64,000 nucleotides of DNA from Thermorudis peleae (GTDB taxonomy: Bacteria; Chloroflexota; Chloroflexia; Thermomicrobiales; Thermomicrobiaceae): NCBI RefSeq assembly GCF_000744775.1, contig NZ_JQMP01000003.1, positions 1,442,564 to 1,506,563 on the forward strand, written 5' to 3'. The notes beneath the pieces are model-generated. The model ran no database searches. It was not told the DNA's origin and saw only the letters and a list, made by a program, of their open reading frames with translations. The stretch's first letter is position 1, and each line of letters starts with the position of its first letter. A program made the translations under genes and the position numbers. Shown piece by piece: positions 1 to 64,000 of this stretch.

Positions 1-40
1 GAAGAGAACGGCGCGTAATCGGCATGTGAAAGGGATGCAG

Positions 41-1882
41 ATGATGCAAGAACCGACAACAGGGCAACGGGTGCCAGGCGGTCGCTCGTATACAACATGT
101 GGCGAGCTCCGTCTTGCCGACGCTGGACGCCGTGTTACGCTCAAAGGCTGGGTACACCGACGGCGCGACCACGGTGGCCTCATCTTTCTCGATTTGCGAG
201 ACCGGTATGGTATTACCCAGGTCGTTGCCAATCCCGAGCACTCGCCTGAGGCCCACGCGGTTGCGGATCGCGTGCGCAGTGAGTATGTGCTCGCTGTCCA
301 TGGACAGGTTGTGCCACGGCCGGAAGGAACGGCCAATCCATCGATGGCCACTGGCGACATTGAAGTGCTCGCCGATGCCATTGAGGTACTCAACCCAGCT
401 AAGCCATTGCCGTTTCCTATTCACGAAGAAGCGCCTGTTGACGAAGCGCTCCGGCTCGAATTTCGCTATCTTGACCTGCGACGTCCGCGGATGCAGCGCA
501 ACATCCTGCTCCGGCATCAGGTGATCCGCTTCATCCGTGAGTACCTCGATGCTCGCGACTTCGTTGAAATCGAAACGCCAATGCTGATTAAGAGCACGCC
601 AGAAGGCGCACGTGACTATGTTGTGCCAAGTCGCATCTTCCCTGGACAGTTCTATGCGCTGCCCCAATCCCCCCAGCAACTCAAGCAGTTGCTGATGGTC
701 GCGGGATTTGACCGGTACTACCAAATCGCGCGCTGCATGCGTGATGAAGATCTCCGTGCTGACCGGCAACCTGAGTTTACGCAGCTTGACTTGGAGATGT
801 CCTTTGTTGACATGGAGGACATCTTGACCCTCATCGAGGGACTCTATACTGAGCTCTTCGAGCGTTTCGCCACCAAGCCGTTGCAGCAGAAGCCGTTCCC
901 GCGCCTAACGTTTGCTGAGGCGATGCTCCGGTATGGCAGTGACAAGCCTGACTTGCGTTTTGGCCTTGAAATCAGCGATGTCAGCGAACTCGTGGCCGAA
1001 AGCCAGTTCAGCGTCTTCCGTAACGCGGTCGCTCAAGGTGGAGTTGTGCGTGGTCTCGCTGCACCCGGTTTTGCCAGCGCCACGCGCAGCCAGCTTGACG
1101 GCTTAACCGAAATCGCACGCAGTTTTGGGGCAAAAGGCTTGGTGTGGCTTGCGTTGCAGCACGAAAACGGCCAACTCAGCGCTCGCTCGCCCGTGGCCAA
1201 GTATCTCAGCCAGACTGAACTTGAGAGTATGGCAGCGCGCTTGGGCGGCAAGCCGGGCGATCTTCTGCTCCTCGTCGCTGACCAGCCAGATGTGGCTGCC
1301 AACGTGCTCGGGCGATTACGCCTCCACCTTGGTCGTGAACTGAAGTTGATTAATGAGCATGTCCATGCCTTTTGCTGGGTAGTCGATCCTCCACTCTTTG
1401 AGTGGAACGATGAAGAAGGCCGTTGGGAGGCAATGCACCATCCCTTCACCGCGCCACGGGATGAAGACGTGCCTTTGCTTGAATCAGCGCCGAACCATGT
1501 TCGCGCCAAAGCTTACGATCTTGTTGCGGATGGCTATGAGCTTGGCACTGGCAGTATTCGGATTCATCAGCGTGATGTCCAGAATGCCATCTTCCGCATT
1601 ATGGGGTACGACCAACCAGAGATTGAGCGACGCTTTGGCCACTTGCTCCGGGCATTTGAGTATGGCGCACCGCCGCATGGGGGCATGGCGCCTGGCATTG
1701 ACCGGACCGTCATGATCTTGGCTGGCGAGGATTCAATCCGCGATGTCATCGCATTTCCCAAGAACCAGCGGGCGCAAGATCTCATGCTTGGTGCACCATC
1801 ACCGCTTGACGATCGTCAACTTCGGGAGTTGCACATTCAGGTCGTCTTGCCTGAAGAAGAACACACGCCGGCGCGCTCGTAA
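41..1882 (+). CDS. aspS: Aspartyl-tRNA synthetase, probably non-discriminating
   Basis: Class II synthetase that charges tRNA-Asp. It has the N-terminal OB-fold anticodon-binding region, the class II motif 2 ([20 protein letters not shown]), the bacterial GAD insertion in the middle, and motif 3 near the C terminus ([12 protein letters not shown]), followed by the FPKNQ tail typical of bacterial AspRS. At 613 residues the length is normal. I place the start at ATG 41 because AAAGGG at 29-34 lies 6 bases upstream; GTG 26 and ATG 35 are in-frame alternatives. Residue His44 (RRDHGG) and Gly96 (RPEGT) match the pair associated with non-discriminating AspRS, which also charges tRNA-Asn with Asp for GatCAB. 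A perfect hairpin lies just downstream. Confidence 0.97.
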
Positions 1883-1894
1883 GTAGTCGTGCTG

Positions 1895-3685
1895 TTACCG
1901 CGGCGCTGCCTGTTGGGTTTCCACAGGCAGCGCCGCGCCGTCTTCACGTTCCACTGTTTCATAGAGACGCTCTCCCCGGTGTAGTCGCGCGGCAATCCGA
2001 TACGTCTGGACTTGCGAGCGAGCAGTTGGCGCGTGTGCAGCAAGATACCGGGTTGCTGCAAGCAGCATGTGCCAGCTTTCCGGTGTATTGCCGCGTTGCG
2101 CGACTTGGCTGACCGCTGCTTCAACCATCTGAATAGTGTGGAAGTTCCGATCTTCCCGCAGGAGAAGTTGTCCGAGCGTTGCCACGAGCGGTGCAATTGC
2201 GCCGCCTTTTGCTTGATAGCGTGCTACTGTCTCAGCGGCCGCTTGCACCTGCTGCTGGCGGTCAAGCAGCTCAGCAAGCGTTGCAAGCTCTTCGTGCGGA
2301 TCACCTGCCAGAGACGGATAGGACGGGATCCGTACCGCCGGGATATTGAGGAAGCGGTCAAGATAGACACTCATAGCCGCGTCGAAGACCCCGCGAAGCA
2401 ACCAGGGTGACGGGACACGGCGCAGTCCCCGCTCAACGGCATGAGCAAAGCTCAGCGTATGGAGCGCGGTATCCCAGTCGCTAAATTCATTGCTGGTGGG
2501 GAAGTGTGCGATCCGTAGCGCGGCAGCGTAGGTTACCGCTGCGGCAAGTTGGGCGGGTTTGGCACCGTCGCGCAGCGCGTCAAGCAAGGCATCTGCGATC
2601 GCCTGTGGATCATCTCCAAGCAAGACTGGGAGAAGTGTGGCCTCATCACTCCATTGGGTTGCTCGAGTCTGTCCCTGCTCCAAGGCCTGTGGCAGTACAT
2701 CAAACGCCTGCTCCAGGATGCGCACGAGGTCGATGGGACGACGCCACTGGTTATGTTCTTCCATACGATCGCCGTTCACGTAACCCGGCACTAGACTCGG
2801 CAAGATCTCTGGCGCAAGATCCCAGCCCAGGCCATCGAGCGCTTCGAGAGCTTTATTCGTAAAGTCGAGTGGGTGTCCAAGACTAACGTAGCGATGGTCG
2901 GTGATCGCCGCAAAGAGTGTCTCTGCAATGACAGTCGGATCTGCGCCGTTCGTCAGCATGGAAAGCAGGCAACGTTCGGCCCCCTCACGGTCGCGAACGT
3001 CAACGAACTGGCGGAACCAACGTTGATAGAGCGCGTTGTCACGAGCTGGGCCGGGCAGAGGCCGGACCGGTAGGTGCGGAGGCATCTGCTGGGTATCAGC
3101 GGCTACGGCTACGATTCCGTGATACAAGGCTAATGGCCGGTCCTGGGGAGCAAGCCACGGAGCGAGGTTCTGCATACAAATCAGAATTGTTAGCCCAGGC
3201 CCCCAACCAGCCTGACGATACCGCACGCCAAAACGCGCCGCTTCGCAGTAGGCAGTGGATTCCGCTTTATTCTCCGCAAGCGTGAGCGCAGCTTTCGCAA
3301 GGACAAGCGACAGATTGTGTGCGAGTCCGTCCTGTAATCGCTGTAGAGCGTGTTCAACTGGCGAACTGGTTGGCGTCAGGTCAACCCAGACTTCGTTTCC
3401 TCGTATCTCGACTCGATACGTGCGCACGTCACCCGCCCAGAGGTCAAATGTGCCGCCGGTTGCAAGATCGAAGCGTGCGTGGTGCCAGTGGCACGTCAGC
3501 AAGCCGTCACAGACGGTACCACGGTCAAGCGGAAAGCCCATGTGCGGACAACGATTGTCGAGCGCGTAGACATGGTCGTTTTCAGCAATCAACAGGACTG
3601 CGTGGCCATTGAGTGATACGACAAGCTTTCCAGCCGCCTGTACCGCATCAAGCGGGGCAGCGTAGACAAACTGATCCTGTTCCAT
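1895..3685 (-). CDS. Rieske [2Fe-2S] domain protein with large helical C-terminal domain
   Basis: The first 100 or so residues form a Rieske ferredoxin domain: Cys46-X-His48 and Cys65-X2-His68 are the cluster ligands, 16 residues apart, as in soluble Rieske ferredoxins of dioxygenase systems. The remaining roughly 490 residues are mostly helical with many His and Trp residues and match no catalytic family I can name, so the electron acceptor or substrate is unknown. No signal peptide or membrane segment is seen, so it is probably cytoplasmic. AAAGGAGC precedes the ATG at good spacing. It is preceded by a 55-residue peptide gene ending 27 bases upstream, probably in the same transcript. Its 3' end overlaps the aspS hairpin. 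Confidence 0.85.
   Translation of the reverse strand: MEQDQFVYAAPLDAVQAAGKLVVSLNGHAVLLIAENDHVYALDNRCPHMGFPLDRGTVCDGLLTCHWHHARFDLATGGTFDLWAGDVRTYRVEIRGNEVWVDLTPTSSPVEHALQRLQDGLAHNLSLVLAKAALTLAENKAESTAYCEAARFGVRYRQAGWGPGLTILICMQNLAPWLAPQDRPLALYHGIVAVAADTQQMPPHLPVRPLPGPARDNALYQRWFRQFVDVRDREGAERCLLSMLTNGADPTVIAETLFAAITDHRYVSLGHPLDFTNKALEALDGLGWDLAPEILPSLVPGYVNGDRMEEHNQWRRPIDLVRILEQAFDVLPQALEQGQTRATQWSDEATLLPVLLGDDPQAIADALLDALRDGAKPAQLAAAVTYAAALRIAHFPTSNEFSDWDTALHTLSFAHAVERGLRRVPSPWLLRGVFDAAMSVYLDRFLNIPAVRIPSYPSLAGDPHEELATLAELLDRQQQVQAAAETVARYQAKGGAIAPLVATLGQLLLREDRNFHTIQMVEAAVSQVAQRGNTPESWHMLLAATRYLAAHAPTARSQVQTYRIAARLHRGERLYETVEREDGAALPVETQQAAPR
1900..1936. terminator. Perfect 14-bp hairpin between convergent aspS and Rieske genes
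   Basis: The left arm 1900-1913 and right arm 1923-1936 are exact reverse complements with a 9-base loop. The hairpin begins 18 bases after the aspS stop and lies inside the last codons of the converging Rieske gene, so it doubles as coding sequence. There is no clear T-run on either side, so the terminator role is inferred from position and stem strength. Confidence 0.6.
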
Positions 3686-3712
3686 TGCTTCTGCTCCTTT
3701 GAAGCTATGCTG

Positions 3713-3880
3713 CTAACGCCAGGTGCGTTGTAGACTGCGCCGGATAGCGCGGCGAACCCACCGCCGTTCCACTTGTCGCGTCCGCCCGCGACTGAGGTCG
3801 TAGAGGTCAAGGATGCGACTTGCTGGCCGCCGTGCTGAGCGTGGGAGTAGCGCAAAGAAGAACCACCGCCACCACCGCAT
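3713..3880 (-). CDS. Small basic Trp/Arg-rich protein, 55 residues
   Basis: A 55-residue reading frame starts at ATG 3880 with a strong ribosome site (GAGAGGAG, 7 bases before the ATG) and ends 27 bases before the Rieske gene on the same strand. It begins with Trp-rich hydrophobic residues (MRWWRWFFFALLP) and continues as a strongly basic stretch with many Arg. I do not recognise a family. The ribosome site and the operon-like spacing argue that it is real; the short length argues for caution. It could be a membrane-associated peptide or an RNA- or partner-binding accessory of the Rieske protein. Confidence 0.5.
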   Translation of the reverse strand: MRWWRWFFFALLPRSARRPASRILDLYDLSRGRTRQVERRWVRRAIRRSLQRTWR

Positions 3881-4012
3881 GGTTCGACTCCTCTCGGCCT
3901 GAGGTAAGTGTGGGAGGAAGTTGGCGAGGCGTCAAGAGGAAAATTGGGTGAGAGCATTAACAAAAGACCCGGCGCGATGGCCGGGGGATGTTCGCGTGGC
4001 TGGGGCTATCAG

Positions 4013-4085
4013 TGCCGAGGGGCGGGATCGAACCGCCGACACCGTGATTTTCAGTCACGTGCTCTACCAACTGAGCTACCTCGGC
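4013..4085 (-). tRNA. tRNA-Phe (GAA)
   Basis: Cloverleaf on the minus strand: acceptor GCCGAGG pairs with CCTCGGC plus discriminator A. The anticodon loop is CTGAAAA (anticodon GAA) on a 5-bp stem, and the T-arm is GGCGG-TTCGATC-CCGCC. The CCA end is not encoded. It is the last of three tRNA genes in a row. Confidence 0.97.
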
Positions 4086-4108
4086 AAACGCCTGAATTCC
4101 CGGCGTCG

Positions 4109-4181
4109 TGGGCGATAGAGGACTCGAACCTCTGACTTCCACGGTGTAAACGTGGCGCTCTACCAGCTGAGCTAATCGCCC
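4109..4181 (-). tRNA. tRNA-Val (TAC)
   Basis: Minus-strand cloverleaf with acceptor GGGCGAT, anticodon stem CCACG/CGTGG, loop TTTACAC (anticodon TAC), and a T-arm with TTCGAGT. It lies 23 bases upstream of tRNA-Phe, probably in the same transcript. Confidence 0.97.
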
Positions 4182-4190
4182 ATGCCATGG

Positions 4191-4274
4191 TGCCGAGGAA
4201 GGGATTTGAACCCCCACGCCCTTTCGGGCACTACCCCCTCAAGGTAGCGCGTCTGCCTATTCCGCCACCTCGGC
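4191..4274 (-). tRNA. tRNA-Leu (GAG)
   Basis: Minus-strand class II tRNA of 84 bases: acceptor GCCGAGG/CCTCGGC, anticodon stem CTACC/GGTAG, loop TTGAGGG (anticodon GAG), and a long variable arm with a GCCC-GAAA-GGGC hairpin. It is first in the Leu-Val-Phe tRNA run. Confidence 0.97.
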
Positions 4275-4491
4275 ATCGCGCTGCCAGCCTCGGCAGCAAC
4301 GAAAAGTATAGACGCGTCTGCCTGTTCCTGTCAAGCGCGTTGCGTTCGCCCCAAGCTGCCTGCCCGCGTGATTCGCGGGAAACCCTCGTGCGCTTCTTGG
4401 AAGAAGGGTACTACGAGGACTGAAGGCACACTGGCGTACTTACTGGGGTGCGGCGCTCCCGCGCACTGAAACCAGTATCTCGTAAACCACG

Positions 4492-4764
4492 TTGCTGCTT
4501 GAGGTTGTTGCCTGGCTTATCGACACTGGCCGCCTGACAGAACAGCACTGTCCGGTGACCGTTACTGATAAACCCAATGGCCGTTATATTGCCCACACTG
4601 TTCCTCTCCATGGTTCTGGGAAGCCGTTTCTCGCGCAACCCCAGGTGCGTCAGCGCATGTGGGTTGAGACGCATCTTAACTCGCTTGATCTCTACCGCAA
4701 TGCGTGCACTATCCTCGAGCGATGTGGCGTGTCACCTGCCCGCGTACAGGTGCGCTTTGGATAG
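4492..4764 (+). CDS. Hypothetical protein, 90 residues
   Basis: A TTG-initiated frame between the tRNA cluster and the DUF2090 gene. Its composition and codon use look coding, especially the C-terminal half with an amphipathic run ending in VQVRFG. No ATG or GTG is available upstream because an in-frame TAA sits at 4483-4485, and no ribosome site is obvious. It could be a truncated remnant. I recognise no family. Confidence 0.35.
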   Translation: MLLEVVAWLIDTGRLTEQHCPVTVTDKPNGRYIAHTVPLHGSGKPFLAQPQVRQRMWVETHLNSLDLYRNACTILERCGVSPARVQVRFG

Positions 4765-4859
4765 TCAGGCAACTGCCGAGGAAGAGGCATAGACCGGCAC
4801 TGAGCCTGCACCAGGCACAGGATCACCAGACGCACGGTTGGATCTCTCCAGCGATACAC

Positions 4860-4885
4860 GGGGCAAGGGTACCGCTCCTTGCCCC
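4860..4885. terminator. Hairpin downstream of the DUF2090 gene
   Basis: GGGGCAAGG at 4860-4868 pairs perfectly with CCTTGCCCC at 4877-4885 around an 8-base loop. It lies about 30 bases beyond the stop of the minus-strand gene. A T-run is lacking on the minus strand, so termination is inferred from stem and position. Confidence 0.5.
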
Positions 4886-4914
4886 GTACACGTTGTCTAT
4901 TTAATCGCAGGCAA

Positions 4915-5838
4915 CTAGCGAGCAGCGGCAGCCGCGGCTTCAACGAAGAGATCGATTGCGCGCCGGTAATTCGCTGCAATCTGCTCAGCAGCCGCTTCAG
5001 CGCTGAGGTTGCCATTCAAATAACCGCGCACGCCATCCCACCACAACGTTCGTCCAATCGCAAACCCGATATAGCCTGGGACACCAGCCCCTTGTCGCAG
5101 CCAGTGATCAACTCGGTCCGGGTCAGCGCCACGGCCGAGAACGACGCAGCCCACATGGTCGCGCCCACCTTGGCGCACTTGCGCTGCCATCCGCTCACAG
5201 TCTTCGCGCCGGTCAAGCCCTTCGATCTTCCAGATATCCGGCTCAACCCCGGCTTCCTGAAACTCGGCGATCGCTTGAACCGTCAAACTTGGGCGAACAT
5301 CCCGATCATATCGCTCCGTATCCCCACCGACTGATTCAAGTTGCGCCTTCGTCGCTGGCACCAGCAATTCCAGGAGAAACTTCCGGTCACGTTCATGCAG
5401 CCAATCCGAGAGCCGCTTTAAGCGCTCAAGCTGAATGCGCTTGGTTTCGGGATCATCGTCCGGGTTATAGCGGACCAGTGCCTTGGTAAATGTCGGATTA
5501 AAGTCTTCAATATGCTTCGCAAAATCTTCGCCATATTCAAAGTCAAAGACTTTCTGTCCACTCTTTTCAACCGGCATCGCAAACAGATAGCCTTGCGCGC
5601 GGGCATCCCGGGCAACATCGGCACCATACTGCTCGTCAACGAGGATGCCAGCGGCGTCACGGGGAGCGCCGTTGCGAATCGCATGCTGAAATCCTTCGTA
5701 AATGACGCGTTTGGCAGCGCGAACGCGCTCTGGCACCTCGTCCGGTGCAACACCAGCCTTTTGGGCCATCTCTTCAAATGAACTTCGGTGATCAAACGCC
5801 AGAATGTAGAGCGGTCGATCGTATCCGAGTGTTCCCAT
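4915..5838 (-). CDS. Stand-alone DUF2090 protein, IolC C-terminal-domain/aldolase-like
   Basis: About 307 residues forming one DUF2090 domain, which in many bacteria is fused behind the IolC kinase and is thought to cleave 2-deoxy-5-keto-D-gluconate 6-phosphate in inositol breakdown. Visible hallmarks are the N-terminal YILAFDHRSSF and internal LLELLVPATKAQ, DIWKIEG and GFAIGRTLWWDG blocks, consistent with a TIM-barrel aldolase with Lys in the WKIEG strand. I choose ATG 5838 because GGAG lies 8 bases upstream (AAAGGAGC); an in-frame start at 5856 would have none. It stands alone between tRNA genes, far from the iol operon at 40-51 kb, which has no aldolase. The C terminus is Ala-rich. Substrate is inferred from the family. 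Confidence 0.8.
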   Translation of the reverse strand: MGTLGYDRPLYILAFDHRSSFEEMAQKAGVAPDEVPERVRAAKRVIYEGFQHAIRNGAPRDAAGILVDEQYGADVARDARAQGYLFAMPVEKSGQKVFDFEYGEDFAKHIEDFNPTFTKALVRYNPDDDPETKRIQLERLKRLSDWLHERDRKFLLELLVPATKAQLESVGGDTERYDRDVRPSLTVQAIAEFQEAGVEPDIWKIEGLDRREDCERMAAQVRQGGRDHVGCVVLGRGADPDRVDHWLRQGAGVPGYIGFAIGRTLWWDGVRGYLNGNLSAEAAAEQIAANYRRAIDLFVEAAAAAAR

Positions 5839-5856
5839 TACCGATGCTCCTTTCAC

Positions 5857-6190
5857 TCCAACCCCTATGAGGGGTTGTACCCGATAGTGCGCACGCTGAC
5901 AAGCCTTTTACCTATGGCAGGCGTTGTGCAGCGATCATACCAAGACTGCAAGACCAACACCCTTCGCTGTTACGTACTCCTCTCCTTGAGCAGCCTGCAA
6001 TCTCTCTGTTCACGCTGCTTTTTCTGCGAGATTGGATGGTGGTGCCCCTTAGCTAGCGGGAACGTCGTGTCGGCAAGGCTGTTGCATCATAACATGTCGC
6101 GCACCGACCGAGTATGAATGCCGACACCGATCAGTGTGATGCAGCCGTTGACAGCGTGGCCAAATACGCAGTATTATTGCAGGCGGATAT
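5857..6190. other. Intergenic stretch, no gene supported
   Basis: About 330 bases between the divergent DUF2090 gene and tRNA-Gln. It should hold the promoters of both, but I see no convincing -35/-10 pair, repeat or coding frame. Confidence 0.4.
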
Positions 6191-6261
6191 TGGGGAGTCG
6201 TCTAACGGTAGGACGGCTGACTCTGGATCAGCAAGTTGGGGTTCGAATCCCTGCTCCCCAG
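6191..6261 (+). tRNA. tRNA-Gln (CTG)
   Basis: Acceptor TGGGGAG/CTCCCCA with discriminator G, as usual for tRNA-Gln. The anticodon stem is GCTGA/TCAGC with loop CTCTGGA (anticodon CTG), and the T-arm contains TTCGAAT. A terminator follows 6 bases later. Confidence 0.97.
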
Positions 6262-6267
6262 CTTCAG

Positions 6268-6302
6268 GCACAAGGCGGCTGACAAGCTGCCTTGTGCTTT
6301 TT
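6268..6302 (+). terminator. Rho-independent terminator of tRNA-Gln
   Basis: GCACAAGGCGGC pairs with GCTGCCTTGTGC (one G-T pair) around TGACAA, followed by TTTTT. This is a classical intrinsic terminator. Confidence 0.9.
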
Positions 6303-6410
6303 GCTCACCAGCTCATTTCACTGGAACCCTATCCCAATCTGCCCAAGCGTAAGCACATCAGCATGGCGGATATGGGTTCGCTATACTCAAGCTAGCACGA
6401 ATCTGGTGAG

Positions 6411-7799
6411 ATGGAGGGAACGTTGATTGAGACACGGATGGCAACCGAGCGTGCCTTCCTCATTGGTGTTGACTGGGAACGGGATGGCTGGGATATTGAG
6501 TCGTCGATGGCAGAGCTTGCCCAGCTCGCGCGCTCGGCTGGCCTTGACGTCGTTGGTATGCTCACCCAACGGCTGCCCCATCCGCACCAAAGCCACTATC
6601 TTGGCGCAGGCAAACTCGAAGAACTGAAGGCACGTCAGGCAATCACGCCGTACGATGTGGTCCTCGTCAATGACGAGCTGAGTCCAGCGCAACTCCGAAC
6701 ACTCGAGGACGAACTTGGGGTCAAGGTCATTGACCGGACTGCACTGATTCTTGACATCTTCGCCCGGCGTGCCCAGACGCGCGAAGGTCGACTCCAGGTT
6801 GAATTAGCCCAGCTGGAGTATCGGCTCCCGCGCCTGACGCGAATGTGGACACACCTGTCGCGACAGGCTGTTGGTGGCGTCGGCTTGCGGGGACCTGGTG
6901 AGACGCAGCTTGAGATCGACCGGCGCCGGGCACGACAACGGATCACACAACTTCGACGGGAAATCGCCGAAGTACGTGCCCATCGTGAGCGCTATCGCCA
7001 GCGCCGCCGGCAGAACCAGATGCCCGTTATCGCGTTGGTCGGCTACACCAACGCTGGAAAGTCAACGTTGCTCAATGCCCTTGCCGGCAGTGACGTCTAC
7101 GTTGCAGACAAACTGTTTGCAACCCTGGATCCGACAACGCGGCGCGTGACATTGCCAAGCGGCCGCGTCGTGCTCCTGACCGATACTGTTGGTTTTATTC
7201 ATCGACTGCCGACGATGCTCGTTGCAGCATTTCGCGCAACGCTCGAAGAAATTCTAGAAGCTCGTGTCCTCGTCCACGTTGTCGATATCACCCATCCACG
7301 GGCAGCTGAGCAGGCGGCAACGGTCCGCCAAGTGCTTGCCGAACTCGGCGCTGCGCACTATCCAACGTTGACGGTCCTGAACAAGATTGATGGTATCGAG
7401 CCGAACCTCTCTCCCGAAGAGCTTGTCCGCGAATTTGACCTTGATGGCGATGTTGTGCCAGTCTCGGCCCTCAAAGGCACTGGACTTCCCTTGCTTCTCG
7501 AACGGCTCGAAGCCAAGCTGATGGAGGCTGAGCGTGTTCGCGAGGTAACCCTTGTCCTACCGTATGACCAAGTGCGCATGCTGCACCTCTTCCATGAACG
7601 AGGGCATGTCGAGGATGTCAGTTACCTCCCGTACGGGGTGCGCGTCCGGGGCCGTTTCCCCGCTTATCTTTTGGCATCCCTCATCCCCCAACTGCATCCA
7701 GTAGTCGAGCGTGAGGGGCAACGACGACCAATTGAGCGCATGAACCGGTACGAAAGTCACATTCCCTCGCCACAGCCTTTCCCCAAGCACTCCGTATAA
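6411..7799 (+). CDS. hflX: GTPase HflX
   Basis: Ribosome-associated GTPase that splits stalled or stressed 70S ribosomes. Domains in order: N-terminal HflX domain with the GAGK(L) block (YLGAGKLEELK), the GPGETQLEIDRR linker typical of HflX, an Arg-rich coiled coil, then the G domain with Walker A GYTNAGKST, DTVGF and NKID. At about 460 residues it is normal. The start is uncertain: ATG 6411 has no spaced ribosome site, whereas TTG 6423 has GGAGGG 4 bases upstream and may be the true start. Its stop overlaps the ATG of the following Roadblock gene by one base. Confidence 0.95.
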   Translation: MEGTLIETRMATERAFLIGVDWERDGWDIESSMAELAQLARSAGLDVVGMLTQRLPHPHQSHYLGAGKLEELKARQAITPYDVVLVNDELSPAQLRTLEDELGVKVIDRTALILDIFARRAQTREGRLQVELAQLEYRLPRLTRMWTHLSRQAVGGVGLRGPGETQLEIDRRRARQRITQLRREIAEVRAHRERYRQRRRQNQMPVIALVGYTNAGKSTLLNALAGSDVYVADKLFATLDPTTRRVTLPSGRVVLLTDTVGFIHRLPTMLVAAFRATLEEILEARVLVHVVDITHPRAAEQAATVRQVLAELGAAHYPTLTVLNKIDGIEPNLSPEELVREFDLDGDVVPVSALKGTGLPLLLERLEAKLMEAERVREVTLVLPYDQVRMLHLFHERGHVEDVSYLPYGVRVRGRFPAYLLASLIPQLHPVVEREGQRRPIERMNRYESHIPSPQPFPKHSV

Positions 7800-8200
7800 T
7801 GGCCAATGTCGAGGGTGTCTTGGTGACGGAAGGGGGAGGCGTGGCAGTCGGGGAAGTGCTGCAGCAACTCCGTGCTGAATATGGCTGCGATCTTGCAGCC
7901 CTCGTTGGTGTTGATGGATTGCTTATCGAAGCGGCGACTGCTGAAGGTCTTGATGCGGAGTCGGTTGCCGCAAATGCAGTGAGTGGCTTACTGATGATGG
8001 AAGCGCTTGGGCGCGAACTCCAGGAAACGGCAGCCCGGCAGGCCCTCATTGAGTTCGCCGACCACGTCGTGCTTGTTGCCCCACTGGGGGGTGATGTTGC
8101 GCTTGTCCTCGTTGCCTCAGGCGAGTCTAACCTTGGACGACTTCGACTTGCAGTACGGCGGATTCGTCCGCGTCTTGAAGCCGAAGTTGCCGCGCTGTAA
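7799..8200 (+). CDS. Roadblock/LC7 domain protein (first copy)
   Basis: 133 residues with the alternating helix-strand pattern of the Roadblock/LC7 fold (CDLAALVGVDGLLIEA; VALVLVASGESNLGRLRLAV near the end). Such proteins (MglB type) bind and regulate small Ras-like GTPases of the MglA family. The start codon overlaps the hflX stop (TAATG), so the two are co-translated. A second Roadblock gene and an MglA-like gene follow after purM; which one partners the GTPase cannot be told from sequence. Confidence 0.85.
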   Translation: MANVEGVLVTEGGGVAVGEVLQQLRAEYGCDLAALVGVDGLLIEAATAEGLDAESVAANAVSGLLMMEALGRELQETAARQALIEFADHVVLVAPLGGDVALVLVASGESNLGRLRLAVRRIRPRLEAEVAAL

Positions 8201-8230
8201 TCGCTCAACCGGTGCATGTATGGAGAAGGA

Positions 8231-9280
8231 ATGAATACGCAACCAACCGCATGGACGTATGCCCAGGCAGGCGTTGATCTCGACGACGTTGCCCAGCTGA
8301 AGCGTCGCATTGCGACGCTTGCCGCGCAAACATTTACTCCTGGCGTCGTTGGCGGCATCGGCCACTTCGGCGGCCTCTTTCGCACGCCGGGGGAAAACAT
8401 GCTTCTTGTGTCAAGCGTCGACAGCGTGGGCACGAAAGTGCTCCTTGCCGCGCTACTCGAGCGGTATGACGGCTTGGGCATTGATATCGTCAATCATTGC
8501 ATCAATGACGTGCTCGCCTGTGGCGCACGCCCACTCTTTTTTCTTGACTACCTTGGGTTAGGAAGGCTTAACCCGGCGGCCGTTGAAGCGATTTTGCGTG
8601 GCATCGCCCATGCTTGTCACGAAGCAGGCTGCGCGCTTATCGGCGGGGAAACGGCACAGCTGCCTGGTCTCTATCGTGACGGTGCATTCGATATTGTGGG
8701 ATGTATTGTCGGTGCTGTGCGGGCCGATCACGTACTCGACGGTTCAGCCGTTCGGGCCGGGGATGTGCTCGTTGGTTTACCGAGCAATGGTCTTCATACC
8801 AACGGCTATTCGCTTGTCCGCGCGGTACTTGGTCTTGATGATGATCCGCAACGGGCTCGCGCGCTTCTTGCTGAACAACCCGCATGGGCTGAAGCTTCGC
8901 TTGGTGAGCTACTGCTTCGTCCCCATCGGTCATATCTGCCGCTTGTCTTACCCTTACTTGACTCTGGGGTCGTCCATGCTCTTGCGCATATTACTGGAGG
9001 AGGTATCTGCGAGAATCTGGCACGCGTGATTCCGCCCGGGCTACAAGCTCGTGTTCGACGCCAATCATGGCCAATACCACCGCTCTTTTCCTTCTTACAG
9101 GAACGTGGCCATATTCCCGATGAAGAAATGGTACGGGTATTCAATCTTGGTATCGGCTATATTCTCGTTGTTGATGCACAGGTCGGCCACGCACTCCCAT
9201 CCCAGCTTGGTGAAGGTTGGGTCATTGGCGAGGTTGTGACGAGTGCACACGATGAACCTCGTGCTGTGCTGGTGGCCTAA
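8231..9280 (+). CDS. purM: Phosphoribosylformylglycinamidine cyclo-ligase
   Basis: AIR synthetase, which closes the imidazole ring of FGAM with ATP in purine synthesis. Signatures are SSVDSVGTK near residue 60, the HCINDVLACGA block, GGETAQLPG and the NGLHTNGYSL loop. About 350 residues is the usual length. ATG 8231 is preferred, with GGAG at 8222-8225; ATG 8216 is possible. It sits between two Roadblock genes, and purH lies 1.8 kb further on, so this is a partial purine cluster interleaved with GTPase genes. Confidence 0.96.
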   Translation: MNTQPTAWTYAQAGVDLDDVAQLKRRIATLAAQTFTPGVVGGIGHFGGLFRTPGENMLLVSSVDSVGTKVLLAALLERYDGLGIDIVNHCINDVLACGARPLFFLDYLGLGRLNPAAVEAILRGIAHACHEAGCALIGGETAQLPGLYRDGAFDIVGCIVGAVRADHVLDGSAVRAGDVLVGLPSNGLHTNGYSLVRAVLGLDDDPQRARALLAEQPAWAEASLGELLLRPHRSYLPLVLPLLDSGVVHALAHITGGGICENLARVIPPGLQARVRRQSWPIPPLFSFLQERGHIPDEEMVRVFNLGIGYILVVDAQVGHALPSQLGEGWVIGEVVTSAHDEPRAVLVA

Positions 9281-9310
9281 AATTCCCCGCAGTGGTATCT
9301 GGGAGCTGAC

Positions 9311-9838
9311 ATGAGCAGGCATGGCACCAAGCGACTTCTCGCACCAGAGACGCTACTCCACGCGCAAGCGCTGCTTGAGCAGTTTCTCCATGACTCGCAG
9401 GCCACACTTGCATTGCTTGTTGATCGGAATGGACGAGTACTCGCGGCCCAGAGTCACGAAGGGACTGAACGGCTTGCGAGTCTTGGCGCATCTGTTGCTG
9501 CTGTGTATGCGGCATTGCAGAGTGTGGCGAGCCTTTTGCATGAGGAGCGGTTCCTTACGCTCCTGCATGAGGGCTTGCATGAGCGCCTCCTTGCTGAAGC
9601 TGTTGGCTCACGCTGGCTTCTCGTTGTCATATTTGGGCAACATGTGCCACTCGGTTTAATGCGTGTGTTGGGTCACCAACTCGCTGAACAATTAACGGTG
9701 CTGCTTGAGCCAAGTACTCCGCCACGTCGCCTTCGCGAGCGACGAATTCGTCGAGCTGCTCAGGATACAGTTGATTTAATCTTTGGCTTCGATGCAACCG
9801 ATACCGAAGCGCAGCCAGGAGCGAACCCATGGCCTTAA
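9311..9838 (+). CDS. Roadblock/LC7-like protein (second copy)
   Basis: 175 residues. The middle (ATLALLVDRNGRVLAA; SRWLLVVIFG) follows the Roadblock/LC7 strand pattern, with a Leu/His-rich helix between and an Arg-rich C-terminal extension. Its last 10 bases overlap the start of the MglA-like GTPase gene, the usual arrangement of a Roadblock regulator with its cognate GTPase. It is more diverged than the copy at 7799-8200. Function by family: a dimeric regulator or GAP-like partner of the GTPase. Confidence 0.75.
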   Translation: MSRHGTKRLLAPETLLHAQALLEQFLHDSQATLALLVDRNGRVLAAQSHEGTERLASLGASVAAVYAALQSVASLLHEERFLTLLHEGLHERLLAEAVGSRWLLVVIFGQHVPLGLMRVLGHQLAEQLTVLLEPSTPPRRLRERRIRRAAQDTVDLIFGFDATDTEAQPGANPWP

Positions 9839-10404
9839 TTAACGTCGCTGCGCGCGAAATTCACGGTAAGATTGTCTATTACGGACCGGGATTATCCGGT
9901 AAGACAACCAACCTGCAATATATTCATGCTCATATTCCGGAGCATACACGAGGGGAACTGCTCTCTGTTGACACTGAGTCGGAGCGGACGTTGTTCTTTG
10001 ACTTTCTGCCTCTCAATCTTGGCACTGTTCACGGATTCACGATTCGTTTTCACTTGTACACTGTTCCTGGACAAGTTCTGTATGAGCGAACGCGTGTGGC
10101 GGTTTTAAATGGTGCTGATGGCGTTGTCTTTGTGGCAGATGCCCAGCGAGATCGGCTTGCGGAGAATATTCAGAGTCTTCGTGAACTTGGGCAGAACCTC
10201 ATCGCTCAAGGCAAGCCTTTTCTCAATTTCCCATTAGTCTTGCAGTATAACAAAATGGACTTACCAACAGCGCTCCCAGTTCCTGTTCTTGATCGCTATC
10301 TTAACCCGATGCGTGCGCCGCGGTTTGAGGCCGTTGCGGTGCGTGGTGTCGGCGTTTTTGAGACCCTACGAGCGATCTGCAAGCTCGTTGTCAAGCGCTT
10401 CTAG
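9829..10404 (+). CDS. MglA-like Ras-family GTPase
   Basis: 191-residue small GTPase of the bacterial MglA group, which acts in polarity and motility in Myxococcus and has unknown roles in Chloroflexota. Walker A is GPGLSGKTTN, the switch II region reads TVPGQVLY (Pro-Gly-Gln), and the guanine-specificity motif is NKMDL. MglA proteins typically have Thr in the PGQ-preceding position, as here. Translationally coupled to the upstream Roadblock gene. It ends 16 bases before a perfect 14-bp inverted repeat. Confidence 0.9.
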   Translation: MALINVAAREIHGKIVYYGPGLSGKTTNLQYIHAHIPEHTRGELLSVDTESERTLFFDFLPLNLGTVHGFTIRFHLYTVPGQVLYERTRVAVLNGADGVVFVADAQRDRLAENIQSLRELGQNLIAQGKPFLNFPLVLQYNKMDLPTALPVPVLDRYLNPMRAPRFEAVAVRGVGVFETLRAICKLVVKRF

Positions 10405-10419
10405 CCCATTCCCAGTAAG

Positions 10420-10452
10420 ATTGCCTCGGCAAGTAGTGCTTGCCGAGGCAAT
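10420..10452. terminator. Perfect 14-bp inverted repeat between MglA-like and HD genes
   Basis: Arms 10420-10433 and 10439-10452 are exact reverse complements (ATTGCCTCGGCAAG) around a 5-base loop. It can be a strong hairpin after the GTPase gene, but no T-run follows and the next gene starts only 27 bases later, so attenuation, RNA processing or a protein-binding site are alternatives. Confidence 0.55.
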
Positions 10453-10478
10453 GCGCGTCGTTCTATCCGGGAGTCTGT

Positions 10479-11120
10479 ATGCGTTTGGCGGAGCGCTTTC
10501 GTGATGACCCCTCCTTAGCACGAGCCCGTGCTGCTGGTGATATCGAGACACCCGATCCACCGCATAGTGAGCACGTGGCCTACCTCAGTTTGCGTCTTTA
10601 TGACCAACTTCGCGAATTCCTGCAGTTACCCTCTGAAGGTCGAGACTTACTTGCAGCGGCAGCGCTGTGGCACGATTGCGGGCAATTTCGTTCATTGCCA
10701 GACCATCACCGGCAAAGCCTCCGGCGAATTCTTGCATTACCGCTGAACGGATTTAGCCGTGAAGAGCAGGCTGTCATTGCGAATATTGCACGGTATCACC
10801 GGGCTGCCCCGCCGTCGATTGAGCACCCGGAATATCGTCGTCTCTCTCCTGCTCAACGACGCGTGGTTGACCAAATGGCAGCGATTCTCCGTATTGCTGA
10901 AGGTTTGGATGCAGGTCATCTCCAGCTTGTGGAGGATGTCGTTGTTGAGCAACAACAGGGATATGTCGTAATCTGGGTCTACGCACCAACGCTGCCCTCG
11001 CTCGAAATCGAGCGCGCCCAAGCTCGTGCTGGCCTCTTCCGCGATGTCTTCAGCTGCGATATCGATGTGCGCTTGGCTCTCCCTGAAACGAAAGGAGCAA
11101 ACACTTCATGCGCGCACTAA
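10479..11120 (+). CDS. HD-domain phosphohydrolase, Ppx/GppA C-terminal-like
   Basis: About 213 residues. An HD domain is visible: His in the PHSEHVAYLSLRLYDQL helix, then LWHDCG, followed by an ANIARYHRAAPP helix and a QMAAILRIAEGLDAGH segment. This resembles the C-terminal HD-like domain of exopolyphosphatase/GppA proteins without the N-terminal actin-like ATPase. Start ATG 10479 has GGGAG 5 bases upstream. It overlaps purH by 13 bases, so the two are co-translated. Substrate unknown; nucleotide or polyphosphate is a guess from the family. Confidence 0.7.
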   Translation: MRLAERFRDDPSLARARAAGDIETPDPPHSEHVAYLSLRLYDQLREFLQLPSEGRDLLAAAALWHDCGQFRSLPDHHRQSLRRILALPLNGFSREEQAVIANIARYHRAAPPSIEHPEYRRLSPAQRRVVDQMAAILRIAEGLDAGHLQLVEDVVVEQQQGYVVIWVYAPTLPSLEIERAQARAGLFRDVFSCDIDVRLALPETKGANTSCAH

Positions 11121-12631
11121 TCTCCGTCGCCGATAAGTCAGCGATTGTCCCGTTTGCGCAAGCATTGCACGAATTAGGCTGGGAGCTCATTTCAACCGGC
11201 GGCACCGCTGCCATACTCGATGCAGCAGGATTACCCGTGACCCCAGTCACCGAGATCACTGGATTCCCAGAAATTCTCGGTGGTCGCGTAAAGACACTCC
11301 ACCCGGCAATTCACGCAGCGATCTTAGCCCGACGTGAACAGGAAGATGACCTCGCCACACTTGCAGCGTACGGGATTACGCCGATCGATCTCGTTGCGGT
11401 GAACCTTTATCCATTTGCTCAAGCCGTGCAGCAGGGCGCCGTACTCGAAGCTGTGCTCGAACAGATCGATATCGGCGGCCCAGCACTTCTGCGCGCAGCA
11501 GCAAAGAATTTCCCATCCGTCTTGCCGGTTGTGGATCCCTCCGACTATCCCATGCTCTTGAGTTTTCTCCGACAGGGAGGCCCCCGAGCAGTCCCCTTTG
11601 CCGTCCGGCGTGGGCTAGCTGCAAAAGCGTTTGCTCATGTTGCATGCTACGATAGCGTGATCGCCCACTATCTCGGTGAAAAGCTTGAAACCTTCCCGCG
11701 CGAACTCCCCATCGGGCTTGCAAAGGTTGAAGAGCTACGCTATGGCGAAAATCCAGGGCAGTCCGCTGCTCTGTATCACCTCTATAGCCCCTCGTATCCA
11801 GTCAGCTCACCGTTTGCTACCCTCCAAGGCAAAGCGTTGTCCTATAACAATGTCCTCGATGCACTTGCAGCCTGGCTTGCAGTTCAGGAGTTTGATGAAC
11901 CGGCCGCCGTTATCGTCAAGCATGCAAACCCCTGTGGGGCTGCAACCGCTTCAACACTGCTCGATGCCTACACGAAAGCCTTTGCTGGTGACCCGATTTC
12001 TGCATTTGGCGGCATTGTGGCCTTGAACCAAGAAGTCGACCACGAAACGGCACAAGCCCTAACCGAACAGTTCTACGAAGTCATTGTCGCCCCGAGTTTT
12101 GCAAGTTCGGCGCACGAGATCCTCAGCAAACGCAGTACACTCCGTCTTCTCCAAGCAACACCACTGCGTCGCCCTAAATTGAGCTTACGAACTATTGGTT
12201 CTACAGTGCTCGTGCAAAAGCCCGATCGTATTGCGGATGATATTACCCAGTGGCACGTCGTCACCAAACGCGCCCCGACAGCAGAGGAATGGCGAAGCCT
12301 CCAATTCGCGTGGCGCGTTGTTCGTCACCTCTGGTCGAATGCGATTGTGCTCGCGCAAGGGACGGCAACGGTCGGACTCTGCGGTGGACAACCCAACAGA
12401 GTTGATGCTGTCCGCTTTGCTGTATGGCGTGCCGGCGAGCGGGCCGCTGGATCGGTACTTGCAAGTGATGGCTTTTTCCCCTTTGCCGATAACATCGAGG
12501 TTGCTGCACAAGCCGGTATCACAGCCGTCGTCCAGCCAGGGGGATCTCGGCGTGACACAGAGGTCATCGAAGCTGCAGACGCAGCAGGCATTGCAATGGT
12601 CTTTACGAACCAGCGCGTATTCCGACACTAA
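11108..12631 (+). CDS. purH: Bifunctional AICAR transformylase/IMP cyclohydrolase
   Basis: Catalyses the last two steps of IMP synthesis. The N-terminal MGS-like IMP cyclohydrolase domain shows STGGTAAIL, GGRVKTLHP and DIGGPALLRAAAKN. The C-terminal transformylase domain shows LRYGENPGQSAALY, VKHANPCGAA, DPISAFGG and the SDGFFPFADNI block. 507 residues is normal. ATG 11108 overlaps the HD gene, with GAAAGGAG upstream. Its stop overlaps the stop of the converging HAS-barrel gene. Confidence 0.97.
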   Translation: MRALISVADKSAIVPFAQALHELGWELISTGGTAAILDAAGLPVTPVTEITGFPEILGGRVKTLHPAIHAAILARREQEDDLATLAAYGITPIDLVAVNLYPFAQAVQQGAVLEAVLEQIDIGGPALLRAAAKNFPSVLPVVDPSDYPMLLSFLRQGGPRAVPFAVRRGLAAKAFAHVACYDSVIAHYLGEKLETFPRELPIGLAKVEELRYGENPGQSAALYHLYSPSYPVSSPFATLQGKALSYNNVLDALAAWLAVQEFDEPAAVIVKHANPCGAATASTLLDAYTKAFAGDPISAFGGIVALNQEVDHETAQALTEQFYEVIVAPSFASSAHEILSKRSTLRLLQATPLRRPKLSLRTIGSTVLVQKPDRIADDITQWHVVTKRAPTAEEWRSLQFAWRVVRHLWSNAIVLAQGTATVGLCGGQPNRVDAVRFAVWRAGERAAGSVLASDGFFPFADNIEVAAQAGITAVVQPGGSRRDTEVIEAADAAGIAMVFTNQRVFRH

Positions 12632-13239
12632 AGCGCATCTGGATCGAGGCTTTCAAGTAACGGAAGAAGGCGATCATAATCCTGCTTAAAGACGCGCGCG
12701 ATCTCACGTGCAGCCTGCTCAAGCCAAACTCGATCACGACCCCGCGCATCAAAGACGTAGCGAATATGCGCGACGAGCAACTGGTCGGTTGGCACTTCAC
12801 CAGTATAGTGCGCAAGGATGCTGAAATATCGCGGACGCGCTGTAAACTGAACGACATCGTCAGACGTAGCAACTTCTACTGAATAGTGAAGCGGAGGTGG
12901 TAAACTCGGCAGCACGTGGTGAATAACTCCATTCGCTTCATAGCCGACAGCAACAGCGTGGAACAACGAACGCAGGATATGCTTCAACTCGGGGTTCTGC
13001 TCGTAGAGCGCTGCGTCACTCAGCCCTTGTCGCCCACGCCGGATAATTCGTCGTCCTGGGTCAATGCTACTCGTTTCCCCGTAGGCAACAACAGCGAAAA
13101 TTCGCTCTCCTTGGACTCCATGCACAAGCACGAGGCTGCCAAGAGGCGGTATGCAATGAAGTTCCTCACACTCCGAGATGAAGCCGATTGTGCTTGTTGA
13201 GACAATTTCTCCCCAACGCTGGCGTTCAGCCTCAGGCAT
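12628..13239 (-). CDS. HAS-barrel domain protein without HerA ATPase
   Basis: About 203 residues. The N-terminal half (GEIVSTSTIGFISEC, PLGSLVLVHG, IFAVVAYGETSS) resembles the HAS beta-barrel found at the N terminus of HerA-type DNA translocases, but the protein ends before any Walker motif would appear. Start ATG 13239 overlaps the end of nurA by 8 bases, so both are made together. NurA normally works with HerA; a barrel-only partner suggests a non-canonical NurA complex or an adaptor for another ATPase. Family assignment is by pattern and needs profile confirmation. Confidence 0.6.
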   Translation of the reverse strand: MPEAERQRWGEIVSTSTIGFISECEELHCIPPLGSLVLVHGVQGERIFAVVAYGETSSIDPGRRIIRRGRQGLSDAALYEQNPELKHILRSLFHAVAVGYEANGVIHHVLPSLPPPLHYSVEVATSDDVVQFTARPRYFSILAHYTGEVPTDQLLVAHIRYVFDARGRDRVWLEQAAREIARVFKQDYDRLLPLLESLDPDAL

Positions 13240-14431
13240 AGCGTCCTCGCTTGCTTCGCTGTTTGGCAGATTCCCGCAAAAGCATCCCGTGTTCTGCAAG
13301 CAATTGTTCAATCATCATCAGCAATGTCTCGCGTTCTTCAGCATGAATTACCGCTTGTTCATGCGCTTCCTGTAGCGCTAGTGGATACCCACGTGCTCGG
13401 TTACACTGATCGACAAGCACGCCATGGACAAAGTCGAGCATCTCCTGGTCAGCAGCAACCCAAGCGGGCACCTCAACGCGAGCAACTTCTGTCCCAGTAT
13501 GGAGATAGAAGAACACGATGCGGTCTTCAGGCGGATAATGATCAAGTACGCGTGATGAGCTTTGGAACACCTGCGATCGTTCGCCGGGCTGAAGAGCAAG
13601 CGCTTTCTCAAAAAGTTCACGATCAGGAATGTCTGGGAGCTGATCACAGGCTGGGCGATGCCCTTCCGTGACGATGCGCGCACGGCAATGGTCACAGTTC
13701 ACTGGTAGGCCATGCAGCGGATAGTCACAGACAGCAACGCGGAGAACGTTATACACGTCACTTGACCCCGGGAAGCTGATGAAACCAGCAACGGGAACAC
13801 GCTTTTCACGAAAGGCAGCGAGTGCCGCAAGAAACGGCTTTAACCCCCACGATACGACGAAATCGGGGAGCCCTTCGAGTCCCCAGAGGATGAGTGTTCC
13901 ATCGAGGACTGCTAGAGTGCCAAGGGATATGTCATTACTGGCCAGCCGAACTGCCGCCTCAAGCTCCGCTACAGCCCGCCGAATCCCAAGCACTGCACCC
14001 GCTACGGGCACCCGACGTGAACGATCGGTGACATAGAGCTCCTCGTCATTCGCACAGAGTTGCGTTTCAACATCAAGAAGAGCCTCACAGATTGCGCCAT
14101 ATTGGAGGATAGCGTAGCCGACGTTCAAGACGTAGTAGCGCAATGGAGTATGCCGATCGGGATGGATCACTGATCCATCGGTTGCAACCACACGATAGGA
14201 ACGTGGTACGGCAGGTGACGGAAAGCGGTCAAAGTAACCAGCGTGTGTCCGCGCTAGTAACCAGGAAGTTCGTGCAGACGCAAGCCGCTGCAGTACCTCG
14301 GCCTCATCAAATACTGCGAGCGCCTGGTGGAGAACGTTCCACCGGGGCCGGGTTGCACCAACATTCGTCTCGACAACCGCACGAAGCGGCGCAGTGATCG
14401 CCGTAAAATCAATCGGCATAGCGTCGGTCAC
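13232..14431 (-). CDS. nurA: NurA-domain nuclease
   Basis: About 399 residues. The ATDGSVIHPDRH block near residue 60 holds the first catalytic Asp of NurA 5'-3' nucleases, and LAVLDGTLILWGL near residue 190 the second. NurA resects DNA ends with the HerA translocase in archaea and some bacteria. A CDHCRARIV segment gives a small Cys pair not typical of all homologues. GTG 14431 overlaps the DUF2342 stop (GTGA); ATG 14419 is an alternative. The partner overlapped downstream carries a HAS barrel but no ATPase. Confidence 0.8.
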   Translation of the reverse strand: MTDAMPIDFTAITAPLRAVVETNVGATRPRWNVLHQALAVFDEAEVLQRLASARTSWLLARTHAGYFDRFPSPAVPRSYRVVATDGSVIHPDRHTPLRYYVLNVGYAILQYGAICEALLDVETQLCANDEELYVTDRSRRVPVAGAVLGIRRAVAELEAAVRLASNDISLGTLAVLDGTLILWGLEGLPDFVVSWGLKPFLAALAAFREKRVPVAGFISFPGSSDVYNVLRVAVCDYPLHGLPVNCDHCRARIVTEGHRPACDQLPDIPDRELFEKALALQPGERSQVFQSSSRVLDHYPPEDRIVFFYLHTGTEVARVEVPAWVAADQEMLDFVHGVLVDQCNRARGYPLALQEAHEQAVIHAEERETLLMMIEQLLAEHGMLLRESAKQRSKRGRYA

Positions 14432-15660
14432 GCAGTCGGCTCACCAACTCTGCCAGTAACACGCCGAGCCCAATCATCAGGGTGGCGCAATTCGTCAAGG
14501 GTCGGGAGCAGCGCCGGTCCTTCCCAGATTCGCCGGAAGACATCCCGTCCATAGCGCTGGATGATCGCGTCAGCAAATTGTTCGCCAAGACGGTACTGCT
14601 CAAGCTTGACATCAAGACCAATAAGGCGAATGAACAGCTGCTCAGCAGGCGTACGCTGTTGCTGGCGCTGCTCAAAGCGGCGAGCAATTTCAGCATAGGA
14701 GGGAATAGTCTCGCGCCCAACAGCATTCATCACATGATTTCCATAGCCTTCGATAACGGCCATGACAGCTTGGACCTGCTGAAAGAGCTCACGCTGTTCA
14801 GTTGACAGCAGCGATTCAATAAACGCTTGGGTATCATCACCACGGCCAAAAAGAAGTGGTACAGCCCGTAGCCCTTGTTGCAGGCGCTTCATGAGTTGCC
14901 CCTCGGCGTACAAGCTTGTCACCAAGCGAACAATTCGATCATTGAGGTAATCGCGAAGCCAAGGGTGTGCCTCAAACTCAAAGGCATGCGTTACTTCATG
15001 CAGAGCAAGCCAAAAACGAAAGTCGACAGGATGGACTCCCAGCTGACGCTCGACCCAGCGCACATTTGGTTCAACGAAGTATAGGCGCCCTGTCGTTATC
15101 GGCTCACGGCCAAGCAACACCAGGTCATACTGTCCGAGGACTCGACGGGCAAGAAAACCTAACATGATACCAACTTCGGTAGTGGCAAGAACTTGGCCAG
15201 CCTGGATCCACGCAAGAGCACCTAACCGTAATGCTGGATGGTCAGGAAGGGAGACAAGCTCTTCAATCGGGCGAAGAAGCGCGGCAAACCCCTCAAGATT
15301 TGCATCGATCCAATCAACACGGTCGAAAGCGTAGACTCGTTCAACTGCAGCAGGAATTGAATCACCGGTATATGAAGCGACAAGCGGAGCAGCACGTTCA
15401 ACCAGCTCACGATAGGCAGCCGTTAAACGCGCACGCTCTTCACCATTTAGCCGCTCACGCGCATTGGCCTGGATCGCGAGCTGGCGAACTCGTTCCCAGT
15501 CGATGAGACGCGGTGTTGTGTATGAGCGTGCAAAATCTCGCGCACGAGCGCCGGCCCACGCGCCGACAGTCATGCCAAGGAGCAGGCCGACCCCAAAGAG
15601 GGTGCGCGTGTTATTCTGATTCCGCGAGAAAGATAGTGGACGCATTGCCGTACGATTCAT
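14428..15660 (-). CDS. Zinc-dependent metalloprotease, DUF2342 family
   Basis: 410 residues. A probable N-terminal membrane anchor lies at about residues 21-38 (TLFGVGLLLGMTVGAWAG), followed by a mostly helical domain with the zincin-type site HEVTHAFEFEAHPWL near residue 240. This matches the DUF2342 group, sometimes listed as F420-biosynthesis-associated in Actinobacteria, although no F420 gene is here. A GGAGG site precedes the start. The gene follows the VanW gene by 15 bases and overlaps nurA, so the four genes from 18,027 to 12,628 form one run. Confidence 0.8.
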   Translation of the reverse strand: MNRTAMRPLSFSRNQNNTRTLFGVGLLLGMTVGAWAGARARDFARSYTTPRLIDWERVRQLAIQANARERLNGEERARLTAAYRELVERAAPLVASYTGDSIPAAVERVYAFDRVDWIDANLEGFAALLRPIEELVSLPDHPALRLGALAWIQAGQVLATTEVGIMLGFLARRVLGQYDLVLLGREPITTGRLYFVEPNVRWVERQLGVHPVDFRFWLALHEVTHAFEFEAHPWLRDYLNDRIVRLVTSLYAEGQLMKRLQQGLRAVPLLFGRGDDTQAFIESLLSTEQRELFQQVQAVMAVIEGYGNHVMNAVGRETIPSYAEIARRFEQRQQQRTPAEQLFIRLIGLDVKLEQYRLGEQFADAIIQRYGRDVFRRIWEGPALLPTLDELRHPDDWARRVTGRVGEPTA

Positions 15661-15675
15661 CCTTTCTTCCTCCGT

Positions 15676-18027
15676 CTAATGTGACGGGGTAGGCGTCGTC
15701 GATGGCTTTGCCGCTGGCGTCGGCGTTGGTGTCGTCGACGGCTGCGGACTTGGTGACGGTATAGGCTCTGGAGCCGGCTGCGTGCTCGACGATGCCGGCT
15801 GATTCGGCGACGGCCCAACGAGCGTCACATTGGACGACGGCAAATAGTGACTCTTGAGCACCAGATCATCAATCAACTGATCCCCCTGGTAAACCCGGCG
15901 ATGGATCATCGCATCAAAACCATCACGCGCCTCTTCAACGACGACCCGAGCACCGGGTGGCAAATCGGGAGAAACTTCAACGCGTGGTGTTGGATCAGCT
16001 TTCACGACGTTCGTAATGACAGGATTATCGACCTCGACACGCCAGTTCGGTTTCGTTCCCCAAATTTCAAATCGCACCCACTGGCCATCAGCAGTTGCGA
16101 CGATCGCGATCCAGTCATTGGTCGTATTCCGAAACTTGAAATCAAGTCCATAGTCAGTGTCAACGGTCGCATCAAGGCCAGTTAAGCCGCTTGGTGGTTG
16201 TCCATAGAGCGGAATCCAATAGAGATGCCAATTGCGCTCCACAATCGGGAAACCGCCCCAAAATGCCGCGTGAAAGAGTGTCGTCGAGACCTGACAGACA
16301 CCGCCACCGACAGAAGGCACAGTAGCAACCTGGCCGTTCGTCGCAACAATGCCGTAGCCAACTTTAAAGCCGGACTTCAGATCAATTGGACCAACCGTCG
16401 CATCAAAGGAGAATACCCCACCGGGTGGCACAAGCGCCCCGTTGACCCGTTGAACAGCTAGTTCAACGTTGTACTTTCGATTCGGAACCGAACCACCATA
16501 GTATGTCGCACCTGAGGAAATTTTCTCGCGGATTTGGATCTGTGATGCCATCGCTGCAGTAATCTTTGGCGGCGTTGTCTTCACAGTAAGCTGCACGTCC
16601 CGCTGCCCAGCCATCAGCGCTTGCTTGAGTGTAGAAGCTGAGGCTGCGACATCGAGATCCTGGCCCGGTTGTTCAGGCGCAACAACCTTGACCTGGCCAT
16701 TGAGATAACGCAGTTGAGCATCCCGCGCGTCAACATGGACGTTGGGAGCAAGATCCTGGAGGAGGCGACTTACTGCAGCGTCATCAACCGCCACATCAAG
16801 CCCCGCTACACCCCCGCTGGCATCGTTCTTCGGCACAAAGGTGAGCAACTGCGCCATTTGGTCAGGACGTAGTGTAGCAGTGCCATTCGTGCCCCAATGC
16901 AGGGTAAGCGGAGCATTGACCAAAGACTGGGCGCGATCTGCTGCCTGCTGCGCCATTTCGGCTGTCACCGCCGCAGGCCTGGTAACTGTTCGCACGACAA
17001 CGTCATGCTTCCCTTGTTGCAACGCTGCAACGATGGCATCAACTGAACCTGCCGGATCAAGCACCTGTCCGGGCTGCGGCGGAACAACGACAAATCGTCC
17101 ACCCTGCCAGCGAACAGTTGCGTCTCGTGGTGCTTGTGAAACATGATCGCGCAGCGTAGCAAGGTAGCTTTCGACAGCTGCACGGTCAACTGGCTGAATC
17201 GTCGGATTCCCATTTGACGAAGTGACAATGGTGAAGAGCCGCACAAGATCTGATGGTGGGATAGCCCAACGCTGGTCACCTGCCACCAACACCAGTGGCT
17301 GCCCAAACGCGGCCTGCGCCTGCGGCAACAGTGGCTTTAAGGTATCCGCCGTAATCGTTGGTTTAATCGTCACAAATGGTACAGCGATTGCGGCAGTGTC
17401 ACGCTGACCAAGTCGATCGACGAGCATAGCATAGAGCGTGGCAACATCGATACCGCGGCCGGGATGATCAGGAGCAATTTGAATACCTTTGCCATCAAAC
17501 GTAAAGTGCGCGTCAACTGGTGGCTGCGCAACTCCTTCAGCAATGGGAGCAAGTTGCTTAACGAATGCGGCTGGATCAATGGTAACGGCACTCGAGACAG
17601 CAGCGCCAAACAAGCGAGCACGCACCCAAGCGGCAGAATCGTGCCACAGATCACCTGTACGACCGTAGCGATACGCAGCGTCAGCAGCTTGGCTGGGATT
17701 GATCATGACATGTAAGTCGGCAAGCGCAAGCGGCCACTCTCGTCCGTCGGCACGTAAGGTAATCGTTCGTTGGGCAAAGGCTTGTTGCTCGGTTGCAATG
17801 CGAGCCTCAGCTTGTTGTTGCGTTAATCCGCCAACAGGGATTCCCGCAACAGTAACACCGGGATAGATCTTGCCATGCCAGACATAGCCATAGGCAAGGA
17901 CAGCAGCACCACTCAGCATGCAGAGAAGCGCGAGCGTCGCTGCAACAAGCAAAAGGGCGCGCTGGCTAACATGCCAGACGCGCTGTTGTGCTATTGACCA
18001 CTGCCTTGCCGGTGCAATATCCGCCAT
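15676..18027 (-). CDS. VanW family protein with repeated peptidoglycan-binding domains
   Basis: About 783 residues from ATG 18027; the frame is open further upstream, but the signal anchor fits this start. A short cytoplasmic N terminus is followed by a membrane segment at about residues 24-48. Then come repeated PG_binding_4-type domains (the spacer fold seen before YkuD and VanW domains), then the VanW domain with YNVELAVQRVNGALVPPGGVFSF and PSVGGGVCQVSTTLFHAAF near residues 530-620. A G5-like strand region and a Pro/Ser/Thr-rich tail end it. It is expected at the cell surface or envelope; the biochemical function of VanW is not established. Confidence 0.88.
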   Translation of the reverse strand: MADIAPARQWSIAQQRVWHVSQRALLLVAATLALLCMLSGAAVLAYGYVWHGKIYPGVTVAGIPVGGLTQQQAEARIATEQQAFAQRTITLRADGREWPLALADLHVMINPSQAADAAYRYGRTGDLWHDSAAWVRARLFGAAVSSAVTIDPAAFVKQLAPIAEGVAQPPVDAHFTFDGKGIQIAPDHPGRGIDVATLYAMLVDRLGQRDTAAIAVPFVTIKPTITADTLKPLLPQAQAAFGQPLVLVAGDQRWAIPPSDLVRLFTIVTSSNGNPTIQPVDRAAVESYLATLRDHVSQAPRDATVRWQGGRFVVVPPQPGQVLDPAGSVDAIVAALQQGKHDVVVRTVTRPAAVTAEMAQQAADRAQSLVNAPLTLHWGTNGTATLRPDQMAQLLTFVPKNDASGGVAGLDVAVDDAAVSRLLQDLAPNVHVDARDAQLRYLNGQVKVVAPEQPGQDLDVAASASTLKQALMAGQRDVQLTVKTTPPKITAAMASQIQIREKISSGATYYGGSVPNRKYNVELAVQRVNGALVPPGGVFSFDATVGPIDLKSGFKVGYGIVATNGQVATVPSVGGGVCQVSTTLFHAAFWGGFPIVERNWHLYWIPLYGQPPSGLTGLDATVDTDYGLDFKFRNTTNDWIAIVATADGQWVRFEIWGTKPNWRVEVDNPVITNVVKADPTPRVEVSPDLPPGARVVVEEARDGFDAMIHRRVYQGDQLIDDLVLKSHYLPSSNVTLVGPSPNQPASSSTQPAPEPIPSPSPQPSTTPTPTPAAKPSTTPTPSH

Positions 18028-18188
18028 GCTCTGCCGTTGTCCCCCTCGCCACCTGTTCAGTGGCTTCCTTCCATCACGCGACGTGCTGCCGGCCTGAGTG
18101 TACCACAGGTCCCGAGATCCATCCCTTGCCTCGTGCAAGGAAGCTTGGTACATTCCGGCAGGGATAGGTACACGCGGAAGGAACAAGG

Positions 18189-18581
18189 GTGGAACGACAG
18201 GTTATTCAAACACCATTAGCCCCAAAGGCAATCGGGCCCTATTCGCAAGCCATCCGCTTCGGCCAACTCCTCTTTACGGCAGGACAGATTCCGCTTGACC
18301 CACACACGGGTCAACTCGTCGGTGATGACATCGCAACGCAAACGCGGCAGGTTCTTGAGAATCTCCGGGCCATTGTTGAAGCAGCTGGCAGCAGCTTTGC
18401 GCATGTTGTGAAGACAACCTGCTACCTTGTTGACCTTGGCGACTTTCAGACATTTAACCAAATCTATGCCGAGTATTTCGGGGAAAGCGCTCCAGCACGT
18501 AGCACGGTACAAGTCGCCAGCTTGCCAGCCGGTGCACGTGTCGAGATCGAGTGCATCGCTATCGTGCCCGAAACTGCTTAG
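18189..18581 (+). CDS. ridA: RidA/YjgF enamine-imine deaminase
   Basis: 130 residues of the RidA family, trimeric enzymes that hydrolyse reactive 2-aminoacrylate-type enamines. Hallmarks: AIGPYSQAI at the N terminus, TAGQIPLDP, the Cys of KTTCYLVDLGDF, and the catalytic Arg in PARSTVQVASLP, with EIECIA at the end. The start is GTG 18189, with AAGG in the preceding bases. It is divergent from the VanW gene, with about 160 bases between them to hold both promoters. Confidence 0.95.
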   Translation: MERQVIQTPLAPKAIGPYSQAIRFGQLLFTAGQIPLDPHTGQLVGDDIATQTRQVLENLRAIVEAAGSSFAHVVKTTCYLVDLGDFQTFNQIYAEYFGESAPARSTVQVASLPAGARVEIECIAIVPETA

Positions 18582-18650
18582 GGGCTCGCGTAGAACACGA
18601 CCGTCCTTGCATACTGGCGAATCAGCATGATAGACTATCGGCCAGGAACT

Positions 18651-18724
18651 GGGTGAGTAGCTCAGCTGGTTAGAGCGCGCGGTTCACATCCGCGAGGTCA
18701 GGGGTTCAAGTCCCTTCTCACCCA
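18651..18724 (+). tRNA. tRNA-Val (CAC)
   Basis: Acceptor GGGTGAG/CTCACCC plus A, anticodon stem CGCGG/CCGCG with loop TTCACAT (anticodon CAC), T-arm AGGGG-TTCAAGT-CCCTT. Second tRNA-Val of the window. Confidence 0.97.
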
Positions 18725-18744
18725 CTTTGTGTATTGGGAAGGAT

Positions 18745-18772
18745 GGCAGCGAGAGTCGCTGCCGTTTGTCTT
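18745..18772 (+). terminator. Terminator-like hairpin after tRNA-Val
   Basis: GGCAGCGA and TCGCTGCC pair perfectly around GAG, followed by the T-rich GTTTGTCTT. Confidence 0.7.
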
Positions 18773-18917
18773 ACCGGAGCGAGGCAGCTAGCGCTTACAG
18801 GACGCGCTTGATGCATACAAGTACCCCGAAAGCGCTCCGCATGTGTTAACGTTCTGAACGCGGCATCTTCACGGTCCGGATTTCCGAGAGCGCCTGGCGG
18901 GGTAGAGAGGGTGGGAG

Positions 18918-19385
18918 ATGGTTCGCGAACGCCCAGTCGTACTGACACCGCAAGGCAAAGCTCAGCTTGAGCAGGAGCTTGAGCACTTACGCACGGTGAA
19001 GCTTCCCGCGCTCGTCGATCGGCTCCAGCAGCTGAGCAATGAAGGCGATATCTCAGACAATAGCGAGTACGAAGATACCAAGGAAGAGCTGGTTCATACT
19101 GAAGCGCGAATCCGGGAGATTGAACACATTCTCCGCCGGGCGCAGATCGTGACGGCTGGTGACCGAGAACGGGTTCATCTCGGCGCGCGCGTTACCGTGG
19201 TTGACGATGAGGGCATCGAAGAAACCTGGGTGATCGTCAGCCCGGAAGAAGCAAATGCCTCGCAGGGTCGCATCTCCGTCGAGTCACCTGTGGGCTCAGC
19301 TCTGCTTGGAAAACGCGTCGGAGACACCGTTGTCGTCCAAGCCCCTGGCGGCGAAACACGTCTCACCATCAAACACATTGAGTAA
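18918..19385 (+). CDS. greA: Transcription elongation factor GreA
   Basis: 155 residues with the N-terminal antiparallel coiled coil that enters the RNA polymerase secondary channel; the tip carries the acidic pair in NEGDISDNSEYEDTKEE. The C-terminal FKBP-like domain includes WVIVSPEEA and SPVGSALLGKRVGD. It stimulates cleavage of backtracked transcripts. It lies between tRNA-Val and lysS on the same strand; greA-lysS adjacency is common in bacteria. Confidence 0.96.
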   Translation: MVRERPVVLTPQGKAQLEQELEHLRTVKLPALVDRLQQLSNEGDISDNSEYEDTKEELVHTEARIREIEHILRRAQIVTAGDRERVHLGARVTVVDDEGIEETWVIVSPEEANASQGRISVESPVGSALLGKRVGDTVVVQAPGGETRLTIKHIE

Positions 19386-19448
19386 CGCCAAGGCAGTGGA
19401 TAAGCACGTGGTATCCTAGCCCCGGCATCATCTGGGGAGAGGTGGGGT

Positions 19449-20999
19449 ATGCCACTGAACGACCAGCAGCAGCAACGGCTTGCAAAGCTCCAGGCTTTAC
19501 GCCAACAGGGAGTCGACCCTTATCCCCCGCGAGCAACGCGAACACACACAACGCAAGCAGCCATCGCTCGCTTTCTCGAGCGCGAGCCAGCACTCCAGGG
19601 GGCGCCCGACCCCGAGGGCATTAGCGTTGTCGGAAGGCTCACTGCAATCCGGGACATGGGGAAACTCGTTTTCTGCCACATTCGCGATGGCTATGGCGCT
19701 CTCCAACTCTATCTCCGCCAGGATGTGCTGGGCAGCGAGCAATTTGCCTGGTTTAAGCGGTATCTGGACCTCAATGACTTTGTTGAGGCCCATGGTCACC
19801 TGTTTCGTACCCGCACCGGTGAAATTACCCTCCAGGTAACCAGCATCCGCTTGTTGAGCAAGGCATTGCAACCTCCGCCTGACAAATGGCATGGGCTCAG
19901 TGATGTTGAAACCCGATATCGACAACGGTACGTTGATCTGTTAGCGAATGAAGAAACACGGCAACTTTTCGTCACACGCACGCGGATCATTAGCGCGATC
20001 CGTCGGTTTCTTGACGAGCGCGGCTTCCTGGAGGTTGAAACGCCAACATTACAGCCCCTCTATGGAGGAGCCGCAGCTCGTCCATTTACAACCCACTACC
20101 ATGCACTTGATCAAACCTTTTATCTTCGGATTTCCGACGAACTGTATCTGAAGCGCCTTCTTGTCGGCGGGTACGAGCGGGTCTACGAGATCTGCAAAGA
20201 TTTCCGGAATGAGGGCATCGATTCACGGCATTCGCCCGAATTCACCATGCTCGAGTTCTACATGGCCTATGCCGATTATCAAGAAGTGATGAACCTCTGT
20301 GAGGAGCTTATTCTTGCTGCCGCCGATGCTGCACTTGGGCAACGACAGATTCAATGGGGCGAGACGACAATTGACCTCTCACCTCCATGGCGGCGGATGA
20401 CACTGCGTGAGGCATTGCGCGAAGCCACCGGCATCGATTTCCTTGAGGTTACTGAGCAAGAGACACTCTACGAGCGAGCACGAGCGTTAGGTGCTGACGT
20501 GACTCCCACAACGGTCTGGCCACGAATCATTGATGAATTGCTCAAGACATTCGTCCGACCACGGCTTATCGCACCAACGTTTCTTTATGACTACCCTGTC
20601 GCGCTTTCTCCACTCGCGAAGCGTAAGCCCGAAGATCCTCGACTCGTCGAGCGTTTCCAGTTGTTCATTGGCGGGATGGAACTCGCGAACGCATACTCCG
20701 AGCTCAATGACCCACTTGACCAACTGGCCCGGTTCCTCGAGCAGGCACGGGATCGCGCCCGCGGCGACGAGGAAGCGATGCCAATTGACGAAGATTATGT
20801 CAATGCACTGATGTACGGCATGCCCCCGACGGGGGGTTTTGGCCTCGGCATCGACCGACTCGTCATGCTCTTCACCAACCAACAAGCGATCCGCGAGGTC
20901 ATTTTGTTCCCACAACTCCGCGTGAAGCCAACGCCGCTAGGACTTACCGAAGCCCTTACCCCGTATATCGCGGAAGAAACTTCAATCAACACTGGCTAG
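19449..20999 (+). CDS. lysS: Lysyl-tRNA synthetase, class II
   Basis: 516 residues: N-terminal OB fold, motif 1 around RRFLDERGFLEVETP, motif 2 EICKDFRNEGIDSRHSPEFT, motif 3 GFGLGIDRLVML. Charges tRNA-Lys. GGGGAGAGG precedes the ATG. The stop codon TAG overlaps that of the converging AI-2E transporter through the palindrome CTAG. Confidence 0.97.
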   Translation: MPLNDQQQQRLAKLQALRQQGVDPYPPRATRTHTTQAAIARFLEREPALQGAPDPEGISVVGRLTAIRDMGKLVFCHIRDGYGALQLYLRQDVLGSEQFAWFKRYLDLNDFVEAHGHLFRTRTGEITLQVTSIRLLSKALQPPPDKWHGLSDVETRYRQRYVDLLANEETRQLFVTRTRIISAIRRFLDERGFLEVETPTLQPLYGGAAARPFTTHYHALDQTFYLRISDELYLKRLLVGGYERVYEICKDFRNEGIDSRHSPEFTMLEFYMAYADYQEVMNLCEELILAAADAALGQRQIQWGETTIDLSPPWRRMTLREALREATGIDFLEVTEQETLYERARALGADVTPTTVWPRIIDELLKTFVRPRLIAPTFLYDYPVALSPLAKRKPEDPRLVERFQLFIGGMELANAYSELNDPLDQLARFLEQARDRARGDEEAMPIDEDYVNALMYGMPPTGGFGLGIDRLVMLFTNQQAIREVILFPQLRVKPTPLGLTEALTPYIAEETSINTG

Positions 21000-22150
21000 T
21001 CCAACTGCCGCGCATTCGAGTGACTTGCCAGTTCGGCTTCGCGCAGTCGGCGGTAAAGATATCGATAGACATCACGACAAGCAGCGGCAATCGGGACAAC
21101 TAACAGCGTTCCAAGTAAGCCCCAAATCGCGCCGCCGATCACGAGCAACAGCATGACGATCGCCGGATTGAATTGCACAGCGCGTCCCTGAACGCGCGGA
21201 ACGAGCAAGTTGTTCTCAAGTTGCTGGATAACGATAAACGCAATCGCGACAGCAAAGAGTTTGTCGGCATCAGTGGCGAGTGCAACGACGGCGATCACGA
21301 GGAAAGACAAAATCGGGCCAAGCAATGGCACGAGCTCGAGCACACCAGCAATAAGTCCAAGGACAAGCGGTTGCGCCAAGCCAATCGCCCACATTGCAAG
21401 GCCAGTCGCTGTGCCAATCACCACACCAAGGAAAAGTTGACCACGAATATAGGCGCCAAATGTTCGATCAATAATGTGGACAATGGCACGCACATCATCC
21501 TGCCACTGCACCGGCCAGAGACCATAAAACCAGTGAAGTGCCTGGCGTTCGTGCCGGAGAGCATAGAAGATCCAGAAGGGGAGCAGCACCAGCGCAGAGA
21601 AAAACCCGAAGAGCGCGCTGACAGCCGTAACCGTTGCCAGGAGCGCTGGACGCGTTATCGAAAAGAGTACCCCAACCAAGCTCTCAACCTGACGTTCGAT
21701 TTGTATTTGCAAACGTGGCGGCAAGCCCTGCTCGAGCCGAGCAGAAAGGTGCGGTACTGCTTGGAGAAGACTGCGGAGATAGTCGGGAAAATTTGTCACG
21801 AACTGGATCGCCTGCTCCAGGAGCGGTGGCACAAGAATATAGCCGGCCAGAGCAAGTCCACCGAAGAAGAGCAAATAGCTCACTAGGATCGCAATGGTTC
21901 GAGCCAGGCCCGGAGAGCGCTGTGCAAAGGGAAGCTGCTGTTCAATGCGCGCGACGAGCGGGGCAAGAAGGTACACGATGAGTGCACCAATCGCAAAGGG
22001 AATCAATGCTCCCCGCGCGCGCCATAGCATCCAGCCAACAAGGCCGACAGCGAGCGCAACCATCACGCCACGCCAGAAGCGCGGCGTCCGCCAAGGAGAA
22101 GAAGGTGGTGAAAGGTCGTGTTGTGGACGAGGTTGAACGCGCTCGATCAT
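20996..22150 (-). CDS. AI-2E family transporter (PerM/YtvI type)
   Basis: About 384 residues with roughly eight predicted membrane segments: a first pair at about residues 30-75 and a C-terminal set including the PLVLGLIAGVLELVPLLGPI block that marks the family. The family was named for autoinducer-2 export, but many members transport other solutes or ions, so the substrate is open. I choose ATG 22150, which has AAGGA 7 bases upstream, over the upstream in-frame starts. Confidence 0.85.
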   Translation of the reverse strand: MIERVQPRPQHDLSPPSSPWRTPRFWRGVMVALAVGLVGWMLWRARGALIPFAIGALIVYLLAPLVARIEQQLPFAQRSPGLARTIAILVSYLLFFGGLALAGYILVPPLLEQAIQFVTNFPDYLRSLLQAVPHLSARLEQGLPPRLQIQIERQVESLVGVLFSITRPALLATVTAVSALFGFFSALVLLPFWIFYALRHERQALHWFYGLWPVQWQDDVRAIVHIIDRTFGAYIRGQLFLGVVIGTATGLAMWAIGLAQPLVLGLIAGVLELVPLLGPILSFLVIAVVALATDADKLFAVAIAFIVIQQLENNLLVPRVQGRAVQFNPAIVMLLLVIGGAIWGLLGTLLVVPIAAACRDVYRYLYRRLREAELASHSNARQLD

Positions 22151-22231
22151 CGCAATGTCCTTCATGTACTGTGGACAACTACTGAACGCGTCTCTTGATT
22201 GTCTACGATCTTGCCACATCGGTCGGACAAC

Positions 22232-22258
22232 GACACCCCCAGCATAGCTGGGGGTGTC
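22232..22258. terminator. Perfect 12-bp hairpin between sugar ABC operon and AI-2E gene
   Basis: GACACCCCCAGC at 22232-22243 pairs with 22247-22258 around ATA. It lies 34 bases past the stop of the substrate-binding gene, on whose strand it probably ends transcription. A T-run is weak. Confidence 0.6.
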
Positions 22259-22291
22259 AACACATGATTGGCCTTTGTGGAAACGACTGCG

Positions 22292-23746
22292 TTAGAGAAG
22301 CCCACGCTGCTTCCACTTGTTGAAGATATCTTTAATCTGTTGCACGGCAGTGCTGATCGCATCATCGACACTCGCCTTGCCCGTGGCAACTTTGGTAAAC
22401 ATGTCGTTGATAATCCAGCGGTCAAAAATCTCCGCTTCAGCCGCATTCATGTAGCCCGGGTAGCCGATGTTAACGGTCCAGTCAGGAGCCGTAGCAAGTA
22501 CAGCGTACTTATCGGGTGGTGTCGCCTTCGGATCATTCTTCACTTGCTCCTGCCAATCGGGCACAGCCTTGGGGAACGATGGAACATTATAGAAACGACT
22601 TGCGGTAAATGCTTCCTTATAGTTATCAACCAGATCCAGCAAAAACTTCTTGGCCAGGTCAACATTTGGCGAAAACTTCCAGATAACGAAGCAGTTCAAC
22701 CAGTGGGCTGAGCCACGACGATCCTTCGGGCCAGCAGGGGTCTTCGCAACACCGACGTTCTTCGCTAAGTCAGGATATGTGCTCTCAATCGTCCGGAGAG
22801 CCGAGATCGCGTTGAGAATTAGGGCGCCACGTCCCGAGGCAAGCAAGCGGTTATTGGATGATGCATCCCAGGCCAACACTTCTTCCGTTTCGGCATCTTT
22901 GAAGAGTGAGGCGGCAAACTTGAGTGCATCGCGGGTTTCCGGAGAGTCAAGCACGATGTTTCCATTCGCATCCTGAATCGACGCGCCGAAGCCCCACATG
23001 ATAGTGCGCATTGCCATGCCAGTATCAATTTCGGGAGAGAAACCAATGCCGATCGGCGTGCCCTTTGGCTTGAGCTTGCGGCCAGCTTCGAGGATACCTT
23101 CCCAGGTGTCAGGGTTACCGCCGACCTGCTGGAAGAGATCGGTCCGGTACAGAATCGGGTCGACGGCCCAGAAGTCCATGAAGGCAAACCATTTATCGGT
23201 CTTCGGATTATGACAGGAGCGTTCGTAGAGAGGATAAGGATCCCCATATTTCTGCTTCAATTGGCTGACAAGGTCGTTGAGTGGCACAACCTCTGTTTCG
23301 TACTGGGCCGGTGGGAAGCCAAACGCAAAGAGATCATGCCCACTTTGCGCTGAAACTTCCGCTGCCGCACGGGCCGGAATGTCGGCATAGTTAATATGGT
23401 CAGAGACGACTGTCACATTATTTTGCTGGGCCCATTTCTGGACGTACTGATCAAACCATTTATCATAATCGGGCACAAAGTGACTCCACTGAAGAATCTT
23501 GAGCGTACCAGTGCCTTTAGCCTGCGAAGTAGTTATTACCGTCGGTGTTGCTGCCGCGGTGCTTGCGGCTTTCGTTGGAGTTGCAGCGGCCGATGTCGCT
23601 GCTACGGTTGGACTTGCCTGTGCGCCACCGCCTGATTGCGGTGCAGGTGTCGGCGTCGCCCCACCACCACCGCAGCTTGCAAGCAAGCCGGTAGCAGCGG
23701 TTGCCGCAGCCCACTGAAGGAGCCGTCGTCGGGTCAAGGCATTCAT
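22292..23746 (-). CDS. Sugar ABC transporter substrate-binding lipoprotein, Tat-type signal
   Basis: 484-residue family 1 extracellular solute-binding protein. The N terminus combines twin arginines (TRRRLLQW, residues 5-12) with a lipobox LLASC (Cys25), so it is predicted to be exported folded by Tat and lipidated. A Thr/Ala/Pro-rich linker to about residue 80 precedes the binding domain. It is last in the operon with two permeases; the order permease-permease-binding protein is typical of CUT1 carbohydrate importers. No ATPase gene is adjacent, so a shared MsmK-type ATPase encoded elsewhere is expected. Confidence 0.88.
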   Translation of the reverse strand: MNALTRRRLLQWAAATAATGLLASCGGGGATPTPAPQSGGGAQASPTVAATSAAATPTKAASTAAATPTVITTSQAKGTGTLKILQWSHFVPDYDKWFDQYVQKWAQQNNVTVVSDHINYADIPARAAAEVSAQSGHDLFAFGFPPAQYETEVVPLNDLVSQLKQKYGDPYPLYERSCHNPKTDKWFAFMDFWAVDPILYRTDLFQQVGGNPDTWEGILEAGRKLKPKGTPIGIGFSPEIDTGMAMRTIMWGFGASIQDANGNIVLDSPETRDALKFAASLFKDAETEEVLAWDASSNNRLLASGRGALILNAISALRTIESTYPDLAKNVGVAKTPAGPKDRRGSAHWLNCFVIWKFSPNVDLAKKFLLDLVDNYKEAFTASRFYNVPSFPKAVPDWQEQVKNDPKATPPDKYAVLATAPDWTVNIGYPGYMNAAEAEIFDRWIINDMFTKVATGKASVDDAISTAVQQIKDIFNKWKQRGLL

Positions 23747-23789
23747 TGCACTACCCCCTCACGTCTCAACGCCACCCACCGATCGCACG

Positions 23790-24665
23790 TTACCGCAGTG
23801 CCCCAGCCGTCAGCCCTTCGACAAAGCGATCCAAAAACGCGTTGTAGAGCAAGGCGACTGGGAGACTGACCACGAGTGCTGAGGCCATGATCGCGCCCCA
23901 GAAGAAGACGTCACCACGAATCAGGTCCGTCGGCACACCAACACTCACGGTTTTCAAGTCGGAAATCGAAACGAATGTAAGCGCGTAGATGAACTCGTTC
24001 ACCGCAACCGTGAGCGTGAAGATCACGACGGTCAGGAGTCCCGGCAGCGCGAGCGGTAGAAGCACGCGAGTAAATGCGGAAAGCCGCCCAGCCCCATCAA
24101 CGAGCGCAGCTTCCTCAAGCTCCTGCGGGAGAGAACGGAAGAATCCCATGAGCAGCCAGACACAGAACGGCACGCTGAGGCTTGGATAGGTCAAGACGAG
24201 AGCCCAATCATTATCTTGAAGCTTGAGCCAGCTCACAACCTGAGAGAGTGGCAGGAAGAGCAGGGTTGGTGGAATGAGATACGTTAAGAAAATGGCAATC
24301 GCCAGTTGCTGACCAAGCCGTCCCCGCAAGCGTGCAAGGGCGTATCCGGCTGGAACGCTGAGCGCAAGGGTAATGATAACAGTAAGCAGTCCAATCCAGG
24401 CAGTATTCACAACCCAATGGCTGAACTTCGTCTCATGAAAGAGAATTGAGAATTGACGAAGCGTCGGTGGCTCATTGAAGAAGAACGGATTATGCGTTGG
24501 GTTGTAGAGGTCACTATCACGCTTAAATGCCGTAATTGCCATCCAGACGAAAGGAAACAGTGCTTGCACGAGAAAGACGGCGAGAACAGCAACCACAATC
24601 AGTCGCAGTACGTACCACCGCAAGGGATGAGCAGGTGCTTGCGGCCGCGCTTGAGCCGTGCTCAT
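23790..24665 (-). CDS. Carbohydrate ABC transporter permease, MalG type
   Basis: 291 residues with six membrane segments and the cytoplasmic EAA loop (EEAALVDGAGRLSAFTRVLL) near residue 185 that docks on the ATPase. The N terminus has one helix before the permease core, as in MalG/UgpE proteins. It overlaps the upstream permease by 4 bases. Confidence 0.9.
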   Translation of the reverse strand: MSTAQARPQAPAHPLRWYVLRLIVVAVLAVFLVQALFPFVWMAITAFKRDSDLYNPTHNPFFFNEPPTLRQFSILFHETKFSHWVVNTAWIGLLTVIITLALSVPAGYALARLRGRLGQQLAIAIFLTYLIPPTLLFLPLSQVVSWLKLQDNDWALVLTYPSLSVPFCVWLLMGFFRSLPQELEEAALVDGAGRLSAFTRVLLPLALPGLLTVVIFTLTVAVNEFIYALTFVSISDLKTVSVGVPTDLIRGDVFFWGAIMASALVVSLPVALLYNAFLDRFVEGLTAGALR

Positions 24666-25603
24666 TCGGTCACCTCCCGGCTGGCAAGACGCAGCACCCA
24701 GACAGCGACTGCAGCAAGAACAGGGAGCATAAACAAGGCAATGGCAGCACCCTGAGCAAGGTCACCGGCGACGATACCCACTTGAAATGCCCAACTTGCA
24801 AGGACGTGACTGGAATTATAGGGACCGCCACGTGTCAAGATCCACACCACAGCCATATCAGTGAAGGTAAAAAGTGCAGTGAACAGCACGGCGACGCCGA
24901 TGATCGGGCGAATCATCGGCAAGGTAATCTGAAAGAGCCGTGTAAAAAAGCCGGCACCATCAACCAACGCCGCCTCAAGTAACTCTTTCGGTACGGCATT
25001 GACTCCTGCAAGGGTAATGACGGTAGCGAACGGCAAGATGCGCCAGACCTGAACCATAATAATGGAAATAATTGCGAGTTTGGGAACACCAAGCCACTGC
25101 GGAAATTCATACGGGCCGATAATATGCAACTGGCGAAGCACCCAGTTAATCACGCTGTACTGCGAGTCAAAAATCCATTTCCATGCGATCGTGCTCATCA
25201 CGACTGGAGCAGCCCAAGGTAAGAGCAACAGATACCGGACAACGGCCCTCCCTCGGAACCGCGCTGCCAAGATGGTGGCGAGAATCGTCGCCAAAATAAG
25301 TACGATGACAAGCACAGCTATCGTAATCAGTACGGTATTGCGAAGCGCTTGGAGAAAAATGCCATCATGAAGAATAGCGCGGAAGTTAGCCAGACCGGCG
25401 AAAGAGAAATCTCGCCGACCCACGGAAATATGACTGAGGCTGTAATAGATTGAAAGAATGAGGGGAAAGCCAATTAAGAGAAAGATATAGATGACCGCAG
25501 GAAGAAGAAGCCAGAATTCCCAGGGGATCGCGCGCTTTGGCCGGGCAACTGCAGCTTCTGGCCGAATAAGCGGCACCGCCGTTTCACTCACCGGCTTTGC
25601 CAC
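24662..25603 (-). CDS. Carbohydrate ABC transporter permease, MalF type
   Basis: 313 residues with six membrane segments and an EAA loop (LLEAALVDGAGFFTRLFQITL) around residue 215. First gene of the three-gene importer operon. GTG 25603 is preceded by GAGGAGG at a slightly long distance of about 10 bases. Confidence 0.9.
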   Translation of the reverse strand: MAKPVSETAVPLIRPEAAVARPKRAIPWEFWLLLPAVIYIFLLIGFPLILSIYYSLSHISVGRRDFSFAGLANFRAILHDGIFLQALRNTVLITIAVLVIVLILATILATILAARFRGRAVVRYLLLLPWAAPVVMSTIAWKWIFDSQYSVINWVLRQLHIIGPYEFPQWLGVPKLAIISIIMVQVWRILPFATVITLAGVNAVPKELLEAALVDGAGFFTRLFQITLPMIRPIIGVAVLFTALFTFTDMAVVWILTRGGPYNSSHVLASWAFQVGIVAGDLAQGAAIALFMLPVLAAVAVWVLRLASREVTE

Positions 25604-25770
25604 CGGAACCTGCCCTCCTCACTTACCCATGCACGATACGGCCAGCACAGTAGTTGGGAATCTACCACATCCACGGCTTAGTAGCTTTATCGTACCAAAG
25701 GACTTGGTTGTTGACAAGAGGAAGGCCGAATCGGAAGCCACAGCCCCGGTCATGTATGATCATGCACCAC

Positions 25771-25802
25771 TCTGGCACAACACCGGTCTGGCACAACACC
25801 GG
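25771..25802. repeat. Exact 16-base tandem duplication
   Basis: TCTGGCACAACACCGG occurs twice head-to-tail without a gap, in the noncoding region upstream of the sugar ABC operon. Confidence 0.85.
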
Positions 25803-25974
25803 GAAACCTTCAGACAAGAACAAGACACAGAAAAAGCAGGCTACCGGTGGTCGCATAGACACTTGTCGGATCGAATCGGGAGAGCTTGATTTCCTCTCCT
25901 TGAAGATAGACTCGTCGTTGACCACGAGCCGCCGCCGACAAAACATTTTCGCAACTACGGTAATCCTGCCCCAA

Positions 25975-26026
25975 ATAACAAAATAACAAAAGCACAGCGA
26001 ATGGTTGCAGATATCTTCGCTGTGCT
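25975..26026 (-). terminator. Rho-independent terminator of accDA
   Basis: On the minus strand AGCACAGCGAA (26026-26016) pairs perfectly with TTCGCTGTGCT (26001-25991), followed by TTTTGTTATTTTG. This fits an intrinsic terminator about 45 bases after the accDA stop. Confidence 0.8.
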
Positions 26027-26069
26027 ACACAAGAGAGATTCGACCGGCGAATACGCTTACAACTGCGCA

Positions 26070-27854
26070 CTATGATGGAGTAACCAGGTGTTCCTCGGTG
26101 TCATCATGGGTAAATGGGAGTCGCTCACGAAGCGAGCCAAAGGTTCGGCTGACAAGCGCGCTTAACTCACTCACTTCTTGCGTGACTAACTCGCGTAAAT
26201 AGGTGTTGGTTTGTCCCATGCGGCGGAACTTCCGCCAGCGCTCGCGGATAAGCCGTTCAGGCGGCTGATCAACCAGCTGACCAAGATGCCGGACAATCGC
26301 GTCGAGTAAGAGCGCAGCTGCATAGTCCGGATCTCGGTGCGCGCCGCCTTCTGGCTCAGGGACGATATCGTCAATAACATCGAAGCGTTTCAGGTCAGCC
26401 GCCGTAATCTTGAGTGATTCAGCAACCTCAGGAGCCCGCGCGGCATCGCGATAGAGGATCGCCGCAGCCCCTTCAGGAGAGATCACACTATAAATCGTAT
26501 GCTCTTGCATGAGCACCCGATCCGCGACAGCAAGGGCAAGCGCACCGCCACTGCCGCCTTCACCGATAATGACGGCAATTGTCGGCACTGGTAGTAAGGT
26601 CATCGCCGCAATCGATTCGCTAATCGCACTTGCAATTCCCCGCTCTTCAGCACCTTCACCCAAGTAAGCGCCCGGTGTATCAATGAACGTAAGCACGGGA
26701 AGACGCAGTCGGGACGCGAGCGCAAAGAGACGAATTGCCTTGCGGTAGCCTTCCGGCAATGCTTGCCCATTCCGACGGATTGGGTCACCATGACCTCGCT
26801 CATGGCCAATGATGATGACGCCATGGCCAGCAATTTCGCCGATCCCGCCGACAATAGCCGGGTCATCGCCATAGAGGCGGTCACCGTGGAGTTCAACGAA
26901 TTGCGGGCTAATTCGGCGAATATAGTCAAGCGTGGTGGGGCGATCTGGTCGACGTGCAAGCTGGACAACCTCCCACGCCCGGCGAGTAGGACGCTCCTGT
27001 GGTATTGGCGAGGCCGTTGTCCGCTCAGGCAGTTCAGCACGCGCCTGAAGAAGGCGAAGGATCAGGGCGATGGTGTCACGCAGACGACGACGATCAACCA
27101 CCTGGTCAACAAAGCCATGCTCCAGCAAGAACTCCGCGGAATGCGAACGCACCGGTTCCGTATGCGCGGTTTCCTTCACAACGCGCGGACCAGCAAAGCC
27201 GATGAGCGCACCGGGTTCAGCAAGAATGATGTCGCCCTGGTTGGCGAAAGAGGCATAGATGCCACCAGTGGTCGGATGCGTCAACACAGAGATATAGGGT
27301 ACGTTCGAATCATGGGCACGCTTGGCGGCCGCCGTTGTCTTCGCCATCTGAACAAGGCTCAGGATGCCTTCCTGCATCCGAGCCCCACCTGATGCAGCGA
27401 CAGTGATAATTGGCAGACGTCGCTCCGCGGCACGTTCAAAGGCGAGTGTAATTTTCTCACCAACGACGGAGCCCATGCTCCCGCCAAGAAAGCGAAAATC
27501 AAGCACAGCCAGCACAACCTCATGCCCACGAATCCGTGCAATCCCCGTTACCACGGCTTCGCGCAAGCCAGTTTGCTCGCGGGCTTGGAGAATTCGCTTA
27601 CGGTACGGGAGTCGATCAGAGAAGACCAGCGGATCAACCGAGACAAGATGACGGTTAAATTCCTGAAACGACCCAGGATCAACGAGCAAGCGGATACGTT
27701 CATCGGCAGAAAGGGTAAAGTGGTGACCACATGCTCCACATACCCGATAGCGGGCATAGGTCTCATCGTTGGACAGATCAGCACCGCACTTGGGACACTG
27801 CGGTGCAACGTCGGTGACTGCGGTGCTGGCTGCCTGCTGCTCTGCCTGGCTCAC
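26070..27854 (-). CDS. accDA: Fused acetyl-CoA carboxylase carboxyltransferase, AccD-AccA
   Basis: About 594 residues joining the beta and alpha subunits of the carboxyltransferase that moves CO2 from biotin to acetyl-CoA for fatty acid synthesis. The AccD half starts with a zinc ribbon, Cys20-X2-Cys23-X15-Cys39-X2-Cys42, then the crotonase-fold core (ASGGARMQEGILSLVQMAKT). The AccA half follows at about residue 310 (LDYIRRISPQFVELHGDR) with TFIDTPGAYLGEGAEERG. GTG 27854 has AGGAGG 5 bases upstream; the open frame upstream has no ribosome site and an unrelated composition. In E. coli the two are separate genes, so the single chain is a marker for the lineage. Confidence 0.93.
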   Translation of the reverse strand: MSQAEQQAASTAVTDVAPQCPKCGADLSNDETYARYRVCGACGHHFTLSADERIRLLVDPGSFQEFNRHLVSVDPLVFSDRLPYRKRILQAREQTGLREAVVTGIARIRGHEVVLAVLDFRFLGGSMGSVVGEKITLAFERAAERRLPIITVAASGGARMQEGILSLVQMAKTTAAAKRAHDSNVPYISVLTHPTTGGIYASFANQGDIILAEPGALIGFAGPRVVKETAHTEPVRSHSAEFLLEHGFVDQVVDRRRLRDTIALILRLLQARAELPERTTASPIPQERPTRRAWEVVQLARRPDRPTTLDYIRRISPQFVELHGDRLYGDDPAIVGGIGEIAGHGVIIIGHERGHGDPIRRNGQALPEGYRKAIRLFALASRLRLPVLTFIDTPGAYLGEGAEERGIASAISESIAAMTLLPVPTIAVIIGEGGSGGALALAVADRVLMQEHTIYSVISPEGAAAILYRDAARAPEVAESLKITAADLKRFDVIDDIVPEPEGGAHRDPDYAAALLLDAIVRHLGQLVDQPPERLIRERWRKFRRMGQTNTYLRELVTQEVSELSALVSRTFGSLRERLPFTHDDTEEHLVTPS

Positions 27855-27972
27855 ACTCGCCTCCTGCCATGAAGCCGTTCCCTGCGCTTTAGCTCCATGA
27901 TACCGTACGGACAAGCACACGGTAGCGATGAACGTGAATACATCGGCGCAGTAGTGGGGAAAGGATAGGAAT

Positions 27973-29442
27973 GTGCGGATCGGGCTCGTCCGTATCATGC
28001 AACGAAGCAACACCTTCGCACGCCAACCTGGGCGGTTACGCCGCGAAGATGGTGCACGCTGGTATGTCGGCGAAGCACTCAGCACCCATTTTGCTCACAC
28101 GGCAACCGCGCTCGGTGGCGCCCTCGCTGCCTGTCACGACCTTGGCATCGCAGCAGTCCCGCTTCTTGCCGTTGATGGCGAGGCGGGAGGCCCTGTTCCC
28201 GACACAGACCTTCGGGACACGCTTGCCGCCCTTGAGCAGGCCGTTCGCACCGCGCAGCCACTCGACGGCATCTTCATCGAACTTTCCGGCGCGTTAACAA
28301 CCCAAGAGGGAACCCACGGTGATCAAGCAATTCTCCAGGCATTGCGAAGTTGGCTCGGACCGGAGCCAGTGATCGGCGTTCTCTTCGATCATGCGGCAAA
28401 CCTGTCTTTTGAACTGCCAAGCGTCGTCGATATCGTGGTTGGCCCAGGAACGGCTCCAGCAACCGACAAAGCAGAGCGAGCACGCCAGCTCATTGTCGCA
28501 CTTGCAACAATCGGAAAAAGTAAGCGTCGACCTGCTCTGGCAATGCGGCGCATTCCCCTCCTCCTTCCGCTCTCCTGGCAATGGACCGGCTATCCCCCTT
28601 TACAGCGCCTGCTTCAGGAAGTGCGCGAGAGTGAGGATCTAGAACAGTGCGCGTTAACGAGCCTGTTCTTCGGTTTTCCACAGGCTGATGTGCCCTGGGC
28701 CGGAGCTACCGTATTCACCAGTGATGCCCGTGGACCAGCTGCTGCACATGAGCGAGCAGCAGCGTTCGCTGAGAAGCTTTGGCACACACGCAATGACCTT
28801 GCACAAACACAATGGAACATCGAAGAAGCTGTCCACACAGCGATGGCCGATCCCACAACACCGTTCTGCCTCGCAGAGCTCGGCGATGTCCCGGAGGCAG
28901 GTGGGCCGGCCGAAGGCACAGCAGCCCTCTGGGCCATGCTCGACCTGGGCGTCCACGAAGGGCTGCTCGTTGCCATCGCCGACGCCGAGGCCCTCGCGCA
29001 AGCCCAACGCGTGGGTGTTGGCGGAGCATTTAACGGCGCAATCGGCGGCAAACGCGATACGCGAGGCGGCTATCCGATTGATGTCCAGGGCGAGGTTCGT
29101 GCTCTAGCCCCTGGGCGATTTCGACGAGAACGTGGAGACGGAGCCGGGCTTGACGATGATGCAGGCGGGATTGCTTTCCTGGATCTTGCAGCACGGCACG
29201 GAGGGCATGTTCAGGTGATCTTGACCGAGCGCCCGGTCGTACCTGATCCCGGTCTGTTCACCGCCATCGGCATTGATCCGATACCAAACCTCTTGGTCGT
29301 CAAGTCAGCGCTCGCGTTTCGAGCAGCCTGGCCTCACCGTCTCGCCTTACCGGTAGCAACACCAGGTATTACCACGCCGGAGTTCACCTTCTATCGATTT
29401 ACGCGTTTACCACGTCCGCTGTGGCCACTTGATCCGCTTTAA
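27973..29442 (+). CDS. MlrC-like M81 family protein
   Basis: 489 residues that fit the MlrC family (M81): a domain with GIFIELSGALTTQEGTHGDQAIL and VIGVLFDHAANLSFEL, and a C-terminal part with GGAFNGAIGGKRDT and LTERPVVPDPGLFTAIGIDP. MlrC is a metalloprotein named for microcystin peptide degradation in Sphingomonas; most homologues have unknown substrates. Start GTG 27973 has AAGGATAGG just upstream. It is divergent from accDA and overlaps the converging otsB stop by 4 bases. Confidence 0.8.
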   Translation: MRIGLVRIMQRSNTFARQPGRLRREDGARWYVGEALSTHFAHTATALGGALAACHDLGIAAVPLLAVDGEAGGPVPDTDLRDTLAALEQAVRTAQPLDGIFIELSGALTTQEGTHGDQAILQALRSWLGPEPVIGVLFDHAANLSFELPSVVDIVVGPGTAPATDKAERARQLIVALATIGKSKRRPALAMRRIPLLLPLSWQWTGYPPLQRLLQEVRESEDLEQCALTSLFFGFPQADVPWAGATVFTSDARGPAAAHERAAAFAEKLWHTRNDLAQTQWNIEEAVHTAMADPTTPFCLAELGDVPEAGGPAEGTAALWAMLDLGVHEGLLVAIADAEALAQAQRVGVGGAFNGAIGGKRDTRGGYPIDVQGEVRALAPGRFRRERGDGAGLDDDAGGIAFLDLAARHGGHVQVILTERPVVPDPGLFTAIGIDPIPNLLVVKSALAFRAAWPHRLALPVATPGITTPEFTFYRFTRLPRPLWPLDPL

Positions 29443-30254
29443 GGCGACGAAGCAAGCGAATCAGCAAGCGACATGAGGCAGTCAGCAACAGCGTCAACCC
29501 CAGGAAGGAGGAGATCGGCGATCTCAGTCAATTCAGTCGGCGCCTCAGCGCTGGCTACCCCAACAGCTACACCAGTGAACTGACCAGCAGCGCGTAACGC
29601 GCGAACCGCATGCATCGCATCGAGGTCAGTTCGATCGTCGCCAAAAAAGACGAGTGATCGTAGGGAGAAACGACGAACCAGGTCCTGAATGGCCTGCCCC
29701 TTCGAAACCTCGTTCCGAGGACGCACCTCCACGAGCATGCGTCCACGGGTAACCGTAAGAAGAGAAGGAAATGTGTGGGCAACTCGCTGATTCACCCAAT
29801 CTTCAAGTTGCTGGCGAACAATCTCAGGTGCAGGAGCCGTGCGATAGTGAAGGCTCAGCGAAAAGCGCTTCGCCTCAACCAGCACACCAAGCGCCGCAAA
29901 ACGCTCCCGCGCTTCATTGGCCAGCAACGCGATAGCCTGCGACGCAGCCGTTGCTTCTGGCATAACCCAGCGGGTGCTATCGGTGAGCCATTCGGCCCCA
30001 TGCTCACCAATGTAGACAATGCCGTCTAACCCCACACGAGCACGGAGGTCATCAACCTGCCGCCCACTCAACAGAGCAACGCATGCCAGCAACTGCCGAA
30101 GCCGCGCGAGGGCAGCGCGGGCAGCTGGATGAATGGTCGCAGCCGCTGGATCTTGCACAATTGGGCTGACGGTGCCATCAAAATCACAGCAAAGACCAGC
30201 ACGGGGAGAGCGCAAGACCGGCAGGAGACGCTGACGACAAACGGCATCCATCAT
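29439..30254 (-). CDS. otsB: Trehalose-6-phosphate phosphatase
   Basis: 271-residue HAD-superfamily phosphatase: catalytic DFDGTVSPI near residue 25, LLSGR, YIGEHGAEW, and the acidic motif GDDRTDLDAM. These residues match OtsB, which dephosphorylates trehalose 6-phosphate to the compatible solute trehalose. No otsA is adjacent, so the synthase must lie elsewhere. The C terminus overlaps the MlrC-like gene end to end. Confidence 0.88.
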   Translation of the reverse strand: MMDAVCRQRLLPVLRSPRAGLCCDFDGTVSPIVQDPAAATIHPAARAALARLRQLLACVALLSGRQVDDLRARVGLDGIVYIGEHGAEWLTDSTRWVMPEATAASQAIALLANEARERFAALGVLVEAKRFSLSLHYRTAPAPEIVRQQLEDWVNQRVAHTFPSLLTVTRGRMLVEVRPRNEVSKGQAIQDLVRRFSLRSLVFFGDDRTDLDAMHAVRALRAAGQFTGVAVGVASAEAPTELTEIADLLLPGVDAVADCLMSLADSLASSP

Positions 30255-30348
30255 TGGTCATATCACCATGAAACATACATCCATCCGCGCCTCTCTCATC
30301 GTATACTACCCCCGGCGCGCCGGGAGTGTCCGGAGTGGGTGGGACGTC

Positions 30349-31635
30349 ATGGCTGCCGTGCGAAGCGGGTTACGAGGATACATCCAAGGGTTGGCCGCGC
30401 TTGATGCCGATATCAAGCGTTTTTTCGTCTTTAGCCTCTTCTCAAATATCGGCATCGGTGCCTTTACCTTGCTCTACAACCTTTACCTTGTGCAACTTGG
30501 CTATAAAGAAGATTTCATTGGATTATTCAACAGCGCCTCGACGATTGCGCTTGCGCTCGGAGCACTCCTGATTGGACGCCTCCTGAATGCCCGTGGTTCG
30601 TGGTGGACAACCACGTATGGCACGGCCGCATTCGTTGTCTGTTCCATTGCCTTAGCGCTTTCGACGCATCCAATAACCATCATGATTTTTGGAGCACTCT
30701 ATGGCATTGGCTCCGGCTTTGTCCTCGTAACACTCATGCCCTTCATTGTCGAGCACGTGCCATCGCGTGAGCGATCAACGGTCGCCGCAGTAGCGCTTTC
30801 CCTCACATCAGTCTCGGCAACACTTGGGAGCCTTCTTGGCGGCTGGACACCGCGGCTCGTCAACGTGCTGCTTGGACGACATGGTCCAAGTGCACTCGGC
30901 TATGCAACAGCCCTTGTCTTCAGCATGATCCTGACAGCTGTTGGTCTCGTGCCACTCTTCCAAATGCGCCAAGCACGCTGGCATCGGCTGGAACAGACAA
31001 CGAGCCTGCACATTCGTCTGAACGAAAACCAGCGCCAACGCCAGGGGCACTTCTATCTCATCGCCTTCGTACTGGCTGGCGGTCTCCTTAGCTTAGGATC
31101 AGGTGCAGCGGTACCGTTCTACAACGTTTTCCTCTCTGACATCGGGATGCGGACCAGTCAAATCGGTTTCGTGTATGCACTTGGCAATTTGCTCGGAGCA
31201 TTCTTTGGCTTGTTTAGCCCGCCACTGGCACGCCGATTTGGGCCACTGGGAGCAGTGAGCGTCATTCGCTTCGCTCCCGTGCCGCTCTTCGCACTCTTGG
31301 CACTCCTCCCGAACCCTGGACTTGCGATTCTCGCCCACCTTGTCCGGATGGTGTCGATCTCAATGGCCTGGCCAATCGATTCCACGTTGGTCGCTGATGT
31401 CCTTCCAGGGAGGTTACGAGCGACAGCCTACAGCTGGCGAAGTGCTGCCTGGAACCTCGGTTGGGCCGGTGCGAGCCTCGTCGCCGGACGGGTTATCGTG
31501 AGCACGGGGTATGGGCCAGTCTTCCTCGCCTTTTGCCTCTTCACCATACTGAGCATTGGGGTGATGGTCGGCGTCTTTCGTACCCATCCCGCAGCTCAGC
31601 GAGCAGTCTCCCAGTCTGTTACACCATCGCCGTGA
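30349..31635 (+). CDS. Major facilitator superfamily transporter
   Basis: About 428 residues with 12 predicted membrane segments in two halves separated by a basic loop (MRQARWHRLEQTTSLHIRLNENQRQ contains it). No substrate signature stands out. I choose ATG 30349 (MAAVRSG), preceded by the GGAG/GGGTGGG stretch; the frame is open to 30268 but that extension is not hydrophobic and lacks a ribosome site. It converges with lhgO, overlapping by 17 bases. Confidence 0.85.
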   Translation: MAAVRSGLRGYIQGLAALDADIKRFFVFSLFSNIGIGAFTLLYNLYLVQLGYKEDFIGLFNSASTIALALGALLIGRLLNARGSWWTTTYGTAAFVVCSIALALSTHPITIMIFGALYGIGSGFVLVTLMPFIVEHVPSRERSTVAAVALSLTSVSATLGSLLGGWTPRLVNVLLGRHGPSALGYATALVFSMILTAVGLVPLFQMRQARWHRLEQTTSLHIRLNENQRQRQGHFYLIAFVLAGGLLSLGSGAAVPFYNVFLSDIGMRTSQIGFVYALGNLLGAFFGLFSPPLARRFGPLGAVSVIRFAPVPLFALLALLPNPGLAILAHLVRMVSISMAWPIDSTLVADVLPGRLRATAYSWRSAAWNLGWAGASLVAGRVIVSTGYGPVFLAFCLFTILSIGVMVGVFRTHPAAQRAVSQSVTPSP

Positions 31636-32839
31636 CCAGTGCTTCCGCTTCACTTGCAATTTGATCCGCAACGTACGCAGCTATCGTGAGCGACGAGGTC
31701 GCGGCCGGCGATGGCGCATTGCGAATGTGGACAATACCAGGCTGACGTTCGATAACGAAATCGTCAACTAACGTGCCATCGCGCGTCATAGCCTGAGCAC
31801 GCACGCCAGAAGGCCCAGGCAGAAGGTCATCGTCAGTCAGTTCGGGGATGTAGCGCTGGAGCGCGCGCAAAAACGCACGCCGGCTAAAGTCCCGCCACAT
31901 TTCCAGCGCGCCCGTCAGCCAGTATCGGCGCGCAAGACGTTGAAATCCGGGATACGTCAACGTTTCAAGCAATTCGTTTGGCCGCACGGTGAAGCGCCCA
32001 TACCCCTCGCGGGCGAAGGCAAGCACAGCATTTGGCCCCAGCCAGACACTCCCATCCATGCGCGGCGTGAAATGAACCCCCAGGAATGGGAAGCGCGGAT
32101 CAGGTACCGGGTAAATATTGCAGGGAACGAGCGAACGGCGTTCCGGACGCAACACATAGTAGTCGCCACGAAACGGAACGATGCGTGGATCAGGCGCGCC
32201 ACCGCTGAGACGGGCGACATGATCGGCGTAGAGCCCAGCACAACTAATGACTAGCCGCGCTTCAACGGGATTCCCCGTCGTCTCGAGACGGGTCCAACCG
32301 CCACGCCGGGCTACGCCAACAACGGCGTGGTTAAGCCAGATGGCCCCACCAGCGCGCACGATGTCAGTCGCATACGATTGGGCGACTTGCTCGTAATCAA
32401 CAATCCCCGTGACGGGCGACCAGATGGCACGGATCCCACTTGCGTGTGGCGCATATTCCCGTAACTCTTCTGGGCCAATCAGACGCAAGCCACGCACACC
32501 ATTGGCTTGACCTCGCTCGAAGAGCGCTTGTAAGCGAGGGAGTTCTTCTGGTGACGTTGCCACGACAACTTTGCCACACTCGCGATAGGGAATACCGTGC
32601 TCATCACAATAGCGCTTTAATTGCGCTGCTCCAGCAACACAAAGCCGAGCTTTGAGAGACCCGGGAGTGTAATAGAGCCCGGAGTGGATCACTCCACTGT
32701 TATGGCTTGATTGATGGGCGGCAATGCGTGGCTCCTTGTCCAGCACGACGAGGCGCAGGCGTGGCCACCGCTGGAGCAATTCCCGTCCAACAGCCAACCC
32801 AACGATTCCCGCTCCAATAACTGCCACATCGTATTGCAT
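31619..32839 (-). CDS. lhgO: L-2-hydroxyglutarate oxidase
   Basis: 406-residue FAD-dependent oxidoreductase of the DAO fold: N-terminal dinucleotide-binding VIGAGIVGLAVGREL, then HQSSHNSGVIHSGLYYTPGSLKARLC, which is the LhgO signature, and the C-terminal GPSGVRAQ and IRNAPSPAATSSL blocks. It oxidises L-2-hydroxyglutarate to 2-oxoglutarate, feeding electrons to the quinone pool in E. coli. Confidence 0.9.
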   Translation of the reverse strand: MQYDVAVIGAGIVGLAVGRELLQRWPRLRLVVLDKEPRIAAHQSSHNSGVIHSGLYYTPGSLKARLCVAGAAQLKRYCDEHGIPYRECGKVVVATSPEELPRLQALFERGQANGVRGLRLIGPEELREYAPHASGIRAIWSPVTGIVDYEQVAQSYATDIVRAGGAIWLNHAVVGVARRGGWTRLETTGNPVEARLVISCAGLYADHVARLSGGAPDPRIVPFRGDYYVLRPERRSLVPCNIYPVPDPRFPFLGVHFTPRMDGSVWLGPNAVLAFAREGYGRFTVRPNELLETLTYPGFQRLARRYWLTGALEMWRDFSRRAFLRALQRYIPELTDDDLLPGPSGVRAQAMTRDGTLVDDFVIERQPGIVHIRNAPSPAATSSLTIAAYVADQIASEAEALVTAMV

Positions 32840-32957
32840 GCCTTCAGCCCTCTCCGCTCACCGTATCACGAGCCACGCGTCAACCATGGTATATTCTCTG
32901 GCAAAAGGCGCCAAGCGGAGGGCGCAGTCGGTACGAAGCCCTCGGTAGTGACAAGCC

Positions 32958-33251
32958 ATGATTATTGGTGTCGCACGATTTTCCATTTTCATCCCTGGTG
33001 CACAGTCCCTCAAAGACAAGCGGCACGTAATGAAGGCAATCATCAACCAGGTACAACATCGCTTCAACGTCGCGATCGCTGAAGTTGACGGCCATGATCA
33101 GTGGCAAGCCGCTGAATTAGGGGTTGTCTGCGTCTCAACATCAGCTGACCATGCTGATGCCATGCTGCAGGAAGTCGCACAGTTTATTGAGCGCCGGCTC
33201 GTCGACGGCTACGTTGCCGGCGTGCACACTGAGCTTATCCCGATGGGCTAA
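32958..33251 (+). CDS. DUF503 family protein
   Basis: 97 residues matching DUF503 (YlxP-like): start MIIGVARFSIFIPGAQSLKDKR, HRFNVAIAEVDGHDQWQ in the middle. Homologues are often found in the nusA-infB-rbfA region and are linked to ribosome maturation, but the role is unproven. Here it is isolated. Confidence 0.9.
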   Translation: MIIGVARFSIFIPGAQSLKDKRHVMKAIINQVQHRFNVAIAEVDGHDQWQAAELGVVCVSTSADHADAMLQEVAQFIERRLVDGYVAGVHTELIPMG

Positions 33252-33260
33252 TCTTTGCCG

Positions 33261-34091
33261 TTAGGATGTGGATTGCTGCACTTGGGCACGATGCTCAAGC
33301 TCACGCCGTCGTTCCTCGATAAGGCGTAAGACACGGCGACGACGCATACGCTGGTGAGCAAGCTCCTGCCGAAGCACCTGCTCCTGTTGCGCAAGGTACC
33401 GCTCAAGCGCAGCCGGTCCACGAGCCCGGAGCCGTCCTAAATCGGATTGCCGCAATGCCGCAAGTTGACGCTCCAGTGCACTCAGTTCCACGCCAAGCTG
33501 AGCAACACGGGTACGCAACGACTCGAGATCGCGTGGCCGCTCCTCCTGATCACTGCGGGACCAGATCGCCAGCAAGCGACGGAGTTGGTCCACATCCCCG
33601 GCTTCGCGCGCCTGGTTCACTAAGCGCATGAGCGCTTCGCGTTGGGCTCGCTCATGTTCGTCACGGGCAAGATCGGGGTGAATAAGGCGGGCAAGGGAAC
33701 GGTAGAGTTGACGCAGGATGCCATCGTCATGGCCATTGGGAGAGCTGAGCAGCCGGCCGAAGCGCGCCTCGCCTTCAGCTTCCTCGGCTCCATTCGTCGA
33801 TCGTTGGGCGCGTTCTTGGGCACTGAGTTCAGCATCACTTAAGGGGCGATCGGCACGGAGGAGGCGCCGAAGCCGCGATTCCAGTACGGCAACTTCCGCC
33901 TGGATATGATCGACTTCGCGGCGAAGCGTGCCAATCCGCTCGTCAATCTGCCGTTGGAGTGCTTGCTGACCTAACTCCTCTGCCGCAAGTTCCTGGCGAA
34001 CACGCTCAAGGAGTGCCATACGACGGTGCAACTCGAGTTCCAGCTGCACCCATTCAAGATCGGTGAGTTTGGCGACTGCTCGCTGTGTCAT
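33261..34091 (-). CDS. Coiled-coil protein with a J-domain-like core
   Basis: About 276 residues, Arg/Glu/Leu-rich coiled coils on both sides of a central segment LYRSLARLIHPDLARDEHERAQREALMRLV that carries the HPD tripeptide of DnaJ-type J domains. It would recruit Hsp70/DnaK to an unknown client. It is not a full DnaJ: there is no Gly/Phe region or zinc finger. Start ATG 34091 follows GAGG; GTG 34103 is possible. Confidence 0.7.
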   Translation of the reverse strand: MTQRAVAKLTDLEWVQLELELHRRMALLERVRQELAAEELGQQALQRQIDERIGTLRREVDHIQAEVAVLESRLRRLLRADRPLSDAELSAQERAQRSTNGAEEAEGEARFGRLLSSPNGHDDGILRQLYRSLARLIHPDLARDEHERAQREALMRLVNQAREAGDVDQLRRLLAIWSRSDQEERPRDLESLRTRVAQLGVELSALERQLAALRQSDLGRLRARGPAALERYLAQQEQVLRQELAHQRMRRRRVLRLIEERRRELEHRAQVQQSTS

Positions 34092-34239
34092 CGTCCTCGT
34101 CACACGCTCCGTCTCGCAACCCCCTCATTCTAGCCAGTCGCGTGCGAACGCGCCAAACGCACCGGTTGGCTTCCAAGAAGAATTCAGCTATGCTGCAAGG
34201 CAAAAATGGCCTGCAGTACCAAAACCGAAGGAACAGGGC

Positions 34240-35958
34240 ATGACCCAACACATCGCCAGCAAGCAAGTCGAAAATGCGAAGCCAGCACAAACACCGTGGC
34301 AGGCACTCGTTGATCAGCTTGCCGCCGAAGGCGTGCGCGTGCTCTTTGGGATGCCTGGGGGCGCGAAACATCTCTACGACGCGCTCTACGACCAGCCAGC
34401 AATCCGCCCCGTGCTCGTCCGACATGAGACCTCCGGGGCATTTATGGCTCACGCGTATGCCCGGGTCTCGGGTGAACTCGGCGTCTGCTTCGGCTGTCCA
34501 GGCCCAGGCGTCGCGAACCTTGTCCCCGGTGTCCTCGAGGCCTGGTCTGCCTGCATGCCCGTGCTTGCCCTCGGCGTGCGAGCGCCAACGCGAACATTCG
34601 GGATGGGGGCATTCCAAGAAGCTGATCAACTCAGGATCTTCCGGCCGATCACGAAGTGGGCGTTCACCGTTGAGCGGCCGGAACGCGTTGGCTGGGCCGT
34701 GCGGCGTGCGATAAGCCTTGCGACAACCGGACAACCCGGACCCGTCTACCTCGAGCTCCCAGCCGACGTTGCGTTAACCCCCGTTGTGCATCCATCAGTG
34801 GCTCGGGCTGACCGCACGGTTCGCCCAGCGCCTGATCCAGCCCGGGTTGAGCAGGCGATCCACCTGCTTGCTGCCGCACGACGTCCCCTGCTCGTCTGCG
34901 GCGGTGGCGTGATCCTTGGGCGAGCGCACCAGGCAGTGCGGCGTTTTGCCGAAACGTTTGGGATCCCGGTTCAAACAACGGCAAGCGGACGAGGGTGCTT
35001 TCCCGAAGACCACCCGCTGTTTGCTGGGCTCATTGGCCTCTACCGAACAGAATACGCGCAAGAAATCTATGAACAGGCTGACCTCCTGATTGCCGTCGGC
35101 ACGCGGTTCGAAGAATTCCAGTCGGGGAACTGGCACTACTTCCCCGCTGGGGCTCGGTTGGTGCAGATCGATATCGCCGCCGAGGAGCTCGGACGCAACT
35201 GGATCCCCGATCTCGCGATTCACGGCGATGCCGCCCTGACCCTCGAGGCCTTGACGGCAGCCGGCCTGGCTCATGGGCTGCAGCCGAATCCAGCGCGGGT
35301 CGCAGAACTCGCAGCCGGCCATGCCGAAGCCGTCGCACGCGCTGCGCAGGACGCGTACGATCCCCAGGTGCCAGTGCGTGGCAAACGCGTGGCCTGGATG
35401 ATCAGCCGCGTGTTCGACCGTAACTGCATCCTTGTCAATGAGAACGGTGCACAAGATCTTTGGGCCTATTACTGGCCCTATACCATCATCGGCGAGGAAA
35501 ACGCTGTCGTTCCGCCAGCTGAGCAGACCGCAATGGGATTTGGCGTTTGCGGCGCTATCGGCGCCAAACTTGCACGACCTGAGGCGACGGTTGTCTGTAC
35601 AACTGGGGATGGTGCATTCCAGATGGGTCTCCATGAGCTCCCAACTGCGGTCCAAGAACGAGCACCAGTGGTGTGGGTTGTCTTCAACGACGGGGCACTT
35701 GGCTGGCCACGGTGGACGCAGCAGACCGCCCTTGGCGGACGCGTGATTGCGACCGAATTCCACGCGCGCTTTGACTTTGTGACGGTCGCACGCGCTGCCG
35801 GCTGCTGGGCGCAGCGCGTGGAGACGCCCGAAGAACTTGGTCCGGCGCTTGAAGCGGCAAAGCGGGCCAATGCCGATGGCGTCCCCGCTGTCGTCGATGT
35901 TGCGGTCGACAGCCAGGAGCACCATCCCAACTTTGTGGCGTTCCACAGCGTGCGTTAG
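34240..35958 (+). CDS. Thiamine-pyrophosphate enzyme, acetolactate synthase-like
   Basis: About 572 residues with the three-domain layout of the IlvB/POX superfamily. The N-terminal PYR domain has the catalytic Glu in VRHETSGAFMAHAYAR, and the central domain is FAD-like. The C-terminal PP domain carries CTTGDGAFQMGLHELPTA and VFNDGALG, the TPP-Mg binding motif. It is not clearly AHAS and no regulatory small subunit follows, so the substrate is unassigned. Start ATG 34240 has AAGGA 7 bases upstream. An 88-residue gene follows 14 bases later. Confidence 0.85.
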   Translation: MTQHIASKQVENAKPAQTPWQALVDQLAAEGVRVLFGMPGGAKHLYDALYDQPAIRPVLVRHETSGAFMAHAYARVSGELGVCFGCPGPGVANLVPGVLEAWSACMPVLALGVRAPTRTFGMGAFQEADQLRIFRPITKWAFTVERPERVGWAVRRAISLATTGQPGPVYLELPADVALTPVVHPSVARADRTVRPAPDPARVEQAIHLLAAARRPLLVCGGGVILGRAHQAVRRFAETFGIPVQTTASGRGCFPEDHPLFAGLIGLYRTEYAQEIYEQADLLIAVGTRFEEFQSGNWHYFPAGARLVQIDIAAEELGRNWIPDLAIHGDAALTLEALTAAGLAHGLQPNPARVAELAAGHAEAVARAAQDAYDPQVPVRGKRVAWMISRVFDRNCILVNENGAQDLWAYYWPYTIIGEENAVVPPAEQTAMGFGVCGAIGAKLARPEATVVCTTGDGAFQMGLHELPTAVQERAPVVWVVFNDGALGWPRWTQQTALGGRVIATEFHARFDFVTVARAAGCWAQRVETPEELGPALEAAKRANADGVPAVVDVAVDSQEHHPNFVAFHSVR

Positions 35959-35972
35959 ATTGAGAGGGGATC

Positions 35973-36239
35973 ATGCTCGACCACACTGGACGCTACCGCA
36001 CGCGCTACGAAGACACGCTTCGGGCACTCGGTCACTACCTGGACGCACACCATTTCACCCGCATTGCGTTGGTTGAGACACCGGAAGGCTTTCTAGTCAA
36101 AGGCTATCGGGTTGAAGAGACCAAACTCACCGGTGAGAGCACCCTTGCGCCTGAGACATATCTGTTCACAAACGAAGATCTCGAGGCGTTGCTTGAAGAG
36201 GCCTATCGACGGCGCGGCCAAGGCACTTCCCGGCAGTAG
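35973..36239 (+). CDS. Small conserved-looking protein, 88 residues
   Basis: Acidic protein (LGHYLDAHHFTRIALVETPEGFLVKGYR; LFTNEDLEALLEEAYRRR) that starts 14 bases after the TPP enzyme with GAGAGGGG upstream. The alternation of strands and helices suggests a small folded domain. No family is recognised. Co-transcription makes it a candidate accessory protein of the TPP enzyme. Confidence 0.7.
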   Translation: MLDHTGRYRTRYEDTLRALGHYLDAHHFTRIALVETPEGFLVKGYRVEETKLTGESTLAPETYLFTNEDLEALLEEAYRRRGQGTSRQ

Positions 36240-36666
36240 CACCATCAACGCGCCGCGATGTGGCAGGGGCTGGAGTCCGCTCAGTCAACGGTAAGCGACA
36301 CCAATCGCCTTGGCGATGCACGCTCGTGCCCAATTGCTCCAGGTGCGCGCGCTTCCTACAACATACTCTCAGCGGCAGCGCCCAACGACAGCATCCGGAG
36401 ACTGCTGCGAGGGGCATATACACAGTGCAGCGACGTTCGGCTCAGCCATCACAGGAGAGAGACGAACTGCAGCGCGAATCACGGCAACGCCTGTACGAAC
36501 GCGCATCGTCAAGGCCACCATGCGTGTTTGGCGCACCAGACAGGGAATCGCGTCGAGACAGGCCGGGTGACAGCAGCAGGACCGCCAGGGCGTGCTTGGC
36601 GAATGTCCGGAGCAACGGTATGCTCAACAATGGGCACGGCACGTGGCGAGCGTGTCGGGGGGCGAT
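36240..36666. other. Region upstream of tRNA-Sec, no gene supported
   Basis: About 430 bases with several overlapping open frames but none with a ribosome site or a recognisable protein. It may hold remnants and the tRNA-Sec promoter (TATGCT near 36620 could be a -10). Confidence 0.4.
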
Positions 36667-36763
36667 GAGGGCGGATCGGGCCCGGTGGCCCGCACGGTCT
36701 TCAAAATCGCTGGGCGTCGGTCGTCCCGGCGCTGGTGGGTTCGACTCCCATCCGCCCTCGCCA
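36667..36763 (+). tRNA. selC: Selenocysteine tRNA (TCA)
   Basis: An 8-bp acceptor stem GAGGGCGG/CCGCCCTC, discriminator G and an encoded CCA. The D stem is extended to 6 bp (CGGGCC/GGCCCG), the anticodon loop is CTTCAAA (TCA), the variable arm is long and GC-rich, and the T-arm is GTGGG-TTCGACT-CCCAT. The 8-bp acceptor and long D stem are diagnostic of tRNA-Sec. The anticodon stem has one G-T pair and one A-C mismatch. No selA, selB or selD gene is in the window. An integrase gene ends 26 bases downstream. Confidence 0.92.
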
Positions 36764-36788
36764 GCGTCCGTACGCACCAACTCGATGA

Positions 36789-38006
36789 TCAGCCATCGAC
36801 GTCCTCCGGGGCGGTGTGCGCGGAGTTAGCAATTGAGTTAGCAACCAGCGCGCCGAGCCGGTCGGCGGCTTCTCGCGCGAGTCCCGGCGTGACATGCGAG
36901 TAGGTATCCAGCGTGAGCTGGATCGTGCTGTGGCCCAGGAGACTGGCCACCACCTTCGGATGCACCCCGTCGGTCAAGAGCAGCGTTGCCGTGGTGTGCC
37001 GCAGATCGTGGAAGCGCCGGTGTGACAGGCCCGCGCGCGCGAGCAGCTGCTGGTAGTCGTGGGTGACGTCGGCTGGATCGAGCGGCGTGCCAACACGCGT
37101 GGTGAAGACCCAGTCGCCGTCGGCCCAGGCCGGGCCAGCCGCCAGCCGCTGCTCGAGTTGCCGCCGCCGCTGGAGCCGCAGGGCCTCGAGCGCCTGCGGT
37201 GGCAGGGGAATGCTGCGCCGTGACGTCGCCGTCTTCGGCTCAACGACGACCAGGCCACGGCCGGTAACGCGCTGGATGGCGCGGACGACGCGCACCTCGC
37301 CTCGTTCCCAGTCAATGTCACCCCACTGCAGGCCGAGGAGTTCCCCCAGCCGCATCCCGGTGAACACCGCGAGCGTCACCAGCGGGCCGAGTGGATCGTC
37401 GGCGCAGGCGGTGAGCAGCGCCCGGACCTCGTCGAGCGTGAGCGGCTGAATCGCCGGCCGCGGGGCATGCGGCGGGTCAACCAGGTCACACGGGTTGCGG
37501 CCGAGCAGGCCCCATTTCACGGCGTCCTCAAAGGCGCGGTGCAGGAGCCGGTGGGCGTGGACGACAGAACGCGGGGCGAGGCCGCGCGCGAGCAGCTGGC
37601 TGTAGGCGGCCTGGAGCACGGCCGGCGTCACCTTCTCCAGGGTGAGATGGCCGAGCACCGGCACGATCCGGCTGCGGATCACCATGCGGTAGCTCTCCAC
37701 GGTGCGCGGCCGCAAGCTCGGCCGGCGTCCCTCGAGCCACTGGGTGAGGAACTGCGCGAGTGTCGGCGGCCGGCCATGGGCCAGCACCCCCCGCTCGTGT
37801 TCTTCCCGCAGCTTCTGCAGGAGCTTGAGCGCCTCGCGCTGCGTGTCGGCCACGCGCGAGACTCGCCGCAGCCGGCCCCGGACTGGATCGGGCACGGAGA
37901 GCTGCGCCACCCACTTCCCACGGCGCTGGTCGAAGAAGACGGTGCCTTCGCCGCTCCCCCGGCGGCGGCTCTTGCGCTTGCTGTGGTCTTCGGGTACGGT
38001 TGTCAT
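36789..38006 (-). CDS. int: Tyrosine recombinase/integrase
   Basis: About 405 residues. N-terminal arm-binding-like segment (GSGEGTVFFDQRRGKWVAQL), SAM-like core-binding domain at about residues 80-170, then the catalytic domain with Arg in FTGMRLGELLGLQWGDID, HDLRHTTATLLL (His-X2-Arg), LLGHSTIQLTLDTYSHV (His and the nucleophile Tyr). Complete, so possibly active. Start ATG 38006 has GGAG 8 bases upstream. Its 3' end abuts tRNA-Sec, consistent with integration into that gene. It may excise or integrate the accessory region to the right. Confidence 0.93.
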   Translation of the reverse strand: MTTVPEDHSKRKSRRRGSGEGTVFFDQRRGKWVAQLSVPDPVRGRLRRVSRVADTQREALKLLQKLREEHERGVLAHGRPPTLAQFLTQWLEGRRPSLRPRTVESYRMVIRSRIVPVLGHLTLEKVTPAVLQAAYSQLLARGLAPRSVVHAHRLLHRAFEDAVKWGLLGRNPCDLVDPPHAPRPAIQPLTLDEVRALLTACADDPLGPLVTLAVFTGMRLGELLGLQWGDIDWERGEVRVVRAIQRVTGRGLVVVEPKTATSRRSIPLPPQALEALRLQRRRQLEQRLAAGPAWADGDWVFTTRVGTPLDPADVTHDYQQLLARAGLSHRRFHDLRHTTATLLLTDGVHPKVVASLLGHSTIQLTLDTYSHVTPGLAREAADRLGALVANSIANSAHTAPEDVDG

Positions 38007-38066
38007 TGCACACACTCCTTTCTGCGGAGCGCCCGGTTCCCCAGTGGGAGCCGGGTACCGTCCCGT

Positions 38067-38453
38067 TTAGCGCACCGCCAGGAGCGCGTGGAGGCGCGCC
38101 CCCTGCGGGGTCTCGGCGTCTTCCTCAACCACAGCCGTTCCCTCACCTGGGTGGGCCGGCACGATCTCGAGCGCAACGTGCAACCCCAGCGTCTCGGCCA
38201 ACCGAACGAGCGTGGCGATCTCCGGCACATGCTCGCCCGACTCCCAGCGGGCCACCGTGGGCTGGCTCACCCCGAGCCGGCGTGCCAGTTCCGTCTGGGA
38301 GAGACCGAGTTCGGCCCGGCGCCGCACCAGCCAGAGCGCAAATGCCCGCGCCAGAGCGGTGGCCTGCCAGCGCTGCCGGACTGCCGTATCCGTCAGCGCC
38401 CGCGCGAGCACTGCCGTCGCCGGCTCGAGTCGGCGTTCAGGTTCTGTCGTCAT
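38067..38453 (-). CDS. HigA-type antitoxin, XRE family
   Basis: 128 residues with a C-terminal-half helix-turn-helix (LGLSQTELARRLGVSQPTVARWESGEHVP) and a Pro/Glu-rich tail. It follows the HigB-like toxin gene with an ATGA overlap and its own AAGGAGG site. Toxin-before-antitoxin order is typical of higBA. Expected to neutralise the toxin and repress the operon. Confidence 0.85.
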   Translation of the reverse strand: MTTEPERRLEPATAVLARALTDTAVRQRWQATALARAFALWLVRRRAELGLSQTELARRLGVSQPTVARWESGEHVPEIATLVRLAETLGLHVALEIVPAHPGEGTAVVEEDAETPQGARLHALLAVR

Positions 38454-38788
38454 GCGGTTCCTCCTTCCCGGAGCGCTGCCGCGCGTTCCTGCGCCCGCTG
38501 GACGGCGGCACGGAACCCCGGCGGGTCGTGCCGGGCCTCGGGGGCAATCGTCAGGATGACGAAGCGGCCACCGATCCGCGTGTCCAGCGCCCGCCAGGGA
38601 CTGTGTCCCGAGCGCGGCCGGAGTTCGCGCAGGTTGGCCATGCCACGGACCGTGCTCGTGTGCGGGTACGGGAGTCGGGGGCCGAGCGCCATGAGTTTTT
38701 CGACCGCGTGCAAGAGCGCGACCCGCTCGTCAGGCGGGAGCAGGGCGAGTTCCGCTTCCGCGACAGCCACGAAGCTAACCCTCCACAT
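38450..38788 (-). CDS. HigB/RelE-superfamily toxin
   Basis: About 112 residues: MWRVSFVAVAEAELALL, ELRPRSGHSPWRALDTR and FVILTIAPEA follow the phage-derived Gp49/HigB-like pattern of ribosome-dependent mRNA interferases. ATG 38788 fits the family start but has no ribosome site. ATG 38836 in the same frame overlaps the upstream XRE stop (ATGA) and could be used by coupling, adding 16 residues. Two palindromes lie between these starts. Confidence 0.78.
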   Translation of the reverse strand: MWRVSFVAVAEAELALLPPDERVALLHAVEKLMALGPRLPYPHTSTVRGMANLRELRPRSGHSPWRALDTRIGGRFVILTIAPEARHDPPGFRAAVQRAQERAAALREGGTA

Positions 38789-38791
38789 GGA

Positions 38792-38842
38792 GTATAGTAT
38801 GCATGCTATACCAGTATGAACCAGTGCGTGGTTCATGACTGG
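38792..38842. promoter_or_regulatory. Two adjacent palindromes at the toxin start, probable operators
   Basis: 38792-38811 (GTATAGTATGCATGCTATAC) is a 20-base palindrome with one mismatch pair. 38811-38842 is an inverted repeat with 8 perfect pairs ATGAACCA/TGGTTCAT around GTGCG, extended by CCAGT/GACTGG. They sit immediately upstream of the HigB start and are plausible binding sites for HigA or the upstream XRE protein. Confidence 0.6.
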
Positions 38843-39078
38843 GACGCTGCATCAGCATCCAAGCCAACCGCGGCGCGGTACTCGGCGATCTGGGTGACCT
38901 TGATCGCCAACGCCTCGGCGAGCTTCCGCCAGGTTTCGCCACGTGGGAGCTGTCGTCTTCCATGTTCGATCGCCGTGATTGTCGCATGCGACACGCCAGC
39001 TCGACGCGCAAGCTCCCGGATTCCATAGCCGCGCTCGATCCTCCACCGTCGGAGCGGCCAGATCCGTTCCTCGTTCAT
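38833..39078 (-). CDS. XRE family helix-turn-helix regulator
   Basis: About 81 residues with one HTH (YGIRELARRAGVSHATITAIEHGRRQLP). ATG 39078 has AGGAGG 5 bases upstream. It overlaps the longer form of the toxin gene by 4 bases, so three genes are linked. It could be an extra regulator of the toxin-antitoxin locus or of the integrase. Confidence 0.85.
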   Translation of the reverse strand: MNEERIWPLRRWRIERGYGIRELARRAGVSHATITAIEHGRRQLPRGETWRKLAEALAIKVTQIAEYRAAVGLDADAASQS

Positions 39079-39084
39079 CGCCAC

Positions 39085-39576
39085 CTCCTTGTCCAGAGCT
39101 ATCGTACCAGATCTGCCACGAAACGAACCACTTTGATCCGATCCTTAACAAGACATACCAGACTTGGTCACTATGGTCAGAATCGGTTGGTAGTGGGTCG
39201 AGAGGAATGGAAAAGGGAGTTGACCAACGGCACAGTGAACGATCAAAAGCGAAGCCGAGCAGTGCGCCGCTCTGTTCGACAAGCGGCTGGCGAAGGCTAA
39301 GAAACCGGTAACCCAGAACACGGTCTGTGCACGGTCTCCGGTCAGCCGGATACTCGCAGCATGGTCAACGGCGCTGGCATGCTCGAGTTCGTCAACGCCA
39401 TGACCGGTACGTGCTCGCGATCCGACCGCCTCTGCCGCAACCGCCTGGGCCTGCCCTGTAAGCACAGCCGGAGGGACACACTAATCAGCAGCCTAAGCGC
39501 GACTGGCGCTGATCAGTCGTGCTTCAGCAAGAACGAGAGTGGAGCACAGGCCGCACTCCCTGTGATCCTGCTCACC
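39085..39576. other. Noncoding or degraded stretch, no gene supported
   Basis: About 490 bases with frames of both strands but none with family features or a ribosome site. It contains a CTGATCAG palindrome near 39510. Probably decayed DNA between the toxin-antitoxin locus and the oxidase remnant. Confidence 0.4.
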
Positions 39577-39942
39577 CTACGGACAGATATTCTGATTGAG
39601 CCGGAAGAAGTTCGTGATACCACACCGCCGCTCGAGGGCAACCAGCCGCTCGTAGTGCGGACTATAGGTCTGCTGCACTCGCTCATCCCCTTCCCCGCTC
39701 ATGAAATTGACATAGGTGCCACGTTCGTTGGCCTGCAGAGCCCCGGATCAGCGGCGCAGCCTCGACTGGCTGCGCTCATCCTCCACCGGAACCGTCCAGA
39801 TCGCCAAGATGTCATAAAGATGATAGATAGGTTGGATGGACGAACGCACTTGACGCCAGAACGACACGCACAATCGCGCCCCTTGGTGATGCATATGGAT
39901 CATCGACAGCGGTGTCGGGCAGTAGTTGCCGTAGTACACCAC
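39577..39942 (-). pseudogene. C-terminal remnant of a berberine-bridge-type FAD oxidase
   Basis: The minus-strand translation reads PLSMIHMHHQGA, then YDILAIWTVPVEDER, an in-frame TGA at 39748-39750, then GTYVNFMSGEGDERV, YERLVALERR and ending FFRLNQNICP. This is the order and spacing of the C-terminal part of FAD-linked oxidases with a BBE domain. The N-terminal FAD domain is absent and the frame is stopped, so it is a pseudogene fragment. Confidence 0.75.
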
Positions 39943-40068
39943 AATTTACTAGCAGCGCGATGAGGCAACTAATGAAGCCAGAACGCCAGTCGTGGGACAG
40001 ACCCAGCGGATAGGCTCCGGGCATCTGCCCCCAATTCTCGGTATAAGAGCCATAGCCTATCCGGAATC

Positions 40069-40097
40069 TTGACAAACGAAACCACATATGTTACGCT
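40069..40097 (+). promoter_or_regulatory. Predicted sigma-70-type promoter of the inositol operon
   Basis: TTGACA at 40069-40074, exactly 17 bases, then TACGCT at 40092-40097. It lies 53 bases before the first start codon of the importer ATPase. The following GAAAGTGAAAA stretch may be part of an operator. Confidence 0.6.
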
Positions 40098-40149
40098 TTG
40101 AAAGTGAAAACGGCGATCTCCACTAAAGTGATAACTGAGGGTTTATCAA

Positions 40150-40932
40150 ATGGCTGAAGGGGTTACTAGAGATAATAACGTGTTAATCGAAATGCGAGGC
40201 ATCTGTAAGCGTTTCGGAGCGGTTACTGCTCTTGATCATGTCAATTTAACGTTACGCTCTGGAGAAGTACTCGGCCTTGTCGGTGATAACGGAGCGGGGA
40301 AATCAACATTAATGAAAATTTTAAGCGGTGCATATCAGCCAGACGCCGGCCAGATACTGTGGCAAGGAAAACCTGTCCGGTTCGCGAACCCGCAGGACGC
40401 ACGCAATATAGGCATTGAAATGGTATACCAAGATTTAGGATTAGCCGATAATTTATCGGTGGTCGAAAATATTTTTCTTGGACGTGAAATTACCAAAACG
40501 TATATAAAAGGCATTATTCGCTTCGTTGATTTCCGCGCCATGGCAGCTAAGACCCACGCTCATCTTAACCAATTACAAATTAATATTCCTGACATCTGGC
40601 AAAGAATAGAGCTACTTTCAGGAGGGCAAAGACAGGCAGTAGCCATTGCACGAGCTACGGTCTTTAGGGCACGTGTCGTTATTATGGATGAGCCAACAGC
40701 TGCCCTTGCAATTAAGGAGGTCCACAAAGTGCTCAACTTAGTCCGATCTCTCAAAGATCATGGAGTTGCTGTGATTCTCATCAGCCACCGAATCGACGAC
40801 ATTTTTCAAGTATGCGACCGAGTAATGGCTCTATATCAGGGGCGCAACTTTGCTGAATCTCCAATTGAATCAGTGCAACCTAATGATGTTATTGGATGGA
40901 TTATGGGGTTAAGCCATGCAAAGCCAGTATGA
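40150..40932 (+). CDS. Sugar/inositol ABC importer ATPase, FrcA type
   Basis: 260 residues, a single ABC domain: Walker A GDNGAGKST, signature LSGGQRQAVAIARA, Walker B VVIMDEPTAAL, His switch ISHR. Unlike RbsA it has one rather than two domains, as in FrcA. The context (permease, binding protein, inositol genes) suggests myo-inositol uptake. The DNA is AT-rich (21 G+C of 60 at 40441-40500), unlike the backbone, a sign of transfer. Predicted promoter upstream. Confidence 0.9.
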   Translation: MAEGVTRDNNVLIEMRGICKRFGAVTALDHVNLTLRSGEVLGLVGDNGAGKSTLMKILSGAYQPDAGQILWQGKPVRFANPQDARNIGIEMVYQDLGLADNLSVVENIFLGREITKTYIKGIIRFVDFRAMAAKTHAHLNQLQINIPDIWQRIELLSGGQRQAVAIARATVFRARVVIMDEPTAALAIKEVHKVLNLVRSLKDHGVAVILISHRIDDIFQVCDRVMALYQGRNFAESPIESVQPNDVIGWIMGLSHAKPV

Positions 40933-41968
40933 ACCTGAAGAGTATAGCATGCCCCCGTCAAAACTTAACATAGATTCTCCGCTCCCATGGCGGATTCGGG
41001 CTATTGACTTAGCCGAGCGCTTTGGCGTCGCTGCTATCGCCCTTCTGATGGCACTCTTCCTTGCTTTGACTCGGCCTGAGACATTTCCAACTTCTGGGAA
41101 TCTAGCAAATATCGCTCGCCAAACACCCTATATCGCTGTCTTAGCGCTTGGTGAATTCTTCACTATCCTTACCGCGGGCATCGATCTCTCTATCAGCTCG
41201 GTTATGGCGTTGAGCATGGTTACTCTGGCGTTAGCTGTTCACGCTGGTGTCCCTGTAATCATATGCGTATTCACCCCGCTCTTAATTGGATGTTTATTTG
41301 GTCTTCTCAATGGTATTGGATTAACCCGTTTGCGTCTTCCGCACGCATTTATTATGACACTAGGAACACAATATATTGCGCGGGGGTTGACTAACCTTAT
41401 ATCAGGTGGTGTGCCGATCTCTGGCTTGCCTCCATCTATACGCTGGCTTGGTGCGAGCGATATTGAACTTAGCAAAAATCTAGCTATCCCTTGGGCTTTC
41501 ATTGCTGTCTTGCTACTTTATAGTCTGGTAGGGGTGTTCTTACACCGAACTGTAACCGGGCGCCGCATCTATGCTGTTGGAGGAAATCCCAAAGCCGCTC
41601 GCTATGCCGGTATTGATGTTGATCGTATCCTCGTTATTGTCTATACCCTCTCTGGTACGCTCGCTGGATTAGCTGGTCTTATTTTAGCCGGTCGCACTGG
41701 TTCAGGGTATCCAAATGCTGGATTAGGTGACGAACTCTATGCTATTGCTGCTGTCATTATTGGAGGAACTAGCTTTTTCGGAGGTCGCGGCAACCTTCTA
41801 GGCGTATTTGCAGGGGTCATTATTATCGGTCTATTGCGAAATGGACTAAATCTCTTTAATGTTAGTGTTTTCTGGCAACAAGTTTTAATAGGAGTCATAG
41901 TGATTACGGTCGTCTATGGAGATGTTTTGCGCCAACAAATCGCACAACGTTTCCAGCGAGGACAATAA
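40916..41968 (+). CDS. Sugar/inositol ABC importer permease, RbsC type
   Basis: 350 residues with about ten membrane segments, including the family block LTAGIDLSISSVMALSMV and GGTSFFGGRGNLLG. Overlaps the ATPase gene by 17 bases from ATG 40916; ATG 40949 is an alternative with GAAGAG upstream. Expected to form a homodimeric channel with the ATPase of 40150-40932. Confidence 0.9.
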   Translation: MQSQYEPEEYSMPPSKLNIDSPLPWRIRAIDLAERFGVAAIALLMALFLALTRPETFPTSGNLANIARQTPYIAVLALGEFFTILTAGIDLSISSVMALSMVTLALAVHAGVPVIICVFTPLLIGCLFGLLNGIGLTRLRLPHAFIMTLGTQYIARGLTNLISGGVPISGLPPSIRWLGASDIELSKNLAIPWAFIAVLLLYSLVGVFLHRTVTGRRIYAVGGNPKAARYAGIDVDRILVIVYTLSGTLAGLAGLILAGRTGSGYPNAGLGDELYAIAAVIIGGTSFFGGRGNLLGVFAGVIIIGLLRNGLNLFNVSVFWQQVLIGVIVITVVYGDVLRQQIAQRFQRGQ

Positions 41969-42040
41969 AAGATGATCTAGGCACATAGATCAATGGCGAT
42001 GGAGGTGTACGGTGTTAAGCAGTAGAGAGGAGGGACTGCC

Positions 42041-43108
42041 ATGCAGCAAAGCCTAAAGTCACTTATCTTGGGTACGGCCTTAGCTATCCTTGTTGTAGCC
42101 TGTGGCTCTCAAGGGGGGGCGACTCCCACAACGGCCGGGGGAGTCAGTGGTAATACCCCGACTGCCGCTCTAACTCCTACTCAGGGGACTGTTCAAACCG
42201 CTTCGCCAACGCCGGCTCCACAAAACTCTCCTACGGCGAGCAGCACTACAGTTGGCAAAGTTAAAATTCTGCTAAGCATGAAGGGTCCGGGCGGCGGCAA
42301 TCCATTCTGGGCTGCAGTGGAACAAGGAGCGCGTGACGCAGCAAAAACAAATGGAGTTGATCTTGTCGTTCTCGCTCCGCCTAACGAAACTGATGTTCAG
42401 ACCCAAATCAGTCAAATTGAGGACCAAATCACTGCTGGAGTTCAAGCGATTGTTGTCGCGCCGACTGATCCACAAGCGTTGAATCCCACCCTCGATAAGG
42501 CTAAGGCGAAGGGAATTCCTGTCCTCTTCGTTGATACAGATGCTCCATGGCCGGGAAAGATTACCTTTATCGGAACGGACAACAAAGCAGGTGGCCAATT
42601 AGCTGGCCAATATATCTGTCAACATCTGTCGAAATCTAAAAAAGTTGCTATTATAACTGGCGTTATGACGCAACAAACACATATTGATCGCGATAGTGGG
42701 GCTAAAGCCGCATTGCAAGCCTGTGGAGCGAAAATTGTTGCAGAGTTGCCAGCGGATTCAGATCGAGCCAAAGGGCAACAAGTTATGGAAGATATTCTCA
42801 CGTCCAATCCAGATTTAGAAGCTGTCTTCGCTACGAACGATCTTATGGCATTAGGAGCAGCCGAGGCCGCCAAAGCGGCTGGTAAACTACCGGGCATTAT
42901 TATTGTTGGCTTTGACGCGAATCCTGATGCTGCCAAGAGCATCCTAGCTGGCGAGATGAGTGCTTCTATCGCACAGAATCCCTACAAGATGGGACAGCTC
43001 GGGATTGAAAATGCACTTAAGGCTATTAAGGGCCAGCCAGTACCACCACGCATCGATACTGGTACCACCTTGGTAACGAAAGACAACGCGCAGCAGTACA
43101 TCAAATAA
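42041..43108 (+). CDS. Sugar/inositol-binding lipoprotein, RbsB type
   Basis: 355 residues. Signal peptide with lipobox VVAC (Cys21), then a Thr/Ala/Pro-rich linker to about residue 70, then the periplasmic-binding-protein type I fold (GGGNPFWAAVEQGARDAA; TDPQALNPTLDKAKAKGIPVLFVDTDAPW). AGGAGGG precedes the ATG. Third gene of the importer; inositol is inferred from context, ribose or another polyol cannot be excluded. Confidence 0.9.
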   Translation: MQQSLKSLILGTALAILVVACGSQGGATPTTAGGVSGNTPTAALTPTQGTVQTASPTPAPQNSPTASSTTVGKVKILLSMKGPGGGNPFWAAVEQGARDAAKTNGVDLVVLAPPNETDVQTQISQIEDQITAGVQAIVVAPTDPQALNPTLDKAKAKGIPVLFVDTDAPWPGKITFIGTDNKAGGQLAGQYICQHLSKSKKVAIITGVMTQQTHIDRDSGAKAALQACGAKIVAELPADSDRAKGQQVMEDILTSNPDLEAVFATNDLMALGAAEAAKAAGKLPGIIIVGFDANPDAAKSILAGEMSASIAQNPYKMGQLGIENALKAIKGQPVPPRIDTGTTLVTKDNAQQYIK

Positions 43109-43133
43109 AAGCCAATATTTGGAGGAATACCAC

Positions 43134-44171
43134 ATGCTTCGAATTGGTGTTATTGGTGTTGGAGCAATCGGACAGGGTCATGTTCGACGCCTACATCATC
43201 TTGCTCCAGACTTAGTTAAGGTAACAGGTGTAGTTGATCTAAGCTCTGATCGCGTTGCGGCACTAACTCGCGAAATACCATCCCTGAGAGCCTTTGAGAG
43301 TAGCAATGAGCTTATTGATTCACCAGAGATTGATGCTGTGGTTATCGCTAGCTGGGGAGCTACCCATGCAGACTTAGCGGTGAGGGCAATTAGCAGGGGG
43401 AAACCAGTATTCTGTGAGAAGCCTCTGGCCCCTACCGTTGCAGACTGCCAACGTATCGTCGAAGCAGAACTCAAGGCAGATCGTCGTCTCGTATGGGTTG
43501 GATTCAATCGCAGATACGACAAAGCTTATTTGGAACTCAAGCAGGCCCTTGATGCACATATAGTGGGAAAACCCTTATTGATCCACTGCAGACATCGCAA
43601 TCCTGGTGTGCCTTCTCACTATACTGGCGATATGCCTATCACCGATACCGCCGTGCATGAGTTCGACCTAGTGCGCTGGTTGTTTGAGTCAGAAGTCAGC
43701 GAAGTTAAAGTTTTTCTACCGCCTCGATCGTCCCGAGCAAAACAGAACCTTGTTCATGATCCAGTGATAATTATTCTTAAGTTATCAAGTGGTGTAGTTG
43801 CAGAAATTGAGATCTTTGTTAATTCCTACGGCTACGACATTTCTTGCGAAGTTGTAGGAGAAGAAGGTTCGCTTCTCCTAAGAGAGAATCCAAATCTTAC
43901 CACTAGTAAAGAGGGAAAGGTGACCGGCGCGATTGCTCAAGGATATGAAGAGCGTTTTGCCGCGTCTTATGAACTTGAGTTGCGTAAGTGGATCGAAAGC
44001 CTGCTTACCGGACAACACGAGGGGCCAACTGCATGGGATGGCTACATGGCAACACTAGTTGCCGATTATTGCTTAAAATCAATGCAATCAGATGATATGT
44101 TAACGATAAAGATCCCCGAGTGTCCTAAGCTATACCGAAAAGACTTTGAACTAAGGGGTGCAGCGCGATGA
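43134..44171 (+). CDS. iolG: Gfo/Idh/MocA oxidoreductase, inositol 2-dehydrogenase-like
   Basis: About 345 residues: Rossmann [16 protein letters not shown], the conserved catalytic block [13 protein letters not shown] with the EKP Lys, and [15 protein letters not shown] that bind substrate. Oxidises myo- or scyllo-inositol with NAD. ATG 43134 has GGAGG 7 bases upstream. A second family member is at 48834-49853; the two may act on different inositol isomers. Part of the AT-rich block. Confidence 0.85.
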
Positions 44172-44920
44172 CGGTGAAGCCGGTGCGGGTGACGATCTGG
44201 AACGAATACCGGCACGAGCGACAGGATCCCGCGGTGCGTGCCCACTATCCGGCAGGCATCCACGCGGTGCTGGCCGCAGCCCTGGAGGCGGCTGGCTGCA
44301 CGGTGCGCGTGGCCACGCTGGACGAGCCGGAGCACGGGCTGGACGCGGCCACGCTGGCGGCGACCGACGTGCTGGTCTGGTGGGGCCACCTGGCACACGA
44401 GGCCGTCGCCGACACCGTCGTCGACCGGGTGCAGCAGCGTGTGCTCGATGGCATGGGACTGGTGGTGCTGCACTCCGCCCACGAGTCGAAGATCTTCCGG
44501 CGGCTGATGGGCACGACCTGCAAGGTGATGTGGCGCGAGCGTGGGGAACGGGAGCGGGTGTGGGTGGTGCAGCCGGCCCACCCGGTCGCGGCTGGGTTGC
44601 CGGAATACTTCGAGCTGCCGCAGTCGGAGATGTATGGCGAGCCGACGGACATCCCGGCGCCCGACGAGCTCGTCTTCATCAGCTGGTTCCAGGGGGGCGA
44701 AGTCTTTCGCAGCGGTGGCGCCTACACCCGCGGCCGGGGCCGGATCTTCTACTTCAGCCCGGGCCATGAGACCTTCCCGATCTACCATCACCCGCTCGTC
44801 CAGCGGGTCATCGTCAACGCGGTGCGCTGGGCAGCCCCCAACGACTTCTCGGGGGCGCCGGTGGCCGGTATTCGCCAGGGCGGCGCGCACCGGCCGGACC
44901 CGCTGGAGCCGCTGGACTAA
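44168..44920 (+). CDS. thuA: ThuA domain protein
   Basis: 250 residues matching the ThuA (trehalose utilisation) family of the class I glutamine amidotransferase-like fold: [78 protein letters not shown]. It is the start of a GC-rich block (39 G+C of 60 at 44161-44220) after an AT-rich gene (24 of 60 at 43801-43860). It overlaps the upstream iolG end by 4 bases despite the base-composition break. Role in inositol use is not established. Confidence 0.85.
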
Positions 44921-44938
44921 GGGGAGAGGAGGCCGACG

Positions 44939-46819
44939 ATGACGACGCGCCGGCTGACGGTGGCGCAGGCCCTGGTGCACTTCCTGGCAGCGCAGTATAG
45001 CGAGCGCGATGGCGTGCGCCAGCGATTGATCCGCGGGGTCTGGGCCATTTTCGGGCATGGCAACGTAGCCGGGCTGGGGCAGGCGCTGGCCGAATACGGG
45101 ACGAGGCTTGGGTTGCCGACCTATCGCCCGCAGCACGAGCAAGCGATGGTGCACGCCGCGGCCGCCTTTGCCCGCCACACTGAACGGCTGAGTACGTTTG
45201 CCTGCACCGCCTCGATCGGGCCAGGCTCGACGAACATGCTCACCGCAGCCGCGGGGGCAACGATCAACCGGCTGCCGGTGCTGCTCTTGCCAGCCGATGC
45301 CTTCGCTAACCGGGTACCTGATCCTGTGCTTCAGCAACTCGAGCACCCACTGGAGCGCGACGTCAGCGTCAACGATGCGTTTCGCCCGCTCTCGCGCTTC
45401 TTTGCCCGGATCACCCGGCCGGAGCAGATGCTGGACGTCCTGCCGGAGGCGATGCGGGTGCTGACGGATCCGGCCGAGACCGGGGCGGTGACGGTGGCCT
45501 TGCCGCAGGATGTGCAGGCCGAAGCCTATGACTGGCCAGTCGCCTTCCTGGCCGAGCGGGTCTGGCCGATCCGCCGGCCGGTGCCGGATCCGGCAGCGGT
45601 CGCCGTGGCGGCACAGCTGCTGCGGCAGGCGGAGCGGCCGCTGGTGATTGTGGGCGGAGGAGCACGCTACAGTGCGGCGGGGGAGGCCCTGGCCGCGCTG
45701 GCCAGCCGCTTTGGCCTGCCGGTTGCCGAGACACAGGCGGGCAAAGGGGTGTTGAGCTGGCAGCATCCGTGGAACGTGGGGCCGATCGGGGTCAACGGCG
45801 GGCTGGCGGCTAACCGGCTGGCACGGCAGGCTGACCTCATTCTGGCGGTCGGCACACGGCTGACCGATTTCACCACGGCGTCCAAGACGGCCTTCCAGCA
45901 TCCTGCGGTGCGGGTCATCGGGCTGAACATTAACGCGGCCGATGCGGCCAAACTGGGCGGGGTGGCGCTGGTGGGCGATGCCCGGCAGGGGATAGAGGCC
46001 TTGGCGGCGGCGCTCAGCGACTGGCCGGGCACGGCTGCGCCCTACCGGGCCGAGGTGGCGCAGTTGCGGACCGAGTGGGACGCGTGGGTCGCGGCGTGGC
46101 GCACGCCGCCCGCAGCAGCCGGGCCACGACTCCGCCAGGCGGCAGTGCTGGGAGTGCTCAACACGGTCGTCGGCGGGCGGGCGACGGTGATCAATGCGGC
46201 GGGGAGCATGCCGGGGGACCTGGTGCGGCTCTGGCGTGCGGAGGAGCCCGCCGCCTACCACGTCGAGTATGGCTACTCGTGCATGGGCTATGAGCTGCCG
46301 GCAGGGATTGGGGTGAAGCTGGCCGAGCCAGACCGGGACGTGGTGGTGCTGGTGGGCGATGGGAGCTACCTCATGGCCAGCGCGGAGTTAGTCACCGCCG
46401 TGGCCGAGGGGCTTGACCTCACCGTGGTGCTGGTGGACAATGGCGGGTTTGGCTCGATCCACGGGTTACAGCAGGCGGTGGGCTCGCCGCCGTTCGGGAA
46501 CTTATTGCGGGCGCGGAATCCGGCGACCGGGCAACTGGATGGGCCGCCGATCGTCGTTGACTACGTCCAGCATGCGGCGGCGATGGGAGCACGGGCCTGG
46601 GCTGTGACGAGCTACGAGGAACTGGCGGCGCGGCTAGCGGAGGCACAGCGGCTGCCGGGGGTGAAGGTGCTGGTTGTGCCGGTTGATCCAGACGACCGGC
46701 TGCCGGGCTGTGAGAGCTGGTGGGACGTGCCGGTTGCCGCAGTCTCGGAGCAGCCGGCGGTGCAGGCCGCCCGCCAGGCCTATGAGCAGGCCCGGCAGCA
46801 GCAACGGTGGTTCGGCTAA
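44939..46819 (+). CDS. iolD: 3D-trihydroxycyclohexane-1,2-dione hydrolase
   Basis: 626-residue TPP-dependent enzyme that opens the ring of THcHDO to 5-deoxy-glucuronate. Similar in layout to acetolactate synthase: Glu in QHEQAMVHAAAAFAR, SIGPGSTNMLTAA, TPP site VGDGSYLMASAELVTAV with VDNGGFGSI. Together with ThuA it makes the GC-rich island between AT-rich iol genes. Confidence 0.95.
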   Translation: MTTRRLTVAQALVHFLAAQYSERDGVRQRLIRGVWAIFGHGNVAGLGQALAEYGTRLGLPTYRPQHEQAMVHAAAAFARHTERLSTFACTASIGPGSTNMLTAAAGATINRLPVLLLPADAFANRVPDPVLQQLEHPLERDVSVNDAFRPLSRFFARITRPEQMLDVLPEAMRVLTDPAETGAVTVALPQDVQAEAYDWPVAFLAERVWPIRRPVPDPAAVAVAAQLLRQAERPLVIVGGGARYSAAGEALAALASRFGLPVAETQAGKGVLSWQHPWNVGPIGVNGGLAANRLARQADLILAVGTRLTDFTTASKTAFQHPAVRVIGLNINAADAAKLGGVALVGDARQGIEALAAALSDWPGTAAPYRAEVAQLRTEWDAWVAAWRTPPAAAGPRLRQAAVLGVLNTVVGGRATVINAAGSMPGDLVRLWRAEEPAAYHVEYGYSCMGYELPAGIGVKLAEPDRDVVVLVGDGSYLMASAELVTAVAEGLDLTVVLVDNGGFGSIHGLQQAVGSPPFGNLLRARNPATGQLDGPPIVVDYVQHAAAMGARAWAVTSYEELAARLAEAQRLPGVKVLVVPVDPDDRLPGCESWWDVPVAAVSEQPAVQAARQAYEQARQQQRWFG

Positions 46820-46835
46820 ATGAGGAGTAATGTAG

Positions 46836-47765
46836 ATGGAGCGGCTGCGCTTCGGCAATGCACCCTGCTCGTGGGGCATTATCGAAGGGATATCGGGGGA
46901 TCGACTCCCGTATTACCAGATGCTCGATGAACTTGTCGAGGCTGGTTATGAGGGAACAGAACTGGGAGATTACGGCTATCTCCCGACTGACCCAGAGGTT
47001 CTTAGAGCAGAGCTGGACCGACGCGGATTAACGCTCCTGGGTGCTTTTGTCATGGTAGCCTTGACTAATCCTCATGCTCATCGTGAGGGGATACAACAAG
47101 CTGTACGCACCGCCACACTTCTTGCACAGGTTGCTGATATCGGCGACCCACACTGGCGACCACTGCTGATTCTATCTGACGCACACAGCTTTGCACCGGT
47201 TCGCCTTACCTACGCTGGCCGAATACGCCCAGAGATGAGCCTCACGAAAGAGGAATGGAATATTGTCACCCAAGGAATCAAACAGATTGTCCAGGCGGTT
47301 CGAGAGACCACTGGCATTGAAACTGTATTTCATCCCCACTGTGCCAGCTACGTTGAGACCCCGGACGAGATTGCGCAAGTGCTTGGGCGTACAGAAATTG
47401 GGCTTGTGTTTGACACGGGACATTACTTCTATGGCAGTGGAGGCCTAGACGCCAGCATTGTCTTAGAAGGAGTAGAGCGCTTCGGGCCTCGAATTCGCTA
47501 TGTCCACCTTAAGGATGTTGACCCTACTTTAGCTGCACGAGCCCGGTCAGAAGGGTGGGATTACCAGAAGGCCGTCCGTTCTGGTTTGTTCTGCGAACTT
47601 GGGAAGGGAGCAATTGAGTTTGGAGCTCTTATTCAGACACTGCTTCGTCTTGGCTACCACGGGTGGATCACGGTTGAGCAAGACGTGGTGCCAGGCACTC
47701 CGATTATCCCCCGAGAGAGTGCATGGCGGAGTCGAGAGTATCTTCGCAAACTCACTGGCTGGTAA
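46836..47765 (+). CDS. iolE: Inosose dehydratase
   Basis: 309 residues, AP-endonuclease/xylose-isomerase TIM barrel: FGNAPCSWGIIEG at the N terminus, GYEGTELGDYGYLP, FHPHCASYVETPDE, VFDTGHYFYGSG, YVHLKDVD and an ending GWITVEQDVVPG. Metal ligands are the Glu/Asp/His in these blocks. Dehydrates 2-keto-myo-inositol to THcHDO. GAGGAG precedes the ATG. Base composition returns to moderate (30 of 60 at 46921-46980). Confidence 0.95.
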   Translation: MERLRFGNAPCSWGIIEGISGDRLPYYQMLDELVEAGYEGTELGDYGYLPTDPEVLRAELDRRGLTLLGAFVMVALTNPHAHREGIQQAVRTATLLAQVADIGDPHWRPLLILSDAHSFAPVRLTYAGRIRPEMSLTKEEWNIVTQGIKQIVQAVRETTGIETVFHPHCASYVETPDEIAQVLGRTEIGLVFDTGHYFYGSGGLDASIVLEGVERFGPRIRYVHLKDVDPTLAARARSEGWDYQKAVRSGLFCELGKGAIEFGALIQTLLRLGYHGWITVEQDVVPGTPIIPRESAWRSREYLRKLTGW

Positions 47766-47791
47766 AAGCTAGTCGTAATGGGGGAAGTGAA

Positions 47792-48805
47792 ATGCCAGAG
47801 TACATGTATGATATTGTCACCCTAGGACGCTGCTCGATTGATCTCTATGCCAATGACATCGGAGTGCCTTTTCCAGAAATTCGAACCTTCGGAGCATATC
47901 TAGGCGGTAATCCTTTGAATATCGCAGTAGGAGCCCGACGTCTCGGCTTAGTCACGGCGCTTGTTAGTGCGGTTGGCGACGATATTGTCGGGGATTTCGT
48001 ACTTACCAGGCTTGCCAAAGAGGGGGTGGAAACCCGATTTATCTCGCGTAAGACGGGAACGCGAACTCCAGCAGTGCTACTTGGTATCGAACCACCTGAT
48101 CACTTCCCACTAGTCTTCTATCGCGAGAACGCAGCAGATTTCCAGCTTACAATTGATGATGTTGCTTCTCTACCGTTTCACGCGATCCGCACCTTCCTAC
48201 TCTCAGGAACAGCCCTTGCCCGAGATCCCTCGCGGAGCGCTGCTCTCTATGCGCTTGAACGAGCGCATGCGAATGGCTGTATGACCTACCTTGATCTTGA
48301 CTTTCGTCCAGATCAGTGGGGTGATCCTCGAAGCTATGGCGTAATCACTCGTCTCGTCTTACCCCTTATTGACGTTGTTATCGGGACTGAGGCGGAGGTT
48401 AACGCCCTCTTCGCGACTCGGGTGAGCGACATACAAATACCTAGGCACCAACTTACGGCTCCTCAAGTATGGGGCGATCTACATGCTCATATTGATCAAA
48501 TTCTTTGTTCAGGGCCAAAAGCCTTGATTGTAAAGCAAGGTGCCGCAGGTGCAACAGCCTATCTTCCGGGACATGAGGCAATTAGGGTCTCTGGCTTCGT
48601 AGTAACGGTGGTGAACACACTCGGCGCTGGCGATGCATTTGCTGCTGGCCTGATCTACGGGCGCCTTCAAGGCTGGGATTGGTACCGCAGTATCCAGTTC
48701 GCGAATGCCTGTGGGGCGATCATCGTAACTCGGATTGGTTGTGCTGACTTTATGCCCACGCGTGTTGAAGTTGAACAATTTCTTGGGGAACACATAACAC
48801 ACTAG
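47792..48805 (+). CDS. iolC: 5-dehydro-2-deoxygluconokinase
   Basis: About 337 residues, PfkB/ribokinase fold: TLGRCSIDLYANDIGVPF, GGNPLNIAVGARRLG, C-terminal anion hole NTLGAGDAFAAGLIYGRLQ with the catalytic Asp. Phosphorylates DKG. Only the kinase domain is present; the DUF2090 domain that is fused in many bacteria is absent and a stand-alone copy lies at 4915-5838. ATG 47792 has GGGGGAAG upstream and is preferred over the in-frame start at 47723. Confidence 0.92.
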   Translation: MPEYMYDIVTLGRCSIDLYANDIGVPFPEIRTFGAYLGGNPLNIAVGARRLGLVTALVSAVGDDIVGDFVLTRLAKEGVETRFISRKTGTRTPAVLLGIEPPDHFPLVFYRENAADFQLTIDDVASLPFHAIRTFLLSGTALARDPSRSAALYALERAHANGCMTYLDLDFRPDQWGDPRSYGVITRLVLPLIDVVIGTEAEVNALFATRVSDIQIPRHQLTAPQVWGDLHAHIDQILCSGPKALIVKQGAAGATAYLPGHEAIRVSGFVVTVVNTLGAGDAFAAGLIYGRLQGWDWYRSIQFANACGAIIVTRIGCADFMPTRVEVEQFLGEHITH

Positions 48806-48833
48806 CTGCTTATGGCAAAGAGGGAAAGTTGAG

Positions 48834-49853
48834 ATGAGTCAGGCAATCGGAATTGCACTCATTGGTGCAGGACGGATCGGACTAGAACATGCCCGGAACC
48901 TAGCCAACATGCCAGAGGTTAAGCTCGTGGCTGTTGCTGACCCAAATGGTGACGCTGCAGCGCAAGCAGCCCTCCTGTCACAGGCAGAACGGACATTCCG
49001 TGATCCTGCTGAGGCAATTGCCTATCCAGGCGTCGACGCAGTTGTTATTGCCTCGCCTTCTGTGCTTCACGCTGAGCATATCCGCCTTGCAGCCCATTTT
49101 AAACGAGCGATCTTCTGTGAAAAGCCAATCGCTCTGACCCTTGCCGAAGCAGAGGCAGTAGCAACTGCAGTTCGCGACGCAGGGGTGCCATTCCAGATTG
49201 GATTCCAGCGTCGCTATGACCCAGGATACATCGCGGCACGGGAGCGTTTGGAGAGCATTGGTCCCGTTGAACAGTTCCACGCTGTCACTCGGGATCCTTT
49301 TCCACCATCACCAGCATTCCTGAAAGCTTCGGGTGGGCTTTTCATCGATCTAGCCATCCACGATTTCGATCTTGCCCGATTTCTGGTTGGTGATGTCGCC
49401 GCGGTTCAAGCATGGGGCCGTGTCTTTGTCGATCCGGAAATTGCTGTTGCTGGGGATGTGGATACTACAATAACAGTGCTGGAATTCGCGAACGGTGCAT
49501 TAGGAGTAATCGAGAACAGTCGTCGTGCAGTCTACGGATATGACATTCGCACCGAAATTTTCGGGGCGCAAGGAATGCTCGTTATCCACGCTTTGCCTAA
49601 AACACCCCTATACTGGTACAGTAAAAGCGGCGTAATCGTCGACCACTTCCACTTCTTCCTCGATCGCTTTCAATCAGCATATCAGGCAGAGTTAGCTGCT
49701 TTCTGTCATGCACTTCGCACTGGGAAACCGCCGACACCGAACTTGGATGATGCCTTACAGGCCCTCGCGATTGGTCTCGCTGCTGCACAAAGTGTCAGCG
49801 AGGGGCGACGGGTAGCTGTGGCGGAGGTGTTGAATCATGAGGATTGCATCTAA
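48834..49853 (+). CDS. iolG: Inositol 2-dehydrogenase (second Gfo/Idh/MocA protein)
   Basis: 339 residues: Rossmann ALIGAGRIGLEHARNL, IFCEKPIALTLAEAE (catalytic EKP), FQIGFQRRYDPGY, LAIHDFDLARFLVGD. Oxidises myo-inositol to 2-inosose, the first catabolic step. Closer to typical IolG than the copy at 43134-44171. It overlaps iolB by 17 bases. Confidence 0.9.
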   Translation: MSQAIGIALIGAGRIGLEHARNLANMPEVKLVAVADPNGDAAAQAALLSQAERTFRDPAEAIAYPGVDAVVIASPSVLHAEHIRLAAHFKRAIFCEKPIALTLAEAEAVATAVRDAGVPFQIGFQRRYDPGYIAARERLESIGPVEQFHAVTRDPFPPSPAFLKASGGLFIDLAIHDFDLARFLVGDVAAVQAWGRVFVDPEIAVAGDVDTTITVLEFANGALGVIENSRRAVYGYDIRTEIFGAQGMLVIHALPKTPLYWYSKSGVIVDHFHFFLDRFQSAYQAELAAFCHALRTGKPPTPNLDDALQALAIGLAAAQSVSEGRRVAVAEVLNHEDCI

Positions 49854-50661
49854 TCCAGCCTGTAGGGCTATCGTGGGCATCACGCCCATGCAGGCCCGAT
49901 GGCGCTACCTCTCATTCTGGGTTATTCAGCTCCAAGTCGGCGAAGGCTATGATCTGCTTCTTGGTCAACAGGAGGCAGCACTTGTACCCTTAGAAGGAAA
50001 AGGACTGGCTAGAGTAGGCAATCAGAATTTTCAGCTACAGCGTAGTAATGTCTTTCAGGAATTACCGCATGTTCTCTACATTCCGCCACAATGTCATCTT
50101 CGCGTGTCAGCAATTACAGCGCTTACATTCGCGATTGGATGTGCCCCAGCCACTGGTATGTTTCCTCTGCGTCTGTTCGCGCCAGCAGAGATGCGTATTG
50201 AGTTGCGTGGCGGAGGACCGGCATGGCGGCAGGTTAACCACATTCTTGGTCCTGATCTGCCAGCTGAACGACTCATTCTCTATGAGGTTTACACGCCATC
50301 AGGTTTCTGGTCGGGTTGGCCACCACATCGGCACGATGGACGTCTTGGTTCACCATACTTTGAAGAAATTTACTACTATCGAATCCAACCGGTCACAGCA
50401 CAGGCCATCCACTGGAACTATGATCCAGAAGAAGGATGTGAAGCATTCTTTGCCGTTCATGACGGCGATTTGGTACTAGTGAGACAGGGGTATCATCCTG
50501 TTGCAGCACCGCCGGGGGCAAATGTTTATTATCTCAATTACTTGGCTGGTGATCCGCGAGGAGCCGAGCGAGCCCTACCACCTGTTGACGACCCAACGTG
50601 GGCCTGGATTCGCAAAGACTGGTCAGGTAATCCACTGATACTGCCAATCGGAGGCGTATGA
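49837..50661 (+). CDS. iolB: 5-deoxy-glucuronate isomerase
   Basis: 274-residue cupin of the KduI/IolB family, with WSGWPPHRHDGR and EEIYYYRIQP providing the metal-binding His/Glu set, and ending YYLNYLAGDPR...WIRKDWSGNP. Converts 5-deoxy-glucuronate to DKG. Coupled to the iolG stop and to the following regulator by a 4-base overlap. GGAGG at suitable spacing. Confidence 0.93.
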   Translation: MRIASNPACRAIVGITPMQARWRYLSFWVIQLQVGEGYDLLLGQQEAALVPLEGKGLARVGNQNFQLQRSNVFQELPHVLYIPPQCHLRVSAITALTFAIGCAPATGMFPLRLFAPAEMRIELRGGGPAWRQVNHILGPDLPAERLILYEVYTPSGFWSGWPPHRHDGRLGSPYFEEIYYYRIQPVTAQAIHWNYDPEEGCEAFFAVHDGDLVLVRQGYHPVAAPPGANVYYLNYLAGDPRGAERALPPVDDPTWAWIRKDWSGNPLILPIGGV

Positions 50662-51470
50662 GTATTCAAGAACGGCGACGATACATCATTGAACTACTCG
50701 AAACCAAAGGTGAAGTGACAGTCGATGAGCTTGCGCAGCGCTTTGGCGTCAGTCAGGTTACGATTCGCAAAGATCTGCATGAACTAGAAGAGCGTGGCAT
50801 TCTCCACCGCACGCATGGCGGGGCCATTCCGGTCCATAAAAGCCTGTTTAATCCTTCGTTCTACGAGAAGCTCAACTTTAAGCGGCAGGAGAAACAAGCG
50901 ATCGCCTGGGCCGCGCTCGAGCTGATCCAAGAGGGCGACAGCATCATCCTGGATGCTGGCAGCACCACGCTCGCCCTGGCACGGCTGCTGCGCCACCGGT
51001 TTCGTCGGCTCTACGTCATCACGAATTCGATGCCGGTCGCCTTGGAACTGTCCAAGTCCGGCTTCGATGTGCTACTCACGGGCGGGCAGATGCGGCACCA
51101 TAGCCTGGCGCTCATCGGGCCGGCAGCGGTCGACATGCTGCGGCACTACCATGTCGACAAAGCGTTTCTGGGGGCGACGGGTGTGGATGACCAAGGCTAC
51201 TCGACGCCGAACCCGATTGAAGCGCAGACGAAACGGGCGCTGCTGCAGGCTGCGAGCGTGGCCTACGTGCTCGCCGACTCCAGCAAGCTTGGGCAGCCAA
51301 CGCTGGCACGTTTCGCGGCGTTGGAAGAAGTGGCCCTGCTCATTACTGATGCTGCGGCCCCGGCTGACTTCTTGTCGCGCCTGGATGCGCGTGGGCTCAA
51401 ATACTGGCTCGCTCCGCAAGCCCCCAGCAAGCACAGGTGCGAAACACTGCCCCCTCCCCACACCCCTTGA
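50658..51470 (+). CDS. iolR: DeoR-family regulator, probable repressor of the iol operon
   Basis: 270 residues: N-terminal HTH (RRRYIIELLETKGEVTVDELAQRFGVSQVTIRKDL) and HRTHGGA, then the sugar-phosphate-sensing DeoRC domain (DAGSTTLALARLL, TNSMPVALEL, LTGG, FLGATGVD). IolR of B. subtilis is the same family and responds to DKG phosphate. Base composition shifts inside the gene, from 29 G+C of 60 at 50641-50700 to 42 of 60 at 50941-51000, so it is a chimaera or a recombination endpoint. The C-terminal 20 residues are Pro-rich and unusual. Confidence 0.9.
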   Translation: MSIQERRRYIIELLETKGEVTVDELAQRFGVSQVTIRKDLHELEERGILHRTHGGAIPVHKSLFNPSFYEKLNFKRQEKQAIAWAALELIQEGDSIILDAGSTTLALARLLRHRFRRLYVITNSMPVALELSKSGFDVLLTGGQMRHHSLALIGPAAVDMLRHYHVDKAFLGATGVDDQGYSTPNPIEAQTKRALLQAASVAYVLADSSKLGQPTLARFAALEEVALLITDAAAPADFLSRLDARGLKYWLAPQAPSKHRCETLPPPHTP

Positions 51471-51814
51471 ACCTTTGTCAACCTTTACAGCAATTTCGCG
51501 GGTACAGTAAGCTGGCGTCGCAGGACCCTAACTCTAACTTTGTTTACAACGTTAATTTCGATCATCTTAATGCAGCTTGACAGTGTCGGGAGGACCAATC
51601 ATGATGAGAATGGACACTGATGAGCGTGCGGAGCGAGGGAGCAGGGGGCACCGCTTCGTCAAATCAGCCATCTGATGAGACGGCGGAGTTGTCTGCTAGC
51701 CGAAGCAGCACTCACGTATCGCTGCGCTCAAGCCGCGCGTCGACCGCGCGTATCACCAACCAATACATTGGGGGGGAAACAGTACTGACGCGGGCGGGTG
51801 AAGGGTACATAGCG
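51471..51814. other. Region between iol operon and defence cassette with a 24-residue leader frame
   Basis: About 340 bases. A short frame 51601-51675 (MMRMDTDERAERG onward) has an excellent site, GGGAGG 7 bases before its ATG, and ends in TGA. It could be a leader peptide of the downstream cassette or the decayed start of another gene. TTTACA near 51543 and TTGACA near 51577 could serve as promoter elements, but no -10 is clear. Confidence 0.4.
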
Positions 51815-54800
51815 ATGACGACGACACTTGATGCACTCTGTGTGCCACGCGATTGGGTTTTTGATCCATCAGTTCATGACACGGTCCATGACATCGACGA
51901 ACTTGATCAGCTTGATCCAGAACGCTTCTTCGCAGAAAACTATGTCACGGAGGGGATGCGGCAACTCCTGAGTGAGGCCTTCAAGCGTCTCGAGGGACAG
52001 ACCGAGAACGCGTCTGGCATCTTCCTGCTCTCGCAGTCCATGGGTGGCGGCAAGACGCACAACCTGCTGGCGCTTGGGCTCCTTGCCAAGTATCCGAAGT
52101 GGCGCGAGCCAGTCATGGGGTCCTTCTACAAACCAGGGCCACTCGGATCGGTCCGGGTCGTTGCCTTCAGCGGACGAAAGACGAATACCCCCTACGGTAT
52201 CTGGGGCGAAATCGCCGAACAACTCAACCGACGGGAGGTGTTTCGCGACTTCTACAGCCCGCTTCGCGCGCCTGGAGTGGAAAACTGGGTAGAACTCTTG
52301 CGAGGTGATCCTGTTCTGATCCTGCTCGATGAATTGCCACCCTATTTCCAGGCTGCGCGGGCAATCCAGGTAGGGCAAACGACCCTTGACCAGCTCACCA
52401 CCGTGGCGCTCGCGAATCTGTTGGTCGCGGTCGCCAGTGGAAAACTCCCAAGGGTCTGCGTCGTCCTGACTGACCTCCGTGCCCAGGCCTACGAAGCCGG
52501 GAGTACGGCGATCTCCGAGGCTCTCCGCAATCTCGAGCTCGAAGCGAATCGCACCGCAACGCGGATCGATCCGGTTCGTTTGAACACGGCAGAGTTGTAC
52601 GCGATTCTCCGGCAGCGCCTCTTCAAACACCTCCCTGGGGAAGCAGAGATCGCCAAGGTTGCTGACGCGTACGCTCAGGCGCTCGAGCAGGCGCGGGTGC
52701 TCGACCTGAGCGCGCTCTCGCCACAGGCAGTACGGAGCGAGTTGCTGTCTTCGTACCCGTTCCATCCCGCGATCCGCGATCTCTTCGCCCGCTTTCGCGA
52801 GAACCCTGGGTTCCAGCAAACACGCGCCCTGATCCGGATGATGCGGATCGTCGTCGCGCAATTGTGGTCGACCGGCGCCGCGCGGCACAAGTTCCTGGTC
52901 GGCGCTCACGATGTCGACCTCAGCCGCTCAGACATGATTAGCGAGATCCGACAGATCAATGGAGCCCTTGAGAACGCCATCGCCCACGACATCGTCGACG
53001 AGCGGGGTGGCGCGGTTGCCCAACAGATCGACGCAGAACTCGGTGGGAGCGGTGCCCGTGATGCGGCGACGTTGATTTTCCTCTCCTCATTGTCGCTGGC
53101 TGTCAATCCAGTCCTCGGGTTAGATCGGTCTGAAATCTTCGGCTATCTGGCCGAACCAGGCCGGGAACTCACGCAGGTGCGTGAGGCGCTGGATCATCTT
53201 CAGCAGTACGCCTGGTATCTCCACACGACAACCGCCGGGAAACTGCTCTTCAAGAATGTCGAGAACCTCAACGCCAAGCTCGAAAGCTATGCGAGCGGGC
53301 TGCGCGACGAGCGCGAACTTGAGCTTCGGGAGCGCCTCCGCGGCATGTTCACGCCGAATCTTCAAACCTGCTATCAGGTTGTCGAGCCGTTACCAGCGCT
53401 CGATCAGGTTCAGCTGAGCCCAGATCGGGTGACGCTCATCATCTTCCGTCCGTTGTCAACGGCGCTGGCCGAGGTTCAACGCTGGTGGGAAAACCAGCAA
53501 TACAAGAACCGGGTCCTCTTCCTCACCGGTACTTCCGCCGGTTATGAGCGCGTGATCGAACGCGCTGCCTATCTCCGGGCTATCCGGCAGATCATGGAGG
53601 AGTTCAAGCAGCAGAATGTCCCGGAGACCGATCCACAGTTCATCGAGGCGCGCAAGATCGCCGAGCGAGAAGAGAGCGCGTTCTACCTCGCCTGCCGCGA
53701 AACGTTCCAAAACCTCTACTACCCCTACCGCACTGGGCTCGTCCCAGTCGACCTCGACCCGCGGTACGTGGCAAATCACTACAATGGAGAACGGCAGATC
53801 ATCGAAGCGCTCAAGGCGGTCGAAAAATTCCGTGAGGATACTGATCCGAACTCCGTCGGGTTCCGGCAGTTACTCGAGAGCCGTCTCTGGCCGGAGGGCC
53901 AGAAGGAAGTGCTCTGGTCGGAGATCAAACGGCGAGCAGCAGCTGACCCAGGCTGGGTGCTCCATCACCCGCGGGCACTCGACCATCTCAAGGATGCGCT
54001 TGTCCAGCGAGACATCTGGCGCGATATCGGCGGCGGGTACATCCAGCGTGGACCATTCCCCAAGCCGAAAACTGCAGTACAGATCCAACGTGTCTCCCGC
54101 GATGACAACTCCGGCGAAGTCACGCTCCGTGTCAAACCGCTGCATGGCGATACGGTCTATTACAGTTTCAATGGCCCACCGACCACCCAGGCCACGAAGC
54201 TCGAGGGCAGTCAGTTGACGACCTGCGCTTTGCGCGTCTGGTTCCTCGCGGTCGACTCGAAGGGAGAACACGAGACTGGTGAGCCCACGTGCTGGACGAA
54301 CGACCTGGAGGTCAAGTATCGCTTCTACCAGCAGGGTGAGCAGCGGATGTGCGAACTTCGCGCGATCCCCGAGGGGGAGATTCGGTACACGCTCGATGGT
54401 TCCAGCCCCGATCGCTATGGAATCCACTATGACGGACCGTTCCCCGTCCCAGCTGATACCTGGGTGATCCTGGCGCAAGCGACGGCCGATGAGCTGAGTT
54501 CGCAGGTACTCCAGATTAACGTTCCTATAGGTCCGAACACACCCTCTGTTGATCGGCACAAGGCAGCGCGTTGGGAGCGTCGTCAGCGGCTGGACGATAC
54601 GGGAGCAACGTATCGCTTCCTCGAGTTGGTCGAGCGACACGGAGCTCGCTTGTGCGGGGTCATGGCAATAGTCGCCCGGGAACAACGCTGGGTCCAGCTC
54701 ACGGCTGACTCTCAGACTGAGTTCACCGCTGCCCAGCTACGGGATGCCCTCGAAATGCTGCGCCAGTACCTCCCGAACGGGCTTATCACCCTCGATGTCG

Positions 54801-54889
54801 AAGCAATCTGGACCGAAACGGGACAACAACTGCTCGATCTTGTGGCCGACCTACGGACCGAACTCAAGCCGGAGGAGGTCAAGCAGTGA
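51815..54889 (+). CDS. DUF499 P-loop ATPase with chitobiase-like C-terminal domains
   Basis: About 1024 residues. The N-terminal ATPase has Walker A MGGGKTH (Met76-His82), Walker B LILLDELPPYF near residue 170, and matches COG1483/DUF499, related in role to the large ATPases of BREX systems. The C-terminal region holds segments with the YTLDGSSPD pattern and DGPFPVPADTW near residues 855-880, the chitobiase/hexosaminidase C-terminal fold, unusual for an intracellular ATPase. I choose ATG 51815, where homology-like sequence begins; the frame is open to 51620 through a low-complexity Ser/Arg stretch. First gene of a four-gene cassette; overlaps the next by 4 bases. ATP-driven remodelling or DNA translocation is inferred. 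Confidence 0.82.
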   Translation: MTTTLDALCVPRDWVFDPSVHDTVHDIDELDQLDPERFFAENYVTEGMRQLLSEAFKRLEGQTENASGIFLLSQSMGGGKTHNLLALGLLAKYPKWREPVMGSFYKPGPLGSVRVVAFSGRKTNTPYGIWGEIAEQLNRREVFRDFYSPLRAPGVENWVELLRGDPVLILLDELPPYFQAARAIQVGQTTLDQLTTVALANLLVAVASGKLPRVCVVLTDLRAQAYEAGSTAISEALRNLELEANRTATRIDPVRLNTAELYAILRQRLFKHLPGEAEIAKVADAYAQALEQARVLDLSALSPQAVRSELLSSYPFHPAIRDLFARFRENPGFQQTRALIRMMRIVVAQLWSTGAARHKFLVGAHDVDLSRSDMISEIRQINGALENAIAHDIVDERGGAVAQQIDAELGGSGARDAATLIFLSSLSLAVNPVLGLDRSEIFGYLAEPGRELTQVREALDHLQQYAWYLHTTTAGKLLFKNVENLNAKLESYASGLRDERELELRERLRGMFTPNLQTCYQVVEPLPALDQVQLSPDRVTLIIFRPLSTALAEVQRWWENQQYKNRVLFLTGTSAGYERVIERAAYLRAIRQIMEEFKQQNVPETDPQFIEARKIAEREESAFYLACRETFQNLYYPYRTGLVPVDLDPRYVANHYNGERQIIEALKAVEKFREDTDPNSVGFRQLLESRLWPEGQKEVLWSEIKRRAAADPGWVLHHPRALDHLKDALVQRDIWRDIGGGYIQRGPFPKPKTAVQIQRVSRDDNSGEVTLRVKPLHGDTVYYSFNGPPTTQATKLEGSQLTTCALRVWFLAVDSKGEHETGEPTCWTNDLEVKYRFYQQGEQRMCELRAIPEGEIRYTLDGSSPDRYGIHYDGPFPVPADTWVILAQATADELSSQVLQINVPIGPNTPSVDRHKAARWERRQRLDDTGATYRFLELVERHGARLCGVMAIVAREQRWVQLTADSQTEFTAAQLRDALEMLRQYLPNGLITLDVEAIWTETGQQLLDLVADLRTELKPEEVKQ

Positions 54890-55506
54890 CGCGCCAGCGA
54901 GCGGTCTACGACTTCGGCTTCGATCCGAGTCATGGTGGCCACCACTTCGAGCTGAACGACGATGGCCAGCTCGTGACCCTCGTCGAATGGTTTGCCTGGA
55001 ACGGCACGGAACCAGGGGACGACGAGAAACTGCTCCCGGCCCCGGAGCCCAAGGTGCACCTGGATCGCTATCGCTGGTTGCGTATTGCTGCGGCTGCGGC
55101 CGACGAGTTCAATGCTCGGCTCCGGCGAGCGAGACTGCGCCCGGCAAACTGGAAGACACGGACGCTCCTCGCACCGCACTTCGGCAAAGAACTCGCCCTC
55201 TTGATGTGGGCGGTCGAAGACCTCGACCCGTCGCTTATCCCCAATGTCATCGCGAACTGGCGTGGCTTCGCCCCGGAAGAACGCTGGTGGCTCTACACGA
55301 CGATCAACGCGACAGCCGGACACCCGGAACATGGGAAAGACCGCGGCTGGCGCAAGGCGATCCGGATCGCACTCGCCGAGAATCCGACCGAGGGGACGCC
55401 GTCCTCGGCCCTCCGCGAGCTGGCACCGTTGCTCGAGGCTCAGGAGCGCCGGCGTCGCCGGGAACAGCGGCGTCCCGAACAACCGCGGCTTCCGCTCGGG
55501 GAATAG
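54886..55506 (+). CDS. DUF3780 protein of the defence cassette
   Basis: 206 residues, N-terminal GFDPSHGGHHFELNDDGQLVTLVEW, central Trp-rich RYRWLRIAAAAADEFNARL and AHEADDL-like helices, C terminus Arg-rich. It matches the small DUF3780 family that sits between DUF499 and DUF1156 genes in other genomes. Its activity is unknown; a structural or regulatory subunit is likely. GTG 54886 overlaps the DUF499 stop (GTGA). Confidence 0.7.
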   Translation: MTRQRAVYDFGFDPSHGGHHFELNDDGQLVTLVEWFAWNGTEPGDDEKLLPAPEPKVHLDRYRWLRIAAAAADEFNARLRRARLRPANWKTRTLLAPHFGKELALLMWAVEDLDPSLIPNVIANWRGFAPEERWWLYTTINATAGHPEHGKDRGWRKAIRIALAENPTEGTPSSALRELAPLLEAQERRRRREQRRPEQPRLPLGE

Positions 55507-55527
55507 CAAAGGAGAGGGGAGGGGACG

Positions 55528-58467
55528 ATGCAGGCAGGGGATGCCCCAAGATACGTCGCGCAACTGGCAATGGGCGCAGCACGAGCGAGGAGCGATGCGC
55601 CTGCCTTCATCGAGGTGCAGTTCCCGGTCAGCAAGCTGTCCAAGGAATGCTATAAGGAGCGCAAGGCCGGATCCGGGCAGACTCTCTCGCCGCTCGGCAA
55701 GTGGTGGGGGCGCAAGCCGCTCGTCCTGGTGCGGGCCATCCTCCTTGGGCTCCTCATGCCGGCCACTGACGACCCGGTAGCTGACCGCGAGGTGTTCCTC
55801 GCCGCGATGACCATGGACGACGATGGGATGCTCCGCCGGTTCACCGGGCAGGTTAGCCCCGCCGACCTCTATCCGTTCTGCACTCCCCGCGAGCGTAGCG
55901 AGTACTTCGTGACCGAAAACGGCAAGCCCGCCTGGCGTCCAGGCCTTTCGGCGGCCGACCGGGAGCACCTCAAGCGACGGGCTTTCCTCCGCATGGGCTA
56001 CGACAACCGCCTGCGCTTCTGCCTCCGGCCAGAGGAGATCGCTGGGCCGAGCGACGCGGCCTGGGAGCGGATCAATGCGCACCTCGGCACGAACGCCCGG
56101 AACCTCCCCGAACTCGTCCGCCAGCTGGGCGAGCGACGCTTCGGGCAGGTGCCCCGGGTGGGGGACGCCTTCTGCGGCGGCGGGAGCATCCCGTTCGAGG
56201 CCGCCCGGCTCGGCTGCGAGGTCTACGCCTCGGACTTGAACCCGGTCGCCGTGCTGCTCACCTGGGGGGCGCTGGCGCTCACCGGCGGCGGGCCGGACGT
56301 CGTCCAGCGCGTCTCAGCGGCCCAGCGGCGCGTCTTCGAGGACGTGCGGCGCCAGGTCGAGGCGTGGGGGATCGAGCGCAACGAAGAAGGCTGGATCGCC
56401 GATGCCTACCTGTACTGCCACGAAGTGCGCGATCCCCTGACTGGCTGGTGGGTACCACTCGCGCCGACCTGGGTGATCTCGAAGAAGAAGCGCGTGGTCG
56501 CGAAGCTCGTGCCTGACCCCACAACCAAGCGGTTCACGATCGAGATCCACGAGGGGGTGAGCGAGGCCGCACTCCGGCAAGCCGAGGAGGACGGGACCTG
56601 GGCCAACGGCGTCCGCTGCCCGGTCGACCGCGACGGCACCTGGCTGCCGCCAGCCCAGCGGCAGGTGACCAGCGCCGAGCAGCTCCGCGGACGGACGGGC
56701 CTGCGGCGCTGGGAGAACGAGGATCTCGTGCCCCGGCCGGACGACGTCTTCCAGGAGCGGCTCTACTGCATCCGCTGGGTCGATCCCACGACGGGCGAGC
56801 GCCACTACCGGGCGCCGACGGCAGCCGACCTCGCACGCGAGCGACAGGTGCTGGCGTTGCTGCAGGAGCGCTTCGCTGCCTGGCAGGCGCAGGGCTACCT
56901 GCCGAGCCAGCGGATCGAATCGGGCGACAAGACCGAAGAGCCAATTCGTACGCGCGGCTGGACGCACTGGCACCACCTGTTCAACCCGCGGCAGCTTTTG
57001 CTCCACGGCCTGCTGGCCGAGCGGGCGGCCAAGGAGTTCGGCGTGGAGGCCGCCGCGCTGCTCCTCATGCTCGGCCGGGTAGCGAACTGGAACAGCCGGC
57101 TGAGCGTGTGGGATAGGAGTCGCGAGACGATTCAACAAACTTTTCTTAACCAGGCGCTCAACACCCTGGTCGACTATGCCTGTCGCTCAGTCAGTGGGCT
57201 CGAGACCACCTTCTGCGCCGAACTCGCTGCTGCGCCGGTCGCTGGCCCCTACCACCTGCAGCCAGCCGATGCACGCAACGTGGACAGGGAGGCCGACATC
57301 TGGATCACCGACCCCGGATACGGCGACAACGTCAACTACCACGAGCTCTCCGAGTTCTTCCTGGCCTGGTACGAGAAGCGGCTGCCCGTGCTCTTTCCGG
57401 GCTGGTACGCCGATAGCAAGCGGGCGCTCGCGGTCAAGGGCGAGGGGGAAACGTTCCGCCTGGCGCTGGCCGAGTGCTACCAGAACCTGGCCCGTCGCAT
57501 GCCGGACGACGGCTACCAGGTCGTCCTGTTCGTCCACCAGGATCCGGAGATGTGGGTCGATTTGACCCTCGTCCTCTGGGCGGCCGGGCTTCGGGTCACG
57601 GCAGCCTGGACGGTGCTCACCGAGACGTCAAGCGGGATCCGTGCCGGGAACTACGTACAGGGGACGGTCGTCCTCGTCCTGCGCAAGCGTCAGGGCGACC
57701 GCCGTGGCGAACTCGTCGACCTTTATCCAGAGATCCGGGCTGAGGTGGAGCGGCAACTCGAGACGATGCTCGCGCTCGACCCGAAGGACGACCCCAACTT
57801 CGGCGACGCAGACTACCAGCTGGCGGCCTATGCGGCTGCGCTGCGTGTCCTGACAAGCTACAGCGCGATCGGTGATATCGACGTCGAGCGCGAACTCCGC
57901 CGCCCACGGCCGAAGGGCGAGCGCACTCCCATCGGCCAGGTCATTGAGCAGGCCGTGCGGATCGCGACCGACTACCTGGTGCCGGAGGGGCTGGAGCGCG
58001 CGGTCTGGCGGCAACTTGGGCCGGAGGAGCGGCTCTACCTCAAGGGGATTGAAGTCGAAGCCCACGAGGAGACGCGCGAGGGAGTCTACCAGGAATTTGC
58101 ACGTACCTATGGCGCACGCGACTACCGCATGCTCCTGGCCAGCCGCGCGGCCAACCGCACGCGGCTCAAGACGCCCTCGGAGTTCGGTGCGCGTGACCTG
58201 CGTCCACTCGGGCAAGAAGGGTTCGGGGGCACGCTCCTCCGTCACGTCCTGTTCGCGATCTACCGTGCAGCGAGTGACCCCGAGGGTGACCCGCGCCCAG
58301 CGCGCCAGTACCTCCGGCAGGAACTTGCTGACTATTGGGGCGCGCGACAGACCGTGCTCGCGCTGCTACGGTATCTGAGTACCAAACCGGCCGGCTTGCC
58401 ACACTGGCAGTCCGATGTGCACGCCGCGCAACGAGTGAAGGCTGTGGTGGAAGCGGATACCCTCTAA
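55528..58467 (+). CDS. DUF1156 adenine-specific DNA methylase with variant DPGY motif
   Basis: 979 residues. The N-terminal DUF1156 block (FIEVQFPVSKLSKECYKER, SPLGKWWGRKPL) is followed by SAM-binding motif I GDAFCGGGSIPFEAARLG (residues 212-229) and YASDLNPVA. The catalytic motif, DPPY in most N6-adenine methylases, reads Asp595-Pro-Gly-Tyr598, then GDNVNYHELSEFFLAW. The central insertion replaces the Zn ribbon of COG1743 with few Cys. Motif order (I before IV) and size match COG1743. GGGGAGGGG precedes the ATG. It would modify host DNA, or bind it, as part of the cassette. Confidence 0.88.
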   Translation: MQAGDAPRYVAQLAMGAARARSDAPAFIEVQFPVSKLSKECYKERKAGSGQTLSPLGKWWGRKPLVLVRAILLGLLMPATDDPVADREVFLAAMTMDDDGMLRRFTGQVSPADLYPFCTPRERSEYFVTENGKPAWRPGLSAADREHLKRRAFLRMGYDNRLRFCLRPEEIAGPSDAAWERINAHLGTNARNLPELVRQLGERRFGQVPRVGDAFCGGGSIPFEAARLGCEVYASDLNPVAVLLTWGALALTGGGPDVVQRVSAAQRRVFEDVRRQVEAWGIERNEEGWIADAYLYCHEVRDPLTGWWVPLAPTWVISKKKRVVAKLVPDPTTKRFTIEIHEGVSEAALRQAEEDGTWANGVRCPVDRDGTWLPPAQRQVTSAEQLRGRTGLRRWENEDLVPRPDDVFQERLYCIRWVDPTTGERHYRAPTAADLARERQVLALLQERFAAWQAQGYLPSQRIESGDKTEEPIRTRGWTHWHHLFNPRQLLLHGLLAERAAKEFGVEAAALLLMLGRVANWNSRLSVWDRSRETIQQTFLNQALNTLVDYACRSVSGLETTFCAELAAAPVAGPYHLQPADARNVDREADIWITDPGYGDNVNYHELSEFFLAWYEKRLPVLFPGWYADSKRALAVKGEGETFRLALAECYQNLARRMPDDGYQVVLFVHQDPEMWVDLTLVLWAAGLRVTAAWTVLTETSSGIRAGNYVQGTVVLVLRKRQGDRRGELVDLYPEIRAEVERQLETMLALDPKDDPNFGDADYQLAAYAAALRVLTSYSAIGDIDVERELRRPRPKGERTPIGQVIEQAVRIATDYLVPEGLERAVWRQLGPEERLYLKGIEVEAHEETREGVYQEFARTYGARDYRMLLASRAANRTRLKTPSEFGARDLRPLGQEGFGGTLLRHVLFAIYRAASDPEGDPRPARQYLRQELADYWGARQTVLALLRYLSTKPAGLPHWQSDVHAAQRVKAVVEADTL

Positions 58468-58479
58468 CGGAGGTTGCAG

Positions 58480-61182
58480 GTGCTGCTGCGCTATTCCTCT
58501 CGCCTGGCACCGCTGCGCGCCTTTCTCACCGAGGCGCTGGAAGGTGCACTGGCATACGATCGGATCGCCGGTTTCTTCAGCTCCTCGATCCTCGAGGTAG
58601 CCGGGGAGCCACTGGAGCGGATGGCACCTGGTGCGCAGGTGCGTGTCATCGCCAACTCCGCCCTGCAGCCGCTCGATGTGGAGACGGCGCGGGCGGCGAA
58701 GGCCGCGATGTACGCCGAGTGGTGTCAGACACTCCCGGAGTACCTTCCACCCCGGTTGAAGGAGCGGCTGCGTCGCCTCTACACGTTCCTTGCAAGTGGC
58801 CAACTCCAGGTACGTGTCTTACCCGATGCATATTTCGGCCTCATCCATGGAAAGGCCGGCGTGATCACGCGAGCCGATGGCTCACGGATTGCATTTCTGG
58901 GAAGCGTCAACGAGTCACGGGAAGCATGGGAAGTTAACTACGAACTCCTCTGGGCTGATGATTCGGAAGACGGCGTCCGTTGGACAAGCGAGGAGTTCGA
59001 AGCGCTCTGGTACCACTCTGGCGCCATCAATCTGGCCGATGCGGTGGTACGGGATATCGAGCGGCTCTCGCGTCGGATCGTCGTGCCAAGTATCGCCGAG
59101 TGGCGTGAGACGTACCAGGCGGAGCCGGCCGCTGCGGCAGTGGAGCTTCCAGTAGCCCGGCAGGGAACGGGCTTGTGGGCCCACCAGAAATCCTTTGTCA
59201 AGCTCGCGTTTGACCTGCACCGCCATCGTGGTGCTCGACTCATCCTTGCAGACGAGGTCGGCCTGGGTAAGACGGTCCAACTCGGGCTCGCTGCGAAGTT
59301 AATGGTGCTGTGGGGTGGCGGGAATGTCCTCGTGCTTGTCCCAAAACCGTTGGTCGGGCAGTGGCAGGACGAGCTGTGGGATTTGCTCGCGTTGCCCTCG
59401 GCGGTATGGACAGGCCGCACCTGGATTGATGAGAACGGCGTTGAGTATCCCGCGAACGGGGTGGACGGGCTGCAGCATTGCCCGCGGAAGGTGGGAATCG
59501 TCTCGGCCGGACTCATCACGCAGTCTGACGAAGCAGCTGAGGTGTTGGCTAACCTTCACTACGAGTGTGTGATCGTCGACGAAGCACACCGGGCGGGACG
59601 CCGCAACCGCGGTGCATCGCACCGGAACGAGAAGGCCGATCCGAACAACTTACTTCGCTTCCTCCAACGTGTGGCCGAGCGGACGCGCAGTCTGCTCCTC
59701 GCGACGGCGACACCAGTGCAACTGGATCCGATCGAAGCGTGGGATCTACTGGAGGCGCTCAATCGCGGCAATGAGACTGTCCTTGGAAGCCGGTACAGTC
59801 GATGGCTAACCCGCCCGCGCGAGGGGCTGAACTACGTGCTCAACTGGGCGAAACCACCGGAGAATCTACGAGAACTGTGGGAGTGGGTTCGTGACCCACT
59901 GCCACCGGCAAGCGAGGCACCAGCATTCGAGATTCTTCGCCGGTCGCTCAATATGAACGAGACTGAGAGTTGGGCACCACCCGAGGCGTTCGATCGCCTC
60001 TCCCAACCAGCACGGCGGCATTTGGAATGGATCAGCCGCGAGTTCTTCCAAAACTACAATCCTTTTCTCCGGCATATTGTCCGACGGACACGTGAGTATT
60101 TGGAGCAGACCATCGACCCAGAAACGGGGGAGCCATATCTCACGCCGGTACGGGTACGCTTATTCGGTGAAGGCGAGCATGATGCGCTCTTGCTCCCACC
60201 GCTTCTCCAAGATGCCTACAACACTGCTGAAGAATTTTGTCAAGAAGTGGCATCGCGTCCTGGGTTCAATTCGGGCTTTCTCAAAACACTTCTCCTGCGC
60301 CGCGTCGGGAGCACGATTGAGGCGGGACGGCTGACAGCACAGCGCCTGCTTGAAGGGAGGGAGCAATCGGAAGAGGACGAGGAAGATGAACGCCCATCGT
60401 CCCTTCACCCGCTCACGCAGCGAGAACGGGAGCTGCTCGAACGATTTCTCCAGTTGCTCGAAGCGGCGCGAGCAGCAGATCCCAAATTGCAAGCGGTCAC
60501 GGACATTCTCTGCCACGGTGTAGACGATACCGAACCTTGGCGCCAGTATGGCTGCATCGTTTTCAGCCAGTATTACGACTCAGCCCATTGGATTGCTCAG
60601 CACCTCTCCCAGTATCTCCCTGAAGAAGAGATTGGCCTCTACGCTGGAGCAAACAAGTCGAAGCTTTTTCAAGGGGGGAATGCGACACACGTTGGCCGGG
60701 ATGTGCTGAAGGAGCGTGTGCAACGAGGTGAATTGCGTATTCTCGTCGGGACCGATGCTGCTTCCGAGGGACTTAACCTGCAGCGTCTTGGCGCCCTCAT
60801 TAACGTTGACCTCCCGTGGAATCCGACGCGGCTTGAACAGCGCAAGGGACGCATTCAACGCATCGGGCAACCACGGCCAATAGTATTCATCTATAACCTG
60901 CGTTACCAGGGATCGGTCGAAGATCGGGTGCATCGTCTGTTATCAGCACGGCTCCAAGCAATTCATGCTCTCTTCGGACAACTTCCCGATACGCTCGAAG
61001 ACGTGTGGATTGCGCTCGCTCTACGCCAAGAAGAACGGGCCCGACAAATCATCGATGCAACCCCTTTGCAGCACCCCTTCGAACTACGCTATCACCGGGT
61101 TACCCCAGTGGACTGGGAGTCGTGCGCTGCCGTACTGGAAAAGACAAGTCAGCTGGAGTTTCTGCGGCAAGGATGGAAGTAA
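58480..61182 (+). CDS. PLD-like/SNF2 helicase of the defence cassette
   Basis: About 900 residues. The N-terminal phospholipase-D-like domain carries His123-Gly-Lys125 and GSVNES (141-146), one HKD half-site, which suggests nuclease activity as a dimer. The SNF2-type helicase follows: DEVGLGKT (258-265), DEAH (367-370), LLATATP, then the second RecA lobe with VFSQYYDSA, GTDAASEGLNLQ and QRKGRIQRIGQ (787-797). GTG 58480 has GGAGG 6 bases upstream; TTG 58474 overlaps that site. Twelve bases after the methylase stop. Likely the effector or DNA-translocating component. Confidence 0.88.
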   Translation: MLLRYSSRLAPLRAFLTEALEGALAYDRIAGFFSSSILEVAGEPLERMAPGAQVRVIANSALQPLDVETARAAKAAMYAEWCQTLPEYLPPRLKERLRRLYTFLASGQLQVRVLPDAYFGLIHGKAGVITRADGSRIAFLGSVNESREAWEVNYELLWADDSEDGVRWTSEEFEALWYHSGAINLADAVVRDIERLSRRIVVPSIAEWRETYQAEPAAAAVELPVARQGTGLWAHQKSFVKLAFDLHRHRGARLILADEVGLGKTVQLGLAAKLMVLWGGGNVLVLVPKPLVGQWQDELWDLLALPSAVWTGRTWIDENGVEYPANGVDGLQHCPRKVGIVSAGLITQSDEAAEVLANLHYECVIVDEAHRAGRRNRGASHRNEKADPNNLLRFLQRVAERTRSLLLATATPVQLDPIEAWDLLEALNRGNETVLGSRYSRWLTRPREGLNYVLNWAKPPENLRELWEWVRDPLPPASEAPAFEILRRSLNMNETESWAPPEAFDRLSQPARRHLEWISREFFQNYNPFLRHIVRRTREYLEQTIDPETGEPYLTPVRVRLFGEGEHDALLLPPLLQDAYNTAEEFCQEVASRPGFNSGFLKTLLLRRVGSTIEAGRLTAQRLLEGREQSEEDEEDERPSSLHPLTQRERELLERFLQLLEAARAADPKLQAVTDILCHGVDDTEPWRQYGCIVFSQYYDSAHWIAQHLSQYLPEEEIGLYAGANKSKLFQGGNATHVGRDVLKERVQRGELRILVGTDAASEGLNLQRLGALINVDLPWNPTRLEQRKGRIQRIGQPRPIVFIYNLRYQGSVEDRVHRLLSARLQAIHALFGQLPDTLEDVWIALALRQEERARQIIDATPLQHPFELRYHRVTPVDWESCAAVLEKTSQLEFLRQGWK

Positions 61183-61272
61183 AGATAACATGGCGGTGTC
61201 CTGTTGATAGCACGCTAACAAAGGAGGCGGCATTTTCTGGTCAAAGAGTTCCCCTGCGTGAGGTCTCCTCTC

Positions 61273-61413
61273 GTGGTCGAGCATCTGCCGGTCAGCGAAC
61301 TACCTGCGACATGGGAGTGTCTAGCGCAAGCACGCAACACGGCAAAGGTAATCGCCGTTATCCTCGATCAGTTGCGCATGGCGAGCACCACGCGTAAGCA
61401 CTGGTATCTATAA
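61273..61413 (+). pseudogene. Antitoxin-like remnant
   Basis: In-frame translation from GTG 61273 reads VVEHLPVSELPATWECLAQA and continues to TAA at 61411. The beginning resembles the N terminus of small antitoxin-type proteins (a PVSELP strand and a TW helix), but the C-terminal strands are disrupted and no proper start or toxin gene is present. Low confidence. Confidence 0.25.
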
Positions 61414-61414
61414 G

Positions 61415-61531
61415 GAAACCCTTGACGGATTCCCCCGCTTTCGTGCCTCGCTAAACGCAAGAGACCAGGCTGTCTACCGCGCGATTCTGCATGGAGATCA
61501 CGTCGGTGCACCGTCATCAACATCTCGTTAG
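61415..61531 (+). pseudogene. Decayed coding fragment of unknown family
   Basis: Frame without a start codon that reads ETLDGFPRFRASLNARDQAV and YRAILHGDHVGAPS before a TAG at 61529. The residue pattern and codon use look coding; further fragments of similar character continue to about 61720. Probably the ruin of a gene beside the defence cassette. Confidence 0.3.
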
Positions 61532-61782
61532 CGCAAGCCACGCGCGTTTGATCAGCGTGTCGCACGCTCGATCTGCCAATAGCTCTCACTGAACTCGAAC
61601 CGGAATTGGTGGATCGATGGACAAGCAGTCGGGAACAGGTTAGCACCCGTGCCCTACCCTCTGAAGCGGCAGTAGCATTAACCGGTTGGAGGACACGTAC
61701 AGCTGAGTGCAACCAAATCGATGGGAGTTGAGCTTCGTCCCGCTATCCCCGATACTTACTCGTGACGACAAAGGGGGAACAC

Positions 61783-61980
61783 ATGACAGCACGGCTGACG
61801 CACGAAAACGAGATCCACGAGTTGACCCCTGAGGAGGCCCGGGAACTCTTCGAACGCGAGGCGCAACGGCGCCTGCACATGAGTGGTGATGAGTTCAAGC
61901 GGCGCTGGCAAGCCGGTGAACTTGACCCGGAAGACCCCAATGTCCGGATGGTCGCGCTGGTGCTGCCGCTCGCGCACTAG
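61783..61980 (+). CDS. Small acidic protein, first of a two-gene module
   Basis: 65 residues: ENEIHELTPEEARELFEREAQRRLHMSGDEF and a WQAGELDPEDPNVRMVAL tail. Start ATG 61783 has GGGGG upstream. It ends 6 bases before the next gene. The ENEIHELTPEEA opening recurs, as I recall, in small hypothetical proteins of Actinobacteria and Chloroflexota next to a larger partner. Possible antitoxin or adaptor; function unknown. Confidence 0.7.
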   Translation: MTARLTHENEIHELTPEEARELFEREAQRRLHMSGDEFKRRWQAGELDPEDPNVRMVALVLPLAH

Positions 61981-61986
61981 CACACG

Positions 61987-62523
61987 ATGGCCGGCAAGAC
62001 CCGCCGTGAAGCGATCGCTGCCTACCTCGAGCCGCTCAAGGAAACCCTGGCGTGTGTTTGCCCCCAGCGCTACCGGCACGTTGCCTATCACGGGCCTGAT
62101 CCAGCCGGTCTCTCCGTGCTCGTTGTGCATCGCCTTGAGCCGGTGCCGCTGCGCCGGCAAGACGGGTCGCGCCTGTGGTTTGAGGTCAGGCAACTGTTCC
62201 GCGTCGTCGAGACGGAAAGATTGCGCGGCCCGTACACCGTGGCAACGGCCGCCTACCTCTACCAGATCTCCTACGACGACGGACGAGAACTCCTTGCATT
62301 CCACTGGCATCCCCATGGTCAAGGGAAGAGAACGACGCCGCACGTGCATATCGGGCCGGCGGTGGAGCAAGTAGCGGAACGTGTCCGTGAACTCCACATC
62401 CCCACGGGATACGTCTCGCTTGAAGCAGTCGTCCGGTTTCTGATCGATGGGCTCAGCGTCGCTCCCCAGCGCTTTGACTGGAGCGAGGTGCTTGCACGGA
62501 ACGAGGCACGACACAACCAGTAG
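61987..62523 (+). CDS. Hypothetical protein, second of the two-gene module
   Basis: 178 residues, with HWHPHGQGKRTTPHVHIG near residue 107 (a His cluster that could bind metal) and HIPTGYVSLEAVVRFLIDGLSV near the C terminus. The N-terminal half is a beta-rich stretch starting from a helix (AIAAYLEPLKETLACV). Co-directional and 6 bases from the small acidic gene. No toxin or enzyme family is recognised, although the pairing resembles a toxin-antitoxin operon. Confidence 0.7.
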   Translation: MAGKTRREAIAAYLEPLKETLACVCPQRYRHVAYHGPDPAGLSVLVVHRLEPVPLRRQDGSRLWFEVRQLFRVVETERLRGPYTVATAAYLYQISYDDGRELLAFHWHPHGQGKRTTPHVHIGPAVEQVAERVRELHIPTGYVSLEAVVRFLIDGLSVAPQRFDWSEVLARNEARHNQ

Positions 62524-63072
62524 CGCACGTGAGAGCGCGAGTGTCCATGGGGATCACGCGCGTTCGCCAGCCAATGCCGCTGCAGCCGCGCCCCGCGAAC
62601 GGCGATACGCCCACGACATCGGAGCGTGCACCACCCCACCGACCGCGTTTCCTGGCCATGCAAGCGGCTCGAGTCCGTCGCGAGCGGTTCCTGGCAGCAC
62701 AACCCGGCTTGCGGGAAACATTTCCCGATTTTTGAACAGAACCATTCTGGGGTGGGGCGGCGGGTCTCAGGCTGCCCACCGCGACGATTTCATCCCCCCA
62801 TCGTGCATGGGAACCGTTCCCTTTTCCAGGGCCGTCATCACGGTCAGGGTCACGGGAAGCGCGTGCCCATGATGACGGGTTGGCCCGCAGTCTTTCCCAC
62901 TCGTTGAACACGCGCAGTTACCCCTCACGTTGTATGGCATCATTCCCCCTTCCCCAGGACCAACAGTGGTCACCGTGGGGGCAGCGTGCTTTTTCTTTTT
63001 TCTTCGTTGGAAAAAACATGAACGATACCGCTCGGTGGTGCCGTGCACGGCGCGCAATGAGCAGCGCTTTTT
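62524..63072. other. Region without a supported gene
   Basis: About 550 bases. Frames on both strands lack ribosome sites and recognisable motifs. It contains T-runs near 62990 and 63068 and a GCCGTGCACGGC palindrome near 63040, which may serve as terminator for the minus-strand genes on the right. Confidence 0.4.
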
Positions 63073-63534
63073 TTAAAGCCGGAAAAATAGCATGCACCTG
63101 CAACTGAAAAGCCGCAGGTCCATGCACCAAGGGTGCGCATGGGCCTCAGACGCCCCCGCTCCCTGCAAGGCCGCAACGATTTCATCCCAATCCGACGGCC
63201 GCCAGACACGAACGATGATGCCAGGTACTTGTTGGAGCACGGCAAGCCAGGCCTCTTGCGCCGGCGAAAGCTTGCCACGTTCAGTCTTGAGTTCGGTCAG
63301 GATCAACGGCCGGCCTGGCTTGGCGAGCACCAAATCTGGGAAGCCCGCTGGCGAGCGCACCGAAATCCAGGTATGATAGACCTGCCAGCCGAGCAACCGA
63401 CGCATGGAGGGAACCTCATCAAAACCTCGACGAAACCTCGACGCTTCTGGGTGGGGTGTGCCGCCGCCACAGCTCCCGCGGCGTCGTCTCCCGGGCACCC
63501 GGGTCGAGCCAGCGCCGCCGGCCGTGCCAGTCAT
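63073..63534 (-). CDS. VRR-NUC domain nuclease, phage type
   Basis: 153 residues. After an Arg/Gly-rich N-terminal stretch the core reads LLGWQVYHTW, RSPAGFPDLVLAKPG, ILTELKTERGKLSPAQ and VRVWRPSDWDEIV, the stand-alone VRR-NUC pattern common in phages: Asp in PDLVL, Glu and Lys in ELK form the PD-(D/E)XK site. ATG 63534 overlaps the upstream stop (ATGA). The first 40 residues are unusual and may reflect a frameshift that removed the normal N-terminal helix. Confidence 0.82.
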   Translation of the reverse strand: MTGTAGGAGSTRVPGRRRRGSCGGGTPHPEASRFRRGFDEVPSMRRLLGWQVYHTWISVRSPAGFPDLVLAKPGRPLILTELKTERGKLSPAQEAWLAVLQQVPGIIVRVWRPSDWDEIVAALQGAGASEAHAHPWCMDLRLFSCRCMLFFRL

Positions 63535-63845
63535 AACAACTGATGGGCCCGAACGAAGCCGAGCCGGAAGCGGAGCACCCGGCGGATGCGCAAGACGGCA
63601 TCACGATCACCGACATCCGCAACGTAGATCCTGAGTTCGTAGCGCCGGCCGCCGGCGATCGGCTTCAGGCGGGCAGCTGGGCCAAGGTCACCGGCACGCA
63701 CGGCCGCGCTCACCTTGTCCCAGACACGGCCGGCATACGATGGCCGCAGGATCGAACGCCAGAAGCCGGCCTGCTGGGGATTGAGCCGCTCGACGCCGGG
63801 AGCGTAGCACCACTCGCTCGGTGTTCTTGTCCGGGTTGTCATCAT
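63531..63845 (-). CDS. Small protein, DUF1917/Bles03-like (tentative)
   Basis: 104 residues: GFWRSILRPSYAGRVWDKVSAAVRAGDLG, then RRYELRIYVADVGDRDAVLRIRRVLR. The trp-helix then strand pattern recalls DUF1917 proteins, but this is only a resemblance. A good AAAGGAGG site lies before ATG 63845. Coupled to the VRR-NUC gene, so both belong to a phage-like or island transcript. Confidence 0.55.
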   Translation of the reverse strand: MMTTRTRTPSEWCYAPGVERLNPQQAGFWRSILRPSYAGRVWDKVSAAVRAGDLGPAARLKPIAGGRRYELRIYVADVGDRDAVLRIRRVLRFRLGFVRAHQLL

Positions 63846-63848
63846 CCG

Positions 63849-64000
63849 TCAGCCTCCTTTCTGTTCGCTCAACCATCCGCGTCGGCGCGCCTCGTCCGGT
63901 GAGGCGATGACGCTTTCAGGCGTCATCGTGCCCGATGGCCAAACCACCAGCTGACCCTGTCTGGCCAGCCACTCCAGTACAGGCTGCAGCGTCGCAAACG
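63849..64000 (-). CDS. Partial gene at the right edge
   Basis: The last 50 codons of a minus-strand gene continue from beyond the window: LQPVLEWLARQGQLVVWPSG, then TPESVIASPDEARRRGWLSEQ before a TGA at 63849-63851. The ribosome site of the next gene lies in its final codons, so the three genes form one operon. Family not recognised. Confidence 0.6.
   Translation of the reverse strand, partial: FATLQPVLEWLARQGQLVVWPSGTMTPESVIASPDEARRRGWLSEQKGG

Follow-up and report, generated by a model that had tools for sequence, protein, structure and literature searches.

The locus analysed here raises the question of whether four closely packed genes of Thermorudis peleae form an anti-phage system and, if so, which of their products would choose the target. 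The genes lie in a 64,000-nucleotide stretch of DNA, called the window below. In the original prediction they were described as a tight, one-strand cassette of named families, a description that held in coordinates, spacing, family scores and motifs. An open reading frame (ORF) check of the sequence found all four frames open from their starts, on the plus strand between 51815 and 61182; the DUF499 and DUF3780 genes overlap by 4 bases, and the next gaps measure 21 and then 12 bases. The profile search proposed at that time was run, and each protein has its own best match in the PADLOC (PDLC02189-02193) and NCBIfam (NF042961-NF042964) anti-phage sets. All four are named by Pfam, PADLOC and NCBIfam, at scores well beyond chance, the last with the label 'anti-phage-associated' or 'anti-phage'. 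Scores of the methyltransferase (NCBIfam, 1311 bits) and the PLD-Snf2 protein (1210 bits) exceed the cut-offs of 1000 and 1100 bits. In contrast, the DUF499 protein (PADLOC, 716 bits; NCBIfam, 860 bits against 1200) and the DUF3780 protein (Pfam, 123 bits, 1.3e-35; NCBIfam, 114 bits against 200) fall below their NCBIfam cut-offs, i.e. form a divergent branch. We take DefenseFinder Gao_RL to be the four-gene set seen here, and the 'RL' system of Gao et al. 2020 reportedly has the same gene set, with tested anti-phage activity.

The start codons and motifs of the four genes were located individually (Table 1). The DUF499 gene starts at ATG 51815, within a longer frame opening at 51620; its product carries a Walker A motif (SMGGGKT) at residue 75, LILLDE with its DE at residues 168-173 and, by Pfam-type profile search, a single Fn3_assoc (Fn3-like) domain at residues 848-898. 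The DUF3780 gene starts with GTG 54886. The methyltransferase gene starts at ATG 55528, preceded by a GGAGAGGGGAGG stretch, and encodes motif I (DAFCGGGS) at residue 213 and motif IV (DPGY) at residue 595. Its product is presumed to form m6A, although tRNA guanine-N2 methyltransferases head the fold matches. For the PLD-Snf2 gene, GTG 58480 is preceded by GGAGG, and the ORF list uses the in-frame TTG 58474 instead. This protein comprises PLDc_2 (residues 53-179), Snf2 (237-450) and Helicase_C (692-798) domains with the motifs HGK, GSVN, GLGKT, DEAH, TATP and RIQRIGQ, and its PLD part has one HxK motif per chain. A domain profile search gave no Tudor match in it at E <= 0.01. A 'dead methylase' due to the DPGY motif was considered and rejected: motif I is intact, and DPGY is not an oddity of the window gene because 76 of 121 compared sequences (the window and the best 120 of 7986 matches) carry it, with DPPY in the other 45 and motif I kept. 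Downstream (3') of the cassette, two plus-strand ORFs of 65 and 178 residues (61783-61980 and 61987-62523) stand in tandem in a toxin-antitoxin-like layout, and the 178-residue product has no family match in Pfam, PADLOC, NCBIfam or PHROG.

Table 1. Features of the window, with positions, strand and the basis of each assignment
Feature	Position	Strand	Basis
tRNA-SeC gene, island integration site	36667..36763	+	tRNA search
attL, exact 70-bp direct repeat (tRNA-Sec 3' part plus 5 bases)	36699..36768	+	sequence comparison
Tyrosine integrase adjoining attL	36789..38015	-	family match
HTH gene (38067-38453) and Gp49 gene (38450-38836), toxin-antitoxin-like pair	38067..38836	-	family match
Sugar ABC transporter and inositol catabolism genes on island	40150..51470	+	models, sequence reading
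DUF499 AAA+ ATPase, 1024 aa	51815..54889	+	Pfam, PADLOC, NCBIfam, motifs
DUF3780 protein, 206 aa, core GKEL / PEERWW / GWR	54886..55506	+	Pfam, PADLOC, NCBIfam, family alignment, AlphaFold2 model
DUF1156 DNA methyltransferase, 979 aa	55528..58467	+	Pfam, PADLOC, NCBIfam, motifs, AlphaFold2 model
Exchangeable, predicted target-recognition segment, methyltransferase aa 498-592	57019..57303	+	identity profiles of near-identical copies
PLD nuclease-Snf2 helicase fusion, 900 aa from GTG 58480	58480..61182	+	Pfam, PADLOC, NCBIfam, motifs
VRR-NUC nuclease	63073..63534	-	domain match

Judged from its families, the gene set is not new and matches that of the Type-2 BREX-related (BR) systems. Rakesh and Krishnan (2026; PMC12839542) describe BR systems centred on DUF499 and report Type-2 in 1120 taxa, with a DUF499 ATPase, DUF3780, a DUF1156 methyltransferase and an HKD-Snf2 fusion as its parts. 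Type-2 BR shares with the window cassette a DUF499 ATPase with an Fn3-like domain, a stand-alone DUF3780 gene as part of the core locus, a methyltransferase whose core has a target-recognition domain (TRD) insert in the long region separating motifs I and IV, and an HKD nuclease placed N-terminally on the Snf2 helicase, where it replaces a Tudor domain. The paper also reports two FnIII-like domains before a C-terminal RRM of DUF499 in 53% of taxa, and notes rapid TRD divergence and a nested TRD in BR methyltransferases; the Type-2 BR mechanism, host DNA methylation with phage restriction, is inferred by its authors, and the segment exchange described below adds evidence bearing on it. Gene content does not differ from that of Type-2 BR, whereas the window has motif IV DPGY and a recognition segment exchanged as a block. 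The candidate anti-phage system of the original prediction thus stands as a predicted defence locus, but not as a new one, the gene set being already described (PMC12839542), represented by PADLOC and NCBIfam models and present in annotated public records; the assumption that it belonged to no described system failed for the gene set.

Comparison with other defence systems sets the cassette apart from them. In type I BREX, the methyltransferase (BrxX/PglX) determines the specificity of both marking and defence (PMC11341690, PMC11842806), and the window methyltransferase would do the same. However, the cassette is not a member of type I BREX: as originally predicted, PglZ is lacking, with no PF08665 match in the whole genome assembly, and a PLD-Snf2 protein is present instead. 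Furthermore, the exchanged segment of the window methyltransferase lies before motif IV, whereas the TRD of type I BREX is C-terminal. The DrmB (DUF1998/MZB) of DISARM is likewise absent from the locus, as had been claimed, the only MZB match in the genome lying more than 100 kb away (contig C4:116135). In Type-1 BR / Hma (HmaABC; PMC8565338, PMC12839542), the helicase, methyltransferase and ATPase are of related families, and PADLOC HmaA, HmaB and HmaC match the cassette proteins at lower scores. However, according to PMC12839542, Hma has no DUF3780, and a Tudor-helicase-REase replaces the PLD-helicase.

The co-occurrence survey that had been suggested alongside the original prediction bore out the four genes as a unit. 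A scan of the genome-contig collection with a DUF3780 query gave no match, and one PLD-helicase query was then used. The 89 loci surveyed were the best 80 of 90 genome loci, 7 viral-contig loci and two known carriers. DUF499, DUF3780, methyltransferase and PLD-helicase genes were found in one order and on one strand in 68 of them; the other 21 had the methyltransferase and PLD-helicase (13 loci) or the PLD-helicase only (8 loci). Less than 3.3 kb of sequence lay upstream of the first gene found in 20 of these 21, which look like cut contigs, and in the remaining one (L165) only a short methyltransferase match preceded the PLD-helicase. All four genes occurred in order on a T. roseum plasmid, on the P. 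fluorescens plasmid pG69 and in E. coli UMNK88. Within the class, DUF3780 was detected in 10 of 150 genomes, including our own; 10 further loci had DUF499 at nine, the methyltransferase at eight and the PLD-helicase on the same piece at four, and most class loci with no PLD-helicase on the same piece were short contigs. DUF3780 relatives were also present in 20 plasmid records.

Several loci departed from the common layout. The methyltransferase gene of L020 is in the opposite orientation. In L016 (7143-8968), a gap of about 1.9 kb separates the methyltransferase and PLD-helicase genes and contains two ORFs, of which the first reads as ATPase-like and is a possible auxiliary effector; L017, of the same class, has a similar gap. 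In E. coli UMNK88 (L126, 14574-22494), the DUF3780 gene measures 1101 bp and is possibly a fusion, and the PLD-helicase gene overlaps by 4 bases with a downstream gene annotated as a restriction endonuclease.

The complete four-gene system can also occur on viral or proviral contigs. All five IMG/VR contigs found with the DUF3780 query of Proteus phage vB_PvuS_Pm34 (L121-L125) carry the four genes, the DUF499 gene being cut at the contig end in L121. The phage itself (KY420199, L119) encodes the last ~190 residues of DUF499 and the DUF3780 gene at 11335-12477, near lysis genes, with 91.9% DNA identity in this region to 17 of 5426 E. coli genomes; no methyltransferase or PLD-helicase was found in the 13.6 kb examined, and the phage genes may be a remnant or a decoy. 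A role of phage-borne DUF3780 as an anti-defence protein was considered, and no conclusion was drawn from this one record among 50,697, with a C-terminal DUF499 piece and DUF3780 only.

The cassette is part of an element inserted at the tRNA-Sec gene (selC). The other exact copy of the 70-bp repeat, attR, lies at 7219-7288 of contig C4, past the end of the window's contig. As positions 1-2852 of C4 overlap window positions 61146-64000 at 99.8% identity, the element spans 27,302 + 4,436 = 31,738 bp (~31.7 kb). Among its inositol genes, IolD was assigned by an equivalog model, the periplasmic binding protein and ThuA by Pfam, and the other iol names and DeoR by sequence reading. On C4, the island continues with a protein with a weak AAA match (below cut-off), a Prim-Pol and, beside attR, a 418-residue protein with no family match. 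A strong PLD-helicase match on contig C2, a candidate second cassette copy, was discarded as assembly overlap, being 99.75% identical to window positions 59559-64000. C2 also has, at 7191-13034, an inverted self-repeat at 99.6% identity, and the contig overlaps C3 and C4, probably as an assembly artefact.

On the sequence evidence, insertions at selC recur within the family. A tRNA-Sec match was found in 19 of 21 family genomes, with an additional partial copy, oriented alike, in four (our own, G000, and G007, G011 and G015). The relative G015 has a selC element of ~9.3 kb with a 61% identical integrase, a 37% identical homologue of the 418-residue protein, a Prim-Pol and a DNA polymerase A. 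A search for an empty attB covered ten relatives, all from outside the genus, and detected no copy of the gene to the right of attR close to selC in the stretches examined. The cassette was probably gained by horizontal transfer, since its proteins are 86-89% identical to those of T. roseum, whereas yardstick genes of related genomes are 57-78% identical. This yardstick is small, consisting of three genes of G011, G007 and G015 (LysS, 76-78%; PurH, 57-59%; a TPP enzyme near selC, 64.5-66.5%), and not of the T. roseum chromosome.

Copies from the same clade were compared base by base. The T. roseum plasmid (L118) from 5048 to 20638, with an annotated thymidylate synthase and the cassette, aligns in order to G011, so that both copies have the same surroundings. 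Their cassettes share 95.7% DNA identity, and the only 200-base bins below 0.93 are two at cassette bases 5201-5600, i.e. methyltransferase residues ~497-629 in T. roseum positions; these copies lie outside the alignment that defined the segment limits given below. Between the window and G011, segment identity is 0.60, against 0.84-0.95 elsewhere. Between the window and T. roseum, it is 0.79 with 0.75 in a neighbouring block, and no clear switch is visible. The G011 copy (L014, 4486-13880) shows several frame breaks in DUF499 and one each in the methyltransferase and PLD-Snf2 genes, from decay or assembly error.

A passenger cassette, serving no defence at present and maintained by its mobile element, e.g., to exclude rival elements, would fit the place on the selC element, the plasmid-borne DUF3780 relatives, the whole systems on viral contigs and the broken frames of the G011 copy. 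However, the four window genes are open, with all motifs present and 86-89% identity to the T. roseum copy, and the exclusion of rival elements would be defence as well. We consider this explanation extremely improbable.

Within the cassette, one methyltransferase segment is exchanged between many otherwise near-identical copies. Among 46 complete loci, 102 pairs had PLD-helicases at least 90% identical. The segment, whose limits (residues 498-592, window numbering) were set after the identity profile had been seen, was below 40% identical in 85 of these pairs, between 0.4 and 0.6 in three and at least 70% in 14. In the same pairs, mean identity was 91% for the methyltransferase C terminus, 92% for DUF499, 88% for DUF3780 and 95% for the PLD-helicase. 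The lowest 90-residue window fell in the methyltransferase in 79 pairs, in DUF499 in 14 (counting there a tie in the identical pair L132/L212), in DUF3780 in six and in the PLD-helicase in three, some of those outside the methyltransferase being alignment gaps (0.00 in L128/L130 and L162/L126). These pairs share loci and hence are not independent; they are mostly proteobacterial copies from one PLD-helicase query, many of them on metagenome-assembled genome (MAG) contigs. Among 15 non-overlapping pairs, the lowest window was in the methyltransferase in 11 and in another protein in 4, and the segment was below 0.4 in 10; four pairs showed no segment swap (0.84-0.99), besides L132/L212, which is identical throughout and probably one locus in two collections.

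Individual pairs illustrate the exchange. Copies of Comamonas granuli and a Rhodanobacter denitrificans MAG are identical in DUF499 (100%) and DUF3780 (100%) and 99.1% identical in the PLD-helicase, with a segment identity of 27%. Across the segment, their DNA identity drops from 1.00 to ~0.5 and then recovers to 1.00, a course expected of recombination rather than drift. Likewise, Nitrospira defluvii and Stutzerimonas copies are 99.5, 99.0 and 99.1% identical in the other three proteins and 38% in the segment. Between Pseudomonas simiae CCUG 50988 and P. fluorescens P69, both cultured, the corresponding values are 97-98% and 26%. Segment identity was unrelated to that of the backbone, with medians of 0.28-0.38 in six PLD-helicase identity classes from 0.6 up (2188 of 2211 pairs), and similar segments occurred on distant backbones (e.g., L133/L185; PLD-helicase, 0.68; segment, 0.88). 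The 67 methyltransferases grouped into 29 segment types, and six of the nine types with several members were shared by different backbones. Conversely, several segment types were present in 9 of 9 clusters at a PLD-helicase identity of at least 95%, in 9 of 10 at 97% and in 6 of 8 at 98%.

Whether any other part of the cassette changes along with the segment bears directly on which protein reads the target. Pairs with the same segment (40) and with different segments (243), matched for PLD-helicase identity, were compared in 25-residue blocks. The difference exceeded 0.15 in ten blocks, all within methyltransferase residues 251-600, with weaker co-switching in this protein back to residue 251. 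No block in DUF499, DUF3780 or the PLD-helicase differed by more than 0.15 (means, 0.87/0.85, 0.77/0.74 and 0.86/0.85, respectively). If defence is methylation gated, constancy of the other three proteins while the segment changes would place the target information in the methyltransferase.

This pattern weighs on a classical restriction-modification arrangement, in which the PLD-helicase would read its own site, matched to that of the methyltransferase. A fusion of a PLD nuclease to an Snf2 motor is known from stand-alone restriction enzymes such as SauUSI, an architecture that would suit such a reading. However, PLD-helicases that are ~99% identical are paired with different segments, 9 of the 10 clusters at 97% or more hold more than one segment type, and none of the PLD-helicase blocks co-switches, which makes an effector with a site of its own very unlikely.

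Recognition of the invader by the DUF499 ATPase is a second alternative, which we regard as unlikely. In PMC12839542, domain analysis assigns the DUF499 RRM a role in recognizing the invader, and the lowest DUF499 stretch between the window and T. roseum (residues 880-919, 55%) lies toward the C terminus. However, copies with 100% identical DUF499 and DUF3780 proteins have quite different segments. The lack of co-switching DUF499 blocks also counts against site-specific, mark-matched recognition, although not against recognition of a general invader feature.

A third alternative, that modified DNA is what the effector attacks, with the methyltransferase labelling the target and not self (type IV-like, or marking of phage progeny as in Pgl), draws on the suggestion in PMC12839542 that modified bases, whether in phage or self DNA, may be read by DUF3780, some DUF3780 proteins being fused to such readers. 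One would, however, expect a methyltransferase in the same tight cassette to act on the host genome as well, and we consider this reading highly improbable. For DUF3780, which does not co-switch, reading of sequence is less likely than a role as an adaptor or as a reader of some invariant feature.

Overall, the reading upheld as most likely is that of the original prediction, a methylation-linked defence whose effector is the PLD-helicase. We consider it likely that the cassette, as cargo of the selC element, encodes methylation-guided anti-phage restriction, with the methyltransferase as the sole sequence-specific part guiding PLD-Snf2 to unmodified incoming DNA. The methyltransferase would mark a short host motif set by segment 498-592, and the DUF499 ATPase and DUF3780 would join it in a scanning complex. 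Binding of the methyltransferase at an unmarked site would then license the ATPase to load PLD-Snf2, whose motor would translocate and whose PLD domain would cut, a dimer being probable given the single HxK motif in the PLD part of each chain. By analogy, segment swapping argues for methyltransferase-guided restriction as in BREX, in a form with no PglZ, although a swapped segment shows change in that part and not that the effector obeys it.

For Type-2 BR as a whole, the evidence inclines us, with somewhat less confidence, to a fixed chassis with a plug-in cartridge: the ATPase, DUF3780 and PLD-helicase would be sequence blind, and a methyltransferase segment of ~95 residues, recombining across genera and phyla, would set the target for both marking and destruction. 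One-segment exchange on a constant chassis was not found in print for BR systems in the literature covered, from which subscription papers were mostly absent, and the available text of PMC12839542 has no match for 'swap' or 'recombination'. The segment-swap pairs would point to the methyltransferase, and not to the published DUF499 RRM, as the target reader. If this holds, a helicase-nuclease with no site of its own would be steered by a methyltransferase, a BREX-like logic with no PglZ and a real nuclease. Near-identical copies differing in one segment would then be natural pairs, predicted to have different motifs and phage ranges with the same effector.
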